Shown here in pieces: positions 1-64,000 of a stretch of DNA of 64,000 nt. Source of the stretch: Nitrospirota bacterium (GTDB lineage: Bacteria; Nitrospirota; Nitrospiria; Nitrospirales; Nitrospiraceae); NCBI GenBank assembly GCA_040755395.1, contig JBFMAX010000003.1, positions 124,001 to 188,000 on the forward strand, read 5' to 3'. The translations under genes were made by a program, and so were the position numbers. The notes below the pieces were generated by a model. It was not told the origin of the DNA. It searched no databases and saw only the letters and a list, made by a program, of their open reading frames with translations. Positions within the stretch are counted from its first letter, which is position 1. The number at the start of each line of letters is the position of its first letter.

Positions 1-153
1 TGCAGCCAGTTCGTGAATCCTCACTTGTGTCTCGTCGCTGTGCCGGATGACGCCGTAGCCCTCGGCCCATCGGGCCAACTGCGGGTCGGCGGAGCGGAGC
101 TCGGCGGCCCGTTCGGCGAGTTGTCTTTCGGTATGTGCCTCTGTCTTGCCCAT
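1..153 (-). CDS. Partial CDS, unknown (5' end only)
   Basis: An open frame runs off the left edge. It starts at ATG 153 with a strong ribosome site (GAGGGAGG, about 3-8 nt upstream), which is why I call it a gene. Only 51 residues are visible, hydrophilic, Ala/Glu/Arg-rich, beginning MGKTEAHTERQLAERAAE. I do not recognise the family from this part. It lies downstream of ackA on the same strand, 99 nt away, so it could belong to the same transcription unit. The 99-nt gap holds short repeats of the GCTATTCGCTA type also seen near 48.4 and 58.9 kb. Confidence 0.6.
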   Translation of the reverse strand, partial: MGKTEAHTERQLAERAAELRSADPQLARWAEGYGVIRHSDETQVRIHELAA

Positions 154-252
154 GTGCCTCCCTCGTCACAAACGTGATGACGGCCGGTAGCTAGCAGCCA
201 ATAGCCAAAGCGAATAGCTCAGAGCTACTTGCTGTTCGCTGTTTGCTGCTGG

Positions 253-1467
253 CTATCTTGAAAGCAGACACCGGACCGTTTCCCTCGCGATCTCGGTTTC
301 TTCGTCCACTCCGACGACGTAGCATGGGAGTCTGCTGTCTTCCCGGCTGATGGGCGCGGTCGCTCCCGCCGCGAGACCTTGCACCGCCTCGTTGCGGGCC
401 TGGTCCAGCTCGATGCCACACCACGCCATGCCTTCGCAAATGCGGGCGCGGATCGCCGGCGCGTTTTCGCCGATGCCGCCCCCGAAGACCAGCGCGTCCG
501 CTCCGCCGAGGACGGCCAGGTAGGCGCCGATATATTTACGCGCGCGATGGCAGAAGGTGCGGATGGCGAGGGCGGCGCGAGGATTCCCGTTTTGTTCCGC
601 TCGCAACAATTCGCGCATGTCGTGCGAAAGCCCGGAAAGCCCCAGAAGCCCGGACCGTGCGTTCAGCCACCGTTCGACCTCATCCGGAGCGGCTCCCTCG
701 CGGCGGGCGAGGTAGGCGACGATCGCCGGATCGAGATCGCCGGACCTGGTCCCCATGACCAGACCTTCCAAAGGCGTGAAGCCCATTGACGTGTCGACCG
801 ACCGGCCTCCGCGGACCGCCGCGGCCGAGCACCCGTTTCCCAGATGTACGGTGATCAGCCGGGCTTGCGCAAGCGGCTTGTCGGTGAAGGCGGCGTAGCC
901 GGCCGCGAGAGAGGCGTGGGCGATGCCGTGGAAGCCGTAGCGCCGGATGCGGTGGCGGGACGCCAAGTCCTGCGGAATGGCGTAGGCCACCGCTTCGGCG
1001 GGAAGCCCGCAGTGAAAAGCCGTGTCGAACACGGCGACCATCGGCATCGACCGGCCGAAATGCCGCCGCGCCGCCTTGATGCCAGCCAGGCAGGCGGGGT
1101 TGTGTAGCGGCGCCAGTTCGCCGAGTCGCTCGATCTCGGCGATCACCTCGTCGTCGATGACCGTCGGGGCGTGAAACCGCTCGCCGCCGTGGACGACCCG
1201 ATGGCCGGCGGCCTGAACCGTGTCACGCTCGATATGTTCCAAGATCCAGGCCATCGCATCCTGATGGTCCGCCGCGGTCCGCGTGGAGCGACTCGGAGCT
1301 TCGCGCTGCGTCGCCAGCTCCAAGCAAGCCTGCCCGCCGATGCCGCTGACGGCGCCTCGTACAAGCTCCTTCGGCGCCGCCGGGTCGGGCCCCGCCTGCG
1401 TTTCCTCGACCTGGAACAGCCGGAACTTGACGGAAGAGCTGCCGCAGTTGACGACCAGCACGCGCAT
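253..1467 (-). CDS. ackA: Acetate kinase
   Basis: Cytoplasmic kinase interconverting acetate plus ATP with acetyl phosphate plus ADP. The 404-residue product has the usual family length. It opens with the phosphate-binding signature VLVVNCGSSSVKFRLF, carries the second family signature near residues 195-215 (TVHLGNGCSAAAVRGGRSVD, then TSMGFTPLEG), and has the conserved GTRSGDLDP and FGGGIGENAP segments. Start at ATG 1467 lies 2 nt after the stop of the DUF481 gene, so the two are probably co-transcribed. No phosphotransacetylase gene is visible here; the partner could be phosphoketolase or Pta elsewhere in the genome. Confidence 0.96.
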   Translation of the reverse strand: MRVLVVNCGSSSVKFRLFQVEETQAGPDPAAPKELVRGAVSGIGGQACLELATQREAPSRSTRTAADHQDAMAWILEHIERDTVQAAGHRVVHGGERFHAPTVIDDEVIAEIERLGELAPLHNPACLAGIKAARRHFGRSMPMVAVFDTAFHCGLPAEAVAYAIPQDLASRHRIRRYGFHGIAHASLAAGYAAFTDKPLAQARLITVHLGNGCSAAAVRGGRSVDTSMGFTPLEGLVMGTRSGDLDPAIVAYLARREGAAPDEVERWLNARSGLLGLSGLSHDMRELLRAEQNGNPRAALAIRTFCHRARKYIGAYLAVLGGADALVFGGGIGENAPAIRARICEGMAWCGIELDQARNEAVQGLAAGATAPISREDSRLPCYVVGVDEETEIARETVRCLLSR

Positions 1468-1469
1468 CG

Positions 1470-2489
1470 TTAGCCGCCGAACTCGTACCCCAAGCCGAAG
1501 ATGAACGCCTCGTCGGTCCGCTTGCGTCCCGGCGCCGGGGCGCCGTTGTAGCGGAGGTCATATTCGAAATTCACGAACAGATTCTCGTAGACCGTGATCC
1601 GGATGCCCTGGTCGGCGAAAAACCGGAGCGCGTTGCGCTCGGCGAAATCGTAGAAGCCCTCGTGCTTGTGAAACGCTTTGACACGGTCGGGAACGAGGGT
1701 GAATTCGGTGCGCAACGACCAGCGCGCGGAGGGCGTCTGCGTCTGGGGGGCGTTGGTGTACTCTTCACTGACGTAGGCGAGACCCGCAATGCCCGCGACG
1801 GTCGCGCGGGCGCTCTCCAGAAATTGATAGCCAAGACCTGAGCCGAGCGTCGTGCGCAGCGTCAAATTCTGAAACGTATCCTTTTCAAACAGGCTCTCCG
1901 CGTTGGCGAAGACCTTTTTGGAGAAAAAAAGATCGTATTTCAGCGTGGCCAAGGAGTTTCGAACGGTGACCCGGCTCCCAACCTCTCCGTAGTTGTATTT
2001 GCCTTCCAGCAGAAACCGATGTCGCTCCGACCGGATCGTCCAGCGCGTCGAGGCGTTGACCGCCCTGGTGTCGGTGTTGCCTTGGGTGCTGTTGCCGCCG
2101 ATGTTGACCGTGCCGCGGTAGCGCACCGGCTCGATATTGATGGCCTTCACCTCCGACAGAGCTATGGTTCCGGGCGTGCCGAGTTCCGTCGCGTCGACGA
2201 TGAGAGCTTTTCCGAAGAACAGATCGGCGAGGGTCTCCGCTTCCGTCTTTCCATCGACCTGGACTTTGAACGGCTTCTCGGAAGAGAGACTCTCGACCTG
2301 CTTCCAGTCGATGGTGACGTTCCCGCTGTGCGGGGTCTTCACGGTCAGCCGGCCCTCTTCCATTTTGACGATCTCGCCTGTGATGCGATCGCCGTTGAGC
2401 AGCCGCACTTCGCCGGCCCAAGCCGGCGCCAGACCGCCCAGCCCTGTGAGGCAGCAGACGAGCATCCCTCTGATCCATGGACCTTGCAT
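1470..2489 (-). CDS. DUF481 outer-membrane protein
   Basis: A 339-residue exported protein. The signal peptide is MQGPWIRGMLVCCLTGLGG... ending at PAWA, followed by a short N-terminal SH3-like part (VRLLNGDRITGEIVKMEEGRLTV) and then alternating beta strands typical of the DUF481 'putative salt-induced outer membrane protein' barrel (VNIGGNSTQGNTDTRA, LGYEFGG at the C-terminus). The frame is open up to 2561, but ATG 2489 places the signal peptide at the N-terminus and is preferred. It lies directly upstream of ackA. Function is not established; an outer-membrane barrel is the safe statement. Confidence 0.85.
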   Translation of the reverse strand: MQGPWIRGMLVCCLTGLGGLAPAWAGEVRLLNGDRITGEIVKMEEGRLTVKTPHSGNVTIDWKQVESLSSEKPFKVQVDGKTEAETLADLFFGKALIVDATELGTPGTIALSEVKAINIEPVRYRGTVNIGGNSTQGNTDTRAVNASTRWTIRSERHRFLLEGKYNYGEVGSRVTVRNSLATLKYDLFFSKKVFANAESLFEKDTFQNLTLRTTLGSGLGYQFLESARATVAGIAGLAYVSEEYTNAPQTQTPSARWSLRTEFTLVPDRVKAFHKHEGFYDFAERNALRFFADQGIRITVYENLFVNFEYDLRYNGAPAPGRKRTDEAFIFGLGYEFGG

Positions 2490-2603
2490 GAAAACGGTTC
2501 CCTTCTGCCTGAAGCGCGAAGCGAGACATGCGGAAACGGGAACGTGAAACACCGCGGACAAGACGTTATGGAGGATGGATGCGCCCGTCTGCGTGAAATC
2601 TAC

Positions 2604-2969
2604 TCATCGCTTGCTGGATAGGTTGATCCATTTGAAGGTCCGTTGGGTCTTCTTGCGGGACACGGACAGGAGCACCGTGAGCCAGATCGCGCCCGTGACG
2701 ATCAGCCGTTCCCCGTTCGACGCACGGGCGACGTCGCTGTCCAGCGAAAAGAGGCCGGGCGCGAATGCCAGCGCGGTGACGACGATTGCCGTCGCGGTCA
2801 CCAACACGACGTCGTCCGGCGACGACCACAACGCGATCCAGACGACGGGGATCACGTACAACGCCGCCCATGAGCAGCCCGGCGAGGGCATGAAATCCAG
2901 CGCGCACACGCACGCCGCGAATCCGAGCGCCGCGACGATCGTCAGCGGACTGGTCTTCGTCCCGTTCAT
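2604..2969 (-). CDS. Small four-helix membrane protein
   Basis: A 121-residue product with about four hydrophobic segments (roughly residues 8-25, 32-50, 52-72 and 88-105) and a basic tail (SRKKTQRTFKWINLSSKR). The pattern resembles the membrane sensor part found at the N-terminus of some histidine kinases and diguanylate cyclases (VVWIALWSSPDDVVL), but no catalytic domain follows before the stop. It is a stand-alone membrane protein or a remnant of a sensor. No neighbour clarifies its role. Confidence 0.6.
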   Translation of the reverse strand: MNGTKTSPLTIVAALGFAACVCALDFMPSPGCSWAALYVIPVVWIALWSSPDDVVLVTATAIVVTALAFAPGLFSLDSDVARASNGERLIVTGAIWLTVLLSVSRKKTQRTFKWINLSSKR

Positions 2970-3084
2970 GCCGCAACCAAGCCATAAAAGGTGCGCAACG
3001 GCAAGACGCCTTTGGGAGTGCGTCGCAGCAGGGCGTCCGCGTCCCGTAGGATGACATGAAATGCGTTGATCCTCAACGCGGCGC

Positions 3085-3735
3085 TCACGGCACTTGTAAA
3101 ATGTCGGTGGTCCGGAAGGTGAAGAAAAAGAGGATCGTGTACTGATTGTAGTAGGCGTTACCCGTCGTCCAGTGCGTGGACCGGACGAAACGGCCGGTGG
3201 CGGTCTCGTAGATGTCCAGATACAGCCGCGCGTGCGCCAACTGATCCAGTTCCTGATACAGCGTGATCTGCGGCAGCGAAAACGGAATGATCACGCTCTG
3301 GATCGGCGGCAGCCCGAAGAACGTGTCCCCCTGGTTGGTGCCGAGGGCCAGCACCATGGCGCGGACCAGATAGGTCGCCTCACCGGGATGTCTCTTGATG
3401 TGGTAGCCCTGTTCGCCCAGCCGCGCAGCGACCGCGTCGCGCACAAAGGACAGGTCCCAGGAGGGGGAATCGATCACGCCGAAGTCCCCTTCCTTCTGCA
3501 GGTGGACGTGCGCGCGATCGGTTTGAAGCCCGCTGACCTCGACGGCGACCGTCGCGCCTTCCGGCAGAGGCACGCTCATATCGGCCAGCGCCCGCTGGAC
3601 GGCGTGGGTGAGCAGCAACTGTTCGGTCGCGCTGCGCGGCGTCTTGGACACCTCCCGCGGCAACGCGCAGGCGGCGAAGAGCGTCAGAGCCCCGATGAGC
3701 CGGAGGACGCCGCCTATGACTCTCTCGAAATTCAT
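3085..3735 (-). CDS. Predicted lipoprotein, unknown function
   Basis: A 216-residue exported protein. ATG 3735 is preferred over the longer open frame because it places a signal sequence followed by a lipobox (LTLFAAC) at the N-terminus. The mature part is mixed alpha/beta and includes VAVEVSGLQTDRAHVHLQ and YLVRAMVLALGTNQG, then an aromatic C-terminus. It looks like an outer-membrane-anchored lipoprotein in a family known mainly from Nitrospira and Planctomycetes; no biochemical role is known to me. It is transcribed away from the TPR gene to its right. Confidence 0.75.
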   Translation of the reverse strand: MNFERVIGGVLRLIGALTLFAACALPREVSKTPRSATEQLLLTHAVQRALADMSVPLPEGATVAVEVSGLQTDRAHVHLQKEGDFGVIDSPSWDLSFVRDAVAARLGEQGYHIKRHPGEATYLVRAMVLALGTNQGDTFFGLPPIQSVIIPFSLPQITLYQELDQLAHARLYLDIYETATGRFVRSTHWTTGNAYYNQYTILFFFTFRTTDILQVP

Positions 3736-4074
3736 TCTCGTGTGTTTCGGCGGGCGAGGGGAACAGGTATGAGACGACAACGCCCCTGTACTGTCGGCCC
3801 GCCTGTCCGGCCATTCGACACCTCCAGACGATTGTCTCTGGCCCGCTTCAGACTTCAGCTAACACCAGCGTCGATTCGTAGCCCAATAGACAAAAAGTCC
3901 GTCACAAGCCGGGAAATGTCGAATCACGATCTTGCCCAGTTGTTGATACTGGGAGATTATTATAGTGGAACATGCGGAGCCTGGATCTGACCGGGCGAGC
4001 GAAGTGCTTGACTGTCCACAAACGACGGCGGAGAATTGGCCACAGGCGAAGAATCGGCCACAGGAGATCGCCCG

Positions 4075-5502
4075 ATGGCGCGTGTGCTGATGGGGACGAG
4101 CCTGCAATCTCTCTCAACGAGGTGCTTGCGGCGCGAGGGGCGGACAGGTCCGATCTTCGAGGCTGGAGCCGGAACATGGCTGCTGTTGGTCGCGGCGGCG
4201 ATGCCCTTCGTGATGGGGGCGGCCCCGGTCGGCGAACCGTCTCCCGCTGAACCGGAGATGCAGATGGAACCCAAACGCCGGTATGTGGCGCCGACGGATG
4301 CGGCGGACAGCGCGCGGGCCCACTACCACGAGGGCCTTGCGCTCCAGGCCGCGGGCGATTTGAACGAAGCGGTGGTGCGATTCCACGAGGCGATCGCGCG
4401 GAATCCTGATTTCGCCGAGGCTTATCACGCGCTCGGATTGGCGCTCAAAGCCATGGGCCGTCTCGACGCCGCCATCGAAAAATACCGGATCGCTCTCGAG
4501 CTGCAACCGAAGAATGTCGCGATCACCAACAACCTGGGCGTCGCGCTCGAAGCCAAAGGCGACTACGACGCGGCCGTGCAAGCTTACCGGAGCGCCTTGC
4601 GTCTCAAGCCGGACAGCGCGATGCTTCACTACAACCTCGCGCTGGCGTTGAAGTCCAAGGGGAATCTGGACGAAGCTCTCGAAGAATTTCGAGAGACGAT
4701 CCGGCTCGAGCCCGATCACGCGGCGGCTCACAACAATCTCGGCGTCGCGCTCGAGGCCAAAGGCGATTTGGACGGGGCCGCCGACGCGTACCGTGCGGCG
4801 CTGCGTCTGGTTCCCCAAGGGAAGCGCGCCGCCGCCTACGCGTTGAACCTCGGGGGAGCGCTCCGCGCGAAGGGCGACATGAACGGCGCCATCGACGCCT
4901 GTCGTGCGGCGCTCCGCTTGCAGCCGGATAATGGGGAGGCGCACTACTGTCTCGGTCTCGCCCTGCTGAGAACGGGGGCGCTCGACGACGCCGTCGCCGA
5001 GTTCAAGGAAGTGACTCGTCTGCTGCCCGAGCATGCCAACGCCCACCAGCACCTTGCCCTCGCATTGGAGGCCAAAGGGGACGGCGATGCCGCCGTCAAA
5101 GCCTACCGAGCCGCGGTTCGCCTGCAACCGGACAATGCGGCCGCGCGCTACAGTTTGGGAGCCCTGCTCCAGGCGCGGAACGACCTGGACGGAGCCATCG
5201 CGGAGTACCGCGCGGTTCTGGCTCTCAACCCCGATCATCCAGGGGCGTCCAACAACTTAGGGGTCGCGCTTCAGGCGAAAGGCGACATCGACGGCGCGAT
5301 CACGGCCTACCGCAACGCCCTGAATCACGAGCAGAACGACCCGATCATTCATTTCAATTTGGGGCTCGCCCTGCTGGCGAAGGGACAATCCGCCGAAGCG
5401 GCTCGGGCGTTCCTGGACTATGTGCGGCTGGCGCCGCAGACCCCGGAGCATCGTTCGAGAATCGAGTACGCGAAAGGCAAGCTCGGCGAGCAAGGACGGT
5501 AA
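4075..5502 (+). CDS. TPR-repeat protein
   Basis: A 475-residue protein built of about eleven tandem tetratricopeptide repeats of 34 residues, each showing the W/L-G-A/Y-F-A-P pattern (for example NNLGVALEAKGDYDAAVQAY). TPRs form a superhelical protein-binding scaffold. A hydrophobic stretch at about residues 35-50 (LLLVAAAMPFVMG) suggests export or a single membrane anchor. ATG 4075 is preferred because AGGAG lies 8 nt upstream; the frame is open from 4036. The upstream bases contain a 17-nt imperfect tandem repeat (GAATYGGCCACAGG, 4034-4067). Partners are unknown. Confidence 0.88.
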   Translation: MARVLMGTSLQSLSTRCLRREGRTGPIFEAGAGTWLLLVAAAMPFVMGAAPVGEPSPAEPEMQMEPKRRYVAPTDAADSARAHYHEGLALQAAGDLNEAVVRFHEAIARNPDFAEAYHALGLALKAMGRLDAAIEKYRIALELQPKNVAITNNLGVALEAKGDYDAAVQAYRSALRLKPDSAMLHYNLALALKSKGNLDEALEEFRETIRLEPDHAAAHNNLGVALEAKGDLDGAADAYRAALRLVPQGKRAAAYALNLGGALRAKGDMNGAIDACRAALRLQPDNGEAHYCLGLALLRTGALDDAVAEFKEVTRLLPEHANAHQHLALALEAKGDGDAAVKAYRAAVRLQPDNAAARYSLGALLQARNDLDGAIAEYRAVLALNPDHPGASNNLGVALQAKGDIDGAITAYRNALNHEQNDPIIHFNLGLALLAKGQSAEAARAFLDYVRLAPQTPEHRSRIEYAKGKLGEQGR

Positions 5503-5575
5503 CCTCGCGCCTCCTGCCTTCACGTTCAACGAAAACCCTGAATCGGTCCGCGCCGGAAGACCGAAGTCGCGGCTG

Positions 5576-8500
5576 CTAAGCGTGGACCTCTTCCTCGGAC
5601 GGAGCGCGGCTTGTCCGGGCTTTCCGGGCCGGGATCTCGTCGCGTCGTTTGTGCTCGTCGAACCAGGGATACAAAGCGGGCAGGACGACCAGCGTCAGCA
5701 GCGTGGAGCTGACCAATCCGCCGATCACCACCACGGCCAGCGGCCGTTGTACTTCCGAGCCGATCCCATGGGCCAACGCCAGGGGGATCAGGCCAAACAG
5801 GGCGACCAGCGCGGTCATCAGCACAGGCCTGAGCCGTAAGGCGCAGCCGGTCATGATCGCCTCGGTGACGGGCCGTCCGTCGTCGCGCAGCTTGTTGATG
5901 TAGGACACCAGGACGATGCCGTTGAGCACGGCCACGCCGAAAAGGTTAATGAAACCGACCGAGGCGGGCACGCTCAGATACTCGCCGGTGATCCAGAGCG
6001 CGACGATCCCGCCGATCAGGGCGAAGGGCAGGTTCAGGATGATCAGCGCGGCGTAGCGGACCGAGTTGAACGACGAGAACAGCAACAAGAAGATCAGGCC
6101 GATCGTGATCGGCACGATGATCTTCAGACGGGCCATGGCCCGTTGCATGTTGTCGAACGAGCCGCCCCAGGTGACGGTGTAGCCCTGAGGCAGGGACACC
6201 TGCGCGTCGATTTTCTGCTGGGCCTCCGCCACGATGCTGCCGATATCGCGCCCCGAGGTGTTGAATCCCACGTAAATGCGGCGCTTGAGCCCCTCGCGGC
6301 TGATCCGGCCGGGTCCCTCTCGCAGCTCGATGGTGCTCAGATCGCTCAGCGGAATCAGGCCGCCGGAGGCGTCGGCAACCAGGATGTTGCTGATCGTCTC
6401 GACGCTGTTGCGGTATTGTTCGGGAAACCGGAGGATCAAGTCGAAGCGCCGCTGCCCCTCGTACACGGTCGTGGCCGCCTTGCCCCCGATCGCGGTGGCG
6501 ATGATTTCCTGGATGTCGGCCACGTTGATGCCGTGCCGGGCGATCTTGCCCCGGTCGATGTCGATCGTCAGATACGGTTGGCCGAACAGTTGCTCCACGC
6601 GGATGTCCTTGACCCCGCGGATCGTCGTCAAGATCGCCGCGATCTCTTCCGCCTTCTGCCGCAGCACGTCGAGATCGTCGCCGAAGAGCTTCGCCGTCGC
6701 TTCGGTCCGGACACCGGAAATCAACTCGTCGACCCGCTGCTGAATCGGCTGGCTCAGGAGGAAGCTCGCGCCGGGAATCCGTTCCAGACGCCGGCGGATC
6801 TTCTCGACCAGTTCGGCCTTGTTGCCGGCCGTTGTCCATTCGTCCAGCGGCCTGAGCGAGACCACTGGGTCGCTTTCGTTCGGCTCCTGGGGATCGTTCC
6901 CCAACTCGGAGCGCCCGATTTTGGACACGACCATCGTGACCTCGGGAAACTCCATGACCGCCCGGTGCATCTCCTTCTCGATCTCGATCGATTCCTTGAG
7001 GGAGGTGCTCGGCAGCCGGATGGTCTGCGGTGCGAGGGAGCCCTCGTTGAGGATCGGGATAAACTCGCTGCCGAGGAATGGAACCAGCAGAAGGCTGGCG
7101 CCGAGGAGCGTAACCGCGCCGAGCAGCACGGCTCGCCTCCGCCCCAGCGCCCACTTCAGGGCGGGGAGATAGACGCGTTTGGCCCAGCGGATCAGAAACG
7201 TGTCGTCCTCGCTCCCACGCTTGAGCGCCAGGGAGCAGAGGACCGGCGAGAGGGTCAACGACAAGACCAGGGACACGAGCAGCGCGATCATGATCGTGTA
7301 GGCCAGCGGCTGGAACATTTTGCCTTCCATCCCCTGCAGCGAGAGGAGCGGGAGGAACACGATGATGATGATCAGAATCCCGAAGATCACCGGTTGGCCG
7401 ACTTCCTTGCACGCGTGGAGAACCAGGTCGATCCGGTCGACGGACTGCGACCGGTGTTCGGACAGATGGCGGTACACGTTCTCCACCACGACGACCGATC
7501 CGTCCACGATCATGCCGATCGCGATGGCCAGACCGCCGAGGGACATGAGATTGGCGGTAAGGCCCGCTTTGCCCATGACGATGAACGTCACGAGCGGCGC
7601 CAGGATGAGGGTGGCGGTCACGATCAAGGCGCTTCGGACGTTGCCGAGAAACAGAAAGAGGATGACGACGACCAGGACGATCCCTTCGACCAGCGCCTTG
7701 TACACGGTGTTGAGCGCCGCGGTGATGAGCTCGATGCGGTCATAGAAGGGGACGATCCGAAACCCCGGCGGCAGTAGGTTCTTCTCCCGGATTTCGGCGA
7801 TCTTCGCTTTGAGTCCTTGGACCACGTCCCGGGCGTTCCCGCCCCGCAACATCAGGACGATGCCGGTCACAACCTCCCGCTCCCCGTTCAGCACGGCGGC
7901 CCCGTGGCGGACGGCGTGGCCGATCTGCACCTTGGCCACGTCGCGGACGTACACCGGCGTGCCGCCGACTTCCTTGACCACGATGTTCTGAACGTCCTCC
8001 AGCGACTTGATGAGGCCGACGCCGCGCACGATGTACTTTTCGGAGTGCTTTTCGAGGATGTTTCCGCCGGCGTTGGCGTTGTTCTTGGCGACCGCCTCGA
8101 ACACGTCATGGAGCGACAAATCGTACTTGCGGAGCAGGCCGGGTTCCACTATGACCTGGTATTGCTTGACGAATCCACCCAGCGAATTGACGTCCACCAC
8201 TTCGGGGACGCTCTTGAGCAACGGCCGGATGACCCAATCCTGGATAATCCGCACGTCGATCAGGTCCTGCTCGTACAGGTGCTGCGACTGGCCCGGAGGC
8301 TGCGGCGTCTCGATGTAATACTGAAACACTTCGCCGAGTCCGGTGGTGTTGGGGACCATCATCGGCTCGGCGCCGGGCGGCAGAGACTCCCGGGCTTCGA
8401 TCAGCCGTTCGAGGACCAGTTGTCGCGCGAGGTTGATGTCCATGCTGTCCTCGAAGACGACCGTGATGAGCGACAGGCCGACTTTCGTCAGCGAGCGCAG

Positions 8501-8740
8501 CTCGGTGAGCGCCGGCACCCCCGTCAATTGCAGTTCGATCGGAAAGGTGACGAACCGTTCGACCTCGGCCGGCGACAGCCCCGGCGCCTTGGTCACGACC
8601 TGCACGAGGACGCTGGTGACGTCGGGGAACGCGTCGATCGGAATGGTCCGGAACGCGTACACGCCGCCGGCGGCCAGCATGAGCGCGATGACGACGACGA
8701 GGACGCGCTGGCGAAGGGAAAATGCGAGCAGCCGGACCAT
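5576..8740 (-). CDS. czcA: Heavy-metal RND efflux transporter, CzcA/CusA family
   Basis: Inner-membrane proton/metal antiporter subunit of a tripartite pump; 1054 residues, the usual family length. The twelve-helix RND plan is visible: helix 1 near the start (VLVVVIALMLAAGGVYAF), the large periplasmic porter loops, and the conserved TM4 segment GLAIAIGMIVDGSVVVVEN with the acidic residues D and E expected of metal-type RND proteins. TM10-12 end with TLLTLVVLPALYPWF. It is the last gene of a three-gene operon, 3 nt after czcB. The metal cannot be read reliably from sequence; Co/Zn/Cd/Ni are more likely than Cu/Ag because the segment lacks the CusA-type methionine clusters. That specificity is inference. 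Confidence 0.93.
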   Translation of the reverse strand: MVRLLAFSLRQRVLVVVIALMLAAGGVYAFRTIPIDAFPDVTSVLVQVVTKAPGLSPAEVERFVTFPIELQLTGVPALTELRSLTKVGLSLITVVFEDSMDINLARQLVLERLIEARESLPPGAEPMMVPNTTGLGEVFQYYIETPQPPGQSQHLYEQDLIDVRIIQDWVIRPLLKSVPEVVDVNSLGGFVKQYQVIVEPGLLRKYDLSLHDVFEAVAKNNANAGGNILEKHSEKYIVRGVGLIKSLEDVQNIVVKEVGGTPVYVRDVAKVQIGHAVRHGAAVLNGEREVVTGIVLMLRGGNARDVVQGLKAKIAEIREKNLLPPGFRIVPFYDRIELITAALNTVYKALVEGIVLVVVILFLFLGNVRSALIVTATLILAPLVTFIVMGKAGLTANLMSLGGLAIAIGMIVDGSVVVVENVYRHLSEHRSQSVDRIDLVLHACKEVGQPVIFGILIIIIVFLPLLSLQGMEGKMFQPLAYTIMIALLVSLVLSLTLSPVLCSLALKRGSEDDTFLIRWAKRVYLPALKWALGRRRAVLLGAVTLLGASLLLVPFLGSEFIPILNEGSLAPQTIRLPSTSLKESIEIEKEMHRAVMEFPEVTMVVSKIGRSELGNDPQEPNESDPVVSLRPLDEWTTAGNKAELVEKIRRRLERIPGASFLLSQPIQQRVDELISGVRTEATAKLFGDDLDVLRQKAEEIAAILTTIRGVKDIRVEQLFGQPYLTIDIDRGKIARHGINVADIQEIIATAIGGKAATTVYEGQRRFDLILRFPEQYRNSVETISNILVADASGGLIPLSDLSTIELREGPGRISREGLKRRIYVGFNTSGRDIGSIVAEAQQKIDAQVSLPQGYTVTWGGSFDNMQRAMARLKIIVPITIGLIFLLLFSSFNSVRYAALIILNLPFALIGGIVALWITGEYLSVPASVGFINLFGVAVLNGIVLVSYINKLRDDGRPVTEAIMTGCALRLRPVLMTALVALFGLIPLALAHGIGSEVQRPLAVVVIGGLVSSTLLTLVVLPALYPWFDEHKRRDEIPARKARTSRAPSEEEVHA

Positions 8741-8743
8741 GCG

Positions 8744-9946
8744 TCAGATGTCTTTTTTCTGGAGTTCGGATTTGAGGATGAAGGCGCCCTGGATCACCAC
8801 CGGTTCGCCCTCCCGGAGGCCGTCGAGGATCTTGACCATCTGACCGTCGGAGGCGCCGAGCCTGACCTCGCGCGCCTCGAACGACTGGGCGTCGCGCTGG
8901 ACGAACACGAAGGTGCGGTTCCGGTCCCGCTGCACCGCCGCCTCCGGCACGAGCAACGCCCCGGACTCGGTTTCGGAATGGATGCGCACGGTGGCGAACA
9001 TTTCCGGCTTGAGCCGGCCTTGCGGGTTCGGCAGTTCCAGGCGGACGCTCATCGTCCGTGTCGTGGGGTCCAGCACGTCTCCGACGTAGGTGATCTTCGC
9101 CGTGAAGACGTCGTCGGGATAGGCGGCGACGCGGACTTCCGCCGTCCCGTTCGGACGGATATAGGGGATGTCCTTCTCCGGAATGTTGGCGACGACCCAC
9201 ACTTCGGACAGGTCGGCCACCACGAACAGCTTCTCCGTGGTCTCCACCACTTCGCCTCGGGTGACGTTCCGGGCGATGATCCGACCGGCGAAGGGCGCTT
9301 CGATCGGCACATAGGACCGGATCTTGTGATCGCGGTCGAGTTGTTTGATCTCTTTCTCTTCCATGCCCAGCAGCAGGAGCCGGTCTTTCGCTTCCCGCGC
9401 CTCGGCCCTGGCGCTGTAGAGCTCGGCTTCCCGGCGCTGAGCTTCCGCCGTGCCGATGACCTTTTCCTGCAACAGGAACTCGGCCCGTTTGAACGACTGT
9501 TCGGCCAGGTATAGTTTCGCCTGGGCTTTCAGGTACGCCGATTGCGCCAACCCCAACTCGCTGCTGTACAGAATCGCCAGCAGGTCGTCCGCTTTCACTT
9601 CCTGGCCCAAGTCCGCGTACACGTCCACGACCCGCCCGCGCACCAGGGTGGTGATGTCCGCAACGGCGCGTTCGTTCGGCCGGATCGTCGCGGGAAAATC
9701 CCGGAACGTCCGGAATTCGCCCCGCGTGACCGGTTGGACGGTGATGCCCGATCGCGCCGCGGTCTCCGGGTCGAGGCGGACTTCGGTCGCGGACTGCGCC
9801 GGCTGGGCCGTCGGTTTGGCGCCGGTCGCTTCATTGGGCGTCGAATCACACCCGGCCGCCAGGCTGAATATCAACACGGCGGTCGCCGGTCCCAATCCTT
9901 CTCGTTCCGTGAAGCGCATCTCGTCCTGCGTGAAGCGTCGTTCCAT
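8744..9946 (-). CDS. czcB: RND efflux periplasmic adaptor, CzcB family
   Basis: Membrane-fusion protein joining the inner-membrane pump to the outer-membrane channel; 400 residues. A signal sequence with lipobox-like LIFSLAAGC is followed by the barrel-sandwich half (VDVYADLGQEVKADDLLAIL), a coiled-coil hairpin at roughly 130-190 (QSAYLKAQAKLYLAEQSF), the second lipoyl half (APFAGRIIARNVTRGEVVE) and the beta-barrel. ATG 9946 overlaps the czcC stop as TAATG, indicating translational coupling; the longer open frame up to 10294 lies inside czcC and is a shadow. There are no His-rich metal-binding tracts. Confidence 0.92.
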   Translation of the reverse strand: MERRFTQDEMRFTEREGLGPATAVLIFSLAAGCDSTPNEATGAKPTAQPAQSATEVRLDPETAARSGITVQPVTRGEFRTFRDFPATIRPNERAVADITTLVRGRVVDVYADLGQEVKADDLLAILYSSELGLAQSAYLKAQAKLYLAEQSFKRAEFLLQEKVIGTAEAQRREAELYSARAEAREAKDRLLLLGMEEKEIKQLDRDHKIRSYVPIEAPFAGRIIARNVTRGEVVETTEKLFVVADLSEVWVVANIPEKDIPYIRPNGTAEVRVAAYPDDVFTAKITYVGDVLDPTTRTMSVRLELPNPQGRLKPEMFATVRIHSETESGALLVPEAAVQRDRNRTFVFVQRDAQSFEAREVRLGASDGQMVKILDGLREGEPVVIQGAFILKSELQKKDI

Positions 9947-11202
9947 TATAAAAATCCGGCGACGGCCCGTTCGAGCCTGGCCAGGGAGACCGACAGGTTG
10001 AAGCGGGCCAGCACGTAGTCCACGAGCACCTGTTGCCGGACCCGCTGGGCGTCCAGCACCTCCAGCAGGCTGGCCGCTCCCTGCTTGAAGCTGAATTCCG
10101 CGATGCGGAGCGCTTCCTGCGCCTGTTTGAGGAGGCCTTGCTCGAACACGTCGATCAGGTTCGCCGTCGTCTGCGCGTCCTGAAAATGCTGGTTGACGGC
10201 CCGCAGCAATTCGTTGCGGGCCCGAAGCAGTTCCGCTTCTTCCCGGCGCCTGGCACCGAGGGCTGCGGCGATCTCGCCTTGACGCAGGTACCAAATCGGG
10301 GTCGGCACGGCGATGCCGCCGTAAAACGCTTCGCGGCCGGCTTCGCGGCTGTATCCGCCGAAGACGTTGACGTTCGGCACCCGGCTCTGTTCCTCCTTCA
10401 CCACCGTGAGCCCGGCCCGCTCGACCAGGTGTTGAAGGCGACGGATGGCGGGGTGTTGTTCGAGCGCGCGGGCGGTGAGATCGCTCAGCTCCATGCTCTT
10501 GGGGAAGTGCTCGAAGTCCCCGGTGATCTCATAGGTCGGCCCCAAGGCGCCGACCGTGAGCGTGTCCAGCACCACACGATTCACCCGGACGGAGTTCTGC
10601 GCCCGCGTGACGACCTGGTTGGCTTTCAACACCTCGACCTGGGCCTTGATGGCTTCGAACTGCGGGGCTTCGCCGGATTTCACACGGGCTCTGACGATCC
10701 GCGCCACTCCCTCGACGATCTCCAAATTCTGTCTGGCCAGATCGAGGGCCTGTTGGGCCTGCAGCAATTCGTAGAAGGCGATCTTGACTTCGGCGATCAA
10801 GTTTAGCTTGACCTCTTCCAATCCCACGCTGGCGCCGGCCAAGCCCGCTTCCGCTTCCCGCTTCCTCGCCGACCGTTTGCCGGTCCATTCCAGGGGTTGC
10901 GTCAGGGTGATCGTGCGTTCCATGAGCCGCGTGCCATCGGGGTCTCGAACGACGGCGTCCGCCGTCTGGCCCAAAATGGTGGGGTTCGGATAGGCCCCGG
11001 CGGCGATCCGTTGCCCGCGACTCTCTTCGATGACCGCTTCGGCTCCGGCGACGGTCGGGTTCCGTTGCAACGCCAAGTCGATGATGTCGGGAAGTTCGTA
11101 GATACGGGGACTTGGGTCCGCCGCGCCCGCCGGGACCGCGCCCTGAAGCAGCATGATCGTGTAAGCGGCGGATATCAGGCGACGGGAAAATCTCGCTGCC
11201 AT
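9946..11202 (-). CDS. czcC: Outer-membrane efflux protein, CzcC/TolC family
   Basis: Trimeric outer-membrane channel of the tripartite pump; 418 residues. It has a signal peptide ending near VPAGAA and two OEP repeats dominated by long helices (for example IAEVKIAFYELLQAQQALDLA and RVRQQVLVDYVLARFNL). ATG 11202 is chosen because GGGAGG lies just upstream and the signal peptide follows immediately; the open frame reaches 11304 but enters a C-rich repeat. It is the first of the three pump genes (C-B-A order). Upstream, 11220-11275, is a C/G-rich inverted repeat (CCCTCCCC...GGGAGGGG). Confidence 0.92.
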   Translation of the reverse strand: MAARFSRRLISAAYTIMLLQGAVPAGAADPSPRIYELPDIIDLALQRNPTVAGAEAVIEESRGQRIAAGAYPNPTILGQTADAVVRDPDGTRLMERTITLTQPLEWTGKRSARKREAEAGLAGASVGLEEVKLNLIAEVKIAFYELLQAQQALDLARQNLEIVEGVARIVRARVKSGEAPQFEAIKAQVEVLKANQVVTRAQNSVRVNRVVLDTLTVGALGPTYEITGDFEHFPKSMELSDLTARALEQHPAIRRLQHLVERAGLTVVKEEQSRVPNVNVFGGYSREAGREAFYGGIAVPTPIWYLRQGEIAAALGARRREEAELLRARNELLRAVNQHFQDAQTTANLIDVFEQGLLKQAQEALRIAEFSFKQGAASLLEVLDAQRVRQQVLVDYVLARFNLSVSLARLERAVAGFL

Positions 11203-11339
11203 GTTCAGCCTCCCTGGTTCTCCCCCTCCCTGACCCTCCCCCGAGTTGAGGGAGGGGAGGGTGGGGGCCAGCCGCTGGACTTGTGAAATGAATCTTTGGT
11301 ACACCGCACTTGATCTGGTCGCTATAGGACGGAGAGCGG

Positions 11340-11666
11340 TTAGACCAAGGAGAGGGTGGGAGGTCGAAACAGATCCGAGTCGAAGGTCTCCCGCAGCCGG
11401 GAGACACGGTCAGCTAACCACGGTCTTGCGTGTAAGGCGATGTGAAGAGGAGAACCCTGAACGGGAGCGAACTCCGACTCGGCCGTCTCTTCGCCGTCCT
11501 CCGTTTCGGTCAGCCCCTCGGTTCCGCCCGGGAGTTGATCGTGGGCGTGGAATGGACCTCCGGACCGGTCCCGCGTCCAGTCTTCCGCGCACGCCGTACC
11601 AAGGAACTGGACAGTAAAAAGAACCGCCAATATGATAAGAAGGAGCTGACCGTGCCGACGTACCAT
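11340..11666 (-). CDS. Small secreted protein upstream of czcCBA
   Basis: A 108-residue product with a clean signal peptide (MVRRHGQLLLIILAVLFTVQ, then FLGTACA) and an acidic mature region (TEDGEETAESEFAP). ATG 11666 has GAGGGG 9-14 nt upstream. It lies 137 nt before czcC on the same strand, the position in which metal-pump operons often carry small periplasmic accessory proteins (CzcI-like); that role is inference from position only, since there are no His or Met metal-binding clusters. I do not recognise a family. Confidence 0.6.
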   Translation of the reverse strand: MVRRHGQLLLIILAVLFTVQFLGTACAEDWTRDRSGGPFHAHDQLPGGTEGLTETEDGEETAESEFAPVQGSPLHIALHARPWLADRVSRLRETFDSDLFRPPTLSLV

Positions 11667-11864
11667 TACGTCATTCCCCTCGCAACTGCCGCCTAACCCT
11701 AACACGGCGGGAAACCCTTCGGCAATTTCAATTTCCGCTCATTTCCTCATTGACAAGGTAGCCGGTTGCGAACAGCCGGCAGCTTGCAGCGATTCACTGG
11801 CGGCTGCTCGCTCTGCGCTCCTCTCCCTCCAGCGTAAGGAGAGGAATCTTTCTTTGGTCCGGAA

Positions 11865-13235
11865 TCAATTCATCGTCAGCCACCGATCGAGCAGGCGGTC
11901 CAGCACCGCGAGCCGCACCGGCTGGTCCTGCAGAAGCCCCGGCGTGACATCGGAAGGTTCAATGCCGGAAAGCTTGGCGGCGAGCAGCTCGTCCGCGCCG
12001 GTCTTGCCTTCCCGGTCTGCGGGTTGCGGGCCGGACAGGAGAATCTGCACCGGCAGCGCGGGGGCAAGGGCCTCACGCGCTTTAAGAAACGCCTGCAGGT
12101 GACCGAGGATTTCCTCGGGCGGGCGGCCGATCAGGACGATCGCGCCGACGGAGCCGGGAAGGCACTGTTCCCAGACCGACCAGAACCGCTTTTCGATGCG
12201 CACCGCGAGGAGATGGAGCGCCACGCCCGGCGCAATGCGGACACGACCGACATCGATGCGGTGAAGCGGTTTGCCTTCTTCGGTTCCCAGGGCCGCCCAG
12301 CGGGAGCCGGAGAGATCGTGCACGAGTCCCTGGATCAGCTCGCTCTTGCCCGATTTGGCCGCGCCGACGACGAGCACCCGCAACGCCAGCGGCCCGATGC
12401 CGGGCGGGCGTTGCGCGCGCACCCGTTGCGCGATCTGACCGAGCCGTTCGAGCACCTGCCGGACGGCCGGAATCTCCTGCTCTTGCGCGACCGTCGCCTG
12501 CTCCCCGCGCTGTGGCTCGGCCTCTTGCTCGTGCTCCTGCAGGGCCTGGAGGTCCTGGAAGAGGAGGTTGGCCATGCTGGCGGTGATCGGCATCCGCTCC
12601 GGCACCGCGTCCGGGATGAACATGAACCGGCCGGTTTTCCACCCCAACAGGCGAAACAACGGTTCTTCCTTCGCCGGCGATCGGATTTCCGCTTCGACGA
12701 TCACCCCGTCTCGAAAATACAGCGTGCCGGTCCGCTCTCCGTGACTGAGCACCAGCGCGCCGGTTTTCTGCTCGAGCTCCAACGTCTGGATCATATCCAA
12801 CAGATCCACGTCCTCGATCCGACCGCTCAGGCCGATCCGGTCGAGCGGAATCTTCCGGGCCTGCTCGATCCGATCCATCGCGGTCTCGACGCTCTGCGCC
12901 AGCCGTTCCAGCGAGCACGGCTTGGTGAGGTAGTCGTCCCCGCCGACCCGCCGCGCTTTCACCCGGTCCGTGTCCTGGTCTCGGGCGGTGAGAAAGATGA
13001 ACGGAATGGTGCGGGTGGCGGCGTCGCGACGGAGCCGGCTGCACAGCTCGTAGCCGTCCATGCCCGGCATGCCGATGTCGGCGATGATAAGGTCGGGCCG
13101 GTCCTCGGCGATCTTCTGGAGCGCCTCGTGCCCGTTCAGCGCCGTCGTCACCCGGCAATTACGGCCGCTCAGGTACAGCGAGACGATGCGCAACCACTTG
13201 GCCTCGTCGTCGGCAATGAGAATTTTGGGAGGCAT
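11865..13235 (-). CDS. Response regulator with DUF4388 and P-loop GTPase-like domain
   Basis: A 456-residue three-part protein. Residues 1-125 form a receiver domain (ILIADDE, phospho-acceptor Asp in DLIIADIGMPGMDGYEL, TKPCS lysine). Residues about 135-240 match DUF4388/PATAN (LSGRIEDVDLLDMIQTLELE, then TGTLYFRDGVIVEAE), a module seen in PatA and other regulators. Residues about 290-456 are a P-loop domain with Walker A GAAKSGKS and a small-GTPase-like layout (LHRIDVGRVRI in the switch region, GAIVLIGRPP in the fourth strand), but without a clear NKxD motif. It probably couples phosphorylation to a nucleotide switch. Start ATG 13235 is chosen at the first residue of the receiver fold. No kinase is adjacent. 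Confidence 0.87.
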   Translation of the reverse strand: MPPKILIADDEAKWLRIVSLYLSGRNCRVTTALNGHEALQKIAEDRPDLIIADIGMPGMDGYELCSRLRRDAATRTIPFIFLTARDQDTDRVKARRVGGDDYLTKPCSLERLAQSVETAMDRIEQARKIPLDRIGLSGRIEDVDLLDMIQTLELEQKTGALVLSHGERTGTLYFRDGVIVEAEIRSPAKEEPLFRLLGWKTGRFMFIPDAVPERMPITASMANLLFQDLQALQEHEQEAEPQRGEQATVAQEQEIPAVRQVLERLGQIAQRVRAQRPPGIGPLALRVLVVGAAKSGKSELIQGLVHDLSGSRWAALGTEEGKPLHRIDVGRVRIAPGVALHLLAVRIEKRFWSVWEQCLPGSVGAIVLIGRPPEEILGHLQAFLKAREALAPALPVQILLSGPQPADREGKTGADELLAAKLSGIEPSDVTPGLLQDQPVRLAVLDRLLDRWLTMN

Positions 13236-13324
13236 TGAGGAACCGTGACGCGTCATGCGTGACAAGTGAGGCGTGAACGGTGAATCCGAGAGTTGTCCGA
13301 CGATAACGTGTCACGCTTCACGTG
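13236..13324. repeat. Intergenic dyad repeat, CGTGAAGCGTGA family, copy 1
   Basis: Between the response regulator and clpX lie repeated units (TGACGCGTCATGCGTGACAA, GTGAGGCGTGAACGGTGA) and their inverse (TGTCACGCTTCACGTGTCAC). The same vocabulary recurs at 14690-14772, 16734-16822 and 18331-18378, always between or at the edges of genes. It can fold into imperfect hairpins and is best called an interspersed repeat family of unknown function. Confidence 0.7.
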
Positions 13325-14602
13325 TCACTGTATAATTTCCGGTTGTCCCGTGCCGTTGATCACGGCTTCGGTGATGACGACGGACTTGACGCTTGCCAGC
13401 GCCGGGACCTCGTACATCAGGTCCAGCATCACGTCTTCCAGAATCGTGCGGAGCGCGCGGGCGCCGGTTTTCATCGAGGCGGCGCGGTGCGCGATCGCCT
13501 TGACGGCGGCGTCGGTGAATTCGAGACGCACGTGCTCGAGTTCGAACAGCGCCTGGTACTGTTTCACCAGCGCGTTCTTCGGTTCGGTCAACACCCGGAC
13601 GAGCGCGTGCTCGTCGAGATCCGAGAGGGTGGTCAAGACGGGGAAACGGCCGACGAACTCGGGGATGAGCCCGTACTTCAGCAGATCATCGTGCTGGACG
13701 CGGCTCAGCAAGCCGCCGGGAGCCGCGGCCTCGCGCGTGGTCGTGCCGGCGCCGAAGCCCAGGCGTTTCTGCGTCGTGCGCTGGGCCACGATCTGCTCCA
13801 GTCCGACGAACGCGCCGCCGCAGATGAACAGAATGTTGGAGGTATCCACGCGGATGAACTCCTGCTCCGGATGTTTGCGCCCGCCTTTCGGCGGCACGTT
13901 GCAGATCGTTCCTTCCACCAGCTTGAGCAGGGCCTGCTGGACGCCTTCCCCGGATACGTCGCGCGTGATCGAGGCGCTTTCGGACTTGCGGCTGATTTTG
14001 TCGATCTCGTCGATATAGATGATGCCCGTTTCCGCGCGCTTGACGTCGTAGTCGCACGCCTGGAGCAGCTTCAGCACGACGTTCTCGACGTCCTCCCCCA
14101 CGTAGCCGGCCTCGGTGAGGGTGGTGGCGTCGGCGATGGCGAAGGGCACGTGCAGAATTTTGGCGAGCGTCTGGGACAAGAGCGTCTTGCCGGTGCCCGT
14201 CGGGCCGATCATCATGATGTTGCCCTTCTGGAGATCGACGTCCTTCAGCCGTTCCCGGCTCAGAATCCGCTTGTAATGGTTGTGCACGGCGACCGACAGC
14301 ACCTTCTTCGCGCGGTCCTGCCCGATGACGTACTCGTCGAGGATCGCTTTGATTTCGGTCGGCTTGGGGACGCGGACGCCGGCGGAGCCGTCGGTCGCGC
14401 CGCCCGCGCCTTCCTCCGCGAGGAACGCCGAACAGAGCCGAATGCACTCGTCGCAGATCAGCAGGTTCGTGCCGGTCTGGCAGGACGCGCACTGGTAGGC
14501 CGCCGGGCTTTGGACAAGACTTTTGACCGCGGTCTGCCGCTTGCCGCAGAAGGAACAGGACCGGTCGCGCTTGTCTCGATTGTGTCGTGTCTCCCAGAAC
14601 AC
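13325..14602 (-). CDS. clpX: ATP-dependent unfoldase ClpX, variant zinc-binding domain
   Basis: AAA+ hexameric unfoldase that feeds substrates to ClpP; 425 residues. It has Walker A GPTGTGKT, Walker B IIYIDEID, the pore loop GYVGEDVEN, an RKH-type loop (GGRKHPEQ) and a ClpP-docking position reading LGFGAG where IGF is typical. The N-terminal zinc domain is unusual: CSFCGKR...CASC...ICDEC carries an extra CxxC and an insert of about a dozen residues. No clpP or tig lies next to it, which is the normal context, so this may be a second ClpX-type protein. Start is GTG 14602 with AAGG upstream. Confidence 0.93.
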
Positions 14603-14689
14603 CGAAGTCGCCTTTCTCGGTATCCGACCGATCCCGGCAGAAGCCCAATCTTAGTCCGCGCCGGTACGGAACCTCAAGCGCCCCAAATC

Positions 14690-14772
14690 CGTGAGGCGTG
14701 AAGCGTATGAGGCCAAAGGGTGGAGGAGAAGGTCCTCTTTCTCGTCACGCATCACGTGTCATGCCTCACGGC
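14690..14772. repeat. Intergenic dyad repeat, CGTGAAGCGTGA family, copy 2
   Basis: GTGAGGCGTGAAGCGTATGAGG on one side and CACGCATCACGTGTCATGCC, then TCACGG, on the other form an imperfect inverted repeat upstream of clpX. It overlaps the last codons of the histidine-kinase gene. Same family as at 13236-13324. Confidence 0.65.
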
Positions 14773-16733
14773 GACTTTTCTTTGACGACCGGGAACCGGA
14801 CCGTGAAGGAACTCCCTTTGCCTTCTTCACTGGTCACTGTCAGCGTCCCGCCGTTGTCCTCCACCAATCGTTTCACGTTGGTCAGCCCCAGACCGGTGCC
14901 GTATTCCTTCGTCGTGAAAAAGGGCTCGAAGATGCGGCTGAGATTGGCTTCCGGGATCCCGCAGCCCGTGTCGGCCACCTCGATCTCGACGGAATCCTCG
15001 TCGCCGCGCCGCGTCGTCACGGTCAGACGGCCGCCGTCCGGCATGGCCTCGCGCGCGTTGATCAGGAGGTTGACGAGCGCTTCCTTGACCTGTTCTGGGT
15101 CCACATACAGGGCCGGCAGGTGTTCTTCAAACCGGGTATCGAGCGTGATCCGTTCATGCCCGCCCTGCGCCTTCCACTGCCACAGCGCCGCCTCGGCCAG
15201 GGCCGAGGCCGCCACCGCTTTGAGCTCCGGCGGCTTCTGGCGGGCGTATCGGAGAAAGTCATTGATGCGGTGGGTGAGCCGATCCACTTCGTCGACGATG
15301 TAGCGCGCGACTTCCCGCTTCACCGCCTCGTTCTGGCGTTCTTCGAGCACCAGTTGGGCCGAACTGCGGATCACGCCGAGCGGGTTCCTGAGATCATGGG
15401 CGAGCGCCGCCAACAGTTGGCCCACGGAGGCCAGTTTCTCCCGTCTGATCAGTTCGCTCTGCTGGGATTTGATCGTGCGCAGACTGTCTTCGAGGGCGCT
15501 CCGCATGGCATGGAACGTCGTCGACAAGGCCTCGATCTCGTCTCCGGTGCGGATGTCCGCCGCCGGTTTGTTCTCGATCGGCGGCGAAGGGGCCCCCTCG
15601 AAGAGGGCGGCCACGTTGCGGCGAAGGGCTTCCGCCTCCCGCCGGAGCGCGAGGATCGGGCCGACGATACGCCGACCGACCACGAATCCCATGGAGGCCA
15701 GTCCCACCACCAGCCCGAACCCGATGAGCCCGACGGTAAACAGCATCGAATTGATCGGGGCATAGGTTTCTTCCGGCTGTTGGCGGACGAAGGCGAACCA
15801 CCGTTCTCCGCCGAGGCTCGAGGTGGTCAGTTTGTGGCTGAAACGGACCGGCGCCGAACCGACGATGGAGTGATGGCCGCCGTGCGCATCGTCCTCCGCC
15901 ACGAGCCACAACGGTTCGTTGCGGACGAGTTGATTCAGCAACGCGTCATGAATCAGGTGCGCAGTCGGCGGGAGCACGGGACAGATCAGCGGCGTGCCCT
16001 CCGTGTCCAACAGCATGCCGTGGCCGGTCTGCCCGACGCGGATGGGGAGAATCGTGTTCATCAGCACGTCGCGTCTGATCACCAGTCCCACCACGCCGAT
16101 CGGTTCACGTTCCTCCTCGTCGATGACAGCGACCGCCACGTCGAAGACGAATTCGTTCAGACGGCCGTCGAACCGCAAGGAACTGACGTAGGCCGCATCC
16201 GTTCCTTCCTCGAACGCCTCCTGCCACCATTCCTGATCGGCGTTGAGATACGGAATCTCGGGATCGGTGGATGCGACCACCGCGCCACGGCTGTCCGCGA
16301 TCACCACGCGCACATAATAATTCGCTTGCCGGGCCCAATTCCGGAGATACGTCGTCGTCTGGGCCACCTCGGGCGGACCGCCCAGCAGCCGGGTTCGCAT
16401 CCAGGCCGTCTCACCATCGGCCAGGATGCGGCGGACCTCGGCGTCGCTCTTGCCGGCGTACCGCCGGTTCGCCGTTTGAACGACCCCCCGGACCAGAACA
16501 GGCACGAGCGCCAAGCGTTCGGCACGATCGATCTCCTGATCCACCGCCGCGGCGATGCGAATGGCGGTCGAGCGGGCGATCTCCTGGAACCCGCTGCCGA
16601 TCGAGTGCTTGAGACTGTAAGTGCTGTAGAGATAGGTCGCGATCAGAGCGGCGATGCCGGGCACGATCCCGACGATCAGCAGGGCGATGAAAAACTTCTT
16701 TTGCAGGCCGCCGATCCTGGGCTGGAGTTTCAT
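14766..16733 (-). CDS. Membrane sensor histidine kinase (dCache-HAMP-HisKA-HATPase)
   Basis: A 655-residue inner-membrane sensor. TM1 is at about residues 15-38 (FFIALLIVGIVPGIAALIAT), followed by a 290-residue periplasmic region with dCache character (ANYYVRVVIADSRGAVVAST) and TM2 near 330-352. HAMP and a dimerisation helix come next, with H-box ALAHDLRNPLGVI (phospho-accepting His), N-box NLLINAREAM, G1 DTGCGIPEA, F-box FEPFFTTK and G2 GTGLGLTNVKRL. ATG 16733 is chosen because the upstream in-frame GTG lies inside an intergenic repeat. It follows the NtrC-type regulator on the same strand, its likely partner; the ligand is unknown. Confidence 0.92.
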   Translation of the reverse strand: MKLQPRIGGLQKKFFIALLIVGIVPGIAALIATYLYSTYSLKHSIGSGFQEIARSTAIRIAAAVDQEIDRAERLALVPVLVRGVVQTANRRYAGKSDAEVRRILADGETAWMRTRLLGGPPEVAQTTTYLRNWARQANYYVRVVIADSRGAVVASTDPEIPYLNADQEWWQEAFEEGTDAAYVSSLRFDGRLNEFVFDVAVAVIDEEEREPIGVVGLVIRRDVLMNTILPIRVGQTGHGMLLDTEGTPLICPVLPPTAHLIHDALLNQLVRNEPLWLVAEDDAHGGHHSIVGSAPVRFSHKLTTSSLGGERWFAFVRQQPEETYAPINSMLFTVGLIGFGLVVGLASMGFVVGRRIVGPILALRREAEALRRNVAALFEGAPSPPIENKPAADIRTGDEIEALSTTFHAMRSALEDSLRTIKSQQSELIRREKLASVGQLLAALAHDLRNPLGVIRSSAQLVLEERQNEAVKREVARYIVDEVDRLTHRINDFLRYARQKPPELKAVAASALAEAALWQWKAQGGHERITLDTRFEEHLPALYVDPEQVKEALVNLLINAREAMPDGGRLTVTTRRGDEDSVEIEVADTGCGIPEANLSRIFEPFFTTKEYGTGLGLTNVKRLVEDNGGTLTVTSEEGKGSSFTVRFPVVKEKSP

Positions 16734-16822
16734 AGGGACGTGAAGCGTGAAGCGTGACACGTGATGCGTCGGGAGCGAGATGGCGGGAGCAGTGATCGGT
16801 CACTCATCACCCGTCACGCGTC
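16734..16822. repeat. Intergenic dyad repeat, CGTGAAGCGTGA family, copy 3
   Basis: GACGTGAAGCGTGAAGCGTG followed by ACACGTGATGCGTC on the left, and CACTCATCACCCGTCACGCG then TCAC on the right, fill the gap between the regulator and its kinase. They can pair as an imperfect hairpin in the intercistronic mRNA. Same family as at 13.2, 14.7 and 18.3 kb. Confidence 0.65.
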
Positions 16823-18191
16823 ACTTCAGGTTGTATTTCGCCATTCGGTACCGGAGCGTGTTGCGCGTGACCTTCAGCAGCCGGCTGGCTTCGGACACAT
16901 TGCCGCCGGTTGTTCTGAGGGCCTCCTGCAACATGGCCTTCTCCACCTCCTCCACGGACAGGCCGAGCGACAACAGCGACGGCGGCTCCTTGACCTCTTC
17001 GGCGGCCGGCTGCGCGCCTTTGAGCGGCAGCGGCAGATGGTCCGGCGTGATCTCGTCCTCCTTGCAGGTGATGGTGATCCACTCCACCACGTTGTGAAGC
17101 TCGCGCACGTTGCCGGGCCAGTCATACTCCCGGAGGAGCCTCAGCGCGTCGGGCGACACGCTCCGGATGCGGCTCCCCCGCTCACGTCCGGCTGCGTCGA
17201 GAAACGATTCCAGGATGGGCTTGATGTCTTCCCGGCGTTCCCGCAACGGAGGAATGTGCAGGTGGCAGACGTTCAGACGATAGAACAGGTCTTCCCGGAA
17301 TCGCCCCTTCTTCATCAGCTCGGACAGGTCCTGGTTCGTGGCGCCGATGACCCGGATATCGACGGCGAGGCTGCGCACGCTGCCCAGCGGCTCCACGTGA
17401 TGCGTTTCCAGGACCCGGAGGAGCTTCGCCTGGGCGACGAGACTCATTTCTCCGATTTCATCGAGAAACAAGGTGCCGCGGTCCGCCAACTGGAACCGGC
17501 CGGGCTTGGACTTTTTCGCGTCGGTGAAGGCGCCTTTTTCGTACCCGAAGAGTTCGGATTCGAGAAGCTGTTCGGGAAAGCCGGCGCAGTTGACCGCCAC
17601 GAGCGGACCCTGCGCGCGCGGACTGGCGAGGTGGATGGCCCGCGCCAGCAGTTCCTTGCCGGTGCCGCTCTCGCCCGTGATCAACACGGTGACGTCGGTC
17701 TTGGCGACTTCCATCCCCAGGCGCTTCAACTGGGCCATTTGCGGAGAGACGCTGACCATCCGGTCGAAGCCGAATCGTTCCTGCAGGCCGGCCCGCAGGG
17801 CCTGGTTGGCCCGGGACAGCCGCCGCAACTCGAGCGCCCGCGCGATGACGATTTTCAGCTCTTCGTTGTCGACCGGTTTGGAGATGTAGTCGTAGGCGCC
17901 CTTGCGCATCGCTTCGACGGCGGATTTCACCGTGCCGTATCCGGTGATGATCAGCACGGGGACATCGGGTGCGGTCTTTTTCGCCGTTTCCAACACGTCG
18001 AGGCCCGACACATTGCCGAGCTGCAAGTCGGTCACGATCAGGTCGAAATCCTGCGTCTCGCCGATGAGCTTGATGCCCTCTTCACCGCTGCCGGCCAGAA
18101 CGAGGTCATAGCCCTCCGGTTTGAGCACGAGTTCAAGGAGGCGTCGCATTCGTTCTTCATCTTCGATGACGAGGAGCGTGGGGGGACGCAT
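16821..18191 (-). CDS. Sigma-54-dependent response regulator, NtrC family
   Basis: A 456-residue transcriptional activator. It has an N-terminal receiver (VIEDEERMRRLL, phospho-Asp in FDLIVTDLQLG, SKPVD), a central AAA+ sigma-54 activation domain with Walker A GESGTGKE, the sigma-54-contacting loop GYEKGAFTDA and Walker B GTLFLDEIGEM, then a Fis-type HTH at the C-terminus (GGNVSEASRLLKVTRNTLRY). It is upstream of and co-oriented with the sensor kinase, with an 87-nt gap filled by a repeat. The target genes cannot be inferred; no convincing -24/-12 promoter was found in this window. Confidence 0.95.
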   Translation of the reverse strand: MRPPTLLVIEDEERMRRLLELVLKPEGYDLVLAGSGEEGIKLIGETQDFDLIVTDLQLGNVSGLDVLETAKKTAPDVPVLIITGYGTVKSAVEAMRKGAYDYISKPVDNEELKIVIARALELRRLSRANQALRAGLQERFGFDRMVSVSPQMAQLKRLGMEVAKTDVTVLITGESGTGKELLARAIHLASPRAQGPLVAVNCAGFPEQLLESELFGYEKGAFTDAKKSKPGRFQLADRGTLFLDEIGEMSLVAQAKLLRVLETHHVEPLGSVRSLAVDIRVIGATNQDLSELMKKGRFREDLFYRLNVCHLHIPPLRERREDIKPILESFLDAAGRERGSRIRSVSPDALRLLREYDWPGNVRELHNVVEWITITCKEDEITPDHLPLPLKGAQPAAEEVKEPPSLLSLGLSVEEVEKAMLQEALRTTGGNVSEASRLLKVTRNTLRYRMAKYNLK

Positions 18192-18330
18192 GGCGTGTCC
18201 GGATTCGTGTGGACCGGCTGCTCCGGGATGAAGCCCGGCTATAGCCTACCATTTATCGAGGCGGCGGGAGAAGGGGCCGGTGAGCGGTGAGGGGTAAAGG
18301 GAGAACGGGATAAAGGGATAGAGGGGTAAG

Positions 18331-18378
18331 GGATGGAGAGTGAGGCGTGATGGGTGATGCGCGATGCGTGACGCGTCA
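18331..18378. repeat. Intergenic dyad repeat, CGTGAAGCGTGA family, copy 4
   Basis: GAGGCGTGATGGGTGATGCG followed by CGATGCGTGACGCGTCAGG. It lies between queG and the NtrC-type gene, preceded by a purine-rich run (18255-18330) of GGGATAAAGGGATAGAGGGG type. Only one orientation of the unit is obvious here. Confidence 0.5.
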
Positions 18379-19437
18379 GGAAGGGGGGACAGGACAACCG
18401 GCCCGCGTGTTGCGGAGTGCGATGCCGACATTGCGGAGAAACCCTGCGTGTCTGGCGCGCCGGATCGGACTGTGGCGGAATGTCGAGGCAAATTCGGATT
18501 CACGTTGCACCGCCAGATGCACAAGAACGGGCGCCAAGGAGAGGGTCGAAGGCTGGAAGGCCGGCTCGCCGGTCGGCTGTGCGTTCATGTTGTACGGACA
18601 GATGTCCAGACAGTCGTCGCAGCCGAAGATCCGATTGCCCAGCTTGGACGCCAACTCGGTCGGAATCGTGTCCGCCGAATCGCGCAATTCGATCGTCAGG
18701 TACGAGATGCATTTCCGGGCGTCCACGACATAGGGTTCCGTAATAGCGCCGGTCGGGCAGGCCTTTACGCAGAGGCTGCACGATCCGCAGAGGTCGGCGG
18801 CGGGCTCATCTGGGGCCAACTCCAGTGTCGTGAGGATCTCGCCGAGCAGGAGCCAGGAGCCGTACTGGGTCGAGACGAGATTCGAGTGCTTGCCGATCCA
18901 GCCCAAGCCCGCCTGCTGGGCCCAGGCTTTTTCCATCACCGGTCCGGTGTCCACATACGAGCGGGTCCGGGCTTCCGGTGCCAAGGCCTTGATGCACGCT
19001 TCCAACCGCGTCAGCCGTTTGCCGAGCACTTTGTGATAATCCCTCCCCCGGGCGTAGCGCGCGATCCGGCCGTGGCCGGGGCTCTCGTCCGGCCGTTGGT
19101 CCGTGTAGTAGTTCATGCCGACGGAAATGATGGAGCGGCAGCCAGGCAACACCTCACGCGGGTCGGCCCGCCGGGACGGCGCCTTCTCCATCCAGGCCAT
19201 CAGGCCGTGGTAGCCGCGCTCGAGCCATTCGAGCAATCGCTTATGAAGCAGGTCGGTCAGTAACGTTCGATGTTCGACGTTCGAAGTTCCGGGATCGGGA
19301 AGAGGACGCGCCGATGTAGGAACCGCCGTTGACCCTCGACCCTCGATCCTCGACCCGTCAGCGTCCACCCGGCAAACGCCGACCGCGTCGAAGCCCAGAG
19401 CACGAGCCTCGCGCTTGATCGCCTCCGAGAGGGACAT
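18376..19437 (-). CDS. queG: Epoxyqueuosine reductase QueG
   Basis: Cobalamin- and 4Fe-4S-dependent enzyme of the last step of queuosine tRNA modification; 353 residues. It has the conserved catalytic stretch YVDTGPVMEKAWAQQAGLGW with Asp, and two ferredoxin-like clusters CGSCSLCVKACPTGA and CDDCLDICPYN. Start ATG 19437 is preferred over the in-frame GTG two codons upstream. Odd feature: residues about 28-60 (SRIEGRGSTAVPTSARP and onward) form an insert absent from typical QueG, encoded by DNA that looks like intergenic repeat (19262-19360). The reading frame is preserved, so the enzyme may still work. Confidence 0.93.
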   Translation of the reverse strand: MSLSEAIKREARALGFDAVGVCRVDADGSRIEGRGSTAVPTSARPLPDPGTSNVEHRTLLTDLLHKRLLEWLERGYHGLMAWMEKAPSRRADPREVLPGCRSIISVGMNYYTDQRPDESPGHGRIARYARGRDYHKVLGKRLTRLEACIKALAPEARTRSYVDTGPVMEKAWAQQAGLGWIGKHSNLVSTQYGSWLLLGEILTTLELAPDEPAADLCGSCSLCVKACPTGAITEPYVVDARKCISYLTIELRDSADTIPTELASKLGNRIFGCDDCLDICPYNMNAQPTGEPAFQPSTLSLAPVLVHLAVQRESEFASTFRHSPIRRARHAGFLRNVGIALRNTRAGCPVPPS

Positions 19438-19447
19438 GGGCACTACC

Positions 19448-19618
19448 CTGCGTTGAAAATGCGGGTCCTGTCACCGACCAGCCGGGTACCCGTTGCTCCT
19501 CTCCGTTTGCAACGGGTGCAAGCTCGCACCCCGCCCTCACCCGCCGGGCGGGTACCCGAGGGACCCCGCTGCGCGCGGCCGGGCACCCAGGTCGGCGCCA
19601 CCCGCATTTTCAAGGCAG
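19448..19618. mobile_element. 171-bp MITE-like element with 19-bp inverted ends
   Basis: The left end CTGCGTTGAAAATGCGGGT (19448-19466) and right end ACCCGCATTTTCAAGGCAG (19600-19618) are inverted repeats matching at 18 of 19 positions. The interior is very GC-rich with internal palindromes (GGGTACCC twice, CACCCGCCGGGCGGGT) and no ORF. It sits exactly between the start of queG and the stop of the next gene. It could be a non-autonomous transposable element or a structured RNA-forming repeat; no target-site duplication is obvious. Confidence 0.6.
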
Positions 19619-19625
19619 AACAGGG

Positions 19626-20015
19626 CTACCGTTTCGAGCAGTCGAAGCGGACGCTGAATTGGGCCGAGCACTGCGGGGAGGTGCAGCGGCCGCAGGTGCC
19701 GGTGATGCGGGTCTTCCAGTCAGTCTGGGTCTCGTCGAAGCGGCACTTCGTCCGGCCGCCCTTCGAGATGGTGGTCCACGGTTTGGTTGTGCCCGGAAAA
19801 TTTGCGACGACACAGCCGGCCGGAAACGGAACCCGGCAGCTTCGCTTCGTTTCACCTTTGCCCATGCCGAAACTGCAGGACAACTCCGTCGTGGCGGTGG
19901 ACTCGTCGAGGGGCTGCGCCGCGGCGAAGTCGAGCAGCACGACCCCCAGCAAAGCGGCCAACGCCAGCGGGGTGCTGCTCGATTGTATGCGGCTCGCGGT
20001 ACCGGCAGGCGCCAT
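19626..20015 (-). CDS. Small secreted cysteine-rich protein
   Basis: A 129-residue product with a signal peptide (hydrophobic core TPLALAALLGVVLLDFAAA) and a mature part of about 95 residues containing eight cysteines (for example ELSCSFG, RSCRVP, TCGRCTSPQCSAQFSV), a spacing suited to disulphides in the periplasm or outside. The C-terminus FDCSKR is typical of disulphide-locked small domains. I do not recognise a family. It is divergent from polX, with 135 nt between them. Confidence 0.6.
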   Translation of the reverse strand: MAPAGTASRIQSSSTPLALAALLGVVLLDFAAAQPLDESTATTELSCSFGMGKGETKRSCRVPFPAGCVVANFPGTTKPWTTISKGGRTKCRFDETQTDWKTRITGTCGRCTSPQCSAQFSVRFDCSKR

Positions 20016-20150
20016 GAGCGCAATCCTATCACATTCCGTTCCGTTGCAGCCAATAGGAACTCCGCGTAGAATGAACCTTACACCCAGGCGATGGACAATG
20101 AGGCGAATTGCCTGCGATCTTTATAGCCCCGCGCCACTCGCCCAACTCCG

Positions 20151-21875
20151 ATGATTGACAAACACCAGATCGCCGCGATGCTCGAAGAGATCGGCTTGTT
20201 GCTGGAGCTGAAGGGCGAAAGCCCGTTCAAGAGCAACGCCTACTATAACGCGGCGCGCACGATCGAGGCCCAGCCCGAGGACATCGCGGAGCTGGTCGCC
20301 TCCGGCCGGATCCGGGAACTGAAGGGCATCGGGACGGCGCTGGCGGAGAAGCTTGCGGAGCTGGTCGGGACCGGCCGGCTTCGGTATTACGAAGAGCTGA
20401 AAGCGAGCGTTCCGGAGGGGCTGCTGGAAATGACGACGATCCCCGGCATGGGGCCGAAAAAAATCATGGCTGTCTGGCAGCAATTGGGGATCACGACGGT
20501 CGGCGAGCTGGAATACGCCTGCGTGGAGAATCGCCTCGTCGGATTGCCGGGCTTCGGGCAAAAGACCCAAGAGAAGATCATGCAGGGGATTCTCCAGCTC
20601 AAGAAACGGCGCGGGTATCATCTCTACGCTAATGTCGTTGGAGAGGCGGAGCAGATCGCCGAGGCGCTTGCGGCGACTCCCGGGGTGAGGCAGGTGGAGG
20701 TGGTCGGCGAGCTCCGGCGGCGCATGGAGATCGTCCGGTCGATCGAGTTGCTGGTGGCGGCGGAGCGACCGGACAGGGTGCTGGAGGCTCTCGGTCGGAT
20801 GGAAAGTTTCGGAGGCTTGCGCCGGGAAGGGGCCGTCGTCAGCGGCAAGTCCGGACTCGGCCTGCCGGTCCTCGTGTCCGTGGCGCCGGAGATTGCCGCG
20901 CACACGCTTTTGTCGGCCACCGGCAGCCAAGCGCATCTCGACATGCTCGCGGCTCGCGCCGTACGCATGGGGGTACGGTGGAACCTCGATCCGCAAGCCG
21001 GCGAGCTCGCCCCTGAGGCCGCTTCCGAGGCGGCGCTCTATGAAGTGGTCGGTCTGCCGTTCATCGAGCCGGAGCTCCGGGAAGGGATGGGGGAAATCGA
21101 GGCCGCGGAAGCCCGCCGACTCGGCTCGCTCGTGGAGCCGCGGCACATCCAGGGCGTCTTTCACAACCACACGACCTACAGCGACGGCTCCGCTTCGCTC
21201 GAGGACATGGTGGCCGCGGCCAAAGAACTGGGCTACCGGTACATCGGCATCTCCGATCACAGCCAGTCGGCCTTCTATGCCAATGGCCTCAAGGAAGACC
21301 GCATTCGGGAACAGCACGCGGCCATCGACGCGTTACGGAAGCGGGTGACCGGTATCGCGATTTTCAAAGGCATCGAGGCCGACATTCTCGCCGATGGATC
21401 GATGGACTATCCGGACGACGTGCTGGCCCGGTTCGATTTCGTGATCGCTTCCGTCCACAGCCGGTTCAACCTGTCCGAAGAAGAACAGACGGCGCGGGTG
21501 ATTCGGGCTCTGTCCAACCCATATGTCACGATGCTGGGGCACCCGACCGGACGCCTGCTCTTGTCCCGCGAGGGCTACCGGATCGACATGAAGCGCGTGA
21601 TCGATGGGGCCAAGCAACACGGCAAGGTCATCGAAATCAACGCCAACCCCCATCGGCTGGATCTGGACTGGCGGCTCTGCGCCTATGCCAAGGCGCAAGG
21701 CGTGAAGGTCAGCATCAACCCCGACGCCCACGCGCCCGACGGCCTGCGTGACGTGCCATTCGGTGTCAACGTCGCGCGCAAGGGCGGGCTGTCGCCCGCC
21801 GACGTCGTCAATACGCTGGGGCCGGACGAGATCTTGCCCGTGCTCGCGAGGCGACAATCTTGCAACAGAAAATAG
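20151..21875 (+). CDS. polX: PolX/PHP family protein with degenerate polymerase site
   Basis: A 574-residue protein with the bacterial PolX layout: an N-terminal 8-kDa-like and helix-hairpin-helix region (GIGTALAEKLAELVGTGRL), a Pol beta-type palm (about 170-320) and a C-terminal PHP domain (about 335-565). The PHP metal motifs are all present: FHNHTTYSDG, GISDHS, KGIEADI, ASVHS, GHPTGR and NPDAH. In the palm, the usual GS-R-R...D-x-D reads GELRRRMEIVRSIELLV, and the third acid position reads GLPVLVSV, so the catalytic aspartates appear lost. Nuclease/repair activity through PHP is likely; templated polymerisation is unlikely (inference). Confidence 0.88.
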   Translation: MIDKHQIAAMLEEIGLLLELKGESPFKSNAYYNAARTIEAQPEDIAELVASGRIRELKGIGTALAEKLAELVGTGRLRYYEELKASVPEGLLEMTTIPGMGPKKIMAVWQQLGITTVGELEYACVENRLVGLPGFGQKTQEKIMQGILQLKKRRGYHLYANVVGEAEQIAEALAATPGVRQVEVVGELRRRMEIVRSIELLVAAERPDRVLEALGRMESFGGLRREGAVVSGKSGLGLPVLVSVAPEIAAHTLLSATGSQAHLDMLAARAVRMGVRWNLDPQAGELAPEAASEAALYEVVGLPFIEPELREGMGEIEAAEARRLGSLVEPRHIQGVFHNHTTYSDGSASLEDMVAAAKELGYRYIGISDHSQSAFYANGLKEDRIREQHAAIDALRKRVTGIAIFKGIEADILADGSMDYPDDVLARFDFVIASVHSRFNLSEEEQTARVIRALSNPYVTMLGHPTGRLLLSREGYRIDMKRVIDGAKQHGKVIEINANPHRLDLDWRLCAYAKAQGVKVSINPDAHAPDGLRDVPFGVNVARKGGLSPADVVNTLGPDEILPVLARRQSCNRK

Positions 21876-22038
21876 CCGTCAATCGTTACTCGCAACGCGC
21901 GACGGGCGCGACCGGCGGGCACCCATGGCTCTCGGGTGCAATGGGTGTTAGCGAGACTCGCATTTCGCGCTGTCGCGCGAGTCCCGCCCCGCATTCTCGC
22001 TCATCACGACTCACGCATGACGTCCTCACTGTAACCCT

Positions 22039-22635
22039 ATGCGCAGGCTCGCTGCGGTCGTGACAGCCGTCCTCTTGCTCGGGCTCTCCTGGGTCGAACC
22101 CTTTGTCATCCGGGCATCGGCGACCGATGAACGACCCGCCGCGGACGGCATTCGAACGTTGGATGTTCGGCCCGATCCGGCCGGGGGTGTCCGGGCGACG
22201 GCCACGATAGGGGTCCCGGTCGCGCCGGCAGTGTTACAGGCGGTCCTGACCGATTACGCCAGGTGGCCCGAGTTGTTCGAGGTCCGCATGCGCCTCGCGA
22301 ATCTGGAGTGGCTGGATGGGCGGGCCGTCACCGATCTCCGCATCCAGCATGCGCTGCTGCCGGGCGAGCGCCGGCTCCTTTGCGAGTCGCGCGCCTTGCC
22401 GAGCGGCGGGCTGTTGACCACGCTCAAGGGCGGCGACTTCAAACGGTATCAGCGGATCTGGCGGCTCACGCCGGAAGGGGACGGCAGCCGGACGCGCGCA
22501 GAATTCGATCTGGTCGTGGATGTGGATATGATCGTCCCGGACTGGCTCATGGCGCTCTCGCTCCGCCGCGAGCTGGAGGTGCACTTTCGGCTGGTCAGAG
22601 AGAAAGCGGTCGAACTGGCTACGCGGGAAAGGTAA
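22039..22635 (+). CDS. Secreted START/SRPBCC-like (polyketide cyclase/COQ10-type) protein
   Basis: A 198-residue exported protein. The signal peptide (LAAVVTAVLLLGLSWVEPFV) is followed by a fold with the START-like signature: an N-terminal strand then VLQAVLTDYARWPELFEVRM, a central GGLLTTLKGGDFKRYQRIWRL strand and a long C-terminal helix (LRRELEVHFRLVREKAVELA). Such domains bind hydrophobic ligands; the ligand is unknown. Its 3' end overlaps the convergent thiI by 17 nt. Confidence 0.78.
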   Translation: MRRLAAVVTAVLLLGLSWVEPFVIRASATDERPAADGIRTLDVRPDPAGGVRATATIGVPVAPAVLQAVLTDYARWPELFEVRMRLANLEWLDGRAVTDLRIQHALLPGERRLLCESRALPSGGLLTTLKGGDFKRYQRIWRLTPEGDGSRTRAEFDLVVDVDMIVPDWLMALSLRRELEVHFRLVREKAVELATRER

Positions 22636-23797
22636 ATTCCGCGAGTTCCGACTGATCGAGACCCTGTTTGACGAGCGCGCCGAGATCGAAGCCGTGTTCG
22701 ATCCTGCGAATGACGTCGAGATCGGTCCTCGTGCTGGGATGCGGCGGGACGAACAGCCGGCAGCAATCCTGATCCGGTTCGATGGACGTCTCGAACGTCC
22801 CGATGCGTTGCGCCTGTTCGGTGATCTCGATCTTGTCCATGCCGATCAGTGGGCGGAGGATCGGCAGTTGGGCCGCTTCCTGGACGACGGTCAGGTTTTC
22901 CGGCGTCTGCGACGCGACCTGGCCGAGGCTGTCTCCCGTGACGAGCGCCCAGCACCGTTCCCGCCTCGCAAGTTCCTCGGCGATGCGCAGCATCATGCGG
23001 CGATAGAGCACGACCCGATAGGCGGCCGGCGCGCCCAGCACGATGTGGCGCTGAATCTCGCCGAAAGGAATCAGGTACAGCCGCGAGTACAGTTGGTAGC
23101 GGGTCAGCAGGCCCACGATCTCGCGCACCTTCTCCTCCGACGCGCGGCCGACGAACGGCCGCCCGTGAAAGTGGACGAAGACCGCCTTGCAACCCCGCTG
23201 CATCATGCGATAGGCCGCAACCGGCGAGTCGATGCCGCCCGAAATCAGGCACGCGACTTTGCCGCTCACGCCCGTCGGCATGCCGCCGGGACCGACTTCC
23301 TTTTTCACGGAATAGTAGGCGTCCGTGCTGAGCAGTTCGACGTAGACGGTCAGGTCCGGCTTCGTCAGATTCACCTTCTTGCCCGTCACCGCACAAAGAT
23401 GAGCGCCCAATTCCCGTTCCACGTCCATCGAGGTGAACGCCAGGCGCTTGTCGGCGCGCTTGGCGGCGACCTGAAACGTGTCGAACGCCAATCCCCGCAC
23501 TTCGTCGGCCACGGCGGCTTTCAAGGCTGCGAGATTCGGACTCGCCAGATCCAGCGGGACCGACCGGGCGAGCGAGAAGTTCACGACGCCGAAGACCCGC
23601 GAGAGGCGGGCTTTCGCGCCGTCCCAGGAAAGCGCATCGGGGATGATCACGCGAATGCGGCCCGGCAACGCATCGACCCGTCTGACGCCGAGGTCTTTGA
23701 GCGCCAGGCGGAGGTTCCGGACGAGGCGCTGCTCGAAGAAGGAGCGGTTCCGCCCTTTCAGGGCCAGTTCATGATAGTGAACGATCGCGCAGCGCAT
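22619..23797 (-). CDS. thiI: tRNA 4-thiouridine synthase ThiI
   Basis: Transfers sulphur to tRNA U8 and, in some bacteria, to ThiS for thiamine synthesis. The 392-residue product has an N-terminal ferredoxin-like part plus THUMP domain (about 1-165; HYHELALKGRNR) and a C-terminal adenylating PP-loop domain with SGGIDSPVAAYRMM. It ends without a rhodanese domain, and Cys residues in DQDCCRLF may take the sulphur-transfer role. ATG 23797 is preferred to the in-frame TTG before it. Confidence 0.94.
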   Translation of the reverse strand: MRCAIVHYHELALKGRNRSFFEQRLVRNLRLALKDLGVRRVDALPGRIRVIIPDALSWDGAKARLSRVFGVVNFSLARSVPLDLASPNLAALKAAVADEVRGLAFDTFQVAAKRADKRLAFTSMDVERELGAHLCAVTGKKVNLTKPDLTVYVELLSTDAYYSVKKEVGPGGMPTGVSGKVACLISGGIDSPVAAYRMMQRGCKAVFVHFHGRPFVGRASEEKVREIVGLLTRYQLYSRLYLIPFGEIQRHIVLGAPAAYRVVLYRRMMLRIAEELARRERCWALVTGDSLGQVASQTPENLTVVQEAAQLPILRPLIGMDKIEITEQAQRIGTFETSIEPDQDCCRLFVPPHPSTRTDLDVIRRIEHGFDLGALVKQGLDQSELAEFTFPA

Positions 23798-23841
23798 CAA
23801 CTGAAATCTTGATCTTACCTATCGCCACGTGCCCCACGCCT

Positions 23842-24762
23842 CTAGCCCAATGACTCAAGATATCGCTCGGCGTCCATCGCGGCCATGCAGCCGAAACCGG
23901 CGGCGGTGACGGCCTGGCGGTACTTGGAGTCCTGCACGTCGCCGGCGGCGAAGACGCCCGGCACGTTCGTGGCGGTGCCGTGCTTGGTGAGGATGTACCC
24001 TTTCTCATCCATCTCGATCTGGCCTTTGAAGATCGCGGTGTTCGGGCTGTGACCGATGGCGACGAAGACGCCGGCGCAGGCCAGTTCCGCAGTCTTACCG
24101 GTTACCACATTGCGGAGCTTGACGCCGGTGACGACCTGATCGCCCAGGATATCCTCGACGACGCTGTTCCAGATAAAGGCGATCTTGTCGTTCTTGAAGG
24201 CGCGGTCCTGCATGATTTTTGAGGCGCGGAGCTTGTCGCGTCGGTGGACAACGGAGACGCGGGTGGCGAACTTGGTCAGGAAGATGGCTTCTTCCATCGC
24301 GCTGTCGCCGCCTCCGACCACCACCAGTTCTTTGCCGCGGAAGAAGTAGCCGTCGCAGGTGGCGCAGGTGGAGACACCGCGGCCCAGGAGGCGGGATTCG
24401 TTGGGAAGGCCGAGGTGGAGCGCGGAGGCGCCGGAGGCGATGATCACCGTTTTCGCCTCGATGGTCCGCTCCCCGTCCACCGTCAGCGTGAACGGCCGGC
24501 GGCCGAAGTCCACGGCGGTGACGTCGCCGGTCAGAAACTCCGTGCCGAACCGCTCCGCTTGGGCCCGCATCTCCTTCATGAGTTCGGGACCCATGACGGC
24601 GTGCGCAAACCCCGGATAATTTTCCACCTCGGTCGTGGTCGTCAACTGCCCGCCGGCCTGCCAGCCTTCGATCAGCACCGGAGACAGATCGGCCCGTGCC
24701 GTGTAAATGGCGGCGGTCAGCCCGGCCGGCCCTGAACCGATGATCGCGACGTGACGGGACAT
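23842..24762 (-). CDS. trxB: Thioredoxin reductase
   Basis: FAD- and NADPH-dependent disulphide reductase; 306 residues, the usual length. It shows FAD site [14 protein letters not shown], redox-active CATC ([15 protein letters not shown]), NADPH site [13 protein letters not shown] and the C-terminal FAD motif [11 protein letters not shown] 24762 is the obvious start. It is followed 44 nt downstream by thiI on the same strand. Confidence 0.97.
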
Positions 24763-24807
24763 GGAGGCACTGTAACACAGCCGATCAGAAAGCGGGAAGG
24801 GGCCCCT

Positions 24808-25410
24808 TCACGGGCTGCGCCGCAGTTGCTCGAAAATCCGTGCGACTTCCCGGCGCAGCCGCGCAATCGGCAAGGTTCCATCGAGCACGTAATCGGCCCG
24901 CCGTGTCTTCTTCGCCAGCGACATTTGGCTTCGAATCCGGCGCAGAGCCTCGGCGCGGGTGAGACGATTCCGCTGCCGCAGGCGGGCGATTTGGGTCTTC
25001 CGATCGGCGGTGACGACGACGACGCGATCCACGCGCCTCTGCGCGGCGGCTTCGAACAAGAGCGGGACGTCATAAATAATGACGGCGTTCGGGTCCTTGC
25101 GGGCGATTTCCCGCGCGAGTTGCGCCTGCGCTCGGGCGACGCGCGGGTGGACGATCGCGTTGAGCGTCCGGAGCTTGGCGGGTGAGCGGAAGACGATCGC
25201 CCCCAACGCGCCACGGTTGAGCGTGCGATCGGGGTTGAGAACCTGCCCGCCGAATGCCCGCACGATGTCGCGCCAGGCCGGCTTACCCGGCTCGACGACC
25301 TGCCGGGCCAGGACATCCGCATCGATCAGCGCCGCGCCGCATTCCTGAAACAGCCGCGCCACGGTGCTTTTGCCTGTGGCGATGCCGCCGGTCAATCCCA
25401 CCAAGACCAT
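24808..25410 (-). CDS. coaE: Dephospho-CoA kinase
   Basis: Catalyses the last step of coenzyme A synthesis. The 200-residue P-loop kinase has Walker A GLTGGIATGKST, the substrate-binding IDADVLARQVV segment, and the lid region with RLRQRNRLTRAEALRRIRSQ. It lies 45 nt upstream of trxB on the same strand, suggesting a coaE-trxB-thiI transcription unit. Confidence 0.96.
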   Translation of the reverse strand: MVLVGLTGGIATGKSTVARLFQECGAALIDADVLARQVVEPGKPAWRDIVRAFGGQVLNPDRTLNRGALGAIVFRSPAKLRTLNAIVHPRVARAQAQLAREIARKDPNAVIIYDVPLLFEAAAQRRVDRVVVVTADRKTQIARLRQRNRLTRAEALRRIRSQMSLAKKTRRADYVLDGTLPIARLRREVARIFEQLRRSP

Positions 25411-25797
25411 GACGGGAGCCTAGCATGCGGCGAACGAGCCTCACAACGGGCAGGAATGACACGGCAACCGTCAATGGTCAACGGTCAATGGTCAGCGGCA
25501 GTGGTCACTCGTCAACCGTCAATAGTCAATCGTCGATGGTCATGGCGGAACGGCTGAGCGAGAGGCGAAGGGGCAATATCTTTGGGCGGGAGGCACGAGG
25601 CGAGGGGCAAGGGGGCTCGTGGCGGAAAATTCTGAATTATGAATTGTGAATTCTGAATTGGTGAATCGGGGTAACAATTCTGAATTCTCAGGATCGATCA
25701 TTGCTTCAGGCTCTCGCCTCTAGCCCCTAGCCACGCGCCCATTTTTACAATAAGTAGCCATTGACTCCCGCGTGTCCTTCACTGTATCACCCTCACC
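25411..25797. repeat. Gene-free region with two kinds of simple repeat
   Basis: No gene is supported here. 25458-25545 is built of degenerate GTCAATGGTCAAC units in tandem (CAACCGTCAATGGTCAACGG and relatives). 25624-25690 is an AT-rich block of AATTCTGAATT units, partly inverted (GAATTATGAATTGTGAATTC), markedly poorer in GC than its surroundings. The unit spacing is too short and irregular for CRISPR. This region probably contains the promoter for the downstream beta-helix gene, but none is clear. Confidence 0.7.
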
Positions 25798-26820
25798 ATG
25801 CGTGTCGTTTCTCCCAGCGTCGCGTTCGGAGCCGTGTTCGTCCTGTTCGTCCGGCTGGGCGTTGCCGCAGGGGCGGGAGGGGCGGAATCTTTCCGCACTA
25901 TAGTGGTGGCCCAGGACGGCAGCGGCCAGTTTACGTCGATTCAGGCGGCAGTCGATGCGGCGGGAAAGGGCGATACCATCAGGATCAAGGCCGGGGCCTA
26001 CCGCGAGGACGTGACCATCCATAGTAAAGAGAAGCTCAGGTTGATCGGGGACGGCATGGATCAGGTGACGATCCTGGGCCGCGAGCGCGTCGGCGTCTTT
26101 CACATCGGCAAGTGGCCTTACGGGGCGTCGGACATCGAAATCAGCGGCCTGACGATCAACGAGCACGGTGGTCATGCGATGGGTATGTTCAACGGCCGGG
26201 GGATCGTGCTGCGCGACGTCCGCATCAACGGGATGGTGTTCGGACAACAGGTGCGGGATGTCCGCATTGAGAACTGCATCATCGGCGGAAGCGAAACCAC
26301 CGGAGTCCAACTCGCCGACTCACACGCGGTCCTCGTGGGCAATGTCATCCATGATAACGACCATGGCGTGACGGTCGCCGGCAAGTCCGACGTGCGGCTG
26401 GAACGGAACGTCATCACCCGCAGCCTGTTCGAAGGAGTGGTCGTGATGGATAAGGCCCGCGCCGTGCTGGTCAGCAACACGATCGTCAAGAACGGCGGGG
26501 GCGTCGGCTTTTTGGGGGCGTCGCAGGGCGAGGCGACGGGCAATATTGTCGGGTTCAATAAGGGCGGCTTTGTGGTCGCGCCGTCGAGTCAGGCGAAACT
26601 CTCGTACAATGCCCTGTATAACAACGGGGGCGATTACCTTCGGGCCGGCACGCCGCTCCAGCCGGCGCCGGAGCTTCGAGCCGAGTCGGATCTGGCGGTG
26701 GATCCGCGCTTTGTGGATCCTGGTCGGGATGACTTTCGGCTCAGGCCGGACACCCCCCTTCTGAAGGTCGGAGGGTTTTCCTACCTCGGCGCCCTCGCGC
26801 CGGTCGCTCAGGCTCCGTGA
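25798..26820 (+). CDS. Secreted right-handed beta-helix protein
   Basis: A 340-residue exported protein. The signal sequence is followed by the pectinesterase-like entry motif QDGSGQFTSIQAAVDAAGKG and then about nine parallel beta-helix coils with NosD/DUF1565-like rungs (VQLADSHAVLVGNVIHDNDH, VVVMDKARAVLVSNTIVKNG). Such folds bind or cleave polysaccharides; the catalytic residues of pectate lyases or pectinesterases cannot be confirmed. It precedes two glycoside hydrolases on the same strand, but a 650-nt gap separates them. Confidence 0.85.
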   Translation: MRVVSPSVAFGAVFVLFVRLGVAAGAGGAESFRTIVVAQDGSGQFTSIQAAVDAAGKGDTIRIKAGAYREDVTIHSKEKLRLIGDGMDQVTILGRERVGVFHIGKWPYGASDIEISGLTINEHGGHAMGMFNGRGIVLRDVRINGMVFGQQVRDVRIENCIIGGSETTGVQLADSHAVLVGNVIHDNDHGVTVAGKSDVRLERNVITRSLFEGVVVMDKARAVLVSNTIVKNGGGVGFLGASQGEATGNIVGFNKGGFVVAPSSQAKLSYNALYNNGGDYLRAGTPLQPAPELRAESDLAVDPRFVDPGRDDFRLRPDTPLLKVGGFSYLGALAPVAQAP

Positions 26821-26980
26821 TTGTCCAGCAAGAAAACCTACAAAAAATTCAGCGCTTCCGTCGGATTGCCCTTCAGGGAAGGAAACCCTGTGGTATGCTA
26901 ACAACAGAGGCCGGTCTTTGGGGGCTGAAGGGTCCAAAAATTGCTTACCTTTACTGATAGGACCGGGGAAAGGTGCAAAC

Positions 26981-27166
26981 GTGGCTAGCTACCGCCCGGA
27001 ATTAGAAAAAGCCGGTGTCGATGGGATTCCTTCCCTGGACGAGCTCGAATCCGGCAGGCTTGTCGGGGCTATCATTCCGATGTCCGAGCAGGCCCAGGTG
27101 CAACTCCGGGACAGCATCGAGGTCATCGACTACCTCCTCCATCAAGATAGCGTGATCTGGAGTTAG
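26981..27166 (+). CDS. Small acidic protein, unknown function
   Basis: A 61-residue product starting at GTG 26981 (VASYRPELEKAGVDGIPSLD), with GGGGAAAGG about 9-17 nt upstream; the frame is open farther upstream but only from a TTG without a ribosome site. It has no signal or membrane segment. The internal stretch GRLVGAIIPMSEQAQVQLRD looks like a folded domain and the codon use matches neighbours. A 5-bp-arm hairpin (CAGGG...CCCTG, 26873-26889) and a TATGCT hexamer lie upstream. Family unknown to me. Confidence 0.5.
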   Translation: MASYRPELEKAGVDGIPSLDELESGRLVGAIIPMSEQAQVQLRDSIEVIDYLLHQDSVIWS

Positions 27167-27468
27167 GTTCCCCGCTGTGTTTCTCCATGTTTTCCCTCGT
27201 CGGCGTTCAATCTTCTTCCTCTTTTGATCTCGTAAAGCTGTAAGGTCTCCCCTGGTCAAGGCGACTGAACCGCATACCGGTGTGTCCGCTTCACGACGGA
27301 TTCACCCTGTGTTCGTCATTTTCGATCGTCTTTCGCGGCGCGCGCCGAGACGTCGGAAGAAAGGACTTGCGCACATGATCCGGACGGGAGCATCTTGGCA
27401 GAATGATCAGGCTGCGACCCGCCCCCGTCCGTTGGCGAGCGGCCTCGTGACGGAGAGGGAGGACAACG
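27167..27468. other. Untranslated gap before the glucosidase gene
   Basis: About 300 nt without a supported gene. It probably carries the promoter and leader of the downstream glycoside hydrolase; the only clear signal is GGAGAGGGAGGA directly before ATG 27469. Confidence 0.5.
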
Positions 27469-30147
27469 ATGGCACTGGCTAAGCCGAGGATCAGCCGCCC
27501 TGGGCCGGGTACGGCCGAGTGGCAACGTCTGGAAGAGGATGCCCGCCGCGAGCGACACTGGAAGCGCTGGGGGCCCTACCTGAGCGAACGGGCGTGGGGG
27601 ACGGTGCGCGAAGACTACAGTCCCTACGGGACGGCCTGGGAATTTTTCCCGCACGACCATGCGCGGTCGAAAGCCTATCGGTGGAACGAGGACGGGCTCG
27701 GCGGTTTCTGCGACAGGCATCAGATGATTTGTTTTGCCTTGGCCTTGTGGAACGGTCGCGACCCGATCTTGAAAGAACGGCTGTTCGGCCTGACCGGAAA
27801 CGAAGGCAACCATGGCGAGGACGTCAAAGAATATTACTTCTATCTGGATTCGACGCCGACCCATTCCTACATGCGGTGGCTCTACAAGTATCCGCAGGCG
27901 GCCTTCCCCTACGCCCGTCTGGTCGAAGAGAACAGGCGACGCAGCCGGCAGGACCTGGAATTTGAGCTGTTGGATACCGGTGTCTTCGACGAGGATCGCT
28001 ATTTCGATGTCTTTGTGGAGTACGCCAAAGCGACGCCGGAAGATCTGTTGATCCGCATTCAGGCGGTGAATCGCGGGCCTGAAGCTGCGGAATTGACCAT
28101 CTTGCCCACCATCTGGTTCCGCAACACCTGGTCGTGGGGCCTTGATGTCCGGCGACCTAGGCTCCGCGAAGGCGATCCCGTCCGGGGCACGAGCGTAATC
28201 GAGTTCACGCACGACTATTACGGGTATCGGCGCCTGCTCTGCGAGGGCCGGCCGGACCTGCTCTTTACGGAAAACGAAACGAACACGCGCCGGCTCTACG
28301 GCGATCCGGACGGCGCGCGGTACGTGAAGGACAGCATCAACGACTATATCGTGCACGGCGACAAGGAAGCGGTGAATCCCGACCAGATCGGCTCGAAGGC
28401 TGCGGCGCGCTACGTGGTGACCGTCGAGCCCGGAGGGACCGTCACCCTGCGCCTTCGCTTTACCGATTCGACCGACAATGACTCGCTGACAGGTGAGGTC
28501 TTCGAGTCCGTCTTCGCCGAGCGCGAGCAGGAGGCCGATGAATTCTATGACAGCCTGGCGCCCAGCGGCCTCTCGGAAGATGCCCGGCTGGTCCAGCGAC
28601 AGGCGTTCGCCGGGCTCCTCTGGAGCAAACAGTTCTATCATTATGAAGTCGCCCGATGGCTGAAGGGCGATCCGGCCGGGCCGGAGCCGCCGAGGGAGCG
28701 ATTGAAGGGACGCAACTGCGAGTGGACGCACCTGTACAACGCCGACGTTATTTCCATGCCGGACAAGTGGGAGTATCCCTGGTACGCCGCCTGGGACCTG
28801 GCGTTTCACTGCATCCCCTTGGCGCTCGTCGATCCGACGTTCGCCAAAGAGCAACTGATCCTCATGCTGCGCGAGTGGTACATGCATCCGAACGGGCAGA
28901 TCCCCGCCTACGAGTGGGCGCTCGGCGACGTGAATCCGCCGGTTCATGCCTGGGCCGCGTGGCGCGTCTATAAAATCGAGAAGAAGCGCAAAGGCGTGGG
29001 CGACCGTGTCTTCCTCGAACGGGTCTTCCACAAACTGCTCTTGAATTTCACTTGGTGGGTCAACCGCAAGGATGCGGAAGGGAAGAATATCTTCCAGGGC
29101 GGATTTCTCGGGCTGGACAATATCGGCGTGTTCGACCGCAGTGCGCCGCTTCCGACCGGCGGGCACATCGAACAGTCCGACGCGACGAGCTGGATGGGCA
29201 TGTACTGCCTGAACATGCTGGCGATCGCGCTCGAGCTGGCCAAGGAGAACCGCGCGTATGAGGACGTGGCCAGCAAGTTCTTCGAACACTTCGTGTACAT
29301 CTGCCGCGCGATCAACAACATCGGCGAGGAACACATCGAACTGTGGAACCGGGACGACGGCTTCTTCTACGATGTCCTCCATCTGCCCGACGGGCGCAAC
29401 TTTCCGCTGAAGGTCCGGTCGCTGGTCGGTCTGATTCCGCTCTTTGCGGTCGAGACGCTGGACTCCGAGTTGGTGGACCGCCTGCCCCGGTTCAAACACC
29501 GGATGCAATGGTTCATGGAGAACCGTCCGGATTTCGCGGCGCATGTGGAAACGCAAAGCCTGGACGGCAGCGTGCGGCGATTCTTGTCGCTCGTGAATCG
29601 CCGGCGGCTCCAGAAGGTCCTGCGCTACATGCTGGACGAGCAGGAATTTCTCTCTCCCTACGGGATCCGCGCGTTGTCTCGATATCACCGCGACCATCCC
29701 TATACGCTTTCGGTCATGGGCATGGAGTACCGGGTGGATTATGAACCGGCGGAATCCACGACCGGCTTGTTCGGCGGAAACTCCAACTGGCGCGGCCCGA
29801 TCTGGTTCCCGGTGAATTATCTCATCATCGAGTCGCTCCAGAAATTCCACTATTACCTGGGCGACGGCTTCAAAGTGGAATATCCGACCGGCTCCGGCCG
29901 CCTGGCGCCATTGAATCACGTGGCGGCCGAACTGTCGCGCCGGCTCACGCACATTTTTCTGCGCGGGGCCGACGGCCGGCGGCCGGTGTTCGGAGGCGCG
30001 AGGAAGTTTCAAGAGGACCCGCATTGGCGGGATCTGATCCTCTTCTACGAATACTTTCACGGAGACAACGGAGCGGGAATCGGCGCCGGCCACCAGACCG
30101 GCTGGACGGCGTTGGTGGCGAAGCTGATCCAGCAGAGCGGGGAATAA
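27469..30147 (+). CDS. MGH1/GH63-like glycoside hydrolase
   Basis: An 892-residue cytoplasmic protein without signal peptide. It has an N-terminal beta-sandwich part (about 1-330) and an (alpha/alpha)6 barrel related to GH63 and mannosylglycerate hydrolase MGH1 (about 360-890). Conserved segments include the [19 protein letters not shown] entry motif, [32 protein letters not shown] and [20 protein letters not shown]. The Asp of WDLAF and the acidic residues of the later motif are the likely catalytic pair by family analogy. It is followed 74 nt downstream by a GH133-type debranching enzyme, so a role in glycogen, trehalose or glucosylglycerate turnover is plausible (inference). Confidence 0.87.
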
Positions 30148-30156
30148 CCTCGTGAA

Positions 30157-30197
30157 GCGTATCTCGCGAACAACGGGATACGGGGGACGAGATACGC
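30157..30197. repeat. Inverted repeat between the two hydrolase genes
   Basis: GCGTATCTCG (30157-30166) and CGAGATACGC (30188-30197) are perfect 10-bp arms around a 21-nt loop. There is no T-run after it, so it is an mRNA hairpin or repeat rather than a classic terminator. Confidence 0.55.
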
Positions 30198-30221
30198 AGA
30201 AACAGCGACAGGTAGCCAACT

Positions 30222-32276
30222 ATGCGCGTGAACAATGAAACCTGCCAGAGCCTCGACCGCGCACTCAGTCTTGAGTGGCTCGAAACGAACGGGCGTGGCG
30301 GATTCGCGTCCGGTACCGTCGCCGGCGCCAACAGGCGGCGGTATCACGCCTTGTTGCTGGTCGCCCGCCGGCCGCCGGTCGCCCGCGTCGCGCTGGTGAA
30401 CCATCTCGAAGAGTGGGTGCAAGCCGACGGCCAGGTCGTACCGTTGTCGACCAATCTCTATCCCGGCGCTGTCCATCCGGACGGCTACCAAGGGTGTACG
30501 GCCTTCTCGTCCGAACCGTGGCCGACATGGACGTACGAGGCGCAGGGCGTCCGTATCCAACGGGAACTATTCTGCCCGCGCGGTCGGGACGTGGTCGTTG
30601 TCCGGTGGCGAATGATGAACGGATCTGCGTCGGTCATGCTCAGGGTCCGGCCCATGCTCACCGGCCGCGATTACCACACGACGCACCACGAAAACGGCGC
30701 GCTCTTTCCGCAGGCGGCGATCGCGGATGGGCATGTGAGCTGGAGCCCTTATGGGGATCTGCCGAGCGTGCGCGCCATGCACAATGGGTCCTACCGCCAC
30801 CAGCCGGATTGGTATCGACGCGTGCACTATCCGGTCGAGCAGGAACGCGGTCTCGATCATGAAGAGGACTGGTGGTCACCGGGTGAATTGGCGTTTCACC
30901 TCGTGCCGGACAAGCCGGCTTGGGTGGTTCTGACCACCGAGTTGATCGAATCTGCAGATGCGGAGGCGTTGGCGGCGGAGGAACTTCGCCGGCGGAAGCG
31001 TGCCTCGGCCCAGGCGCCTAAGGGAGATCCGCTGGTCCGCGCGCTCTGGGCGGCCACGGACGCCTATCTGTGCGAGCGCAACACAGGGCAGACCATAATC
31101 GCCGGCTATCCGTGGTTTACGGACTGGGGACGAGACACATTCATTTCGCTGCCGGGACTCTGTCTGGCGACCGGCCGCTTCGACGTTGCCCGGCAGGTGA
31201 TCGACGCGTTTGCGGCGCACGTGTCGCAAGGCATGATTCCCAACCGGTTTCCCGATGCGGACGAGCAGCCTGAGTACAACACGATCGATGCGTCGCTGTG
31301 GTTCGTCGACGCCGTAGGCCGGTATTGGGAGGTCACGAACGACGAGCGTCATGTGCGCCAAACGGCCTGGCCCGCTGTCCGGAAGATTCTCGACGGTTAC
31401 CGCGAAGGCACCCGGTACGGCATCCGCATGGATGGCGACGGTTTGATCGCCGGGGGCATGCCCGGCACGCAGTTGACGTGGATGGATGCGAAGGTCGGTG
31501 ACTGGGTCGTCACCCCACGGCACGGAAAGCCGGTCGAGATTCAGGCGTTGTGGGTGCGGGCTTTGACGGTCGGGGAAGCGTTCGCGACGCAATTCGGGGA
31601 CCCGGCTTATGCAGCCCGCTGTCGGGAAGATCGCGAGCGCGCCCGCGCGTCCTTTCGCGCCCGTTTCTGGTATGAAGCCGGCGGGTACCTCTACGATGTG
31701 ATCGATGGGCCGGACGGCGACGATGCATCGCTCCGTCCCAATCAGATCTACGCCGTCTCGCTGGTGGACGGGCTGCTCAGTCGCGAGCAGGAGAAACGAG
31801 TAGTGCAGGTGGTGCAAGAGCACTTATTGACGCCGGTCGGCCTCCGCACCTTGGCGCCGACGGATCACCGCTATCGTGCCCGCTATGAAGGGGGTGTAGC
31901 GGAGCGGGACGGAGCGTACCATCAAGGAACGGTCTGGCCGTTTTTGCTGGGGCCGTTCCTCACGGCCTGGATCAAGGTCAACGGCAAAACGGCCGCCGCG
32001 AAAAAGAAAGCGCGGACGTTTCTCCGGGGGATCGAGCGACACCTCGGCGAGGCCTGTCTGGGGCAGATCTCGGAAATCTTCGACGCGGAGGCGCCGCACC
32101 GGCCGCGCGGCTGCCCGGCGCAGGCTTGGTCGGTGGCGGAGCCGTTGCGGGTGCTGGTCGAGGACGTCGGTACGGCCGGTATCCGGCGGAAACGCGCCGA
32201 AGCGATCAGCGGACGGTCCCGGCAGATCGGACGAACCGCATCCGTGAAGCGATCTCACGAGAAAGGCGGTCGGTAA
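30222..32276 (+). CDS. Amylo-alpha-1,6-glucosidase / glycogen debranching enzyme (GH133-like)
   Basis: A 684-residue cytoplasmic enzyme. The N-terminal GDE domain (LEWLETNGRGGFASGTVAGA, about 15-235) precedes an (alpha/alpha)6 catalytic barrel (about 270-655) with GYPWFTDWGRDTFISLPGL, TWMDAKVGDWVVTPRHGKPV and AYHQGTVWPFLLGPF. The Asp/Glu pair in these motifs is expected to hydrolyse alpha-1,6 branches. It appears to form a sugar-polymer unit with the preceding MGH1-like gene. The C-terminal 30 residues are basic and less conserved. Confidence 0.9.
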   Translation: MRVNNETCQSLDRALSLEWLETNGRGGFASGTVAGANRRRYHALLLVARRPPVARVALVNHLEEWVQADGQVVPLSTNLYPGAVHPDGYQGCTAFSSEPWPTWTYEAQGVRIQRELFCPRGRDVVVVRWRMMNGSASVMLRVRPMLTGRDYHTTHHENGALFPQAAIADGHVSWSPYGDLPSVRAMHNGSYRHQPDWYRRVHYPVEQERGLDHEEDWWSPGELAFHLVPDKPAWVVLTTELIESADAEALAAEELRRRKRASAQAPKGDPLVRALWAATDAYLCERNTGQTIIAGYPWFTDWGRDTFISLPGLCLATGRFDVARQVIDAFAAHVSQGMIPNRFPDADEQPEYNTIDASLWFVDAVGRYWEVTNDERHVRQTAWPAVRKILDGYREGTRYGIRMDGDGLIAGGMPGTQLTWMDAKVGDWVVTPRHGKPVEIQALWVRALTVGEAFATQFGDPAYAARCREDRERARASFRARFWYEAGGYLYDVIDGPDGDDASLRPNQIYAVSLVDGLLSREQEKRVVQVVQEHLLTPVGLRTLAPTDHRYRARYEGGVAERDGAYHQGTVWPFLLGPFLTAWIKVNGKTAAAKKKARTFLRGIERHLGEACLGQISEIFDAEAPHRPRGCPAQAWSVAEPLRVLVEDVGTAGIRRKRAEAISGRSRQIGRTASVKRSHEKGGR

Positions 32277-32721
32277 CCCGTTGAAGTGCTTGTCTATTAT
32301 AGCCCGTCACCTGACCTCGCGATGTCACGTGCTCCCGCGGTTCACTCCGCACTCGGTCAGCTTCCTTTTATCCGAGACGCGATTCGCCGCCCGAGCGTTG
32401 CCGCATCGGCAACCTTGGCCATCCGTCGTTCCTCGCTGTGGGTCTATTTCACCGCGCCGACGCTCGGTATGTTGCTCGCCGCGGAGTGCTATATCAGGCT
32501 CCGAGACAGGGGGCAGGTCTATTGCGCCAAGCTGCATCATCAGAATCGAAAGCGCTGCATCTTTCGGTGTCAGTACCCGGAACTCATAGCCCGCGGTCAG
32601 CCGTCAGCGATCAGCTCTCACATTCAAACAGCCTCGCCGGCGAACGCCGGAAAGTGAATCCCGCCCCGCGCGTCGATGTGGACGTGGGAGCCAGGAGTCT
32701 CATTCGTCGCGGCTGTTCTCT
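32277..32721. other. Gap between convergent genes, no supported gene
   Basis: 445 nt between the debranching enzyme and the aldo/keto reductase. Open frames on both strands lack ribosome sites, domains and compositional support. I see no clear terminator. Confidence 0.5.
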
Positions 32722-33561
32722 CTACAGCGCGATCGTTTCAATCCGCTCGATTTCTTCCGGAGAGAGGGTGAACTGGTCCGCTTGGAGATCTTCCTTCATA
32801 TGTTGCGGATCCGTGGTGCCGGTCAGCGGGAGCATGCCGATCTGCATGGCAAACCGAAAGATGACCTGGGCGACGCCGGTCCCATGCCGTGAGGCGATGG
32901 CGCGAATGTCCGGATCAGCAAACACTCCCCGGTTGGCGGTCAAGAGGGAAAAGCCTTGATAGATGAGGCCGTGGGGCCGGCAAATCTCCCGCACCTCTTT
33001 ATCCCATCCGAGCGCGGCGTAACAGCGGTTTTGCACCACCATGGGTTTAACAGCCGCGCGCTCACACAGCAGAGAGAGTTGCTCGGCCGTCACATTGCTG
33101 ATGCCGATCATTCGGGTTTTCCCTCCCCGATAGAGTCCTTCAATGGCTGCCCACACTTCCCAATCCGCTTGGCTCAAGCCCCGCCGAGAATACGGCCCAT
33201 GGAGGACATAGGAATCGAGATAGTCGGTGTGGAGATGGGCCAGCGAGCCTTCGAAAGACTGCTTGACCTGGGTGGTCAAATCGGCCGTGGGATCGTACGG
33301 GATCCGGTGGTCGTGGCCGTTCAGGGGCGTGAACTTCGTCTGAAGAAACAGGCTCTCTCGCGGGATGCCTTCGGCCGCAAGCAGCCGCAGCGCCTCTCCC
33401 ACCCGAGGTTCATCGTAATGTTGCGGCTGATTGGCCGTGTCGATCGCGCGGAACCCGGCCAGTACGGCTTGTTGGACCAAAGACGTGGTCGCCTCCCTTT
33501 TCCACGCCGTGCCGTACATGAACGAGGGAATCGACACCTGGTTATAGGCGGTCAAGGTCAT
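32722..33561 (-). CDS. Aldo/keto reductase
   Basis: A 279-residue NAD(P)H-dependent (beta/alpha)8-barrel reductase. The catalytic tetrad is visible: Asp in FRAIDTANQ, Tyr in PQHYDEP, Lys in LQTKFTP and His in YVLHGPYS. The cofactor-binding C-terminal region includes LPLTGTTDPQHMKEDL. ATG 33561 has AAAGGA 6 nt upstream; the long open frame up to 33966 is a shadow that crosses a repeat. The start overlaps the stop of an ArfB remnant as ATGA. Substrate unknown. Confidence 0.88.
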   Translation of the reverse strand: MTLTAYNQVSIPSFMYGTAWKREATTSLVQQAVLAGFRAIDTANQPQHYDEPRVGEALRLLAAEGIPRESLFLQTKFTPLNGHDHRIPYDPTADLTTQVKQSFEGSLAHLHTDYLDSYVLHGPYSRRGLSQADWEVWAAIEGLYRGGKTRMIGISNVTAEQLSLLCERAAVKPMVVQNRCYAALGWDKEVREICRPHGLIYQGFSLLTANRGVFADPDIRAIASRHGTGVAQVIFRFAMQIGMLPLTGTTDPQHMKEDLQADQFTLSPEEIERIETIAL

Positions 33562-33695
33562 GTGAAGTCCTTTCCATTCATCGGTTTTCCTCTCAGGGCT
33601 TTCACCCGGGCCCGTTTGGCTTTGTCCTCCAGGCGCCGGCGCCGCGATCCTTTGGTGGGCTTGGTCAGTTTCCGCATCAGCCGGAACGAGGCTCG
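33558..33695 (-). pseudogene. arfB: C-terminal remnant of ribosome-rescue factor ArfB (YaeJ)
   Basis: Too short to be called by ordinary gene finding. The frame upstream of the aldo/keto reductase reads RKLTKPTKGSRRRRLEDKAK then RARVKALRGKP, which matches the basic C-terminal tail of ArfB that inserts into the mRNA tunnel of stalled ribosomes. The catalytic GGQ domain is missing; an in-frame TGA lies just upstream (33696-33698). Its own stop (TGA) overlaps the reductase ATG as ATGA, so an intact arfB was probably once coupled to that gene. The break is adjacent to the repeat at 33.75 kb. Confidence 0.7.
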
Positions 33696-33746
33696 TCACC
33701 CAGCGAGATTCTAGTCCAGGATAAAGAACGGAACAACCGGGTCTTC

Positions 33747-33836
33747 GATAAAAGGGGTCGGATAAAAGGGGTCGGGAGTCTTTGCAAGGCCACGGCTTGA
33801 TTAATATAAAGACTCCCGACCCCTCTCTCTTCGCCG
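33747..33836. repeat. REP-like inverted repeat, copy A
   Basis: The left arm AAAGGGGTCGGGAGTCTTT (33765-33783) faces the right arm AAAGACTCCCGACCCCT (33808-33824), with a preceding extra GATAAAAGGGGTCG unit. The same element is at 41049-41113 (both arms) and 48214-48250 (left arm only). Copies A and B bracket the type I restriction module. Such arms are typical of REP-type palindromes mobilised by RAYT (TnpA-REP) transposases; no RAYT gene is in this window. Confidence 0.8.
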
Positions 33837-33893
33837 AACTTCTCCATGAAGGTTCGTCGGCTACCGACCCGGTGGGGTCTGCCGGGATGAAGG

Positions 33894-33922
33894 TTGACAG
33901 AATTTCTGCCTGATCATATGAT
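33894..33922 (+). promoter_or_regulatory. Sigma-70 promoter with palindromic -10 for the hsd operon
   Basis: TTGACA (33894-33899) and TATGAT (33917-33922) are separated by 17 nt, a near-consensus promoter rarely seen this clearly in the window. The -10 box is embedded in the perfect palindrome ATCATATGAT (33913-33922), followed by AAATCA, a plausible operator for the XRE regulator encoded 62 nt downstream. Autoregulation of a restriction operon by such a controller is known for C-protein systems; here it is inference. Confidence 0.6.
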
Positions 33923-33984
33923 AAATCAACTGCCGTGATGGATGCACGATCATGGCCATACCACACCGCTGACCGAGGAGGCCG

Positions 33985-34218
33985 ATGAGGAAACAGAACG
34001 GAATACCTCGCCTGGTTCGTGAGTTGCGGAATCGCCTCGGGCTCAGCCAGGAGAAGTTCGCGGCCAGGCTGGGCGTGACCTCTCCTACCATCAACCGATG
34101 GGAGAACGCCCGGGCGAAACCGTCACCGCTGGCGGTTGCTCGGATACGCGAGATCGCCGTGGGCCTGGGGCAAGACGGCGCTAGGCTGCTGGAGCGCTAC
34201 TTCCCGGAAGAAACGTAG
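33985..34218 (+). CDS. XRE-family HTH regulator
   Basis: A 77-residue DNA-binding protein, nearly all one HTH_3 domain: RNRLGLSQEKFAARLGVTSP, then TINRWENARAKPSPLA. It has an excellent ribosome site (GAGGAGG, 5 nt before ATG). It is the first gene of the hsd operon and overlaps nothing; hsdR starts 10 nt after its stop. A likely role is timing control of restriction gene expression. Confidence 0.88.
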   Translation: MRKQNGIPRLVRELRNRLGLSQEKFAARLGVTSPTINRWENARAKPSPLAVARIREIAVGLGQDGARLLERYFPEET

Positions 34219-34228
34219 GAGATCGCCC

Positions 34229-36565
34229 GTGCGCGAGATCAACGAAGACGAAGCCGAGCTCTTGATCGAAGCCCACCTCCGGGAGCGTGGCTGGAACGTC
34301 ACCGACTTCACGGTCACCCGCAAGCGCTGGCGCGATCACCTGGACGGCGAGGAAGCCGACCGCGTCTTCCTGCACAACGGTCGCCTCGTTGCCATCCTTG
34401 AGGCGAAGAAACCGGGGAAGGACCTCTGGGCCGCCCTGGACCAGGCCAAGGGCTATGCGCGGGCCTACAAGCGCAACACCGGCCACGACGTCCCGCTCCT
34501 CTTCGCGAGCGACGGGAAGGTCTTCCTTCGGCAGAACCTGAAGGCCAACACGCTGCCGGAACGAATCTCGAACTTCCCGACACCCGCGGAATTCGGAGAG
34601 TTCTTCCGGCCGCAGGCGGTGGAACTCCATGGCGCCCTTCGGGACTATCAGCGGGTCGCCGTGTCGCAGGTGCTGGGTGCCGTCCAGGCGGGACGTCGGC
34701 GGATGTATCTCCAGATGGCTACTGGTACGGGCAAGACCATCACCGCCGCCGGTGTCATCGCCAAACTCTGGGCCGTGGGGCTCATCCGGAGAACGCTCTT
34801 CCTAGTGGACCGCGACGCCCTGGCGGTCCAGACGGTGAAGAAGTTCAAGACGCACCTGGGAGACAACTTCAGCATCGAGCGGGCCACGGGAGCGAACGAG
34901 GACAAGCACCGCGACGTCCTGGTGACCACCATCCAGCACATGGCAGTCCGCAACAAGTATCTCGCTTATGCCCCGGACCACTTCAACCTCGTGATCCTGG
35001 ACGAATGCCATCGGTCCTACTTCGGGGACTGGTATGGCGTGCTCGATCATTTCGCCAAGGGCGGCGCGATCCTTCTGGGGTTGACCGCGACGCCAGCAGA
35101 CAAGGAGACGGTTAACACGGACCGGTTCTTCACCGACCCAGGGCAGTACCGAGGGCCGATCTACCGATACACCATCCGCCAGGGCGAGACCAATCCTGAA
35201 GTGCCGGAGTGGGAGCGGCTGGCGGCGTGCATCCACCACAAGTTCCACACGAACGTGGACCTCGAAGGCGTCCACGACATGGGATTCGACTTTGAGCCCG
35301 ATCAGCTTGGGCGCGCCGTGGACGTGCCGCAACGGAATCGACTCATCGCTGAGAAGTACTTTGAGATCCTTGGCACACGCCAACCTGTGAAGACCATTGT
35401 CTTCGCTGCCTCCATAGCTCACGCGAAAAACCTGCGCTATGCCCTCATTGAGAAGTACAACGAGCTGAACAGCCTCCCGCCGAACGATGCATCGGCGGAG
35501 AAGTTCATCGTCGCAGTCCACAACGAAATGGCGGCCGCAAGCACCTTGATTGAGGAATTCCAGAAGGTCACGGGTCCCGAAGAGCGGAAGAGCATCATTG
35601 ATCAAGCACACAAAGACCCCAACATGGACCCGCGCCCGATTGTCCTCGTGGGTGTCGGAATGCTGGACACTGGGATCGACGCGCCGGACGTGGAGGTCCT
35701 GCTCATGGCGCGTCCCACAAAATCGAAAGTCCTCTACGTTCAAATGAAAGGGCGAGGCACCCGCAAGTGTCGGGAGACAGGCAAGGAGATCTATAAGCTC
35801 GTGGACTTTGTGGACATCACGAGGCTTGAGCCGGCCATCACGAACGACACGCCCGGCGTCGAGGATGAGCCGGTCGAGCAGGAAGAGGAGGAAATCATCG
35901 AGCGCGAGCGCGGCGAGGCCGGGGAGGCAGGCGAAGGCGGCGGTGCTGGGGGTGAAGAAGGCGGCAGCGAGCAGCAGATGGTCATCGCCGATGTCCCAGT
36001 TCACCTGGTCTTCTCGGAGACGATCTCCCCGGCCGTCCTAGAGGAGCTTCGCCGCCAGGTCGAGGCCCAGCTGAAGGGAGGCATGGAGCGCGAAGGATTG
36101 AAGCAGCGGTTCGCGCAGACTATCCTTTGCTGGCGGTACTTCAAGGGGGCCACGGCGCCGGACCACTCATTCCTGGCGACGATGGGGTTCGACCTCTCCG
36201 CCCTTCGAGACCTCTATGGAGAGCCGGAAGCGACCCTGGAGGACTTCATCGCCGTAGCCACAGGCGAGGCCGACTTCGATACGCTCCAACGAAGGAGGGA
36301 GTTTGACAAGTGGGCGCTCGGGAAGAGCCTTGGCCGCGAGCAACGGGAAATGGTCCTGATGGTCTGCGACTTCAAGCGTGCCAACCCCGATATCGTACCT
36401 GAGCAGATCATCCGCAGCCAGTGGCTCGACCAGGCCGGAGGGATCATGCGCGTCAAAAGACTCTTCGGCAGCCTCGACAAGCTGATGACCCTGGCGGAGG
36501 AGGCCCTGCTGCTTTCTGCGGGTACACCCGCCGACTCGGAGGAAAAGCATGCCTCGAACCCCTGA
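34229..36565 (+). CDS. hsdR: Type I restriction enzyme, R (endonuclease/translocase) subunit
   Basis: A 778-residue motor and nuclease subunit. GTG 34229 is chosen because AGGAG lies 7 nt upstream; the open frame extends into the regulator gene. The N-terminal PD-(D/E)xK nuclease shows ADRVFLHNGRLVAILEAKKP (Asp and ExK). The SF2 helicase core has Walker A ATGTGKT, DECH, GLTATP and a C-terminal helicase half (VLVGVGMLDTGIDAPD, QMKGRGTR). An acidic, Gly/Glu-rich linker (about 555-590) precedes an EcoEI-type C-terminal region. It overlaps hsdM by 17 nt. Confidence 0.95.
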   Translation: MREINEDEAELLIEAHLRERGWNVTDFTVTRKRWRDHLDGEEADRVFLHNGRLVAILEAKKPGKDLWAALDQAKGYARAYKRNTGHDVPLLFASDGKVFLRQNLKANTLPERISNFPTPAEFGEFFRPQAVELHGALRDYQRVAVSQVLGAVQAGRRRMYLQMATGTGKTITAAGVIAKLWAVGLIRRTLFLVDRDALAVQTVKKFKTHLGDNFSIERATGANEDKHRDVLVTTIQHMAVRNKYLAYAPDHFNLVILDECHRSYFGDWYGVLDHFAKGGAILLGLTATPADKETVNTDRFFTDPGQYRGPIYRYTIRQGETNPEVPEWERLAACIHHKFHTNVDLEGVHDMGFDFEPDQLGRAVDVPQRNRLIAEKYFEILGTRQPVKTIVFAASIAHAKNLRYALIEKYNELNSLPPNDASAEKFIVAVHNEMAAASTLIEEFQKVTGPEERKSIIDQAHKDPNMDPRPIVLVGVGMLDTGIDAPDVEVLLMARPTKSKVLYVQMKGRGTRKCRETGKEIYKLVDFVDITRLEPAITNDTPGVEDEPVEQEEEEIIERERGEAGEAGEGGGAGGEEGGSEQQMVIADVPVHLVFSETISPAVLEELRRQVEAQLKGGMEREGLKQRFAQTILCWRYFKGATAPDHSFLATMGFDLSALRDLYGEPEATLEDFIAVATGEADFDTLQRRREFDKWALGKSLGREQREMVLMVCDFKRANPDIVPEQIIRSQWLDQAGGIMRVKRLFGSLDKLMTLAEEALLLSAGTPADSEEKHASNP

Positions 36566-38192
36566 CTTCAATCAGTTCGGCGAAGAGCTTTGGGAGATCG
36601 CCAACGTCTTCCGGGACGATGCCCTCCATGCCACGGAACGCCTGGAGACGTTCAGCCTTTTCCTGTTCTTGAAGCTCTGGGATGAACTCGAGACCGAGCA
36701 CGAGGAGGCGACGGGCAAGAAGCAGCCTGACAACAAACAGCTGATCCCCGAGGTCTATCGCTTTCACAACTGGGCCGCCGACCCCGATGCCTACGCGAAG
36801 GAGAAAGGTTTTGAGGACTCCGTGGATTTCTGTCGCAAGATGTTCGCAGAGCTGGCAACCCGCCACTCCTCTCACCCCACGGCGCGCGACGTGCGACGGC
36901 TGTTCAAGGACTCTCGTCTCTTACTGCGGTACTCGACGACCATCCGGCAGCTCACCTCGCGCCTCAGGGACCTGAATCTCCAAGAGATCATGTCCCGCGG
37001 CCTCGGAGAGGGTGAGCGGTACGACATCTTCGGAAGGGCCTACGAGTACCTGCTCCAGCAGTTCGGGCAGAACAAGGAGTTCGCGGAGTACTTCACGCCA
37101 CGGCACATCGTCGACCGGATGGTTCAGATCGTGGACCCCGAGATCGGCGAGACCGTTTACGACCCGGCATGTGGTACGGGCGGGTTCATCGTGCGTGCGT
37201 TCGAACTCGTTCGGGACAAGATCGAGCGGAAACGAATCTCCTTTACGGACAAGGAACGCCTGATCCGGGATCTGAAAGAGAAGCACCTCATCGGCGTGGA
37301 GCATGTCCCCCTGGTGTTCAAACTGGCCTTGATGAACATGATCCTGCACAAGGATGGCTCCAGCCTGCTCCAAAACGACGACAGCCTATCGAACAAGGCC
37401 CAGGACCTCCACAAAAACAAGTACGACGTCATTCTGGCGAATCCACCTTTCGGCCCGACCAAGCAGGAGCGGCTCGCCCAGTTCGAATACCACATCAAGC
37501 TGTACGAGGCGCTCTTCATCCAGCACATGATGAGCGCCCTGCGGCCGGGCGGGCGCGCGGCGGTCGTGCTGAAGGAAGGCCTCCTCTTCGATTCGAAGAA
37601 GATGCTCCGCAGGATTTGCCGCAAGCTGGTGGAGCAGTTCGAGGTCCTCGCAGTCATCAGCCTGCCGAACGGCGTCTTCAACCCCTACAGCGGCGCCAAG
37701 ACCAGCGTCGTCGTCTTCCGCAAGCCCCTTGGCAAGGACGACGTCCGCACGTCGAAGGCCTGGTTCTATCGGGTCGACAGCGACGGCCGCGATCTGGGAG
37801 CCACTCGCAGGCCGCTGCCGGACTTCGAGACGGACGGCGACCTCGATCATATGGTCTCCCTCTGGCCGTACACCTGGCGCCACGAAAAGGGCGGTGGGGT
37901 TCGGGCGATCTTGAAGTCCGACCGCCTGAAGGACTTCGAGAGTGAGAAGTCCTGGTGGGCGCACATCGAGGACATCCGTAAGACCGACTACAACCTCACG
38001 GCCGGCCGTTACTGCCCGCATCAGGCGCAGGCCGTCCAACACGAGAAGCCGGAGGTCCTCATCAACCGCCTCCTGGACCTCGAGGAGGAGATCAAGACGG
38101 ACCTCCAGGACCTCTTGACGCTCGTGACGGTGCCGACGTCGGTTGAGGGTCTTAAGAGATCGGTCCGCTTTGAGAAGCAGCCCGGGGAGTGA
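36549..38192 (+). CDS. hsdM: Type I restriction-modification, N6-adenine methyltransferase subunit
   Basis: A 547-residue methylation subunit. The N-terminal HsdM_N helical domain (about 5-150) precedes the SAM-dependent methyltransferase fold with motif I DPACGTGGF and the catalytic NPPF, typical of gamma-class N6-adenine methylation. The C-terminal part includes GAKTSVVVFRKPLG and a final coiled region (LLDLEEEIKTDLQDLLTLVT). It partners with HsdS for target recognition. Confidence 0.96.
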   Translation: MPRTPDFNQFGEELWEIANVFRDDALHATERLETFSLFLFLKLWDELETEHEEATGKKQPDNKQLIPEVYRFHNWAADPDAYAKEKGFEDSVDFCRKMFAELATRHSSHPTARDVRRLFKDSRLLLRYSTTIRQLTSRLRDLNLQEIMSRGLGEGERYDIFGRAYEYLLQQFGQNKEFAEYFTPRHIVDRMVQIVDPEIGETVYDPACGTGGFIVRAFELVRDKIERKRISFTDKERLIRDLKEKHLIGVEHVPLVFKLALMNMILHKDGSSLLQNDDSLSNKAQDLHKNKYDVILANPPFGPTKQERLAQFEYHIKLYEALFIQHMMSALRPGGRAAVVLKEGLLFDSKKMLRRICRKLVEQFEVLAVISLPNGVFNPYSGAKTSVVVFRKPLGKDDVRTSKAWFYRVDSDGRDLGATRRPLPDFETDGDLDHMVSLWPYTWRHEKGGGVRAILKSDRLKDFESEKSWWAHIEDIRKTDYNLTAGRYCPHQAQAVQHEKPEVLINRLLDLEEEIKTDLQDLLTLVTVPTSVEGLKRSVRFEKQPGE

Positions 38193-38193
38193 C

Positions 38194-38514
38194 ATGGCCA
38201 CGGCAACGCAGCGAATCCGAGAACATGTCGGGAATCCCAGGGCCCATGTCTGGGCGTTCTGCTTCACGTCCATAGCCCGGGAGCGAGCCAGGCAGTCCGA
38301 TCCTGCCTCCGCATCCAAGAGCAACCACCAGCGCCTTGGCGATGCGTGGAAAAGCTACCTGATGCCGCTCTGGCGTTTCCGGTCTAGGCTAGCTCTTCCA
38401 GGGACGACGTGGCTTCTCTGTGAGGACGGCGTGGCTAGATACCTCAAGGCGGGCGACACACTGCGGCTCCTCGATCAGGCCAAGAACGTCCTCGGGTGGG
38501 AGGATGGCAGATGA
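38194..38514 (+). CDS. 106-aa protein inside the hsd operon, unknown
   Basis: ATG 38194 follows the hsdM stop after 1 nt and has GGGGAGTG upstream; the stop overlaps the hsdS start as ATGA. The tight packing implies co-translation with hsdM and hsdS. The product is basic and compact (HVWAFCFTSIARERARQSDP; LALPGTTWLLCEDGVARYLK), with no membrane segment or catalytic motif that I recognise. A small accessory or anti-restriction/assembly role is only a positional guess. Confidence 0.65.
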   Translation: MATATQRIREHVGNPRAHVWAFCFTSIARERARQSDPASASKSNHQRLGDAWKSYLMPLWRFRSRLALPGTTWLLCEDGVARYLKAGDTLRLLDQAKNVLGWEDGR

Positions 38515-40184
38515 AGCTGACGTCCAATCTTAAGGTGCGGGGGTGGAGAAAGGATGCGTTGGGACGCTACATCCAGCTTTCCAACGGCAAAGGAATTACA
38601 GCGAAGCAGATGGGACCCGACAAACTGATCCCAGTGTATGGATCTAGCAGCATAATAGGTTACGCGGATGAACCGCTCATTTTCTCGGACACCATTGTGA
38701 TTGGTCGCGTCGGCGCCTGTGGGTCAGTTCAAGTCGCTAAGGCGCCGTGCTGGGTAAGCGACAATGCGATGTATGTCAGCAACTTGCGACGTGAAATCGA
38801 CTTCGAGTTCCTGTTCTATCTGCTCGATTACCTGCAGTTGGGGCGTCTCGCTAGTCGCACAATGCAACCTAGCCTTCCGCAGGGTCCAATCTTGGAGCAC
38901 GAATTCCTGCTTCCTCCCCTCCCAGTCCAGGAGCGGATCGTCCAGATCCTCCAGAAGGCGGATGAGATTCGCCGCAAACGACGGGAGGCGCTTGAACTCG
39001 CGGACAAGATTCTGCCAGCCATTTATAAAGAGGCATTCGGCGATCCAATAGGTCAAAATTCGACGTTTCCCAAGGCGCGGCTCGGGGATTGCGCCGATAT
39101 CAGACGTGGCATTTCTAAAAGGCCCACGCCGAAGGGAACTGTGCCGATTGTTCGCATAAAGAACCTCACTCTCTCGGGCCTTGACCTTTCATGTTTCGAA
39201 AGGGTAGAGGCAAACGAACAAGAAGTCGCACGAGCACAACTCGCTGAAGGGGACATTGTTTTCTCCCCGTTGAACGGTAGTATCCATCACCTTGCCAAAT
39301 CCGATGTCTTCCACGCGCCAGTCGGGGGCAATATTTGGGTTTTGGATTCAAACCTATGTGCATTTAGAGCTAGGCCGGAGATTATACGTCCCACGTTCCT
39401 GGCCACCTGGCTTTCGCTTCCCGAGGTTCTGGGCCATCTTCGAACGAAGTTGGCAGTTCGCACCAGTGGAGGCCAGTGGTTACTGAAGAACACGACGCTA
39501 GCCTCCATTGAGATTCCACTGCCTTCGCTGTCTCAACAAGATTATTTCGTCACACAAGCGCAGCAGCTACTTCAGGCTAAAAGAGGCTTGGCAAGGGCTT
39601 CCAGCGACTCGACTGCTGCGTTTTCGAGCCTGCTTTCTCGCGCCTTCACCGGAGAGCTGACCGCCGAATGGGAAGCAGCCAACGCGGAGTGGATTGCCGC
39701 CCAGCAGGCGCTCCATGAGCGCGTGCCGCGGCTAGTGGTTCTCGCCCTGCTCTCGGAGAAGGTGAAACGTACGACTCGGACAGCGGCCCAAGTCCTGGTG
39801 ACGGCACTCATGAAGTACGCCTTCCTCCTGCAGATGGAGGGCAACGGCGGGCGCAGGAGGATCTACCACTTCGTGCCCTACCACTACGGTCCCTTCGCCA
39901 AGGAACTCTACACCGACCTCCAGTCGCTCCAGGAAGAGGGCCTGGTGCGCGTGGATGACGACTCGGAAGAGGACAAGACCAAGATCACGCTGGTCGATCG
40001 GGCCAAGGCCGACGAGGCGCTCGCCGCGCTGCCGGATGACCTGCAGGAGGACGCGGCGACGATCATCGAGATCTACGGCGACCTCGATCACAACGCTCTG
40101 CTGAAGACCGTCTACGAGAAATATCCCGCCTACGCCAAGAAGAGCCGCCTCCGGCGAGGGCAAGGACGACAATCCCCGAGCTAA
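38511..40184 (+). CDS. hsdS: Type I specificity subunit fused to a SocA/Panacea-like domain
   Basis: A 557-residue protein. Residues 1-~400 are HsdS: TRD1 (about 15-140), a central coiled helix (LPPLPVQERIVQILQKADEI), TRD2 (about 185-345) and a second helix (IPLPSLSQQDYFVTQAQQLL). A normal HsdS would stop near FTGELTAEW. Here about 130 more residues follow (RTAAQVLVTALMKYAFLLQM; YHFVPYHYGPFAKELYTDLQ) with the aromatic YGPFSKEL-type signature of YwgA/SocA/Panacea-type domains, known as antitoxin or chaperone-linked modules. ATG 38511 has GGGAGG upstream and overlaps the preceding stop. TRD DNA is lower in GC than hsdM and the C-terminal extension. Confidence 0.85.
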   Translation: MKLTSNLKVRGWRKDALGRYIQLSNGKGITAKQMGPDKLIPVYGSSSIIGYADEPLIFSDTIVIGRVGACGSVQVAKAPCWVSDNAMYVSNLRREIDFEFLFYLLDYLQLGRLASRTMQPSLPQGPILEHEFLLPPLPVQERIVQILQKADEIRRKRREALELADKILPAIYKEAFGDPIGQNSTFPKARLGDCADIRRGISKRPTPKGTVPIVRIKNLTLSGLDLSCFERVEANEQEVARAQLAEGDIVFSPLNGSIHHLAKSDVFHAPVGGNIWVLDSNLCAFRARPEIIRPTFLATWLSLPEVLGHLRTKLAVRTSGGQWLLKNTTLASIEIPLPSLSQQDYFVTQAQQLLQAKRGLARASSDSTAAFSSLLSRAFTGELTAEWEAANAEWIAAQQALHERVPRLVVLALLSEKVKRTTRTAAQVLVTALMKYAFLLQMEGNGGRRRIYHFVPYHYGPFAKELYTDLQSLQEEGLVRVDDDSEEDKTKITLVDRAKADEALAALPDDLQEDAATIIEIYGDLDHNALLKTVYEKYPAYAKKSRLRRGQGRQSPS

Positions 40185-40190
40185 CTTTGG

Positions 40191-41042
40191 ATGACCACTC
40201 ACCTGTCCGTGAGATTGGCTTGGCACGACAGAGGCTGGGACGGCCGCGTTTGCGACGCGCCCCACCTCAACGCCCATTGTATCGTCCACCAGCATATCCG
40301 CGACTCAAGAGATGACGACAAGGAGCGCAAGGCCGCCGGCGTGCCTCTCGCGGAGCTGGACGGCTGGCTCCCGCCCTGCTCTCGCGATCCGGCCGCCTAC
40401 GCGGACCGCGGCTTTGTAATCGTTCACCGGGACCCGCTTGAGTTCAGGCAGCTACCGCCTGTTTCGGAGGAGATTCCTCCGTATTCGTCGTGCCCGGCCC
40501 CGTACCGCTGGATGCGCGAGGAGTTCTTTCAGGAGGTCTGCGAGGCTGAAGACCTGAGCATTCGGGGCCCCGACCAGTCTCGGAGCAACGGGTGGGTCTT
40601 CGAGCCGGATCGGCAGCGGGAACTTCTCAAGCGGTTCTGGGGGAAGTTGGAGGCCGGCCGATCCCTCGTCTTCTACTACTGCAACCATGGGAACCCTCTC
40701 GACGAGAACACGCCTCGCGTCATCGTCGGGGTGGGGCGGATCGCCGACGTTGGTCAGCAGCTCTACTTCGGCACGACGCCGAAGTACCAAGACCAATATC
40801 CGGTCTGGTCGCGGCGCATCAGCCAAGCCTACGCCAGCCAGGGTGTCCGCATTCCGTATCAGGAGTACTTGCGCGGAGGGCACTCCACGGACGACATCGT
40901 CTGTCGAGTGCCCCGGAGCGCACTACTCCCCTTCTCCTACGGCGCGGAGCATGTCTCCGACGATGTCGCCGTCGCCATCCTGGAACGCATCATCCAGTGC
41001 GTGGAGCGGGTAAGGGCAGACGGTCACGTCTCGGGCGGTTGA
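40191..41042 (+). CDS. Probable N-terminal domain of a larger defence ATPase, truncated
   Basis: A 283-residue protein starting 6 nt after hsdS. It begins HLSVRLAWHDRGWDGRVCDA and continues with WVFEPDRQRELLKRFWGKLE and VFYYCNHGNPLDENTPRVIV. I recall this kind of start from the N-terminal domain of large ATPase/helicase proteins in defence loci, but I cannot verify that. No Walker motif is present in this ORF, and it ends 6 nt before a REP-like repeat and a decayed insertion sequence. I infer that the motor part was lost, or that the domain functions alone. Confidence 0.5.
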   Translation: MTTHLSVRLAWHDRGWDGRVCDAPHLNAHCIVHQHIRDSRDDDKERKAAGVPLAELDGWLPPCSRDPAAYADRGFVIVHRDPLEFRQLPPVSEEIPPYSSCPAPYRWMREEFFQEVCEAEDLSIRGPDQSRSNGWVFEPDRQRELLKRFWGKLEAGRSLVFYYCNHGNPLDENTPRVIVGVGRIADVGQQLYFGTTPKYQDQYPVWSRRISQAYASQGVRIPYQEYLRGGHSTDDIVCRVPRSALLPFSYGAEHVSDDVAVAILERIIQCVERVRADGHVSGG

Positions 41043-41048
41043 GGAGAA

Positions 41049-41113
41049 GATAAAAGGGGTCGGGAGTCTTTGCAAAGCGGCGGCTTGATAAAGACTCCCG
41101 ACCCCTTTCTCTT
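41049..41113. repeat. REP-like inverted repeat, copy B
   Basis: Perfect 19-bp arms AAAGGGGTCGGGAGTCTTT (41053-41071) and AAAGACTCCCGACCCCTTT (41090-41108) around an 18-nt loop. It marks the right edge of the hsd module. The following TTTCTCTTCGAT is duplicated (about 41105-41131). Confidence 0.85.
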
Positions 41114-41142
41114 CGATCCTTTCTCTTCGATGTGGAAATTAA

Positions 41143-41214
41143 ATAGGCGTATCCTCCCCGCAGCTTCAAACCATCGGCCCTGGCAGGGGCCGGCACAAGG
41201 AGGAATACGCCTAT
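41143..41214 (+). promoter_or_regulatory. Hairpin masking the transposase ribosome site and start codon
   Basis: ATAGGCGTATCCTCC (41143-41157) is complementary, with one bulge, to GGAGGAATACGCCTAT (41199-41214). The right arm contains the Shine-Dalgarno AAGGAGG and reaches into the ATG at 41213. Transcripts entering from outside would fold and hide the start, a known way for insertion sequences to avoid read-through expression. It may also include the left IS end, since GTATCCTCCCC resembles the inverse of GGGGGGATAC at 42455-42464. Confidence 0.6.
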
Positions 41215-42453
41215 GGGCAGGGAGTCTACCAGATCGGAGCAGCTGAGAAAAGCCAAAGCGGAGCGACTGATGCAGGCGCTGAGTGAGCCGGATCCGCTGA
41301 CCGTCGCGCTGCGCGGGAAGATCCGGGAATGCCTCGAAACGTTGGTGACCACCGAACTGACCGAGGCGCTGGCGGCGGTCCGGTAGGCCCGCGGGCCGAG
41401 TCGCCAGGGGTCTCGCTATGGGTGGATTCAGCGGACGCTGACCACCGGGCTGGGGCCGACGGCCGTAACCCTGCCGCGGGCGCGCCTGCACCAGGGGCCT
41501 AAGACGATCGAATGGCGCAGCCGGCTGATCCCCCGGTATGAGCGGCGGGCGGCCGCGGTCGATGCGGCGATGCTCGGCTGCGCCTGCAGCGGGGCGAATG
41601 GCCGGCGGATCCAAGGGGCCCTGGGGCCGTTGCTGCGGGGCGCACCGCTGTCGAAGAGTGCGGTCTCCCAGCTTGTGGGCCAGGTGACCGCGCTGGATGC
41701 ACACGGGCATCGCCGCGACCTGAAGGCGGAGCGGGTCGTGATCCTGTCCCTGGATGCCATTGCCGTGCGAGTCCGGCTGGATCGCCAGGTGGGCTCGGTC
41801 CCGGTGCTGGTCGCGCTGGGCGTCCGCGCCGACGGGCAGAAAGTCGTGCGGGATCTGGAGATGCTGACCAGCGAGTCCACGACGGCCTGGAGCGGGTTCG
41901 TGGAGAGCCTGATCGCCCGGGGGCTGTCTCGGCCGCACCTGTGTGTGATCGATGGCAGCCCTGGGCTGCGCGCCGCCGTGGAGACCAGCTGGCCCGGGAT
42001 CGCCGTGCAGCGGTGCGTCGTGCATAAGCTGCGGAATCTGGAACGCCATGCGCCCCGCCACGCCCGGGAGGAGCTCACGGCGGACTCTCACCGGATCACG
42101 GAAGCCGAGTCCGGTGCGCTGGCGCGGCAGGCCTCCCACGCCGTTGTGGCCAAGTGGGAGAAACGCCTGCCCAAGGTGACCGCCAGCTTGCGGGAGGCGG
42201 GCGAGGAATGGCTCACGTTCGATCGCCTCCCGGCCAGTCAGTGGAAGTGTGGGCGCAGCACCAACGCCAGTAGCGGCTGAATGAAGCATTCCGCCGCCGG
42301 GTCAAGACGCAAGGGGCGCTGCCGACGGCCCAGACGACCGAGCTGCTCGTCTACGGCCTGTTGCTCACGGGACAACTTCGGATGCGGCGCATCGATGGGT
42401 GGCGCGAGATCGCAGCGATCCCGGCCGCCGTGGGAACACCGACGGCTGCCTAA
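41213..42453 (+). pseudogene. IS256-family (mutator type) transposase, inactivated
   Basis: Reading from ATG 41213, one frame gives an IS256-type transposase, interrupted by an in-frame TAG at 41384-41386 (after LTEALAAVR) and continuing with SRYGWIQRTL and LSKSAVSQLVGQVTALDAHG. DDE-type motifs are visible: Asp in VILSLDAIAV and CVIDGSPGLR, with HKLRNLERHAP after. Near 42271, in the conserved TNAIERLN motif (here TNASSG), one base is missing, and the last part (RLNEAFRRRVKTQGALPTAQ) lies in the next frame, ending at 42453. One nonsense and one frameshift make it non-functional. Confidence 0.85.
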
Positions 42454-42683
42454 GGGGGGATACTGGAGGTCAGGTCGGATGCCGATCGCCTCGGAGAAGC
42501 CACATGTTGAGGTCATTGTTCACGTCACATGCGGGGAGAAGCCAATTTCTACAGGAATCGGGACACAACCCAATCAACATAAGACTGATGGAAAGCCTTC
42601 GCGACAACAGTGTTCGGCGACAAATCCCCTACAGGAAAACTGGTTTGGTTAAATACGACGAGGTTTATCCGAGAGTGAGCTAG

Positions 42684-42829
42684 CCCATCATCAACGACAG
42701 CGACCGCGTGCTGGCGAAGCACTACGGCTTCACGGACGAGGAACTCGACTTCATCATCAACTACGACACCTGCCTGCCGGCAGGCAGGTCAAGTACCGCA
42801 TGGGCCAGGATGCGGGGGAAGAAGTATGA
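42684..42829 (+). pseudogene. C-terminal remnant of an Eco57I-like DNA methyltransferase, copy 1
   Basis: The frame reads PIINDSDRVLAKHYGFTDEE and then LDFIINYD, typical of the extreme C-terminus of Eco57I/PglX-type adenine methyltransferases, where it continues as IKYRMGQ. The continuation is present but displaced by a 20-bp palindrome (42769-42788). Removing exactly those 20 bp restores NYDIKYRMGQDAGEEV and a stop at 42827. No upstream catalytic part remains; the preceding 230 nt have no gene. Confidence 0.7.
42768..42789. repeat. Perfect palindrome inserted in the methyltransferase tail
   Basis: CCTGCCTGCC followed at once by GGCAGGCAGG (42769-42788), extended to 22 bp by flanking A and T. 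It splits the Ile codon of NYD-I-KYRMG. The clean insertion into an otherwise intact conserved motif shows that this palindrome moves as a unit. Confidence 0.85.
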
Positions 42830-42914
42830 AAGCTGGGATGCCAGAACAGGTGTTGCAATCCAGGCTGAACCCTGGGAACATGATGGGAGCGATCTGGGAA
42901 GAGAGGAGGCGACC

Positions 42915-43154
42915 GTGAATTATCAACAGTTCATCGTGCGCGATCCGAAAGTCTGTGGCGGGGAGCCGGTAATCAAAGGCACACGGGTGACCGTGCGGAC
43001 GGTCTTGGCGAGCCTCGCAGAGGGCGCCAAGGTCGAGGAAATCCTTGAAGACTTTCCGACGCTCAAGGAAGAGGATGTCCGCGCTGTGATCGCCTTCGCT
43101 GCCGCATCCGCCGAGGAAGACCTGCCGGTCCAGAGCGTGCCGGACATCCAGTGA
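42915..43154 (+). CDS. DUF433 antitoxin
   Basis: A 79-residue protein of the DUF433 family, VapB-like antitoxins with a small HTH-like fold: VRDPKVCGGEPVIKGTRVTV, ILEDFPTLKEEDVRAVIAFA. GTG 42915 has AGGAGG 5-10 nt upstream; the open frame upstream belongs to the methyltransferase remnant. The stop overlaps the start of the toxin gene as GTGA. Confidence 0.87.
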   Translation: MNYQQFIVRDPKVCGGEPVIKGTRVTVRTVLASLAEGAKVEEILEDFPTLKEEDVRAVIAFAAASAEEDLPVQSVPDIQ

Positions 43155-43534
43155 GGATCAAGCTAGACGAAAATCTTCCCCTCAGGCTCGTTCGCATTCT
43201 GGCCGAACTTGGCCATGAGACCGATACCGTTCCGCAGGAAGGCTTGGCCGGCCAGGATGACGCTCACGTCTGGCAAGCGGCACAAACGGTCGGTCGCTTT
43301 TTCATCACGCAGGATTTGGACTTTTCGGACGTGCGCCGATTTGCGCCAGGCACCCACCACGGCCTTCTACTTGTGCGCTTACGGGATCCCGGCCGCAATG
43401 CGCTCGTGAGTCGGGTTCGAAGCCTCTTTCAAACAGAAAACGTTGAGGCATGGAAGGGATGCTTTGTCGTGGCGACCGAACACAAGGTTCGGGTCCGGTC
43501 GCCCAAGCAACAGAACGATCCGAACAAAGGCTAG
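43151..43534 (+). CDS. DUF5615 PIN-like toxin
   Basis: A 127-residue protein of the DUF5615 (Mut7-C/PIN-like) family, the usual partner of DUF433. The N-terminal strand IKLDENLPLRL carries the first acidic residue; later motifs are GQDDAHVWQAA and FFITQDLDFSDVR, the acidic cluster expected for metal-dependent RNase activity. The start is GTG 43151, coupled to the antitoxin stop. It appears intact. Confidence 0.87.
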   Translation: MRIKLDENLPLRLVRILAELGHETDTVPQEGLAGQDDAHVWQAAQTVGRFFITQDLDFSDVRRFAPGTHHGLLLVRLRDPGRNALVSRVRSLFQTENVEAWKGCFVVATEHKVRVRSPKQQNDPNKG

Positions 43535-43663
43535 CCCATCATCAACGACATCGACCGCGTGCTGGCGAAGCACTACGGCTTCACGGACGAGGAACTCGAC
43601 TTCATCATTCACCGCGGCATCAATTGCTAAATGGGCCAGGATACAGGCGAGGGTGAGGAGTGA
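43535..43663 (+). pseudogene. C-terminal remnant of an Eco57I-like methyltransferase, copy 2
   Basis: It begins directly after the toxin stop codon with PIINDIDRVLAKHYGFTDEE and continues to a variant tail with a TAA (43628-43630) inside, then MGQDTGEGEE before TGA at 43661. The sequence is 98-99% identical to copy 1 over 79 bp, then diverges. Its last stop overlaps the start of a darT remnant, so the tail and darT were probably neighbours in the donor locus. Confidence 0.7.
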
Positions 43664-44020
43664 ACCGGTCGGATGTTGCCGCGTTGCACTATATAGCGCC
43701 CATTGAAAACGTTCCGTCGATTATGGAGCATGGCATCTTGTCAAACCGCCGCGCTGCCAGGTTACCGCACAGGTCTGTTGCTTTGGAAGAAATCCAGGAA
43801 AGGCGGCGCGATAGGCAAATCCCGAATGTGCGTCTGTTACACGAATATGTCAACTTGTACTTCGATGCCCCAACCCGATGTTGAGCAAATGCCGAGCCCA
43901 CAATGACATCATCTGCGTTCTGCGGGCGGGGTCCTGCTGTCATTGACATGCCGGGCGTTATTGTGACAGCGCAGCTCGGTAATCGCTACAGTGCCCAAAC
44001 GCAGGCAAAAGCTGGCTAGC
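43660..44020 (+). pseudogene. darT: DarT-like DNA ADP-ribosyltransferase, frameshifted
   Basis: From GTG 43660 the frame reads ALHYIAPIENVPSIMEHGIL, HRSVALEEIQERRRDRQIPN and LLHEYVNLYFDA, the conserved N-terminal half of DarT (DUF4433), a toxin that ADP-ribosylates thymidine in DNA. After YFDA the reading shifts: the next part (MLSKCRAHNDIICVLR) is in a second frame and PAVIDMPGVIVT in a third, ending at TAG about 44018. The C-terminal half is missing and no DarG antitoxin is present. Local GC is lower than in the flanks. Confidence 0.7.
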
Positions 44021-44024
44021 CCCC

Positions 44025-44801
44025 ATGCGAGGCATACTCGACCAACGCACGCTAGAAACGCTGCTCACGCCCAGCGAGCTCAGCGCGGTCGCGGAGACGC
44101 TCCGCGCGGGGAGCTGGTGGGGACTCCCGGTGCCAGGCGATCCGGCCTGGGCGCTCACCGTGGACGAGGGACCGTGCGATCGGTTGCTGGCGCTGGGCAT
44201 CCACTATTTCACCAGCCGGTATCCGGCTGCGGAGCCGGCCCTCTATGCGATTGCCGCGCAAGTGCTGCACGAGCTGGCGACCGGCTGGGCAGCGGGCTAT
44301 CCCGTCGAATCGGATCCCCGCTATCAGCGGGCGTGGGCCTGGCTGTTCGCGCTGGCTGGTGGGTATCCCGCGCCGCCAGAGGCGGAAGGAAGGATCGCGT
44401 TCACGCTGCCGCTGCATCCAGAGACGCACGAGCCTGATGTGCCTGGTGGCTCCGTCGCGTTCACCCGCTGCGCCGTGGAAGTCCTGGGCCGGCTCCTCTT
44501 CGAGAGCGAGGCCTCGGCGCAGGGCCTGGCGGAGGAGTATCTCGCTGAGCATGCGGCGAACCCGTTAGCAGTGCGGGCGGCCACGATCTTTCGCCAGGTG
44601 CAGCGCTGGCCAGCTCAGAACGCGAGTGCGGCATCCGTGCGCTGTTTCGACTGTGGCGCGGGGAAGCTGGACCACTGGTACACGAGCGCGCGCGGCGGCT
44701 ACCATCTCAGTCCCGCGTGTTTCGAGGCCCGGGCAGCCAAGGGCCGGGCACGGCTCGCAGACACGGCCGGCCCAGGGGACGGCGACACGGCACCGGCCTA
44801 G
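44025..44801 (+). CDS. Protein of unknown function (258 aa)
   Basis: A soluble, Ala/Glu-rich protein of 258 residues from ATG 44025 (no strong ribosome site). It is mostly helical, with a C-terminal segment bearing two Cys pairs or singles (RCFDCGAGKLDHWY ... PACFEARAAKGR) that could bind zinc. I recognise no family. It sits in the debris zone; the 3' end abuts a TnpB remnant, so the last residues (TAGPGDGDTAPA) may come from the insertion junction. Confidence 0.6.
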   Translation: MRGILDQRTLETLLTPSELSAVAETLRAGSWWGLPVPGDPAWALTVDEGPCDRLLALGIHYFTSRYPAAEPALYAIAAQVLHELATGWAAGYPVESDPRYQRAWAWLFALAGGYPAPPEAEGRIAFTLPLHPETHEPDVPGGSVAFTRCAVEVLGRLLFESEASAQGLAEEYLAEHAANPLAVRAATIFRQVQRWPAQNASAASVRCFDCGAGKLDHWYTSARGGYHLSPACFEARAAKGRARLADTAGPGDGDTAPA

Positions 44802-44821
44802 ACGGAGCCACACGGCCTGCG

Positions 44822-45154
44822 AGACTGACAGCGGGGCGGCTCGTCGCTGTTCCGCCGAGGGACACAAGCCGCACCTGCCCAGTCTGCGGGCGGGTGTCGG
44901 CAGACAACCGGCCCACCCAGGCCCGGTTTGTCTGTGTGTCCTGCGGCGTGGAAGCGCACGCCGACCTGGTTGGTGCCATCAACATCCTCTCCCGCAGGAG
45001 GCACAAAGTGCGGGACGAAGGGCAGGACACGTTGCACGCTTGCAGCGGGATGGCGCAAGCCGTCAGCCCGGATGGCCTGTGGATCGAACCTCAGGGGAGG
45101 TCGGAAGCAGGAACCCGCCGAAGCGACTCAGGCGTCGCCGGATGCGGCCCCTGA
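44822..45154 (+). pseudogene. tnpB: TnpB C-terminal remnant (IS200/IS605 family)
   Basis: This frame encodes the end of TnpB: SRTCPVCGRVSADNRPTQAR and FVCVSCGVEAHADLVGAINI, the zinc-ribbon and the third RuvC motif (HADLVGAIN, with Asp), followed by a variable tail. The first two RuvC acidic motifs and the N-terminal half are absent, so the nuclease is inactive. It is followed at once by the IS605-type right end (45166-45197). In intact elements this 3' end also templates the omega RNA. Confidence 0.82.
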
Positions 45155-45165
45155 GCGCCGTAGGA

Positions 45166-45197
45166 ATCCCCGTCCTTCAGGGCGGGGAGGATGTCAA
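45166..45197 (+). ncRNA. IS605-type right end / omega-RNA 3' hairpin
   Basis: GAATCCCCGTCCTTCAGGGC then GGGGAGGATGTCAA is the characteristic right-end hairpin (CCCCGTCC-TTCA-GGGCGGGG) of many IS200/IS605 elements and forms the 3' scaffold of the RNA guide used by TnpB. The sequence right after GTCAA would be the guide/target flank. With TnpB truncated, it is a fossil or an orphan guide scaffold. Confidence 0.65.
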
Positions 45198-45256
45198 AGC
45201 TAACAACTCGCTCCAGCCGCGCCGCCGTCGGCGGCGCGGCTGAACTCAGTGCGGCT

Positions 45257-45784
45257 ATGCAGCGCCTGAACCGCATTCGGCCTGACCAAGGGCCGCCAGT
45301 TGCCGGGCTTTGCGTTCCAGGTGACCTGTACTGGGTGCTGCGGGACCCAGCCCCGCTTGCCGGAATGAGACTCCCTGGTCCGACTTGGCCCTGGCAAGCC
45401 ATTCATAAGAGTGGCTTCTCCGATCTAGTCTCCCTGCATCCGTACAGCCTCGATCCAGCACCGCTGACAGTGATCTTTAGGGCTCAGCTTGAAGACCTGG
45501 TACACGGTGGCCCGCCGGGCTGTCCAGATCGGGAACTGAGACTCATCCGAGAGGCGGTGCGTGCCACAATCCAATCGCTTCACAAAAAGCGCGGGGTTGT
45601 TGTCCATTGCCACGGCGGCCGGGGGCGCACTGGCACGGTTCTCGGCTGCGTCCTGCGTGAACTCGATTATGACGGCGAGGACGTGGTCTCGTATCTGAAC
45701 GAAATTCACATAGCGCGAGGCAAGTCGGGGTGGCCTGAATCCACGTGGCAGGGTGATGTTGTTCGTCGGTGGCCCGAGGTCTAG
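45257..45784 (+). CDS. Dual-specificity/tyrosine protein phosphatase
   Basis: A 175-residue protein (ATG 45257; the frame is open to 45191, but those bases belong to the IS right end). The signature VVVHCHGGRGRTGTVLG is the HCx5R P-loop of cysteine phosphatases (nucleophile Cys, binding Arg). An upstream Asp-containing loop (DLVSLHPYSLDPAP) may be the general acid region. The N-terminus may have been replaced by the insertion element. Substrate unknown. Confidence 0.75.
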   Translation: MQRLNRIRPDQGPPVAGLCVPGDLYWVLRDPAPLAGMRLPGPTWPWQAIHKSGFSDLVSLHPYSLDPAPLTVIFRAQLEDLVHGGPPGCPDRELRLIREAVRATIQSLHKKRGVVVHCHGGRGRTGTVLGCVLRELDYDGEDVVSYLNEIHIARGKSGWPESTWQGDVVRRWPEV

Positions 45785-46135
45785 CCTCACATTCGATCGG
45801 ACGACTAGCGCTTTCGCATAGTGCCCGAAGCTATCAACGGGCGAGCGCATGTCACGGAGATGTCGTTCGCAGGTCGCCATACTAGCCATGTGGAAAGTTT
45901 GGAGAAGTAAAGAACCAGCCTTCGACATGAGGGACTGCGAAGATTCGTCCGACGTTGTTAACGGTAGATCTCGTTGACGACAGCAAAGGGCTGAGCGTGC
46001 GCCCGAGGAATGGGCGACCGAGCCCGCAGGGGAGAGAAGGGACCATCCTCTCGACTTGGTGGGGAGGAGAGGACCGGAACGGTCCGGGGCACGTTCTCCT
46101 CGCTGTTGACCGAGGCCCTCTTCATGGGAGGAGTC
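45785..46135. other. Gap, no gene; short palindrome
   Basis: About 350 nt without a convincing gene. It includes the perfect palindrome GGACCG-GAA-CGGTCC (46071-46085) and, at its end, GGGAGGAG, the ribosome site for the next gene. The composition is ordinary. Confidence 0.5.
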
Positions 46136-46951
46136 ATGACCGATCATGACGTCAGGGGCTGGCTAGAGGCGGTGATCGTTGCCGCTCAAGATGCGAGATG
46201 GTGTACCAAGCCATACTGCACGACGTGCGGGGGCTTGGAATTTCGACGGGCCTTCTGGACTGCGGCAGCTCATCAGGCAGGAGTGGCTCGCGCCCGGCTC
46301 AATTCGGCTGGCGACCCCCGTGGTTTGCTTGAAAGCTTGTCCGCCGACGAACGCGAGGCGACGGTCCGAGCCCTGGTTGCCGGTTTGCGTCACTTGCCGC
46401 CGGAGTGGTGTAGCACCGATGCGTTCCGCACGATCATCCTTGATCTGGATCCACCGTTGCTGAGGCATGGGGTTCCGGTGGATCTCGCCACCGAGCTCTC
46501 TGGTAGTCCGGCCGGCGAGCAGTTGGCACACATGGAGGCTCGTGAGCGAGCAAGACACGCAGAGCGGGAGCGGCGTCAGACCTATGAGAGTCCCCAGGCC
46601 GTCGAAGAGCGAAGGCGCCTGAAGCGAGAGGAAAAAGCACGGGCACATGCCATCCGTCTAGCCCAAACGCGAAAAAGGAATGAGGAGCGTAGGGAAATGC
46701 TTGCGGTCCTTGCTTCCATGTCCGGAGCCGAACGCCTCTCGCGGTTTGCGACGGATTCGGCGGTGAACCTCGATTCCGTGCCTCCCGAGCTGATCCCGAC
46801 ACAGGAGAGTGAGGTTGCGAACCTGGGGGTCGCGGAGGCGGTGGCCCTCGTTGCTCGGATCGGTCGAAGAAAAGGTGCATGGGGCCGCCTGCGGCGGATG
46901 ATTGAACACCGGCTGAAGGCGGAGTCTGAGGAACGCTCGTCGGATGGGTAG
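46136..46951 (+). CDS. Protein of unknown function with long charged helix (271 aa)
   Basis: ATG 46136 has GGGAGGAG 4-11 nt upstream. The N-terminal part carries a small Cys group (ARWCTKPYCTTCGGLEFRRA); residues about 135-195 form a strongly charged Arg/Glu/Lys helix (MEARERARHAERERRQTYES and RLKREEKARAHAIRLAQTRK), likely a coiled coil or nucleic-acid-binding arm. No family recognised. Island location suggests a mobile or defence-associated gene, but this is only context. Confidence 0.65.
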   Translation: MTDHDVRGWLEAVIVAAQDARWCTKPYCTTCGGLEFRRAFWTAAAHQAGVARARLNSAGDPRGLLESLSADEREATVRALVAGLRHLPPEWCSTDAFRTIILDLDPPLLRHGVPVDLATELSGSPAGEQLAHMEARERARHAERERRQTYESPQAVEERRRLKREEKARAHAIRLAQTRKRNEERREMLAVLASMSGAERLSRFATDSAVNLDSVPPELIPTQESEVANLGVAEAVALVARIGRRKGAWGRLRRMIEHRLKAESEERSSDG

Positions 46952-47074
46952 GAGGAGTGTCGGTGGAGGAATGGACACATATTATGTGGATCCCACACAA
47001 AGAGTCGTAGCCGATGGTCCGCCGGATGGTCCAGCGCTGAACCGGGGGCGGTTCGGCGGTCTCGTACCTCGCCG

Positions 47075-47743
47075 ATGAATACAGTCCCGCTCAAACTTCG
47101 AGACGGACACCTCTTCCTCGAACTGAACGGTGAGTTCTGGCTTCTTGATACCGGAGCGCCAACCAGCTTTGGTGCCTCCGGCAGTCTTTCGCTGGCTGGC
47201 AAGCGGTTCAGCCTCGGTGCCACCTATCTCGGACTTACGGCTTCGACGCTTACGCGCTTCGTCGGCGTCCCGTGTGCCGGGCTTCTCGGCGCAGACGTGT
47301 TGGGGTGTTTTGATTATATCTTTGATGTCGCCGGCGGCACGCTCACCGTGTCGACGAACGAGTTGGCGCACAGCGGCCAGACCGTGCCGTTGTCCGAGTG
47401 GATGGGGATCCCGATCCTCACGGCGCGGATTACCGGTCGTGAGTATCGGATGTTCTTCGATACCGGCGCGCAGATTTCGTACTGGCAGGATGACGCGCTA
47501 GCGGCCTTTCCTGCCGCTGGCCGCGTCACCGATTTCTACCCTGGCATTGGCCAGTTCCAGACCGAGACCTATCAGGTGGAGATTGCGCTCGGAGGCGTCG
47601 TGTTGACGCTTCGCTGCGGTCGGTTGCCCGGCTTGCTTGGCGGGACCTTGATGATGGCCGACACCCAGGGCATCGTCGGCAACGAGATCCTCTGTGGTCG
47701 TCCCGTGGGCTACTTTCCGCGCCGCCACGCGCTAGTCTTCTGA
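47075..47743 (+). CDS. Double retropepsin-like aspartyl protease
   Basis: A 222-residue protein with two D-T-G-A motifs: LLDTGAPTSFG at about residues 24-34 and FFDTGAQISYW at about 128-138. Each lies in a beta-rich half with a following hydrophobic-Gly motif (CAGLLGADVLG and TQGIVGNEILC), the layout of an aspartic protease with both lobes in one chain. There is no signal peptide. Start ATG 47075 has a weak ribosome site. Function and substrate are unknown; it could self-process or act on a neighbouring product. Confidence 0.72.
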   Translation: MNTVPLKLRDGHLFLELNGEFWLLDTGAPTSFGASGSLSLAGKRFSLGATYLGLTASTLTRFVGVPCAGLLGADVLGCFDYIFDVAGGTLTVSTNELAHSGQTVPLSEWMGIPILTARITGREYRMFFDTGAQISYWQDDALAAFPAAGRVTDFYPGIGQFQTETYQVEIALGGVVLTLRCGRLPGLLGGTLMMADTQGIVGNEILCGRPVGYFPRRHALVF

Positions 47744-47744
47744 G

Positions 47745-48134
47745 CATCGCGGGAATACCGAGACGGGGTTCGATGCCCCTGCGGTCGAGCGGGGTGAGAG
47801 GCAGTCGCTCAAGATCGGGCAGAAGGTCGTTGCCATCGGTGCCCCGCAAAGTCCCAAGCTCACGGTATCGAAAGGTGTTATCTCGGGTTTGCGCGACGTG
47901 CCTGGCGGGCGCGTGTTGCAAATCAGTGCGCCGCTCTCGCCGGGCTCCAGTGGCGATGAGCTCTTTGATGAGCGAGGCCGGCTGATCGGGCTGTCGACCT
48001 CCTTCCTCAGCGGCCGACAGCAGTTGAATTTCGCGGTACCGGTTGAGTGGGTCGCCGCGCTCTCACAACGGAGCACGACGACCAAGCTAGCCGCCCAGCA
48101 CGCGGTCATGTGGTGTATGACAGCGGGTGTCTGA
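47745..48134 (+). pseudogene. C-terminal half of a trypsin-like (S1C) serine protease
   Basis: An open frame without a start encodes LKIGQKVVAIGAPQSPKLTV, SKGVISGLRDVPGG and ISAPLSPGSSGDELFDERGR, the C-terminal barrel of DegP/HtrA-type proteases. The nucleophile Ser motif GNSGGP reads GSSGDE and the His/Asp part is missing. It follows the aspartyl protease directly. It is most likely a 5'-truncated remnant. Confidence 0.65.
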
Positions 48135-48213
48135 ACGGATGCAGTGGTACATGACAGCTCTTGAGCTGGAGCGCAAGCAGGACTGGCCAGGCCTGCTGGA
48201 ACATGTGCTGGCC

Positions 48214-48250
48214 TGGGGTCGGATAAAAGGGGTCGGGAGTCTTTGCACAA
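48214..48250. repeat. REP-like repeat, copy C (left half only)
   Basis: GGGGTCGGATAAAAGGGGTC followed by GGGAGTCTTTGCA matches copy A over 33 bp (33754-33786). The inverse arm is absent, so the junction at 48.25 kb probably marks a deletion or recombination end of the island. Confidence 0.8.
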
Positions 48251-48279
48251 CGGCGTCTGAATCATAGAAGGACAACGCC

Positions 48280-48438
48280 ATGTTGCTGGAGCAGGCGATT
48301 CAAGCCCTGCCGGACACGCTGCGGGAGGTTCTGGTGCTGCGGGAGGTCGAAGGGTTGGAATGCAAGGAGATCTGCACAAGAGTGAAAAGCTCATGGCAAA
48401 GAGCTTTGAGCTCTTCGCTGTTCGCTACAGCTATTTGA
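48280..48438 (+). pseudogene. Sigma-70 region 4 fragment (ECF-type sigma factor)
   Basis: The frame reads MLLEQAIQALPDTLREVLVL then REVEGLECKEIC, matching the first helices of sigma region 4.2 (ALPERLREVFVLRE-EGLSYEEIA type). It is broken in the recognition helix and ends at 48438 in repeat-like sequence. Everything upstream of region 4 is missing. It is preceded at 7 nt by GAAGGACAACGCC. Confidence 0.55.
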
Positions 48439-48441
48439 CAG

Positions 48442-50025
48442 TCAGAACGTATACACCAGCAGCGCGTTGGTCTGGAAGCGAACATACACGGTGGCGATCT
48501 GAGTGAAGTCCGCCAGCACTTTGAACAGGAACCGCTGCGGGAGCTTCATCGTGTATGAGGCGTGCGCGTCGCCGCCGACCCGAAAGACCGGGGACTTCAC
48601 GGCCTCGTCGATGTATTGGATCGCCGGGCCGGCCGCCATATAGAGTTCGCCCTTGTTCTCGGTGATGTAGGTGGCCGCCAGACGCGGGATCTGGTTCACG
48701 AAGACGCTGGGGCTGAAATAGCCGCCCGGCAGCGGCTCGACCGCGCTGGGCCGGAAGCCGGACTGGTCCTCGGCGTAGTGGGTGAGGTAGAAGAGGTATT
48801 CCGCGTAGACGTCCCAGCGGTCGTCCTGCCAGAACGGCACCGCGATCTTGGCGTCGAGCCCCACCTGGCCGTTGTTGTCGAGGTTTTCGGCCGAGACCCA
48901 GCCCACGAACGGCGTCACATCAACCCGCGCCTGGCCGGTTTCGAAGGTGAGGTCCGTGTAAAAGAGTGTCGAACGGGCGAGACCGAGGATGGGACCGGTC
49001 TTGCGCGATCCCACCAGGGCGGCGAACGAGTCGTAGCGGTATTCGCGCTTCACGCCCGGCCGGACCGTGAACGCCGCGGCCTCGTGCGTGAACTCGAATT
49101 TGTAGGCCAGCCCGTCGCCTCTGGTCACCCCGTGATACTCCAGGAGGGCGTCCAGGCGGTTCGTCGGGTTGAACCGAAGCTGGTTCCCGAGCGACAGATA
49201 CCCGCCCGACCGGTTCTCCGATGAATCCCAGAAGTGCTCGGCCCCCACTTCCAGCGTGCTCGTGGTGAACGGCGTCAAGTCCATCTTCCCGCGTGAACCG
49301 AGGCGGAGCCCGTACAGTTCGAAGGGCCGTTCAGGCTGGACGAGGACGCCCGCCGAGGCTTCCACCGTCGGCTCCCGGCCTTTCATCATCTCGCGGCGCA
49401 GCACGGTCATGTCGCCGGGTTCGCGCCGGGAATAGTCGCGGGCCAGGTTGCTGTAATAGAGCGCCTTGTCGTTGTCGCCCAGCCAGGCGTAGGCCTTCGC
49501 CAAGCCGCGGTGGGCCTCGACGTTGCGGGGCTCCTTCGCCAGCACCTTTTCATACTGGACGATGGCCTCCTGACTGGTCTCCTTGCGCTTCGCCAGATGG
49601 GCCGCGTACTTGAGGCGCATGCGCGGGTCATCCTTCCGTTTTAGCCCCATCCGGTAATACTTCATCATGTCTTTCTCGCGGTAGGCGTAGCGCGACCATT
49701 CGAGTGCCTGCGCCTGCTTGAACGCGATCTCCGGATCGTCCTCCCACTTGTCGAGATACCGGTCGAATTGCTCGATCGCTTTGTCCTTCAGGCCCTGCTT
49801 CTCATACGCAAGACCCAGGCTGCGCATCGCCTCCCGGTTGTCCGGATTTTTCTCCACCACTTTCTCGAACGCCTCGATCGCCGCCTTGTAGTTGCCGATC
49901 TCCATGTTCGCCCGCCCGCGGGACATGTACCAGGACTCGGTGAAGTCGGCGGCCCAGACGGTCGCGCTCCCGAAGACTGCGCACAGCAGGCCTGCGGCAG
50001 AAAGCATCTTTCTCAACCACATCAT
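48442..50025 (-). CDS. TPR and beta-barrel outer-membrane protein, BcsC-like
   Basis: A 527-residue exported protein; the signal peptide ends at ATVWA. Residues about 28-200 contain TPRs (RANMEIGNYKAAIEAFEKVV; AHRGLAKAYAWLGDNDKALY). The rest alternates as outer-membrane strands (SGGYLSLGNQLRFNPTNRLD) ending in FQTNALLVYTF with a C-terminal Phe, the barrel-insertion signal. This is the plan of BcsC/PgaA-type exopolysaccharide export porins, with a shorter TPR part than E. coli BcsC. ATG 50025 has GAGGA upstream and lies 10 nt after the synthase stop, so the genes are coupled. Confidence 0.85.
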   Translation of the reverse strand: MMWLRKMLSAAGLLCAVFGSATVWAADFTESWYMSRGRANMEIGNYKAAIEAFEKVVEKNPDNREAMRSLGLAYEKQGLKDKAIEQFDRYLDKWEDDPEIAFKQAQALEWSRYAYREKDMMKYYRMGLKRKDDPRMRLKYAAHLAKRKETSQEAIVQYEKVLAKEPRNVEAHRGLAKAYAWLGDNDKALYYSNLARDYSRREPGDMTVLRREMMKGREPTVEASAGVLVQPERPFELYGLRLGSRGKMDLTPFTTSTLEVGAEHFWDSSENRSGGYLSLGNQLRFNPTNRLDALLEYHGVTRGDGLAYKFEFTHEAAAFTVRPGVKREYRYDSFAALVGSRKTGPILGLARSTLFYTDLTFETGQARVDVTPFVGWVSAENLDNNGQVGLDAKIAVPFWQDDRWDVYAEYLFYLTHYAEDQSGFRPSAVEPLPGGYFSPSVFVNQIPRLAATYITENKGELYMAAGPAIQYIDEAVKSPVFRVGGDAHASYTMKLPQRFLFKVLADFTQIATVYVRFQTNALLVYTF

Positions 50026-50035
50026 CGTCGTATCC

Positions 50036-53000
50036 TCATGAATGCGAATGCTGGACGGCGATCGCGAGCGCCGATTGCGGCTCAGGCTCTCGCGAGGTCT
50101 GCGCGTCGGCCTGCAAGCCGACACGGCGGAAAAGAATGAGGACGCGGCGCTGGTACACGGGCCGGAACGGCGCGTCGATGTGCGACGGGTTGACGAGTCG
50201 CCACGGTTCCTCCGAAAGAATCCGGCGGCCCAGACACCACACGCCGGCGCCGCGCGGGGACCAGTCGCGGACCAGCACCCGCCTCCGGTGCGATCCGATA
50301 CGGACGTGCGCGAGCCGCCAGGTCTTGCGGCGAACGGTTTGACGGCGAGTCCGTCTGGCTGGTCGAAAGCCGAGCACGATCCCGCGAAAGAAATGCCAGG
50401 CCATGAGCAGATTACTCCGCACACGGTCTTCGTGTGCGTTCCGCCAGGTGTTCGGGTCGGCGAACAGATTCAAGATCAATGCCCGGCGGGTCTCCTGGTT
50501 CGCCGCCAGAATGGCGAGGCCGCATCGGTATCGGCGGCCGACCCGTTCGTGGTAGACGACCCGGCATCGGCACGTGACGGGGCGCCGGTCGTGCAGTGTG
50601 AGTTCGACATAGGGCGGGATCGGGTCACTCGACGGCGTGATGAATGAGATGCCGGCCAGGCTCAGGTCTGCGGTCTGCCCATGAACGCTAAAGGTATCTG
50701 CCTGCAGCGTGAACGGCACGGATTTTCTGATCCGCTCCTCCGCGCGCCGTTGCGGTTTCTCCCAGGCGATCAGGAGACCGGCCAGCAGGAACAGCAGGTT
50801 CAGCGAAGCCCAACTCAGGTTGAAGAAATAGGCATCCTTTTCGATGCCGAAATAGAAGAACTCGGCCAAGCCCTTGCCGATGGCGATGACCGTCATGACG
50901 GTGGCGAGGAGGAGGCCTTTTGACGACCCCCAGTCGAAGGCCCGCCGGTCCGACGTGAGGCCCTTCGGCGTGACCTTGAAGCCAAGCCGTCTGGGGAGCA
51001 GCAGGTCGAACATGGATCGAAAGAGAGGGAAGCTGACCGGCATCTCATAGAGCGACGCCCAAAGGAGCCGGGGCCAGCCGGGCAAGAGCGCATAAGACAG
51101 CAACGGCAGGATGACGAGAAACGGAAGCAGGTAGGCGACCAGGATCGAAACGTCCGAGAAAATCGGATGGAGATGGAACAGCAGGTAGTAGAGCGGCGTG
51201 ATCCAGAAGACGACGCGCGCGGCGGGAAAGAAGAAGTAATAAAGGGAGGCGAAATAGCCCAGGCGCTGGCGCAGCGTCAATCCTCGGCAAAGGAGCGGGT
51301 TGTCCTTGAAAAAGATTTGCAGGCAGCCGAGCAGCCAGCGCCGCCGTTGGACGAGGTAGGAAGACAGGTTTTCCGCCGTCAGTCCGACGGCGAGATCCTT
51401 GTCCACGAACGCCGACCGCCACCCCTTGGCGTGGAGGTGTTGGCTGGTGTGAATGTCCTCGGTGATGCTCATCAGGTTGAAGCCGTTGATCTCGGCGATC
51501 GCGCTGCGCCGGAAGACCGCGCCGCTGCCGACGAAGAAGGCGCCGTTCCACGACGCGCGTCCGCCCTGAATGGCGTGGTTGAACAGATCCTGCTCGTTCG
51601 GAATCCGCGGCCCGGCGGAGAGCGCGCGCTGGTAAATGTCCTGATTGTAGAAGTGGTGGGGCGTCTGGACGAACGCCACCTTCGGGTCGGCGAAGAAGGG
51701 GACGGTCTCCTTGAGAAAGCTCGTGACCGGAATGTGGTCGGTATCGAACACGACCACCAGTTCGCCCAACGTGTGGGTCAACGCATGGTTCAGGTTGCCG
51801 GCCTTGGCATGCCGGCGAGGTCCCTTGAGATAAACCGCGCCGTAGTCGGCGGCCAGCTCGGCCACTTCCGGCCGGTGGCCGTCATCCAGGACGTAGAGGC
51901 GCTTGTTCGGATACTCGATCGCGCCGGCGCCGATGAGGGTCTTTTCGAGAATGTCGCACGACTCCGTGTAGATCGGAATGAAGATGTCCACGGACGGCGC
52001 GAAACCGGGCGGCGCCGGAGGAGGCGCGTGGCGCGGTTGTTTCCTCCCCAGTCCCACCTGCACCAGGAGCAGTACCACCGTCGAGAAGGCATAGAGTTCC
52101 GCTGCCCAGAGCGAGAGGCTGATGAACGGGCCGGCGGTCTCCACGAAGTTCAGCGTGTGGGTGAAACGCCACACGAGATAACGGCCGCACAGCGTCAAGC
52201 CGCAGACGAGAAACGCAAGCTTCAACAGCGGATGGTACCTGGCGACGAAGTAGAGGCCGATCGTCAGGAAGAACAGTTCCCAGGGGAAGTGGGCTGAGAA
52301 GCCTTTGAAGTCGAACGGCCGAAGAAAGCCGAGGAACTCGTCGTAGGTCCGTATGAGATGCAGCTCGAACGCCCGCCCGAACCAGAGCCAGTTGTGGAGA
52401 TAGTAGGGCGTGTCTTTGCCGGCGAGGGCCTTGTCGTGCAGCGTTCCGAGCTTCGTTTCGCTCAGGACTCGAGCGAGATCGTGGCCTTCCTGAACGGCGA
52501 GGGCCTGGACGGTTGCGTAGAGCGGCAGCCCTTCGAAGGCGGAGCGGGGCTCGCCGGTCACGGTGTACTGGTCGAAAAATTTCTTGCGCGCCTGCCATTC
52601 TTTCCAAAAGAAGGCCAGCATGTGGCGGCGGAGATCGGCTTCCGCACGGCGGCCGAACCAATTCGCGTCCACCGCCATCCGCCAGAACAACGGCACCGCA
52701 TCATAACTGAACTGGGCCGACGCGCCGGACTGCGGATGCTTCAGGAGCAGCTCACCGGTGCGCTTGTTGAGGTAGACGATCTCCGGCGGCAGCGGCAGGT
52801 TCTTCTCGAAGTAGAGCCACCTGAGGATCGCGTAGGAGCTCTCGATGAGCTGTCTCCACGGATGGCGCCGATCGAGGTTCGCGAAGACTTCGTACGCATA
52901 GGGTGCGAGATAGGCCATGTGGATCGTCGGATAGTCTTCCTGCGGCGCCCAGTTGCCGGCGGTCACGTAGGATCGTTGGCCGATCGTCAGGACTTCCGTC

Positions 53001-53470
53001 TTCCAGATCGCATCCAGAATCGCGAGGGCTTCTTGCTCGTAGGCCGGCTCGTCGAATCGCCGCGACGCCAGGATCAGCGCCAGCGCGATGTCGGTGTCGG
53101 CGTCCGTGGCGGAGTTGATCGAGAGGACCTTGCCTTTCCACTTCCAGGCAAAGAGTTTGTCGGGCCGGACCTGCAAGTTCTGTTTCGTCCATGTCCACAC
53201 GCTGGAAAAAGTCTGGCGGTCGTTCGACCACACGGCCCGCAGCATCGCATAGCTTTGGCCTTCCGAGGTCGTGATCCCGTTCTCGTCCAAGCTGATGACG
53301 CGGCCGTTCAGGATGTACTTCTGCTTGTAGAAGCTCCACAGCGCGGAAAGTTCGTCCAACTGCCGGATGTACAGATCGCTGGACGAGCGCGGGACATCGG
53401 CCAGTCCCGCAGCCGGCACCGCGAGCGTGAGGAGCAGCGCAAGGCTGCCTTGAGCGACGGAGGCGCGCAT
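50036..53470 (-). CDS. bcsA: Fused GH8 endoglucanase - cellulose synthase - PilZ protein (BcsZ-BcsA)
   Basis: One 1144-residue chain. The signal peptide is at 1-25. A GH8 domain (about 30-390) carries the BcsZ acid GITTSEGQSYAM (Glu), INSATDADTDIA (Asp) and FSYDAVPLFW. Several TM helices follow, then the GT2 catalytic loop (about 500-740) with VLDDGH, FDTDHIPV (DxD), GGRASWNGAFFVGSGAVFRR, TEDIHTSQHL and QRRRWLLGC. More TM helices precede a PilZ domain (RRAEERIRKS then DLSLAGISF), the c-di-GMP receptor that gates BcsA. A second PilZ-like motif (VRDWSPRGAGVW) is near the C-terminus. ATG 53470 has GGAG 5 nt upstream; ATG 53491 is an alternative. It likely makes and trims a beta-glucan. Confidence 0.88.
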   Translation of the reverse strand: MRASVAQGSLALLLTLAVPAAGLADVPRSSSDLYIRQLDELSALWSFYKQKYILNGRVISLDENGITTSEGQSYAMLRAVWSNDRQTFSSVWTWTKQNLQVRPDKLFAWKWKGKVLSINSATDADTDIALALILASRRFDEPAYEQEALAILDAIWKTEVLTIGQRSYVTAGNWAPQEDYPTIHMAYLAPYAYEVFANLDRRHPWRQLIESSYAILRWLYFEKNLPLPPEIVYLNKRTGELLLKHPQSGASAQFSYDAVPLFWRMAVDANWFGRRAEADLRRHMLAFFWKEWQARKKFFDQYTVTGEPRSAFEGLPLYATVQALAVQEGHDLARVLSETKLGTLHDKALAGKDTPYYLHNWLWFGRAFELHLIRTYDEFLGFLRPFDFKGFSAHFPWELFFLTIGLYFVARYHPLLKLAFLVCGLTLCGRYLVWRFTHTLNFVETAGPFISLSLWAAELYAFSTVVLLLVQVGLGRKQPRHAPPPAPPGFAPSVDIFIPIYTESCDILEKTLIGAGAIEYPNKRLYVLDDGHRPEVAELAADYGAVYLKGPRRHAKAGNLNHALTHTLGELVVVFDTDHIPVTSFLKETVPFFADPKVAFVQTPHHFYNQDIYQRALSAGPRIPNEQDLFNHAIQGGRASWNGAFFVGSGAVFRRSAIAEINGFNLMSITEDIHTSQHLHAKGWRSAFVDKDLAVGLTAENLSSYLVQRRRWLLGCLQIFFKDNPLLCRGLTLRQRLGYFASLYYFFFPAARVVFWITPLYYLLFHLHPIFSDVSILVAYLLPFLVILPLLSYALLPGWPRLLWASLYEMPVSFPLFRSMFDLLLPRRLGFKVTPKGLTSDRRAFDWGSSKGLLLATVMTVIAIGKGLAEFFYFGIEKDAYFFNLSWASLNLLFLLAGLLIAWEKPQRRAEERIRKSVPFTLQADTFSVHGQTADLSLAGISFITPSSDPIPPYVELTLHDRRPVTCRCRVVYHERVGRRYRCGLAILAANQETRRALILNLFADPNTWRNAHEDRVRSNLLMAWHFFRGIVLGFRPARRTRRQTVRRKTWRLAHVRIGSHRRRVLVRDWSPRGAGVWCLGRRILSEEPWRLVNPSHIDAPFRPVYQRRVLILFRRVGLQADAQTSREPEPQSALAIAVQHSHS

Positions 53471-53745
53471 GAGTCTCCAATACTGAGTCATAGTCGTAAC
53501 CTGTGTAACAACCAGAAGCCGGCGTGATTAGCGGGGGTGGAGCGGCGGGAGGGAACGCAGCAAGAAGGAATGTGATCGGCCGGTCGCTGACATGCCGAGG
53601 ATTAAAGCATATTCAGCGTGGAATCGGCAATGATGCTGAATTGCAGAGGCGCGTCCGCGGGGAGGAAAGAGACCGGGCACCTATTTTGATGGTCTTCTGA
53701 ATCCTGTGTGGGCAACGGTGTAATCACGGACGCTGGCACAGAGGA
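53471..53745. other. Upstream region of the synthase operon
   Basis: 275 nt without a gene, then the inverted-repeat element at 53746-53952. It should contain the bcs promoter on the minus strand; no consensus boxes or riboswitch-like structure is clear. Confidence 0.4.
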
Positions 53746-53952
53746 GGGGCTGGGTCGGCCTGCGCAGCTCAGGCGCTCCGGCCCGACTGCACGAAGCGTC
53801 GCATCTGCTGGCCTGCGGAACTTGCTGGCTTCTGCGCCACGCGCAAACCCAGCTTCGAACAGTCCTCGGCCTGCGCTTCGCGCACCGCATCTGCTCGGCA
53901 AGTGCGGGACCCGAGCCTCCGCGCAATTCGCGACGCAGGCCGACCCAGCCCC
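53746..53952. mobile_element. 207-bp MITE-like element with perfect 19-bp inverted ends
   Basis: GGGGCTGGGTCGGCCTGCG (53746-53764) is exactly inverted at 53934-53952. The interior is GC-rich, with repeated GCATCTGCT and TGCGG motifs and no credible ORF. About 30 nt after the right end, CTCTTTTTTAG gives a T-run on the plus strand. It may be a non-autonomous element or a large structured RNA; the ends differ from the element at 19.4 kb. Confidence 0.65.
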
Positions 53953-54074
53953 TGGGTGGAACTGCGTGATCTCCGGAAGAACTCTTTTTTAGACTCATGC
54001 CTCCTTTGTTCCCTCTCGACCGTGGTCAGGCTGCATGTAGTCAATGACATACGTTGGCTGATTGCCGTAAAGGC

Positions 54075-54242
54075 TCAACTCCATGTAGGGGACTCCACGC
54101 TCGGTGTGGTAACACTCCAGAGACGCTCTGCTTCCTCTTCGGTGAGATCTTCCAAGCTGGCGAGCAGCCTTTCCGCCAGAGCGGCACGATCACGAACCTC
54201 TAAGCTCAGGGCCTCTTTTAAGACCTCGGCTAGGTCTGCCAT
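54075..54242 (-). pseudogene. Addiction-module component, truncated
   Basis: ATG 54242 has GGAGG 6 nt upstream and encodes LAEVLKEALSLEVRDRAALA followed by ERLLASLEDLTEEEAERLW, typical of the short helical antitoxins annotated as putative addiction module component (TIGR02574 type). After RLW the reading frame is unlike the family and stops at 54075. In the next frame the DNA continues open as YHTERGVPYMELSLYGNQPT to a TGA near 54000, suggesting a junction with another coding fragment. No toxin gene follows. Confidence 0.6.
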
Positions 54243-54302
54243 GGCGACCTCCATTTCCATTAGTTCATTGACTCGTCTCCCCCTGAAGGCTGACGACCAA
54301 GC

Positions 54303-54644
54303 TCAGCCGCGTTGCGTGAGGCAGCGGCTGGAGCGCTTTGTCGGGCGAGATCTGGGGGCTGCCAGCCATTTCCTGAAAGACGACTGGCTCTCACCGGAAG
54401 GTTTGCCCGCCAGCAGACCTTCAACACTAACGTCCTCGTCTAGGTCCGCCCAATGCATTCCTTGCCCTTTGCCGATCAACCGCCAGTTCTTGCGCTCCGC
54501 AGGCGAAGCATGTAACAACCTCGGAAACCAGGCAAGAGGGACAGAGATGGTCCGTCCGTCGCTGAGATCAACAGTAAGGGTGTCTTCTGTTACCGTGACG
54601 CGTTCGGCCTTTGGGCCCTCGATTTCAACCGCGGAAATACTCAT
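54303..54644 (-). CDS. DUF2442 protein
   Basis: A 113-residue protein whose first 95 residues match DUF2442: TLTVDLSDGRTISVPLAWFP, HWADLDEDVSVEGLLAGKPS. DUF2442 genes are commonly paired with DUF4160 and thought to form toxin-antitoxin-like pairs; that pairing is present here, with the DUF4160 stop overlapping this start by 20 nt. The C-terminal basic tail (APRSRPTKRSSRCLTQRG) may be an extension after a decayed stop. Confidence 0.8.
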   Translation of the reverse strand: MSISAVEIEGPKAERVTVTEDTLTVDLSDGRTISVPLAWFPRLLHASPAERKNWRLIGKGQGMHWADLDEDVSVEGLLAGKPSGESQSSFRKWLAAPRSRPTKRSSRCLTQRG

Positions 54645-54832
54645 CCCAAGCCTTCAATAGTTTGGTGTGGCGCATGTTCAGGAGTTTCTGAATCCGGCTC
54701 ATCTCTCGCCGGGAAAATCCGCCACTCCGCTGCAACCGGATCGGATCAAGCCAGAACTTTGCAACTTTATCCTCGCGCTCAACATGAACATGCGGCGGTT
54801 CATCGCGGTCGCCCGCGTAAAAAAGAAACGAG
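54625..54832 (-). pseudogene. DUF4160 gene with lost 5' end
   Basis: In the frame ending at TGA 54625 the protein reads FYAGDRDEPPHVHVEREDKV, AKFWLDPIRLQRSGGFSRRE and HTKLLKAWDEYFRG, nearly the full DUF4160 domain. The normal N-terminus (about 12 residues with the start codon) is replaced by the palindromic GGGGTCAGACCCC sequence, and no start codon is available upstream before a stop. It is a 5'-truncated partner of the DUF2442 gene. Confidence 0.75.
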
Positions 54833-54841
54833 ACAAAATAA

Positions 54842-54854
54842 GGGGTCAGACCCC
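54842..54854. repeat. GGGGTCAGACCCC palindrome at the broken DUF4160 start
   Basis: GGGGTC-A-GACCCC inside AAAATAAGGGGTCAGACCCC. It resembles the GGGGTCGGGAGTC arms of the REP-like repeats at 33.8, 41.0 and 48.2 kb and marks the breakpoint of the DUF4160 gene. Confidence 0.6.
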
Positions 54855-54924
54855 CGCTCTAACTTTCTAACGCCGCACTTCCGCGCCAGCCGAGCGGAGC
54901 CAGGCCATCCGCTCAAAGTGCTGG

Positions 54925-55260
54925 TTATGTGTGACGCGGTCCAAACATGATGATGCACATACCCAATATCGCCACGCCTGAGCCGATAAGATCCCATGCT
55001 GTGGGCCGTACAGAATCCATCAGCCAGAGCCACAAGATGGCTGCGGCAACGTACACGCCGCCATAGGCAGCATAGACGCGGCCCGCAGCGGTGGGATGAA
55101 GCGACAATAGCCACGTGAACAGACAGAGGCTCAACGCGCCCGGCACCAGAAGCCAGGCGGACCCACCTTTCCTCAGCCAGAGGTACGGAAGATAACAGCC
55201 GACAATCTCCGCGACTGCGGTCAGGATAAACAAACCGAAGGTCTTCAAAAACTCACTCAT
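54925..55260 (-). CDS. ynfA: YnfA/UPF0060 small membrane protein
   Basis: A 111-residue inner-membrane protein with four predicted helices, matching Ynf[56 protein letters not shown]. YnfA proteins are small multidrug-resistance-like transporters acting as dimers. ATG 55260 gives the standard length; the longer open frame is not supported. It sits in accessory sequence and may be horizontally acquired. Confidence 0.9.
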
Positions 55261-55731
55261 GCCTAACGATGGATTATCTGGTTTTCCATATGTCACCGGA
55301 CCGGTCCAGGGCAGTATAAGCCCTCGCCGGTGTCCTCGCAATGGCGGGACTGCGCAATCGAGCTTATGGAAAAGAAAAGGCAGCGGAGTCTTTTCGCGAT
55401 CCTTCGCAGCCGAACCGCACGCGATTCTGTCAACAGGCAGCCGAGCTACTCATCCTCAAGCGGAGGAGGAAGCCACAGCACTTGATTGGAAAGGTCAGTG
55501 GCTTGGCAACGGAGCAGAAGCGCGCGGAAGCGGAGGATCAGTTCCAGAAGGGGGACTTGGTGCGCCAAGAGGATTCCGGCGTGAGCGCGACGAGCTGAAG
55601 ACCAGCCGCTTGCCAGACGCAAGAAGCCTCGCGTGTCATGTGTGAACAAGGCGCGGTTCTCACCGGCCTCGAAGGAAAGGTGAAATTCGTCTGCCGCTCC
55701 CAGATGTCCAGCTTCTCGGGCTGTGAGAGAG
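55261..55731. other. Gene-free region between ynfA and glpD
   Basis: 470 nt. Open frames on the plus strand (for example 55341-55598) have no ribosome site or recognisable domain. The GGCAGCGGAGTCTTTTCGCG stretch resembles the edges of the REP-like repeats. I see no RNA gene. Confidence 0.5.
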
Positions 55732-57069
55732 TCAATGCCGTTGGCGGAGGCTGGGGTCGGAGCGAAACAGGTCCGGCTCTGTCTGCTTGAGATCGTCCAG
55801 AAACCAATTCTCTTTCAGATGAGTGCCGCTGGGCGTCGGGCGGCCCAGGCGGGCGGCGAGGCGATTGCCGACCCGCTCGCAGAGCGCGCGGTAGGTGGTG
55901 AACTTGCCGCCGTAGATGGTGAACAGATTACGCGTGACTTCATCCACCACGGCTTCGCGGGACAACGCGGAGACATCGCGATCCTCCGTGCGGAGATACC
56001 AGGGCGACGCAAAGGGCTGGTCGCGCCAGGCGTCCGGCGCCGAATGGGTTTGAAGCTTCACTCTATGGTGGGGAAGGGGAATCGTTCTGATGCCGCAGAA
56101 GAATTCCCTGATATGGCGCGCCGGCTCGATGAGGGCGAGATTCCGCTCAGCCGCTCGGAGGAGATAGTCCCGATCGCCCGGCGGGCATTCCCACTTGTCC
56201 GGTGTCCCTTCGAGCACCGACTCGGTGGTGCCGAGCAGCCAGTGTCCCTGCCACGGGATGAAAAAGAGCACGCGCCCGTCATCGTGCTGCAAGAGCGTCG
56301 CCGCGCAGTCTTCAGAGCGGGCGGCCACGGCCTCCGGTGACAACAGGAGATGGGAGCCTACGTTCAGGAGACAGGGCACCCGCGGGCTGTATCCCCAAAT
56401 CAATAGGTTGGCGTTCGCCCAGGCTCCCGTCGCGTTCACGATGACCCGGCTCGTCACGACTTGCCGACCTTCCGGGGAAGTGAGGCGCACGCGAAATCCT
56501 CCGCCGTGCGGCGCGACCTCTTCCACGCGCGTGTGCTCGGCGTACGTGGCGCCTAAGCGGGTGGCGGCCCGCGCCGCGACGCGCACGATCGCGTCGTCCA
56601 GCATCTGGGCATCGTAGTAGAGGAAGCCTGACCGCACGTCCTGTTCGAGGCGCTCGCGGCGGAGGTACGGGGCCATCTGCGCGATCTCGGTCTTGGTGAG
56701 ACGGCGTGTCTTGGGGAGCCCGCCTTCCCGCGCAAGTCGGTCATAGAGAGCGAGCCCGGCACGGACGAGCCAGGCGGGCCTCCCGCCCGTGACGTTCGGC
56801 AGCACGAAGCGAAGAGGCGAGACCAGTTCGGGCAGGTTCCTGAGCAGGAGCACGCGTTCCCGGAGGGCTTCGCGCACCAGGCCCCATTGCGCCGGATGCT
56901 CCAGGTACCTCAGCCCGCCGTGCACCAACTTGGTGGTGCGGCTGGACGTGCCCGAGGCCAGCTTGGCCTGTTCGAGCAGGTGGACGCCCTCGATCTTCCG
57001 GGTGGCGAGGTCATGCAACAGCCCGACGCCGTGAATGCCTCCGCCGACGATCAGCACATTGAAGTCCAT
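55732..57069 (-). CDS. glpD: FAD-dependent glycerol-3-phosphate dehydrogenase
   Basis: A 445-residue membrane-associated flavoprotein oxidising glycerol-3-phosphate to dihydroxyacetone phosphate and feeding the quinone pool. The FAD motif is at the N-terminus (VLIVGGGIHGVGLLHDLA). Family motifs include SRTTKLVHGGLRYLE and IYGGKFTTYRALCERV. It is shorter than E. coli GlpD (about 500), lacking much of the C-terminal cap. ATG 57069 puts the FAD motif at residue 5. It ends in a region with no partner glpK or glpF. Confidence 0.9.
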   Translation of the reverse strand: MDFNVLIVGGGIHGVGLLHDLATRKIEGVHLLEQAKLASGTSSRTTKLVHGGLRYLEHPAQWGLVREALRERVLLLRNLPELVSPLRFVLPNVTGGRPAWLVRAGLALYDRLAREGGLPKTRRLTKTEIAQMAPYLRRERLEQDVRSGFLYYDAQMLDDAIVRVAARAATRLGATYAEHTRVEEVAPHGGGFRVRLTSPEGRQVVTSRVIVNATGAWANANLLIWGYSPRVPCLLNVGSHLLLSPEAVAARSEDCAATLLQHDDGRVLFFIPWQGHWLLGTTESVLEGTPDKWECPPGDRDYLLRAAERNLALIEPARHIREFFCGIRTIPLPHHRVKLQTHSAPDAWRDQPFASPWYLRTEDRDVSALSREAVVDEVTRNLFTIYGGKFTTYRALCERVGNRLAARLGRPTPSGTHLKENWFLDDLKQTEPDLFRSDPSLRQRH

Positions 57070-57190
57070 CAGGCCCTGCAGAGGATCACATATGCATGGT
57101 CGCAGGCGGACCATGCACGGGCTGGGGGTAGATCACAAGCGCACGCGGTCTTCGCCCGTATGGATAAGAACCGCTTACCGCTAATGATGC

Positions 57191-57637
57191 CTACGATTCA
57201 GACCCGAGAAGGACCGGACGGTAATCTCTCAGGCGCACAATCCGTCCAGCCTTGGCAGCCTTCCGATAGTATCGCTCATCCGCCGTGATGAGCATGGCCT
57301 CAGGCTCTGTTAACGCCACCGCATGGTAGAGCGTATCGAAGACGTGCTGGCTGAAGGTGACGGCCAGACTGCAGGCCCTTTGATAAACTTCCAGCCCTCC
57401 CGATACAGGGAACTCCAAAGCATAGAGGAGGGGCAGCGCTTCCTTGGCCACGCGGGGCTCCAGGCGTGTCAAGACCGCCGCGACCTCAGCCAACCAATGA
57501 GACGGCTGGATGACCGCTAAGCGGGCTTCTTTGATGTGTTGGAGGATTTGAAGGGCCAGGTGGGAGTGAGCTTCTTCAGGTCGATCGGGAAAGATCCATT
57601 TGATGATGACGCTGGCATCAAGGACGACCGTGCTCAC
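57191..57637 (-). CDS. vapC: VapC-type PIN-domain toxin
   Basis: A 148-residue PIN-domain ribonuclease: first Asp in VVLDASVIIKWIF, Glu in SHWLAEVAAVL, Asp in HVFDTLYHAVAL and Asp in MLITADERYYRKA form the acidic pocket. Its start ATG overlaps the vapB stop by 4 nt. Slightly longer than the typical 130 residues but apparently intact. Confidence 0.92.
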   Translation of the reverse strand: MSTVVLDASVIIKWIFPDRPEEAHSHLALQILQHIKEARLAVIQPSHWLAEVAAVLTRLEPRVAKEALPLLYALEFPVSGGLEVYQRACSLAVTFSQHVFDTLYHAVALTEPEAMLITADERYYRKAAKAGRIVRLRDYRPVLLGSES

Positions 57638-57867
57638 GGTCGTCCTTGCCTGCGAGCAACCCGGATCGTCCTGTCGCTGACCCGTCGCGCCTTCTTGCGC
57701 AGTTGCAGCAAGCGCTCGATCGCGCGCGCCCGCTGGCGCCGTCGCCGCCGCTCCTCCACGGCCTGGCGCATGAGATCGGCTAACACGGCGCTCTTGTTCT
57801 GCCCGGCAAACGCCTTGTCAAAGGCTTGCTTGATATCGCTCGGCACGCTGAAGTTCACCGTGGCCAT
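57634..57867 (-). CDS. vapB: VapB-type antitoxin
   Basis: A 77-residue antitoxin. A ribbon-helix-helix-like N-terminus (VNFSVPSDIKQAFDKAFAGQ) precedes a very basic C-terminal tail (ERRRRRQRARAIERLLQLRK) expected to wrap the toxin. ATG 57867 has AAAGGAG 6 nt upstream. It overlaps vapC (ATGA) and lies directly behind a clear promoter and operator. Confidence 0.88.
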   Translation of the reverse strand: MATVNFSVPSDIKQAFDKAFAGQNKSAVLADLMRQAVEERRRRRQRARAIERLLQLRKKARRVSDRTIRVARRQGRP

Positions 57868-57879
57868 CGCTCGCTCCTT

Positions 57880-57926
57880 TTGTTGAAATCTTCAACAAGC
57901 GTATGGATTCTTTACGGATGTGTCAA
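57880..57926 (-). promoter_or_regulatory. vapBC promoter and operator
   Basis: On the minus strand TTGACA (57926-57921) and TACGCT (57903-57898) are 17 nt apart. Immediately downstream, overlapping the expected transcription start, is the perfect inverted repeat TTGTTGAA-GAT-TTCAACAA (57898-57880), a likely VapBC binding site. Autorepression is the norm for this family and is inferred here. The promoter sits between fdhD and vapB. Confidence 0.75.
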
Positions 57927-57934
57927 GCGCGCTT

Positions 57935-58840
57935 TCAGCGTGGAGCATGGTACAGCACGCGGTTTTCTCCCGTGTACACGACGAACCGTTTGCCGCGCAG
58001 GAAGCCGACGAGCGTGAGGCCGAATTCCCAGGCGAGTTGGACGGCGAGGCTGGAGGGGGCCGAGATACACGCAACGATGGGGACGCCGGCGACGAGGGCC
58101 TTCTGGACGATTTCAAAGCTCCCGCGGCCGCTCACGAGCAAGACGGAGTCTTCGAGCGGCAGACGCTGCTCCAGCAGGGCCCAGCCGATCAGCTTGTCCA
58201 CAGCGTTGTGCCGGCCCACGTCCTCCCGCAAGGCGATCAGCTTGCCCGTGGCGTCGAACAAGCCGGCGGCATGAGGGCCGCCGGTTCGCCCGAACAGGGC
58301 TTGAGCGGACCGCAGCGCGTCGGGCAGGAAGCAGAGGGTATCCGGGGAGACGCGCAGGTCCGGATTGGGCCGGGCGATGCCGCGGACCCGCACTGCATCG
58401 ATGGACGTCTTCCCGCACAGCCCGCAACTGGACGACACGGTGAAGTTGCGCCGCACGCGGGTGGTCGGAACGGACACGCCGCGACGCAGCGTCACGCGGA
58501 CGACATTGCTTTTGCGGCCCCGCGCAGCGACCTGGCGAAGGCTCGCAATCTGCTCGCGACCGCTGATCACCCCTTCGGTCAACAAAAAGCCGGCGGCCAA
58601 TTCGAGGTCATGTCCGGGCGTGCGCATCGTCACGCTGATCGGACGACCGCCGAGGCGAATCTCCAGCGGCTCCTCGCCGACCAGGTAATCGTCGAACCGC
58701 GAGACCTTGCCTTCCTGCCACTCGGTCACCTGCGTGACGTCCAGAGGGCGGGAGGATGTCTGAGGGGAGGGAGGCACAGAGCCGCCTTGCTTCTGGGAGC
58801 GAGTTGGGTGAATCTTCGCGCGCCTGTGCTGCTCGGCCAT
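57935..58840 (-). CDS. fdhD: Formate dehydrogenase sulphurtransferase FdhD
   Basis: A 301-residue protein that moves sulphur from a cysteine desulphurase to the molybdenum cofactor of formate dehydrogenases. The CxxC loop is present ([12 protein letters not shown]), with [13 protein letters not shown] and a C-terminal [16 protein letters not shown]. It lies 88 nt downstream of the FdhF/YdeP-type gene and in the same direction, which fits a role in maturing that enzyme. The N-terminal 35 residues are a poorly conserved extension. Confidence 0.94.
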
Positions 58841-58928
58841 GTTCTGACTGGCTCCTTGCGGGCGAAAGCCGCAACGCCGACAGCGAATCGCTCTTGATCG
58901 CTACTCACTGCCTGCTATTCGCTACCCG

Positions 58929-61190
58929 CTACTGAGAGCAGACAGGAATGATCTCGACGGTCGCGTTGTAATCCGGCACGCCGCTGGGGTCGAGGCGTCC
59001 CGCCGGCACCAGGCCGTTCGCCTCCGGCCAATACACCTGCACCGACCCGGGTTTCACGCGAGCAATGACCACCCGGCCTCGATACTCGCCAAGTTCGTTC
59101 CGCAAGACCACCACGTCACCGGTCTCAAGCTTCAAACGTCCGGCATCCTCGGCCGCCATGAGCACGCTGTCGCGGGCCGCGCCGATCAACGGATCCACCT
59201 CGGCCCCGACCATACTGTTGAACTGCTTGCCCCGCCGGGTAGTGAGGAAGAATCGTCCGGTCGGGATCGTCTCTTCCGGCAGATCGACCGGGGTGAACCG
59301 GCCTTTGCCGTCCGGCGTCCCGAACCGATCGACCAGCAGGCGGGGACCTCCGTACTGGACATGATCGCCTTTCTTGCGGAGGCTCGCGATGCCCCGGTAG
59401 GTCGGACAGACCCGCTCGATCTCCTGGCGGATGTGCTGCGTGTCGCGCCAGGGGAACGCCTGGGCCGCGCGTTCCGGATCGAGCCGTCGCGCGACCAGCA
59501 CGGGGATTTCCCACTCGTCCCGGGCCTCGCCCGGCCGCGGCCCGGGAATCTCCGGACTGTAGATGATCCGCCGTTCGGTGCTTGTCTCCGTCCCGCCCCC
59601 GCGCTGCTCATACCTCGTGCGCGACGGCAGCAGGATGACGACATCGGCCGGATCTTCCAGCATGGTGGAGCTGACGACGATATCCTGATGGACGCGCAGG
59701 CCGACCCGACTCAAGGCCCGGCGCACCCGGTCCGGTTCGGGCAAGGTCTCCAGGAAATTGCCGCCGCTCTGCCACAGCACGTCGAACTCGCCGCGCTCGG
59801 CCGCCAGGATCATGTGCGCGGCACCCAGGCCTTTCCAGGAGGGCGGACGAAAGCCCCAGAACTCCGGCGTGGCGAAGAGGTCGGCGTTGGCGTCGTTGAC
59901 CGGATAATCCATCGTATAGGCGCCGGGCATGGCGCCCATCTCGGCGCCGCCCTGCACCCCGCTGTGGCCCCGGATCGGCATGAGGCCGGTGTGCGGCCGC
60001 CCCACGTTCCCGCGAGCCAACTGCAGATTGACGATCGCCTTGACGTTGTCGGTGCCGTAGCGGTGCTGAGTGACGCCCATGCTCCACACGACGATGGCAT
60101 GGCGCGCGCGGCCGAACGCCTCCGCGAAGCGAAACATCTCGTTGCGATCCACCCCCGCGCCACGCTCGAGGTCCTCCCAAGACAGGGTTCGCGCCTTCGC
60201 TTCAAGCTCATCCCAGCCGGCGGTCCGAGCGGCGATGAAGGCGTGATCGATCCAGTCCCGCTCGATCAGGTGCTTGAGCACGCCGTAGAAGAACGGAATG
60301 TCCCCGCCGACGTGGATGTGGAAAAAGGCGTCGGCCAACCGTGTGCCGAACAGGGCGCTTTCGGCGACCGAAGGAATCCAATACCGTTCCATGCCGGGCT
60401 CGACATACGGGTTGACCACGAAGATCTTCGTGCCGGCCTTCTTCGCATAGTAGAGGTACTTGAGCGTCACCGGCTGGTTGTTCGCGACGTTGGCCCCGAC
60501 GAACACCAGGAGATCGGCGCCGATCCAGTCCGTGTAGGAACAGGTGGTCGCCGACCAGCCGACGGTGTCCTTGAGCGCGGCCGTGCTCGGCGCATGGCAG
60601 ACGCGCGCGCTGGTATCGACGTGATTCGTCCCGATGAAACGGGCGACTTTCTGATGGGCATAGTAGGCTTCGTTGGTCACGCCGCGGGCGGTGAGGAACC
60701 AGCCGAACCGATGGGGATCGGTGACGCGAAGGCGGTCGGCGATGAGCCCGATGGCGTCATCCCAGGAGACGCGCCGGAACCCGGTGTCGCCGCGACGCCG
60801 GACCATCGGCACGCACAGGCGCCCGAGTTGCCGGAGCGCTTGGCTCTTCAACCGGCGCAGCGGGGCGACGTCCTCGAGCACGCGCCAGTTCATGGCCGGC
60901 ATCGTGTTCAGCCGCAGCAACTGGAGCCGCACCCAGCACAGGTGGATGTCTTTCATGGTCCAGTCGTGGAGGCCGGTCGTGCCGAGCGAGCAGCCGTCAC
61001 AACACCCGTCGCGCAGGATGCGGAAGGCGTAGCCGAGGTTGTCCCGGTTCTCCCAGACCGCGGCGAGAATGTCCTTGTAGTTGTTCGGGTGTTGCTGGTC
61101 GAGACCGAAAGGAACCCAGCTCACCCAGTGCCGCTGCACTGATCGCTTCAGTGATGCGTGCGGATCACTCATGCTTTGGTGACCTGACAT
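58929..61190 (-). CDS. FdhF/YdeP-family molybdopterin oxidoreductase
   Basis: A 753-residue cytoplasmic bis-MGD molybdoenzyme related to formate dehydrogenase alpha subunits. An N-terminal iron-sulphur motif (RDGCCDGCSLG) is followed by the active-site region ARVCHAPSTAALKDTVG, where Cys replaces the selenocysteine of E. coli FdhF, then the molybdopterin domains (GHSGVQGGAEMGAMPG) and the C-terminal dinucleotide-binding domain (RRGKQFNSMV). Adjacent fdhD supports a formate dehydrogenase-like role. No beta/gamma or NADH subunits are nearby, so the electron acceptor is unknown; YdeP homologues of uncertain substrate are an alternative. The start could be 61190 or 61172. Confidence 0.88.
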   Translation of the reverse strand: MSGHQSMSDPHASLKRSVQRHWVSWVPFGLDQQHPNNYKDILAAVWENRDNLGYAFRILRDGCCDGCSLGTTGLHDWTMKDIHLCWVRLQLLRLNTMPAMNWRVLEDVAPLRRLKSQALRQLGRLCVPMVRRRGDTGFRRVSWDDAIGLIADRLRVTDPHRFGWFLTARGVTNEAYYAHQKVARFIGTNHVDTSARVCHAPSTAALKDTVGWSATTCSYTDWIGADLLVFVGANVANNQPVTLKYLYYAKKAGTKIFVVNPYVEPGMERYWIPSVAESALFGTRLADAFFHIHVGGDIPFFYGVLKHLIERDWIDHAFIAARTAGWDELEAKARTLSWEDLERGAGVDRNEMFRFAEAFGRARHAIVVWSMGVTQHRYGTDNVKAIVNLQLARGNVGRPHTGLMPIRGHSGVQGGAEMGAMPGAYTMDYPVNDANADLFATPEFWGFRPPSWKGLGAAHMILAAERGEFDVLWQSGGNFLETLPEPDRVRRALSRVGLRVHQDIVVSSTMLEDPADVVILLPSRTRYEQRGGGTETSTERRIIYSPEIPGPRPGEARDEWEIPVLVARRLDPERAAQAFPWRDTQHIRQEIERVCPTYRGIASLRKKGDHVQYGGPRLLVDRFGTPDGKGRFTPVDLPEETIPTGRFFLTTRRGKQFNSMVGAEVDPLIGAARDSVLMAAEDAGRLKLETGDVVVLRNELGEYRGRVVIARVKPGSVQVYWPEANGLVPAGRLDPSGVPDYNATVEIIPVCSQ

Positions 61191-61223
61191 ATTTTCGGGT
61201 GGGGGCTAGACCTTCCTTCTTGC

Positions 61224-62573
61224 TTATCGTTCGTGCCAGTTCTTGAAATGCTCTCTTTGCGTCCTGGTCAAAGCCTCAGGGCGGTAATAGCGATCGTAGA
61301 ACTCCATGTCGAGGTGATTGACCTGAAACCCGAGACTCGTTTTGAGCGGGGAGTGATAGGCCGGGAATCTGCCGTACCGGTGATAGATGTACTCACAATA
61401 CGCAATGGTTGCTTCGATAGCGCACTCGCTGAGCTTCGGCGAGGCCTTGGCAATGGATGCGGGATGCAACCACGCGCCAGGGGTTGCCCCTTCCCGAAAC
61501 ACGCCTTGGGGACCGAACTTGAGCTCCACAACCGCTCGCACGGCAGCTTCCATGGACGGGTAGTAGGGCGGACAGAACGGCTTCAGGAGGGTGGCACCAT
61601 CGTGCTCGAGCCCGATGACGTACGGCACCGGTTGATCGCGCCCCAACAGCTTCCCCATTACTCGCTGAAACCGGTTCATTCCCAAAAATTGTGTGGCCTT
61701 CATCTCACTCATGCGAAAGCCAAGAGCCTGAAACCAGGCATAGGGATGAGCCGCCCAGTGCGGAAAACCGCCTAGGCCCAGAGCGTGAGACATCAGGGCC
61801 AGATTCTGAATCATCAGCCCTTGCTCGACGGTCACAAACTCGTCGACGAGACTCTCAAGTTGCTGGACGGTGACCACCCGATTCTCCCGAGGATCGTCCA
61901 TGAGATGCCCGCCCTTGCTGCGGCCGAACCGGGCGATGCCTGCGGGATGATAACCGGCGCGCTCGTCTAGAACGAAATAATTGGTGGTCTCGTTGAAGCA
62001 TTCCAGCAATCCGTTGATGTACATGAACGTGAGTTCATTGACCGGCAGAAAATATGTCGCTGCGGCGTCATACAGCGACCACTGATTGACATTCAAGTTG
62101 AACGGCGGGGCCGCCGGAGGCTTGGCACTTCCGTCGCGTATCCTCACCCTGCTGCATCGGTACAGGTCGACGTAGGCTTCCTGCTTGACCAACTGAACGA
62201 GCGCATCGTATTCCTCTACGGCAAAATCTTGAGGGCGTTTCATGTAATACGTCGCGTGCGCGTTCATGACGATCAGCGCCACCGTATGGAGAGCGTCACC
62301 GCTCGGAATCGTCCGTCCCAGAAAGCTGGCCATCATCGTGCCTCCCTGGCCTCGCTCGTATGCCAGGTCGGCAAGCGCGTAGCCGGTGATACCGCAAGCG
62401 GCAAACGCCAGCAAGGCTTCCTCTTCTTCGCTCAAGGGCAGGCCCGGCTTCCCACTGGTGTACGCCAGCGGACCGGCCTGCATGGTCATGCCCAATCCGA
62501 AGCGTCGGGACCGTCGTCCGCTGAGAATTTCGAGCAACGCGTACACTAGATCCCGGCCACGTGACGATTCCAT
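61224..62573 (-). CDS. Protein of unknown function (449 aa), nitroreductase-like start
   Basis: ATG 62573 begins MESSRGRDLVYALLEILSG followed by RRSRRFGLGM, which recalls the phosphate-binding RRS-R-F entry of FMN nitroreductases; the next residues (EEEEALLAFAACGITGYAL) also fit that fold's early helices. The rest (YHPAGIARFGRSKGGHLMDD; QGLMIQNLALMSHALGLGGF) would match the second half of a nitroreductase-like domain (N-L-L-A-A-H-A-LGLG type). Length is about twice a simple nitroreductase. There is no signal peptide. It lies 34 nt downstream on the 3' side of the FdhF gene's start, so the two are probably a unit. Confidence 0.65.
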   Translation of the reverse strand: MESSRGRDLVYALLEILSGRRSRRFGLGMTMQAGPLAYTSGKPGLPLSEEEEALLAFAACGITGYALADLAYERGQGGTMMASFLGRTIPSGDALHTVALIVMNAHATYYMKRPQDFAVEEYDALVQLVKQEAYVDLYRCSRVRIRDGSAKPPAAPPFNLNVNQWSLYDAAATYFLPVNELTFMYINGLLECFNETTNYFVLDERAGYHPAGIARFGRSKGGHLMDDPRENRVVTVQQLESLVDEFVTVEQGLMIQNLALMSHALGLGGFPHWAAHPYAWFQALGFRMSEMKATQFLGMNRFQRVMGKLLGRDQPVPYVIGLEHDGATLLKPFCPPYYPSMEAAVRAVVELKFGPQGVFREGATPGAWLHPASIAKASPKLSECAIEATIAYCEYIYHRYGRFPAYHSPLKTSLGFQVNHLDMEFYDRYYRPEALTRTQREHFKNWHER

Positions 62574-62790
62574 CGTGTCACTCTTCAGCCAGTTATTTTC
62601 GGATGAGGGTCGGTTGACGCCATTGTAGCACTCCTTTTGAGGCTGTTGGGCAAGCGGATGCGATGCCGGCACGTCCCGGCGACCGTTGCGTCACGTCAGT
62701 GGTCTCAGTACTATACAGCGGTTCACGCCAACCATCCGTGAGATTCCGCCGGCTGGTTCGCCTATCGAAGAGGACAACAGGGAGGAGCCG

Positions 62791-63300
62791 ATGAAAACAT
62801 TCGCGTTTGTCGTGGGCCTCATGCTCGGATTCGTCCAGGCCGCGGGGGCGGACGAGCCGCCGCGAGAGGCGGTGTTGCCGGTCGCGCAGGCGGACAAGGC
62901 CGTTCATGCGGCCTTGGAGAAATGCACGAAGGACGGGTACAAGGTCAGCGTCGCGGTGGTGGACCGGGCCGGGGTGCTGCGCGCGCTCATGCGTGGGGAT
63001 GGCGCGGGGCCGCATACCGTCAGCAGCAGCTCGAAGAAGGCCTTCACAGCGGCGAGCCTGCGGCGGCCGACCAGCGAGTTGGCCGACCTGGCGGCCAAGA
63101 TGCCGGCGCTGCAAGGCCTGCGCGAGATGGATGACAGGATATTAATTCTAGGCGGCGGTTTGCCGATCGAGATCGGCGGTGAAGTGGTCGGCGGGATCGG
63201 GGTCGGCGGCGCCCCCGGGGCCCACCTGGACGACGCCTGCGCGCAGGCCGGATTGGACGCGATCGGCGCGGCGCCAAAAGCGCCGTCGCCCAAGCCGTGA
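62791..63300 (+). CDS. Secreted heme-binding protein, HbpS/GlcG (DUF336) family
   Basis: A 169-residue exported protein. The signal peptide is MKTFAFVVGLMLGFVQAAGA, and the mature part is one GlcG/HbpS-type domain: YKVSVAVVDRAGVLRALMRG, SSKKAFTAASLRRPTSELAD, IEIGGEVVGGIGVGGAPG. Family members bind heme or cobalamin and form octamers. GGGAGGAG precedes ATG 62791. Its stop overlaps the next gene. Confidence 0.87.
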   Translation: MKTFAFVVGLMLGFVQAAGADEPPREAVLPVAQADKAVHAALEKCTKDGYKVSVAVVDRAGVLRALMRGDGAGPHTVSSSSKKAFTAASLRRPTSELADLAAKMPALQGLREMDDRILILGGGLPIEIGGEVVGGIGVGGAPGAHLDDACAQAGLDAIGAAPKAPSPKP

Positions 63301-63818
63301 TCCCGTCGACTCATGAAATGGATGGGAAGAAGGGCGGGAAACAGTTCTTGAAGGTTCTGTTGCTGGCGGCGGCCGGAGGGATCGTCGGAATTCTCGCGTT
63401 GTCCATCGCCTACCGAGTGTCGAAGGCCAAACCGATCCTGAGGCCGGACTTTCCGGACGTGCGGTTTCTCGAGACCTGGCGTTCAGGGCGATCCAATCGA
63501 GCGGTGTTCGCCTGGTTGGGAGAGGTAAGATGTTGTCTTTGGGTCGCTGTCACGCACGATCATCTCTGGGTGAGCCCGCATTTCCCGATGAGCCTGCTGT
63601 TCATACCCGAGGGACTCCATTTGGATTATCGCATCCCGGGTCACGCGATCCTGGAGATGGAAGAGGTATTACCCAGACATCGAGTGCGCGTCAGGTTCCG
63701 GCACGCAACCGGCGAGGAGGACATGGTCGAAGTGGAGCTGAAGGATCCCGAAGCCTTCAAGCAGGCTGTCCGGACGATTCAGAGCGAGGTCCGGTCTTTA
63801 TCGCCGATCAGCACATGA
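63297..63818 (+). CDS. Single-pass membrane protein, unknown
   Basis: A 173-residue product from GTG 63297 (GTGA overlap with the previous stop), or 166 residues from ATG 63318. One membrane helix (VLLLAAAGGIVGILALSIAY) is followed by a beta-rich domain (AVFAWLGEVRCCLWVAVTHD; VRVRFRHATGEEDMVEVELK) that resembles a PH-like/bPH fold in strand pattern. The tight overlap suggests co-expression with the HbpS-like gene. Family unknown. Confidence 0.7.
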   Translation: MIPSTHEMDGKKGGKQFLKVLLLAAAGGIVGILALSIAYRVSKAKPILRPDFPDVRFLETWRSGRSNRAVFAWLGEVRCCLWVAVTHDHLWVSPHFPMSLLFIPEGLHLDYRIPGHAILEMEEVLPRHRVRVRFRHATGEEDMVEVELKDPEAFKQAVRTIQSEVRSLSPIST

Positions 63819-63884
63819 GGCGTGTCGGACGGCTGTCCTCTCGCTGGGGCGACTACGGCGGGCATCCGCGGATGAACCCTCGCC

Positions 63885-64000
63885 TCAGTCGCTTTCGATC
63901 CACAGGCGCTGAAGGTTGGGAATCAGCCCTTCCGGCTCGTCCAGCAGGCTGTCGAGGAGCGTGAGATCGGGTTTCCCGATCTCGCCGTCAGTGAGGCGGC
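63885..64000 (-). CDS. Partial CDS, C-terminal 37 residues, unknown
   Basis: A frame open from the right edge ends at TGA 63885-63887: RLTDGEIGKPDLTLLDSLLD then EPEGLIPNLQRLWIESD. It is too short to identify. It converges on the membrane-protein gene, with 66 nt between them, and the codon use matches real genes here. Confidence 0.5.
   Translation of the reverse strand, partial: RLTDGEIGKPDLTLLDSLLDEPEGLIPNLQRLWIESD

Follow-up and report, generated by a model that had tools for sequence, protein, structure and literature searches.

The known analogue of an RNase guarded by a restriction-modification (R-M) system is PrrC-EcoprrI, as set out in the excerpt of PMC3710099. PrrC is an ABC-ATPase-HEPN protein. 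In a second arrangement, described in the excerpt of PMC12255303, DarTG2 is lodged inside a type I R-M operon under the repressor RptR, and DarG is a separate protein encoded between hsdS and hsdR. The C-terminal domain of DarG is reported to occlude the DarT active site by mimicking single-stranded DNA, according to the excerpt of PMC11481870, which cites Deep et al. 2023. The Panacea domain often does not itself neutralise in multidomain antitoxins and is proposed to act as a sensor there (PMC10440598, in excerpt). SocA/Panacea antitoxins (PF13274, DUF4065) are encoded in two-gene toxin-antitoxin loci.

The locus analysed here lies in a window of 64,000 nucleotides (contig 3, positions 124001–188000) from a Nitrospirota bacterium and encodes an HsdS subunit with a C-terminal extension, which by its sequence is assigned to the wider SocA/Panacea superfamily. 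It shares with the DarTG2/RptR operon of PMC12255303, as excerpted, the presence of toxin-antitoxin-type genes within an R-M operon and an upstream repressor, and differs in that HsdS itself carries the DarG-like domain as a fusion. The open-access literature, as sampled through listings and excerpts, yielded no description of an HsdS with a SocA-, Panacea- or DarG-like domain. Extended HsdS proteins are already present in databases without comment, since the PADLOC model PDLC03184 spans HsdS together with the extension and carries no name beyond that of a type I specificity subunit.

HsdR, HsdM and HsdS are encoded together in the window and constitute a type I R-M system; Pfam, NCBIfam and PADLOC agree on all three subunits. 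The features of the operon and its borders are the following:

33768–33823: palindromic repeat, just upstream of the operon
33985–34218, + strand: XRE/HTH_3 regulator of 77 aa, directly upstream of hsdR (Pfam HTH_3, 49.3 bits)
34229–36565, + strand: hsdR, 778 aa with a GTG start, EcoAI-like restriction/translocation subunit (ResIII, 127.9 bits; HSDR_N, 31.0 bits)
36549–38192, + strand: hsdM, 547 aa (N6_Mtase, 194.3 bits; PADLOC MTase_I, E 4e-133)
38194–38514, + strand: 106-aa ORF, remnant of a PIN-domain gene (aligned with its intact counterparts in L037 and L042)
38511–40184, + strand: hsdS with the C-terminal extension, 557 aa (two Methylase_S matches, Pfam, 68.3 bits; PDLC03184, E 4.4e-125)
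39696–40184, + strand: HsdS extension, residues 396–557, assigned to the SocA/Panacea superfamily, predicted extended winged helix like the DarG C-terminal domain
40191–41042, + strand: 283-aa ORF, N-terminal portion of a RecD-like helicase gene of the PDC-S68 type (PDLC05065, E 1e-70, positions 5–296 of 1221)
41056–41105: palindromic repeat, immediately downstream of the operon, where the 283-aa ORF is cut short

HsdR scores 238 bits against the NCBIfam EcoAI model, below its cut-off of 550. HsdM and HsdS match MAD2 and MAD5 models; membership in MADS was rejected, HsdM reaching 108.9 bits against the NCBIfam MAD2 cut-off of 720. The core of the palindromic repeats (AAAGACTCCCGACCCC, 16 bases) has 37 matches in the genome, often as inverted pairs, and the repeats flanking the operon are therefore not special to it. 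A third copy occurs in the window at 48229–48244. Downstream, a Mutator-family transposase gene (Transposase_mut, 154 bits, partial) at 41181–42450 is apparently broken by frame changes. At 42708–43534, a few kb from the R-M operon, a DUF433 gene is followed by a DUF5615 (PIN-like) gene that overlaps it by a few bases; from the sequence, the couple is likely a toxin-antitoxin pair.

The typical C-terminal motif of HsdS, FTGELT, occupies residues 379–384, and the window protein continues for about 160 residues beyond it. The initial annotation had thus recognised a genuine extension and underestimated its length (about 130 residues); the KYAFLLQ...YHYGPFAKELYTDL pattern that it reported there is present at residues 435–470. 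The extension is spanned by PDLC03184 (profile positions 421–550 of 554, E 1e-67) and is also matched in PADLOC by PDC-M19A (5.5e-19) and DarG (3.5e-6). These last two matches and the confidently predicted fold speak against a plain HsdS C-terminus, a reading that had been raised at the outset and was rejected. PDC-M19 is a PADLOC candidate system in which the N-terminal domain of M19A is homologous to the extension; PDC-M19A is a separate protein with a DUF488 domain, unlike the HsdS fusion. Neither DUF488 nor the DarG macrodomain appears among the Pfam matches of the window HsdS, and among the Pfam, NCBIfam and PADLOC families that the scanned window proteins match, none is named DarT.

The best Pfam family for the window extension is SocA_Panacea (PF13274), at 15.7 bits and E 0.029, below the cut-off of 25.7 bits. 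Extensions of related HsdS proteins score 12.7–23.4 bits, also under the cut-off, with the highest value for the Sulfolobus protein and no match reported for L042. A standalone haloarchaeal relative, WP_050049451.1 (tblastn E 3e-7), exceeds the cut-off at 26.7 bits and appears as a DUF4065 protein in the excerpt of PMC8832971. The window extension gives E 2.4e-6 with the NCBIfam DarG model, and all seven of the related HsdS extensions tested match it as well (8.4e-7 to 1.2e-4), always through the C-terminal part of the model; all of these matches lie far below its cut-off of 250 bits, which is set for whole DarG proteins. Alignment of 29 extension-like sequences with 20 Panacea domains using hhalign gave a score of 41.6 and a probability of 91.4%, compared with 11.3 on average and 20.9 at most for 100 column shuffles of the Panacea alignment and 11.0 for the reversed alignment. 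The Panacea domains were those above the Pfam cut-off among 21 matches listed, one with an internal stop having been dropped. This profile-profile homology, well above shuffles, places the extension in the wider SocA/Panacea superfamily as judged by sequence. The earlier SocA/Panacea-like call therefore holds at the superfamily level, with the Pfam threshold missed and DarG as the nearest structure. Relative to SocA/Panacea antitoxins, the extension further differs in being part of a restriction subunit.

A search of the window's own genome with PF13274 at E ≤ 0.001 matched a different gene and did not recover the extension. The genome encodes a separate Panacea protein (L001, contig 6, 52.3 bits), and L003 on contig 1 is a weak relative of the extension that stands alone.

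The structure of the extension was predicted with AlphaFold2 from the 29-sequence alignment (pLDDT 91.4, pTM 0.86) and consists of a long helix, a winged helix and C-terminal helices. The top Foldseek matches in the PDB are chains D and B of 7yk3 (E 1.7e-3 and 3.4e-3, probability 1.00), and no match reaches E 0.001. 7yk3 is the DarT-DarG complex, in which chain B is the DNA ADP-ribosyl glycohydrolase DarG. By VIA-align, 7yk3_B superimposes at Z 13.1 (144 residues, rmsd 4.0, 17% identity), followed in the ranking by an ORC winged helix at Z 11.8 (103 residues). The closest solved structure to the predicted model is thus the toxin-binding domain of the DarG antitoxin, which matches nearly the whole extension. 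The extension differs from DarG in lacking the macrodomain and in its fusion to HsdS. In PDB sequence searches, the window extension alone gave nothing useful and an 8-row profile gave chance-level matches without DarG; a 29-row profile returned DarG (7yk3) first, with a weak E of 0.038. A model of the whole HsdS (AlphaFold2, seven sequences, pLDDT 75.6) contains two recognition domains and two long helices, with the extension attached via a further helix.

The wing of the predicted winged helix is acidic in all seven close HsdS extensions, which would fit a protein-binding or DNA-mimicking surface better than a DNA-binding one. The domain core is acidic as well (net charge –6 to –10). It is scarcely credible that the extension is a DNA-binding winged helix that widens the contact of HsdS with DNA, an idea favoured by the fold and by the many MarR-type and ORC winged helices in the structure match lists and opposed by the acidic wing and core and by the structure match that spans nearly the whole domain, which is to a toxin-binding domain.

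HsdS proteins with the same extension were found at eight loci, the window included, and their neighbours were compared, as the initial annotation had proposed. The seven loci besides the window are:

L034: Sulfolobus islandicus plasmid
L037: Desulfovirgula
L038: Nitrospirae
L039: Bacterium HR37
L040: same phylum as L041
L041: Armatimonadota; the contig ends about 0.5 kb past hsdS
L042: Lyngbya

A genome scan by two short peptide patterns, which may miss relatives, confirmed 30 loci out of 119 candidates, and six of these (L037–L042) are fusions. The locus L005 (from G192) is apparently the same as L038 and was counted once. None of the other 24 is an HsdS fusion: the ones examined further proved to be PDC-M19A proteins with DUF488 (present in the L043, L050 and L067 proteins), and the rest were judged by eye from the neighbours listed. 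Extended HsdS occurs in 2 of 395 genomes of the window's phylum, 1 of 292 for the phylum of L042, 1 of 299 for that of L037 and 2 of 221 for that of L040 and L041, with no further fusions in these samples beyond the known ones. The plasmid search gave the Sulfolobus fusion only. No HsdS fusion was found in viral contigs, no match to the extension in phage records, and no near match to hsdM-hsdS in E. coli genomes. The extended HsdS belongs to a rare and widely scattered type I R-M lineage that is present in several bacterial phyla and on a Sulfolobus plasmid. HsdR is 73–88% identical among seven close loci despite their spanning several phyla, which suggests horizontal spread.

Pairwise identity of the extension follows that of HsdR (Spearman 0.95) and HsdM (0.77) and not that of the HsdS core (0.33), over 21 non-independent pairs and with only the larger piece of the split hsdM of L042 included. 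Divergence of the extension shows no grouping by effector type. Neither pattern is expected of a dedicated partner of one toxin. In L042 the hsdM gene is split into two ORFs that overlap by 4 nt (5944–7625), and the same locus keeps an intact PIN gene.

Candidate effectors are encoded beside hsdS in several of the related loci. An intact protein encoded in the hsdM-hsdS gap of L037 and L042 contains a PIN domain (47.8 and 27.8 bits, Pfam cut-off 23.6), with acidic residues, identified by eye, at the positions expected for PIN nucleases. Only short broken pieces of the tail of this protein are found upstream of hsdS in L038 and L039, and no such tail was seen in L040, L041 or L034. Phage records, viral contigs and plasmids contain no relatives of the PIN protein. 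A DUF3644 gene (166 bits) follows hsdS with a 4-nt overlap in L038 and lies downstream of hsdS, beyond one other gene, in L039. The sequences RDTVVH and RDTAVH in these two proteins fit the HEPN motif Rx4-6H by eye, and DUF3644 is a HEPN family according to the excerpt of PMC3710099. An intact candidate RNase gene is thus found at or near hsdS in four of the eight fusion loci. No candidate effector is seen beside hsdS in L040 or L034, and the downstream side of L041 is nearly unseen because of the contig end. A short ORF in the hsdM-hsdS gap of L039 was tentatively read by eye as GIY-YIG; this reading was rejected, as the ORF has no Pfam match. The likeness to EcoprrI-PrrC is the RNase-type gene among the hsd genes of a type I operon, which is found intact in relatives (L037 and L042) and not in the window. 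The effector candidates of the relatives are PIN or DUF3644 proteins, unlike PrrC, and the window genome has lost its own.

The two additional genes of the window operon are both remnants, since the PIN catalytic domain is missing from one and the other is truncated. The 106-aa ORF is assigned to no Pfam family. It aligns to the C-terminal ~100 residues of the 380-aa PIN protein encoded intact in the hsdM-hsdS gap of L037 and L042. In the stub, about six residues from the N-terminus of that protein run on in frame into this C-terminal part. At the sequence level this is consistent with an in-frame deletion, although the N-terminal match could be due to chance with so few residues. Differences from the intact genes are weighted to third codon positions. 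In the window, L037 and L042 alike, the PIN gene or its stub terminates in a 4-nt overlap (ATGA) with the beginning of hsdS. This overlap suggests that the two are translationally coupled and that there is a reason for the stub to stay open. Over its first 282 residues, the PDC-S68 protein of L040 (~1,180 aa, with RecD-like helicase domains) shares 83% identity with the 283-aa ORF, which by this alignment is assigned as the first quarter of a RecD-like helicase gene. The homology ends beside the palindromic repeat, and the remainder of the gene was not found in the window genome by a search made without a positive control. The XRE regulator was not found in L034 or L037–L042, with a tblastn match only in L058. 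The initial annotation took this regulator and the two extra genes as marks of a modified defence system; the regulator is present in the window and was not found beside the relatives' R-M genes, and the extra genes are decayed.

The tentatively preferred explanation is that the extension is an antitoxin-type docking domain that holds an exchangeable RNase effector and releases it upon loss of HsdS or blocked restriction, the effector of the window having been lost. While intact, the HsdS/HsdM(/HsdR) complex would keep an RNase-type effector (PIN or HEPN DUF3644) inactive via the extension; if HsdS were lost or restriction blocked, the effector would be released, following the logic of PrrC-EcoprrI. 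Binding, silencing and release of the effector are inferred as the most likely functions of the extension. Three points favour this explanation: the superfamily is one of toxin binders, hsdS and the PIN gene are coupled, and RNases of a second family are encoded close by. Against it, intact effector candidates are present in only half of the fusion loci, the window keeps only a stub, and gene adjacency alone is weak support because type I R-M operons often carry accessory genes. Also counting against it are the divergence of the extension in step with HsdR and HsdM, the score of the window extension below the Panacea cut-off, and the frequent lack of neutralisation by Panacea itself in multidomain antitoxins (PMC10440598, in excerpt). 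The back-up response first suggested for this protein thus gains circumstantial support from the relatives (PIN in L037 and L042, DUF3644 in L038 and L039) and lacks an effector in the window itself. With the PIN catalytic part gone, the window locus probably functions at present as a plain type I R-M system, in which the docking domain has outlasted its effector.

It is rather doubtful that HsdS itself is the antitoxin, with the hsdM-hsdS junction and the 3' flank of hsdS serving as exchange slots for RNase effectors (PIN, HEPN DUF3644) silenced by the DarG/Panacea-like domain, and with a phage or plasmid factor that dismantles the R-M complex freeing a back-up toxin. If the docking explanation is correct, a single subunit would link the recognition of DNA to self-methylation and to immunity against the toxin, as a one-protein version of the logic of PrrC-EcoprrI and of R-M-embedded DarTG. 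It would explain how an R-M system can punish its own loss or inhibition and would provide a testable role for an antitoxin domain in a multidomain complex, the sensor role of Panacea being so far a hypothesis.

Nearly as likely as a docking or antitoxin role is a function intrinsic to this type I R-M lineage, and the two may operate together. The extension would then dock HsdR or HsdM, or sense the state of the complex, and so control assembly or restriction, with the nuclease neighbours being defence-island cargo. It is present in all eight loci regardless of their neighbours, including those where no effector is seen. The only two HsdM matches at E ≤ 1e-150 among the 395 genomes of the window's phylum lie in the two genomes that carry the extension, and the identity of the extension tracks HsdR and HsdM rather than the HsdS core. 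The sensor function proposed for Panacea in the excerpt of PMC10440598 points the same way. Conversely, the best-characterised members of the superfamily (DarG C-terminal domain, PanA, SocA) are antitoxins, and the 4-nt overlap of the PIN stop and the hsdS start occurs in both intact cases. A more distant HsdM relative on a Marinitoga plasmid, 41% identical, is part of an M-S fusion without the extension.

It is quite improbable that the extension is a SocA-like proteolysis adaptor, which would recruit a protease such as ClpXP to remove HsdR acting on unmodified host DNA as a built-in form of restriction alleviation. One of the fusions sits on a Sulfolobus plasmid, and the Sulfolobales are not known to have ClpXP; the nearest fold is that of DarG and not SocA, with no solved SocA among the structure matches listed. 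In its favour, the superfamily includes SocA, a proteolysis-promoting antitoxin (PMC8832971, in excerpt), and restriction alleviation of EcoKI works through ClpXP, as stated in the excerpt of PMC11109961.

Two further arrangements were observed among the related loci. In L038, the region downstream of the extended hsdS (6480–14170) is a defence cluster in which the DUF3644 gene is followed by genes for a 1,219-aa DrmD-like helicase with a Swt1-like HEPN domain and a 1,040-aa TmtA-like protein. In L066 (1–4719), a PDC-M19A gene and the gene next to it lie between hsdR-like and hsdS-like genes, which places a Panacea-like protein in trans inside a type I operon.

Follow-up and report, generated by a model that had tools for sequence, protein, structure and literature searches.

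A single gene of a Nitrospirota bacterium encodes a GH8 endoglucanase domain, three predicted membrane helices, a GT2 synthase domain, a PilZ domain and a PilZ-like domain in one polypeptide of 1144 amino acids. It occupies positions 50036..53470 on the minus strand of the 64,000-nucleotide stretch of DNA that we analysed, hereafter called the window. The best explanation for the whole, to which we give a probability of roughly 0.7, is that the protein is a processive synthase of a β-glucan, most likely cellulose, under the control of c-di-GMP, and that it carries its own endoglucanase. In our best reading, the fusion belongs to an apparently BcsB-less β-glucan secretion system, in which the periplasmic GH8 domain would clear or trim the emerging chain. 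The joining of GH8 through membrane helices to GT2 and PilZ, proposed in a preliminary description of this DNA, is borne out by the Pfam domains and the motifs.

The minus-strand frame (53491..50036) is open across 1151 codons, beginning at an upstream in-frame ATG at 53491, which would yield 1151 amino acids; the residues of the fusion are numbered here according to this longer frame. The second ATG, at 53470, corresponds to M8. It lies 4 nt downstream of a GGAG ribosome-binding-like site (53475..53478, minus strand) and is probably the true start. The N-terminus carries a predicted signal-peptide-like segment (53399..53470, minus strand), with a hydropathy peak at residues 16–25 and an end at about A31. 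The earlier claims of a continuous frame and of two intact catalytic sets thus hold, since the 1151 codons are open and none of the key residues varies among the 23 proteins aligned.

The GH8 domain (52364..53374, minus strand; residues 40–376) gave a Pfam match at residues 52–304 (E 1.3e-35), and the NCBIfam BcsZ model scores 98 bits on the fusion protein. In the PDB sequence search, GH8 cellulases matched residues 46–272, with 1wzz and CelA as the best matches. The catalytic set—E77, the D130–134 segment with D130, D132 and D134, and D264—is invariant in the alignment of 23 full-length relatives, and E77 and D264 fall on the Glu and Asp of CMCax and CelA that we take to be catalytic. The GH8 part of the AF2 model matches BcsZ and CelA (TM-score ~0.75–0.80, normalised by the target), and the fold matches also include lichenases, xylanases and chitosanases. 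While canonical BcsZ is a separate soluble periplasmic protein, the GH8 of the fusion forms the N-terminal part of the synthase frame.

The predicted cytoplasmic GT2 catalytic domain (51266..51997, minus strand; residues 499–742) is followed by C-terminal channel helices with an FKVTPK gating loop (50759..51265, minus strand; residues 743–911). Pfam finds a GT2/cellulose synthase match at residues 499–793, and the E. coli and Rhodobacter BcsA proteins matched residues 409–951 in the PDB sequence search, with 7lby and 4hg6 as the best entries. The GT2 motifs (D536-D537, D583xD585H, T677-E678-D679 and Q715xxR718W719) and the gating loop (F838xVTxK843) are invariant in the 23 full-length relatives. 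The fusion would most likely synthesise β-1,4-glucan from UDP-glucose. The fusion scores 509 bits against the curated cut-off of 699 of TIGR03030 (NCBIfam CelA), and we therefore file it as BcsA-like rather than as a TIGR03030 equivalog. In addition, where the BcsB-partnered synthases in the comparison have FFCGS, all of the fusions have FF(V/A)GSGA.

Could the product be another β-glucan, such as a mixed-linkage glucan, made by the same architecture and mechanism with a matched GH8? The score below the TIGR03030 cut-off, the FF(V/A)GSGA replacement, the lack of a BcsB match and the presence of lichenases, xylanases and chitosanases within GH8 all lean in this direction. We nevertheless consider it rather unlikely, as the closest sequences are those of cellulose synthases (7lby and 4hg6) and cellulases (1wzz and CelA), and the DxDH, TED, QxxRW and FxVTxK motifs are all retained.

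The C-terminal region contains PilZ domain 1 (50462..50758, minus strand; residues 912–1010), with a Pfam match at residues 914–1006 (E 4.2e-13), and it carries the RxxxR and DxSxxG motifs as R916xxxR920 and D942xSxxG. A divergent second PilZ-like domain, absent from the preliminary description, follows at 50108..50359 (minus strand; residues 1045–1128). In the 23 full-length relatives, its R1050xxxR1054 is invariant and its D1076xS1078xxG1081 is nearly so. It aligns to PilZ 1 by hhalign (P 1.9e-5, probability 77.5), and the AF2 model has two C-terminal β-strand groups, at residues 926–994 and 1055–1128. Pfam returned no match for this second domain of the window protein, even when the domain was searched alone. 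The motifs suggest that the PilZ-type domains bind c-di-GMP. An unfused Nitrospiraceae synthase (L097) has two Pfam PilZ stretches, and the doubling may therefore be older than the fusion.

How are the two enzymes arranged across the membrane? A conserved linker (52283..52363, minus strand; residues 377–403), in which the window reads DEFLGFLRPFD, connects GH8 to the first of three membrane helices (52055..52282, minus strand; residues 404–479). By averaged hydropathy, these helices span residues ~404–420, 424–441 and 458–478, and four more follow the GT2 domain. The three helices align with TM2–TM4 of E. coli BcsA, while its TM1 (150–168) has no counterpart in the fusion; the hydropathy profile gives a signal peptide and three N-terminal helices in the fusion, as compared to four transmembrane helices before GT2 in BcsA. 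Some unfused Nitrospiraceae synthases also have few N-terminal helices, and hence the loss of TM1 may predate the fusion. With three helices, an odd number, separating GH8 from the cytoplasmic GT2, GH8 would lie on the periplasmic side, and hydropathy and helix count together suggest that the two domains face opposite sides of the membrane. This agrees with the topology proposed in the preliminary description, and its one-to-one coupling of the enzymes follows from the covalent linkage, which fixes a 1:1 stoichiometry.

The linker is as conserved as the neighbouring domains, with a mean identity of 0.66. In six closely related pairs, its dN is ~0.00–0.02 against a dS of 0.24–0.65, giving a dN/dS well below 1, and the junction is under purifying selection. 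These values bear on the possibility that cleavage follows synthesis, so that GH8 acts as a free periplasmic BcsZ and the fusion merely coordinates expression. The sequence is compatible with such cutting, and free, even unrelated, cellulases suffice in E. coli (PMC11379886). We regard this possibility as very improbable, because the linker is short and conserved like its surroundings, and a permanent membrane arrangement would suit the three helices and the absence of a counterpart to BcsA TM1. The full AF2 model is of moderate quality (mean pLDDT 73.6, pTM 0.56) and matches BcsA entries. It is poor in the linker and part of the GT2 core and for this reason gives no placement of GH8 over the channel exit; accordingly, we dropped it as a judge of that placement.

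The fusion gene is followed, 10 bp past its stop codon and with no gene between, by a gene for a putative 527-residue BcsC-like exporter (48442..50025, minus strand) with a signal peptide, a short TPR array and a C-terminal β-barrel. A GAGGA ribosome-binding-like site for this gene (50033..50037, minus strand) overlaps the fusion stop codon, and the spacing suggests that the two genes form a co-transcribed operon. The partner had not been picked up in the preliminary description. It adjoins the fusion in relatives as well, forming a conserved pair. The aligned full-length Nitrospirota-type copies are ~59–71% identical, and the barrel is ~31% identical in Anaeromyxobacter and Fibrobacterota. 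The BCSC_C (PF05420) match to the window barrel is weak (E 0.007); in the homologues, the E-values are 1.5e-4 for N. moscoviensis and 3.2e-5 and 4.1e-7 for Fibrobacterota, the last two scoring above the cut-off. The best fold match of the partner is E. coli BcsC (9b8a), with a low TM-score, and the partner has less than half the length of that 1157-residue protein.

How widespread is the fusion? Full-length relatives with 66–67% identity were found in further genera of the family to which the window belongs. In the genome contigs scanned, the fusion occurs in metagenome-assembled genomes (MAGs) of Nitrospira and in the complete genome of N. moscoviensis NSP M-1, in Anaeromyxobacter, with the complete genome of A. 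oryzae among its carriers, and in two MAGs of Fibrobacterota. It is present in 15 of the 396 sampled Nitrospirota genomes and in 12 of the 195 from Myxococcota. The sequences L024 (KSB1) and L038 (Myxococcaceae) carry the labels of possibly misbinned MAGs, and our argument does not depend on these labels. In the first set of 60 relatives searched, the fusion was the only form in which GH8 was detected. The fused GT2 domains form one group with a support of 100/100, and the fused GH8 domains likewise (100/97); both trees are consistent with a single fusion event.

We assign a negligible probability to an error of assembly or gene prediction, or to a fusion that arose recently by accident, and we found nothing in favour of either. 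Independent assemblies from at least three phyla, two complete chromosomes among them, share the architecture, the domains fall into well-supported single clades, and purifying selection extends across the junction. The junction reads without a stop or frameshift in the independent assemblies inspected, and an artefact or frameshift at this site is ruled out. The breaks that do occur in relatives—a stop near residue 743 in L025/L059 and a broken frame near residue 767 in L032—both lie past the junction. The preliminary description was therefore right that the fusion is not a recent accident.

A locus of the same phylum (L090, genome G339) encodes the GT2, TPR and GH8 proteins by three separate genes, and its genome has no BcsB match. 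The GH8 encoded there is sister to the fused GH8 domains, whereas the synthase lies far off on a long branch and gives no PilZ match. Because of this distance we rejected the locus as the exact pre-fusion ancestor.

The apparent absence of BcsB had been overlooked in the preliminary description. Type I and type II bcs operons carry bcsB alongside bcsA, whereas no gene lies between the fusion gene and its partner at the window locus. In searches that detected the positive controls every time, although PF03170 may miss a very divergent BcsB, PF03170 had no match in the genome of the window and none over the cut-off in any of the 15 Nitrospirota fusion genomes or any of the 12 from Myxococcota. 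A BcsB hidden elsewhere in the window's genome or in these 27 genomes of two phyla was rejected on this basis; one Nitrospirota fusion genome (G168) has a 19-bit match, below the cut-off. By contrast, PF03170 was found in 17 of the 20 Nitrospirota genomes with a separate GH8, a difference that follows lineage and is counted in genomes rather than independent events. The two Fibrobacterota fusion MAGs possess BcsB on other contigs, and at the loci fetched, the accompanying GT2 sequences group with E. coli BcsA.

Catalysis in the known systems depends on BcsB (PMC11379886), through its transmembrane anchor and amphipathic helix (PMC6740014). We propose that the linker and the first helix of the fusion probably supply the stabilisation that otherwise comes from BcsB. 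One might go further and regard GH8 as chiefly structural, a periplasmic platform in the stead of BcsB with catalysis secondary; the Nitrospirota and Myxococcota fusion genomes have no BcsB match, and GH8 occupies the place of BcsA TM1 and runs straight into the first helix. Such a role is improbable, as the catalytic residues—needless for a purely structural domain—are invariant across three phyla. More tentatively, and at somewhat less than even odds, the fusion may define a BcsB-independent, two-gene form of cellulose secretion in Nitrospira, Anaeromyxobacter and some Fibrobacterota, in which the attached GH8 and the linker and helix replace BcsB, with gating by two PilZ-type domains and with one short BcsC-like exporter.

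Returning to the preferred reading, a synthase with its own endoglucanase, we propose the following mechanism. The GH8 domain at the N-terminus would reach the periplasm by way of the signal peptide, and the conserved linker would lead into the BcsA TM2–TM4-like helices, the cytoplasmic GT2, the channel helices and the two PilZ-type domains. Given the missing BcsA TM1 and the BcsB that was not found, the linker and first helix may take over the stabilising role of BcsB. The binding of c-di-GMP would open the gating loop, and the chain would be extruded through the synthase's own channel. It would then exit through the co-transcribed short BcsC-like TPR/β-barrel protein, while the tethered GH8 would locally cut the chains that jam or miss the exporter. 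The trimming role is suggested by analogy with BcsZ, whose proposed task is to cut chains that escape or jam (PMC11379886). In E. coli, secretion needs the hydrolytic activity of BcsZ, and catalytic mutants fail; unrelated cellulases restore it, and an interaction between BcsZ and BcsC was not detected (PMC11379886). In Salmonella, BcsZ lowers cellulose output instead of supporting it (PMC5070118), and thus the role of the cellulase differs between organisms.

How does the fusion system compare with those described? The canonical Bcs systems (type II in E. coli, type I in Komagataeibacter) likewise encode a GT2-PilZ synthase and a GH8 together with a TPR/β-barrel exporter, the counterpart of which is a putative one at the window locus, and share the catalytic and c-di-GMP motifs. 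In contrast to them, the fusion has its BcsZ within the synthase, a second PilZ-like domain, no TM1 equivalent and a 527-residue exporter (1157 residues in E. coli), and most fusion genomes lack a BcsB match. The clostridial CcsA-CcsZ system reportedly also pairs a synthase with a dedicated endoglucanase, but in separate genes and with a hydrolase of a family other than GH8. The preliminary description had BcsZ as a separate protein in known bcs operons, which is true of the canonical systems but not of Zymomonas, where a BcsZC fusion has been described (PMC7112194) together with BcsAB, the latter also found in acetic acid bacteria and Acidobacteriales (PMC7112194, PMC9693552). These, too, join neighbouring bcs subunits, but the pair joined here, BcsZ and BcsA, is a different one, linked across the inner membrane. 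The cyanobacterial BcsB-less “type IV” system consists of XcsA, XcsB/HlyD-like and the XcsC endoglucanase (PMC12430437). Like the fusion, it combines a PilZ-bearing synthase with an endoglucanase in the absence of BcsB, but as separate proteins with an HlyD-like partner rather than as one polypeptide with a BcsC-like exporter. The G339 locus resembles the fusion in its grouped GT2, TPR and GH8 and its lack of a BcsB match, but keeps them in three genes. We found no description of a BcsZ-BcsA fusion in the part of the open-access literature that we searched.

In the plant and tunicate systems, the reason why a cellulase accompanies the cellulose synthase has been described as unknown (PMC11379886). 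Since both enzymes are one molecule in the fusion, catalytic point mutants could part trimming from synthesis at a fixed stoichiometry. The fusion system would also, provided that BcsB is really missing, be a natural test of the contribution of BcsB to catalysis, and its two genes are possibly convenient for engineering. In wastewater biofilms and flocs, Nitrospira rank among the major nitrite oxidisers, and the matrix polymer made by the fusion system may therefore affect floc structure.

The fusion protein carries a divergent second PilZ-like domain (50108-50359, minus strand), in which the RxxxR and DxSxxG motifs are conserved, and Pfam does not detect this domain. Two PilZ stretches are also present in a stand-alone synthase from a relative, at locus L097. 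Genomes G004 and G027, the home of L097 and L098, possess both the fusion and a stand-alone BcsA-like synthase. L097, L098 and L006 are further stand-alone BcsA-like synthases from relatives.

Some copies of the fusion gene in other assemblies are interrupted by a stop or frame break 3′ of the junction between GH8 and the membrane helix: at 8103-8106 in L025 and the same place in L059, and at about residue 767 in L032. The breaks, seen in two assemblies, may represent sequencing errors or pseudogenes.

Elsewhere in the window, the plus strand encodes what look like the R, M and S genes of a type I restriction-modification system (34136-40184; translations judged by eye), a TnpB/Cas12f-like TNB zinc-ribbon fragment (44717-45154; PF07282, E 1.5e-14) that is apparently a transposon remnant, and a dual-specificity-type phosphatase with an HCx5R-like motif (45191-45784; PF22785, PF22784, PF13350). 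A 222-residue protein (47075-47743) lacks any Pfam match and contains the DTGA motif twice; it may be an aspartic protease that has two half-sites. A dispersed 44-bp repeat, accompanied by a partly inverted partner, lies at three sites of the window (33761, 41049 and 48222; also 33806 and 41088), its copies sharing 77-91% identity with the reference copy. The two copies of a 90-bp direct repeat (42679-42768 and 43530-43619) are 93% identical and spaced 851 bp apart.

At L090, a locus of genome G339 from the same phylum, the GT2, TPR and GH8 genes are separate (9232-15263). No BcsB match was found in this genome. The L090 synthase is distant and has no PilZ match, and the separate GH8 of this locus is the sister of the fused GH8 domains.
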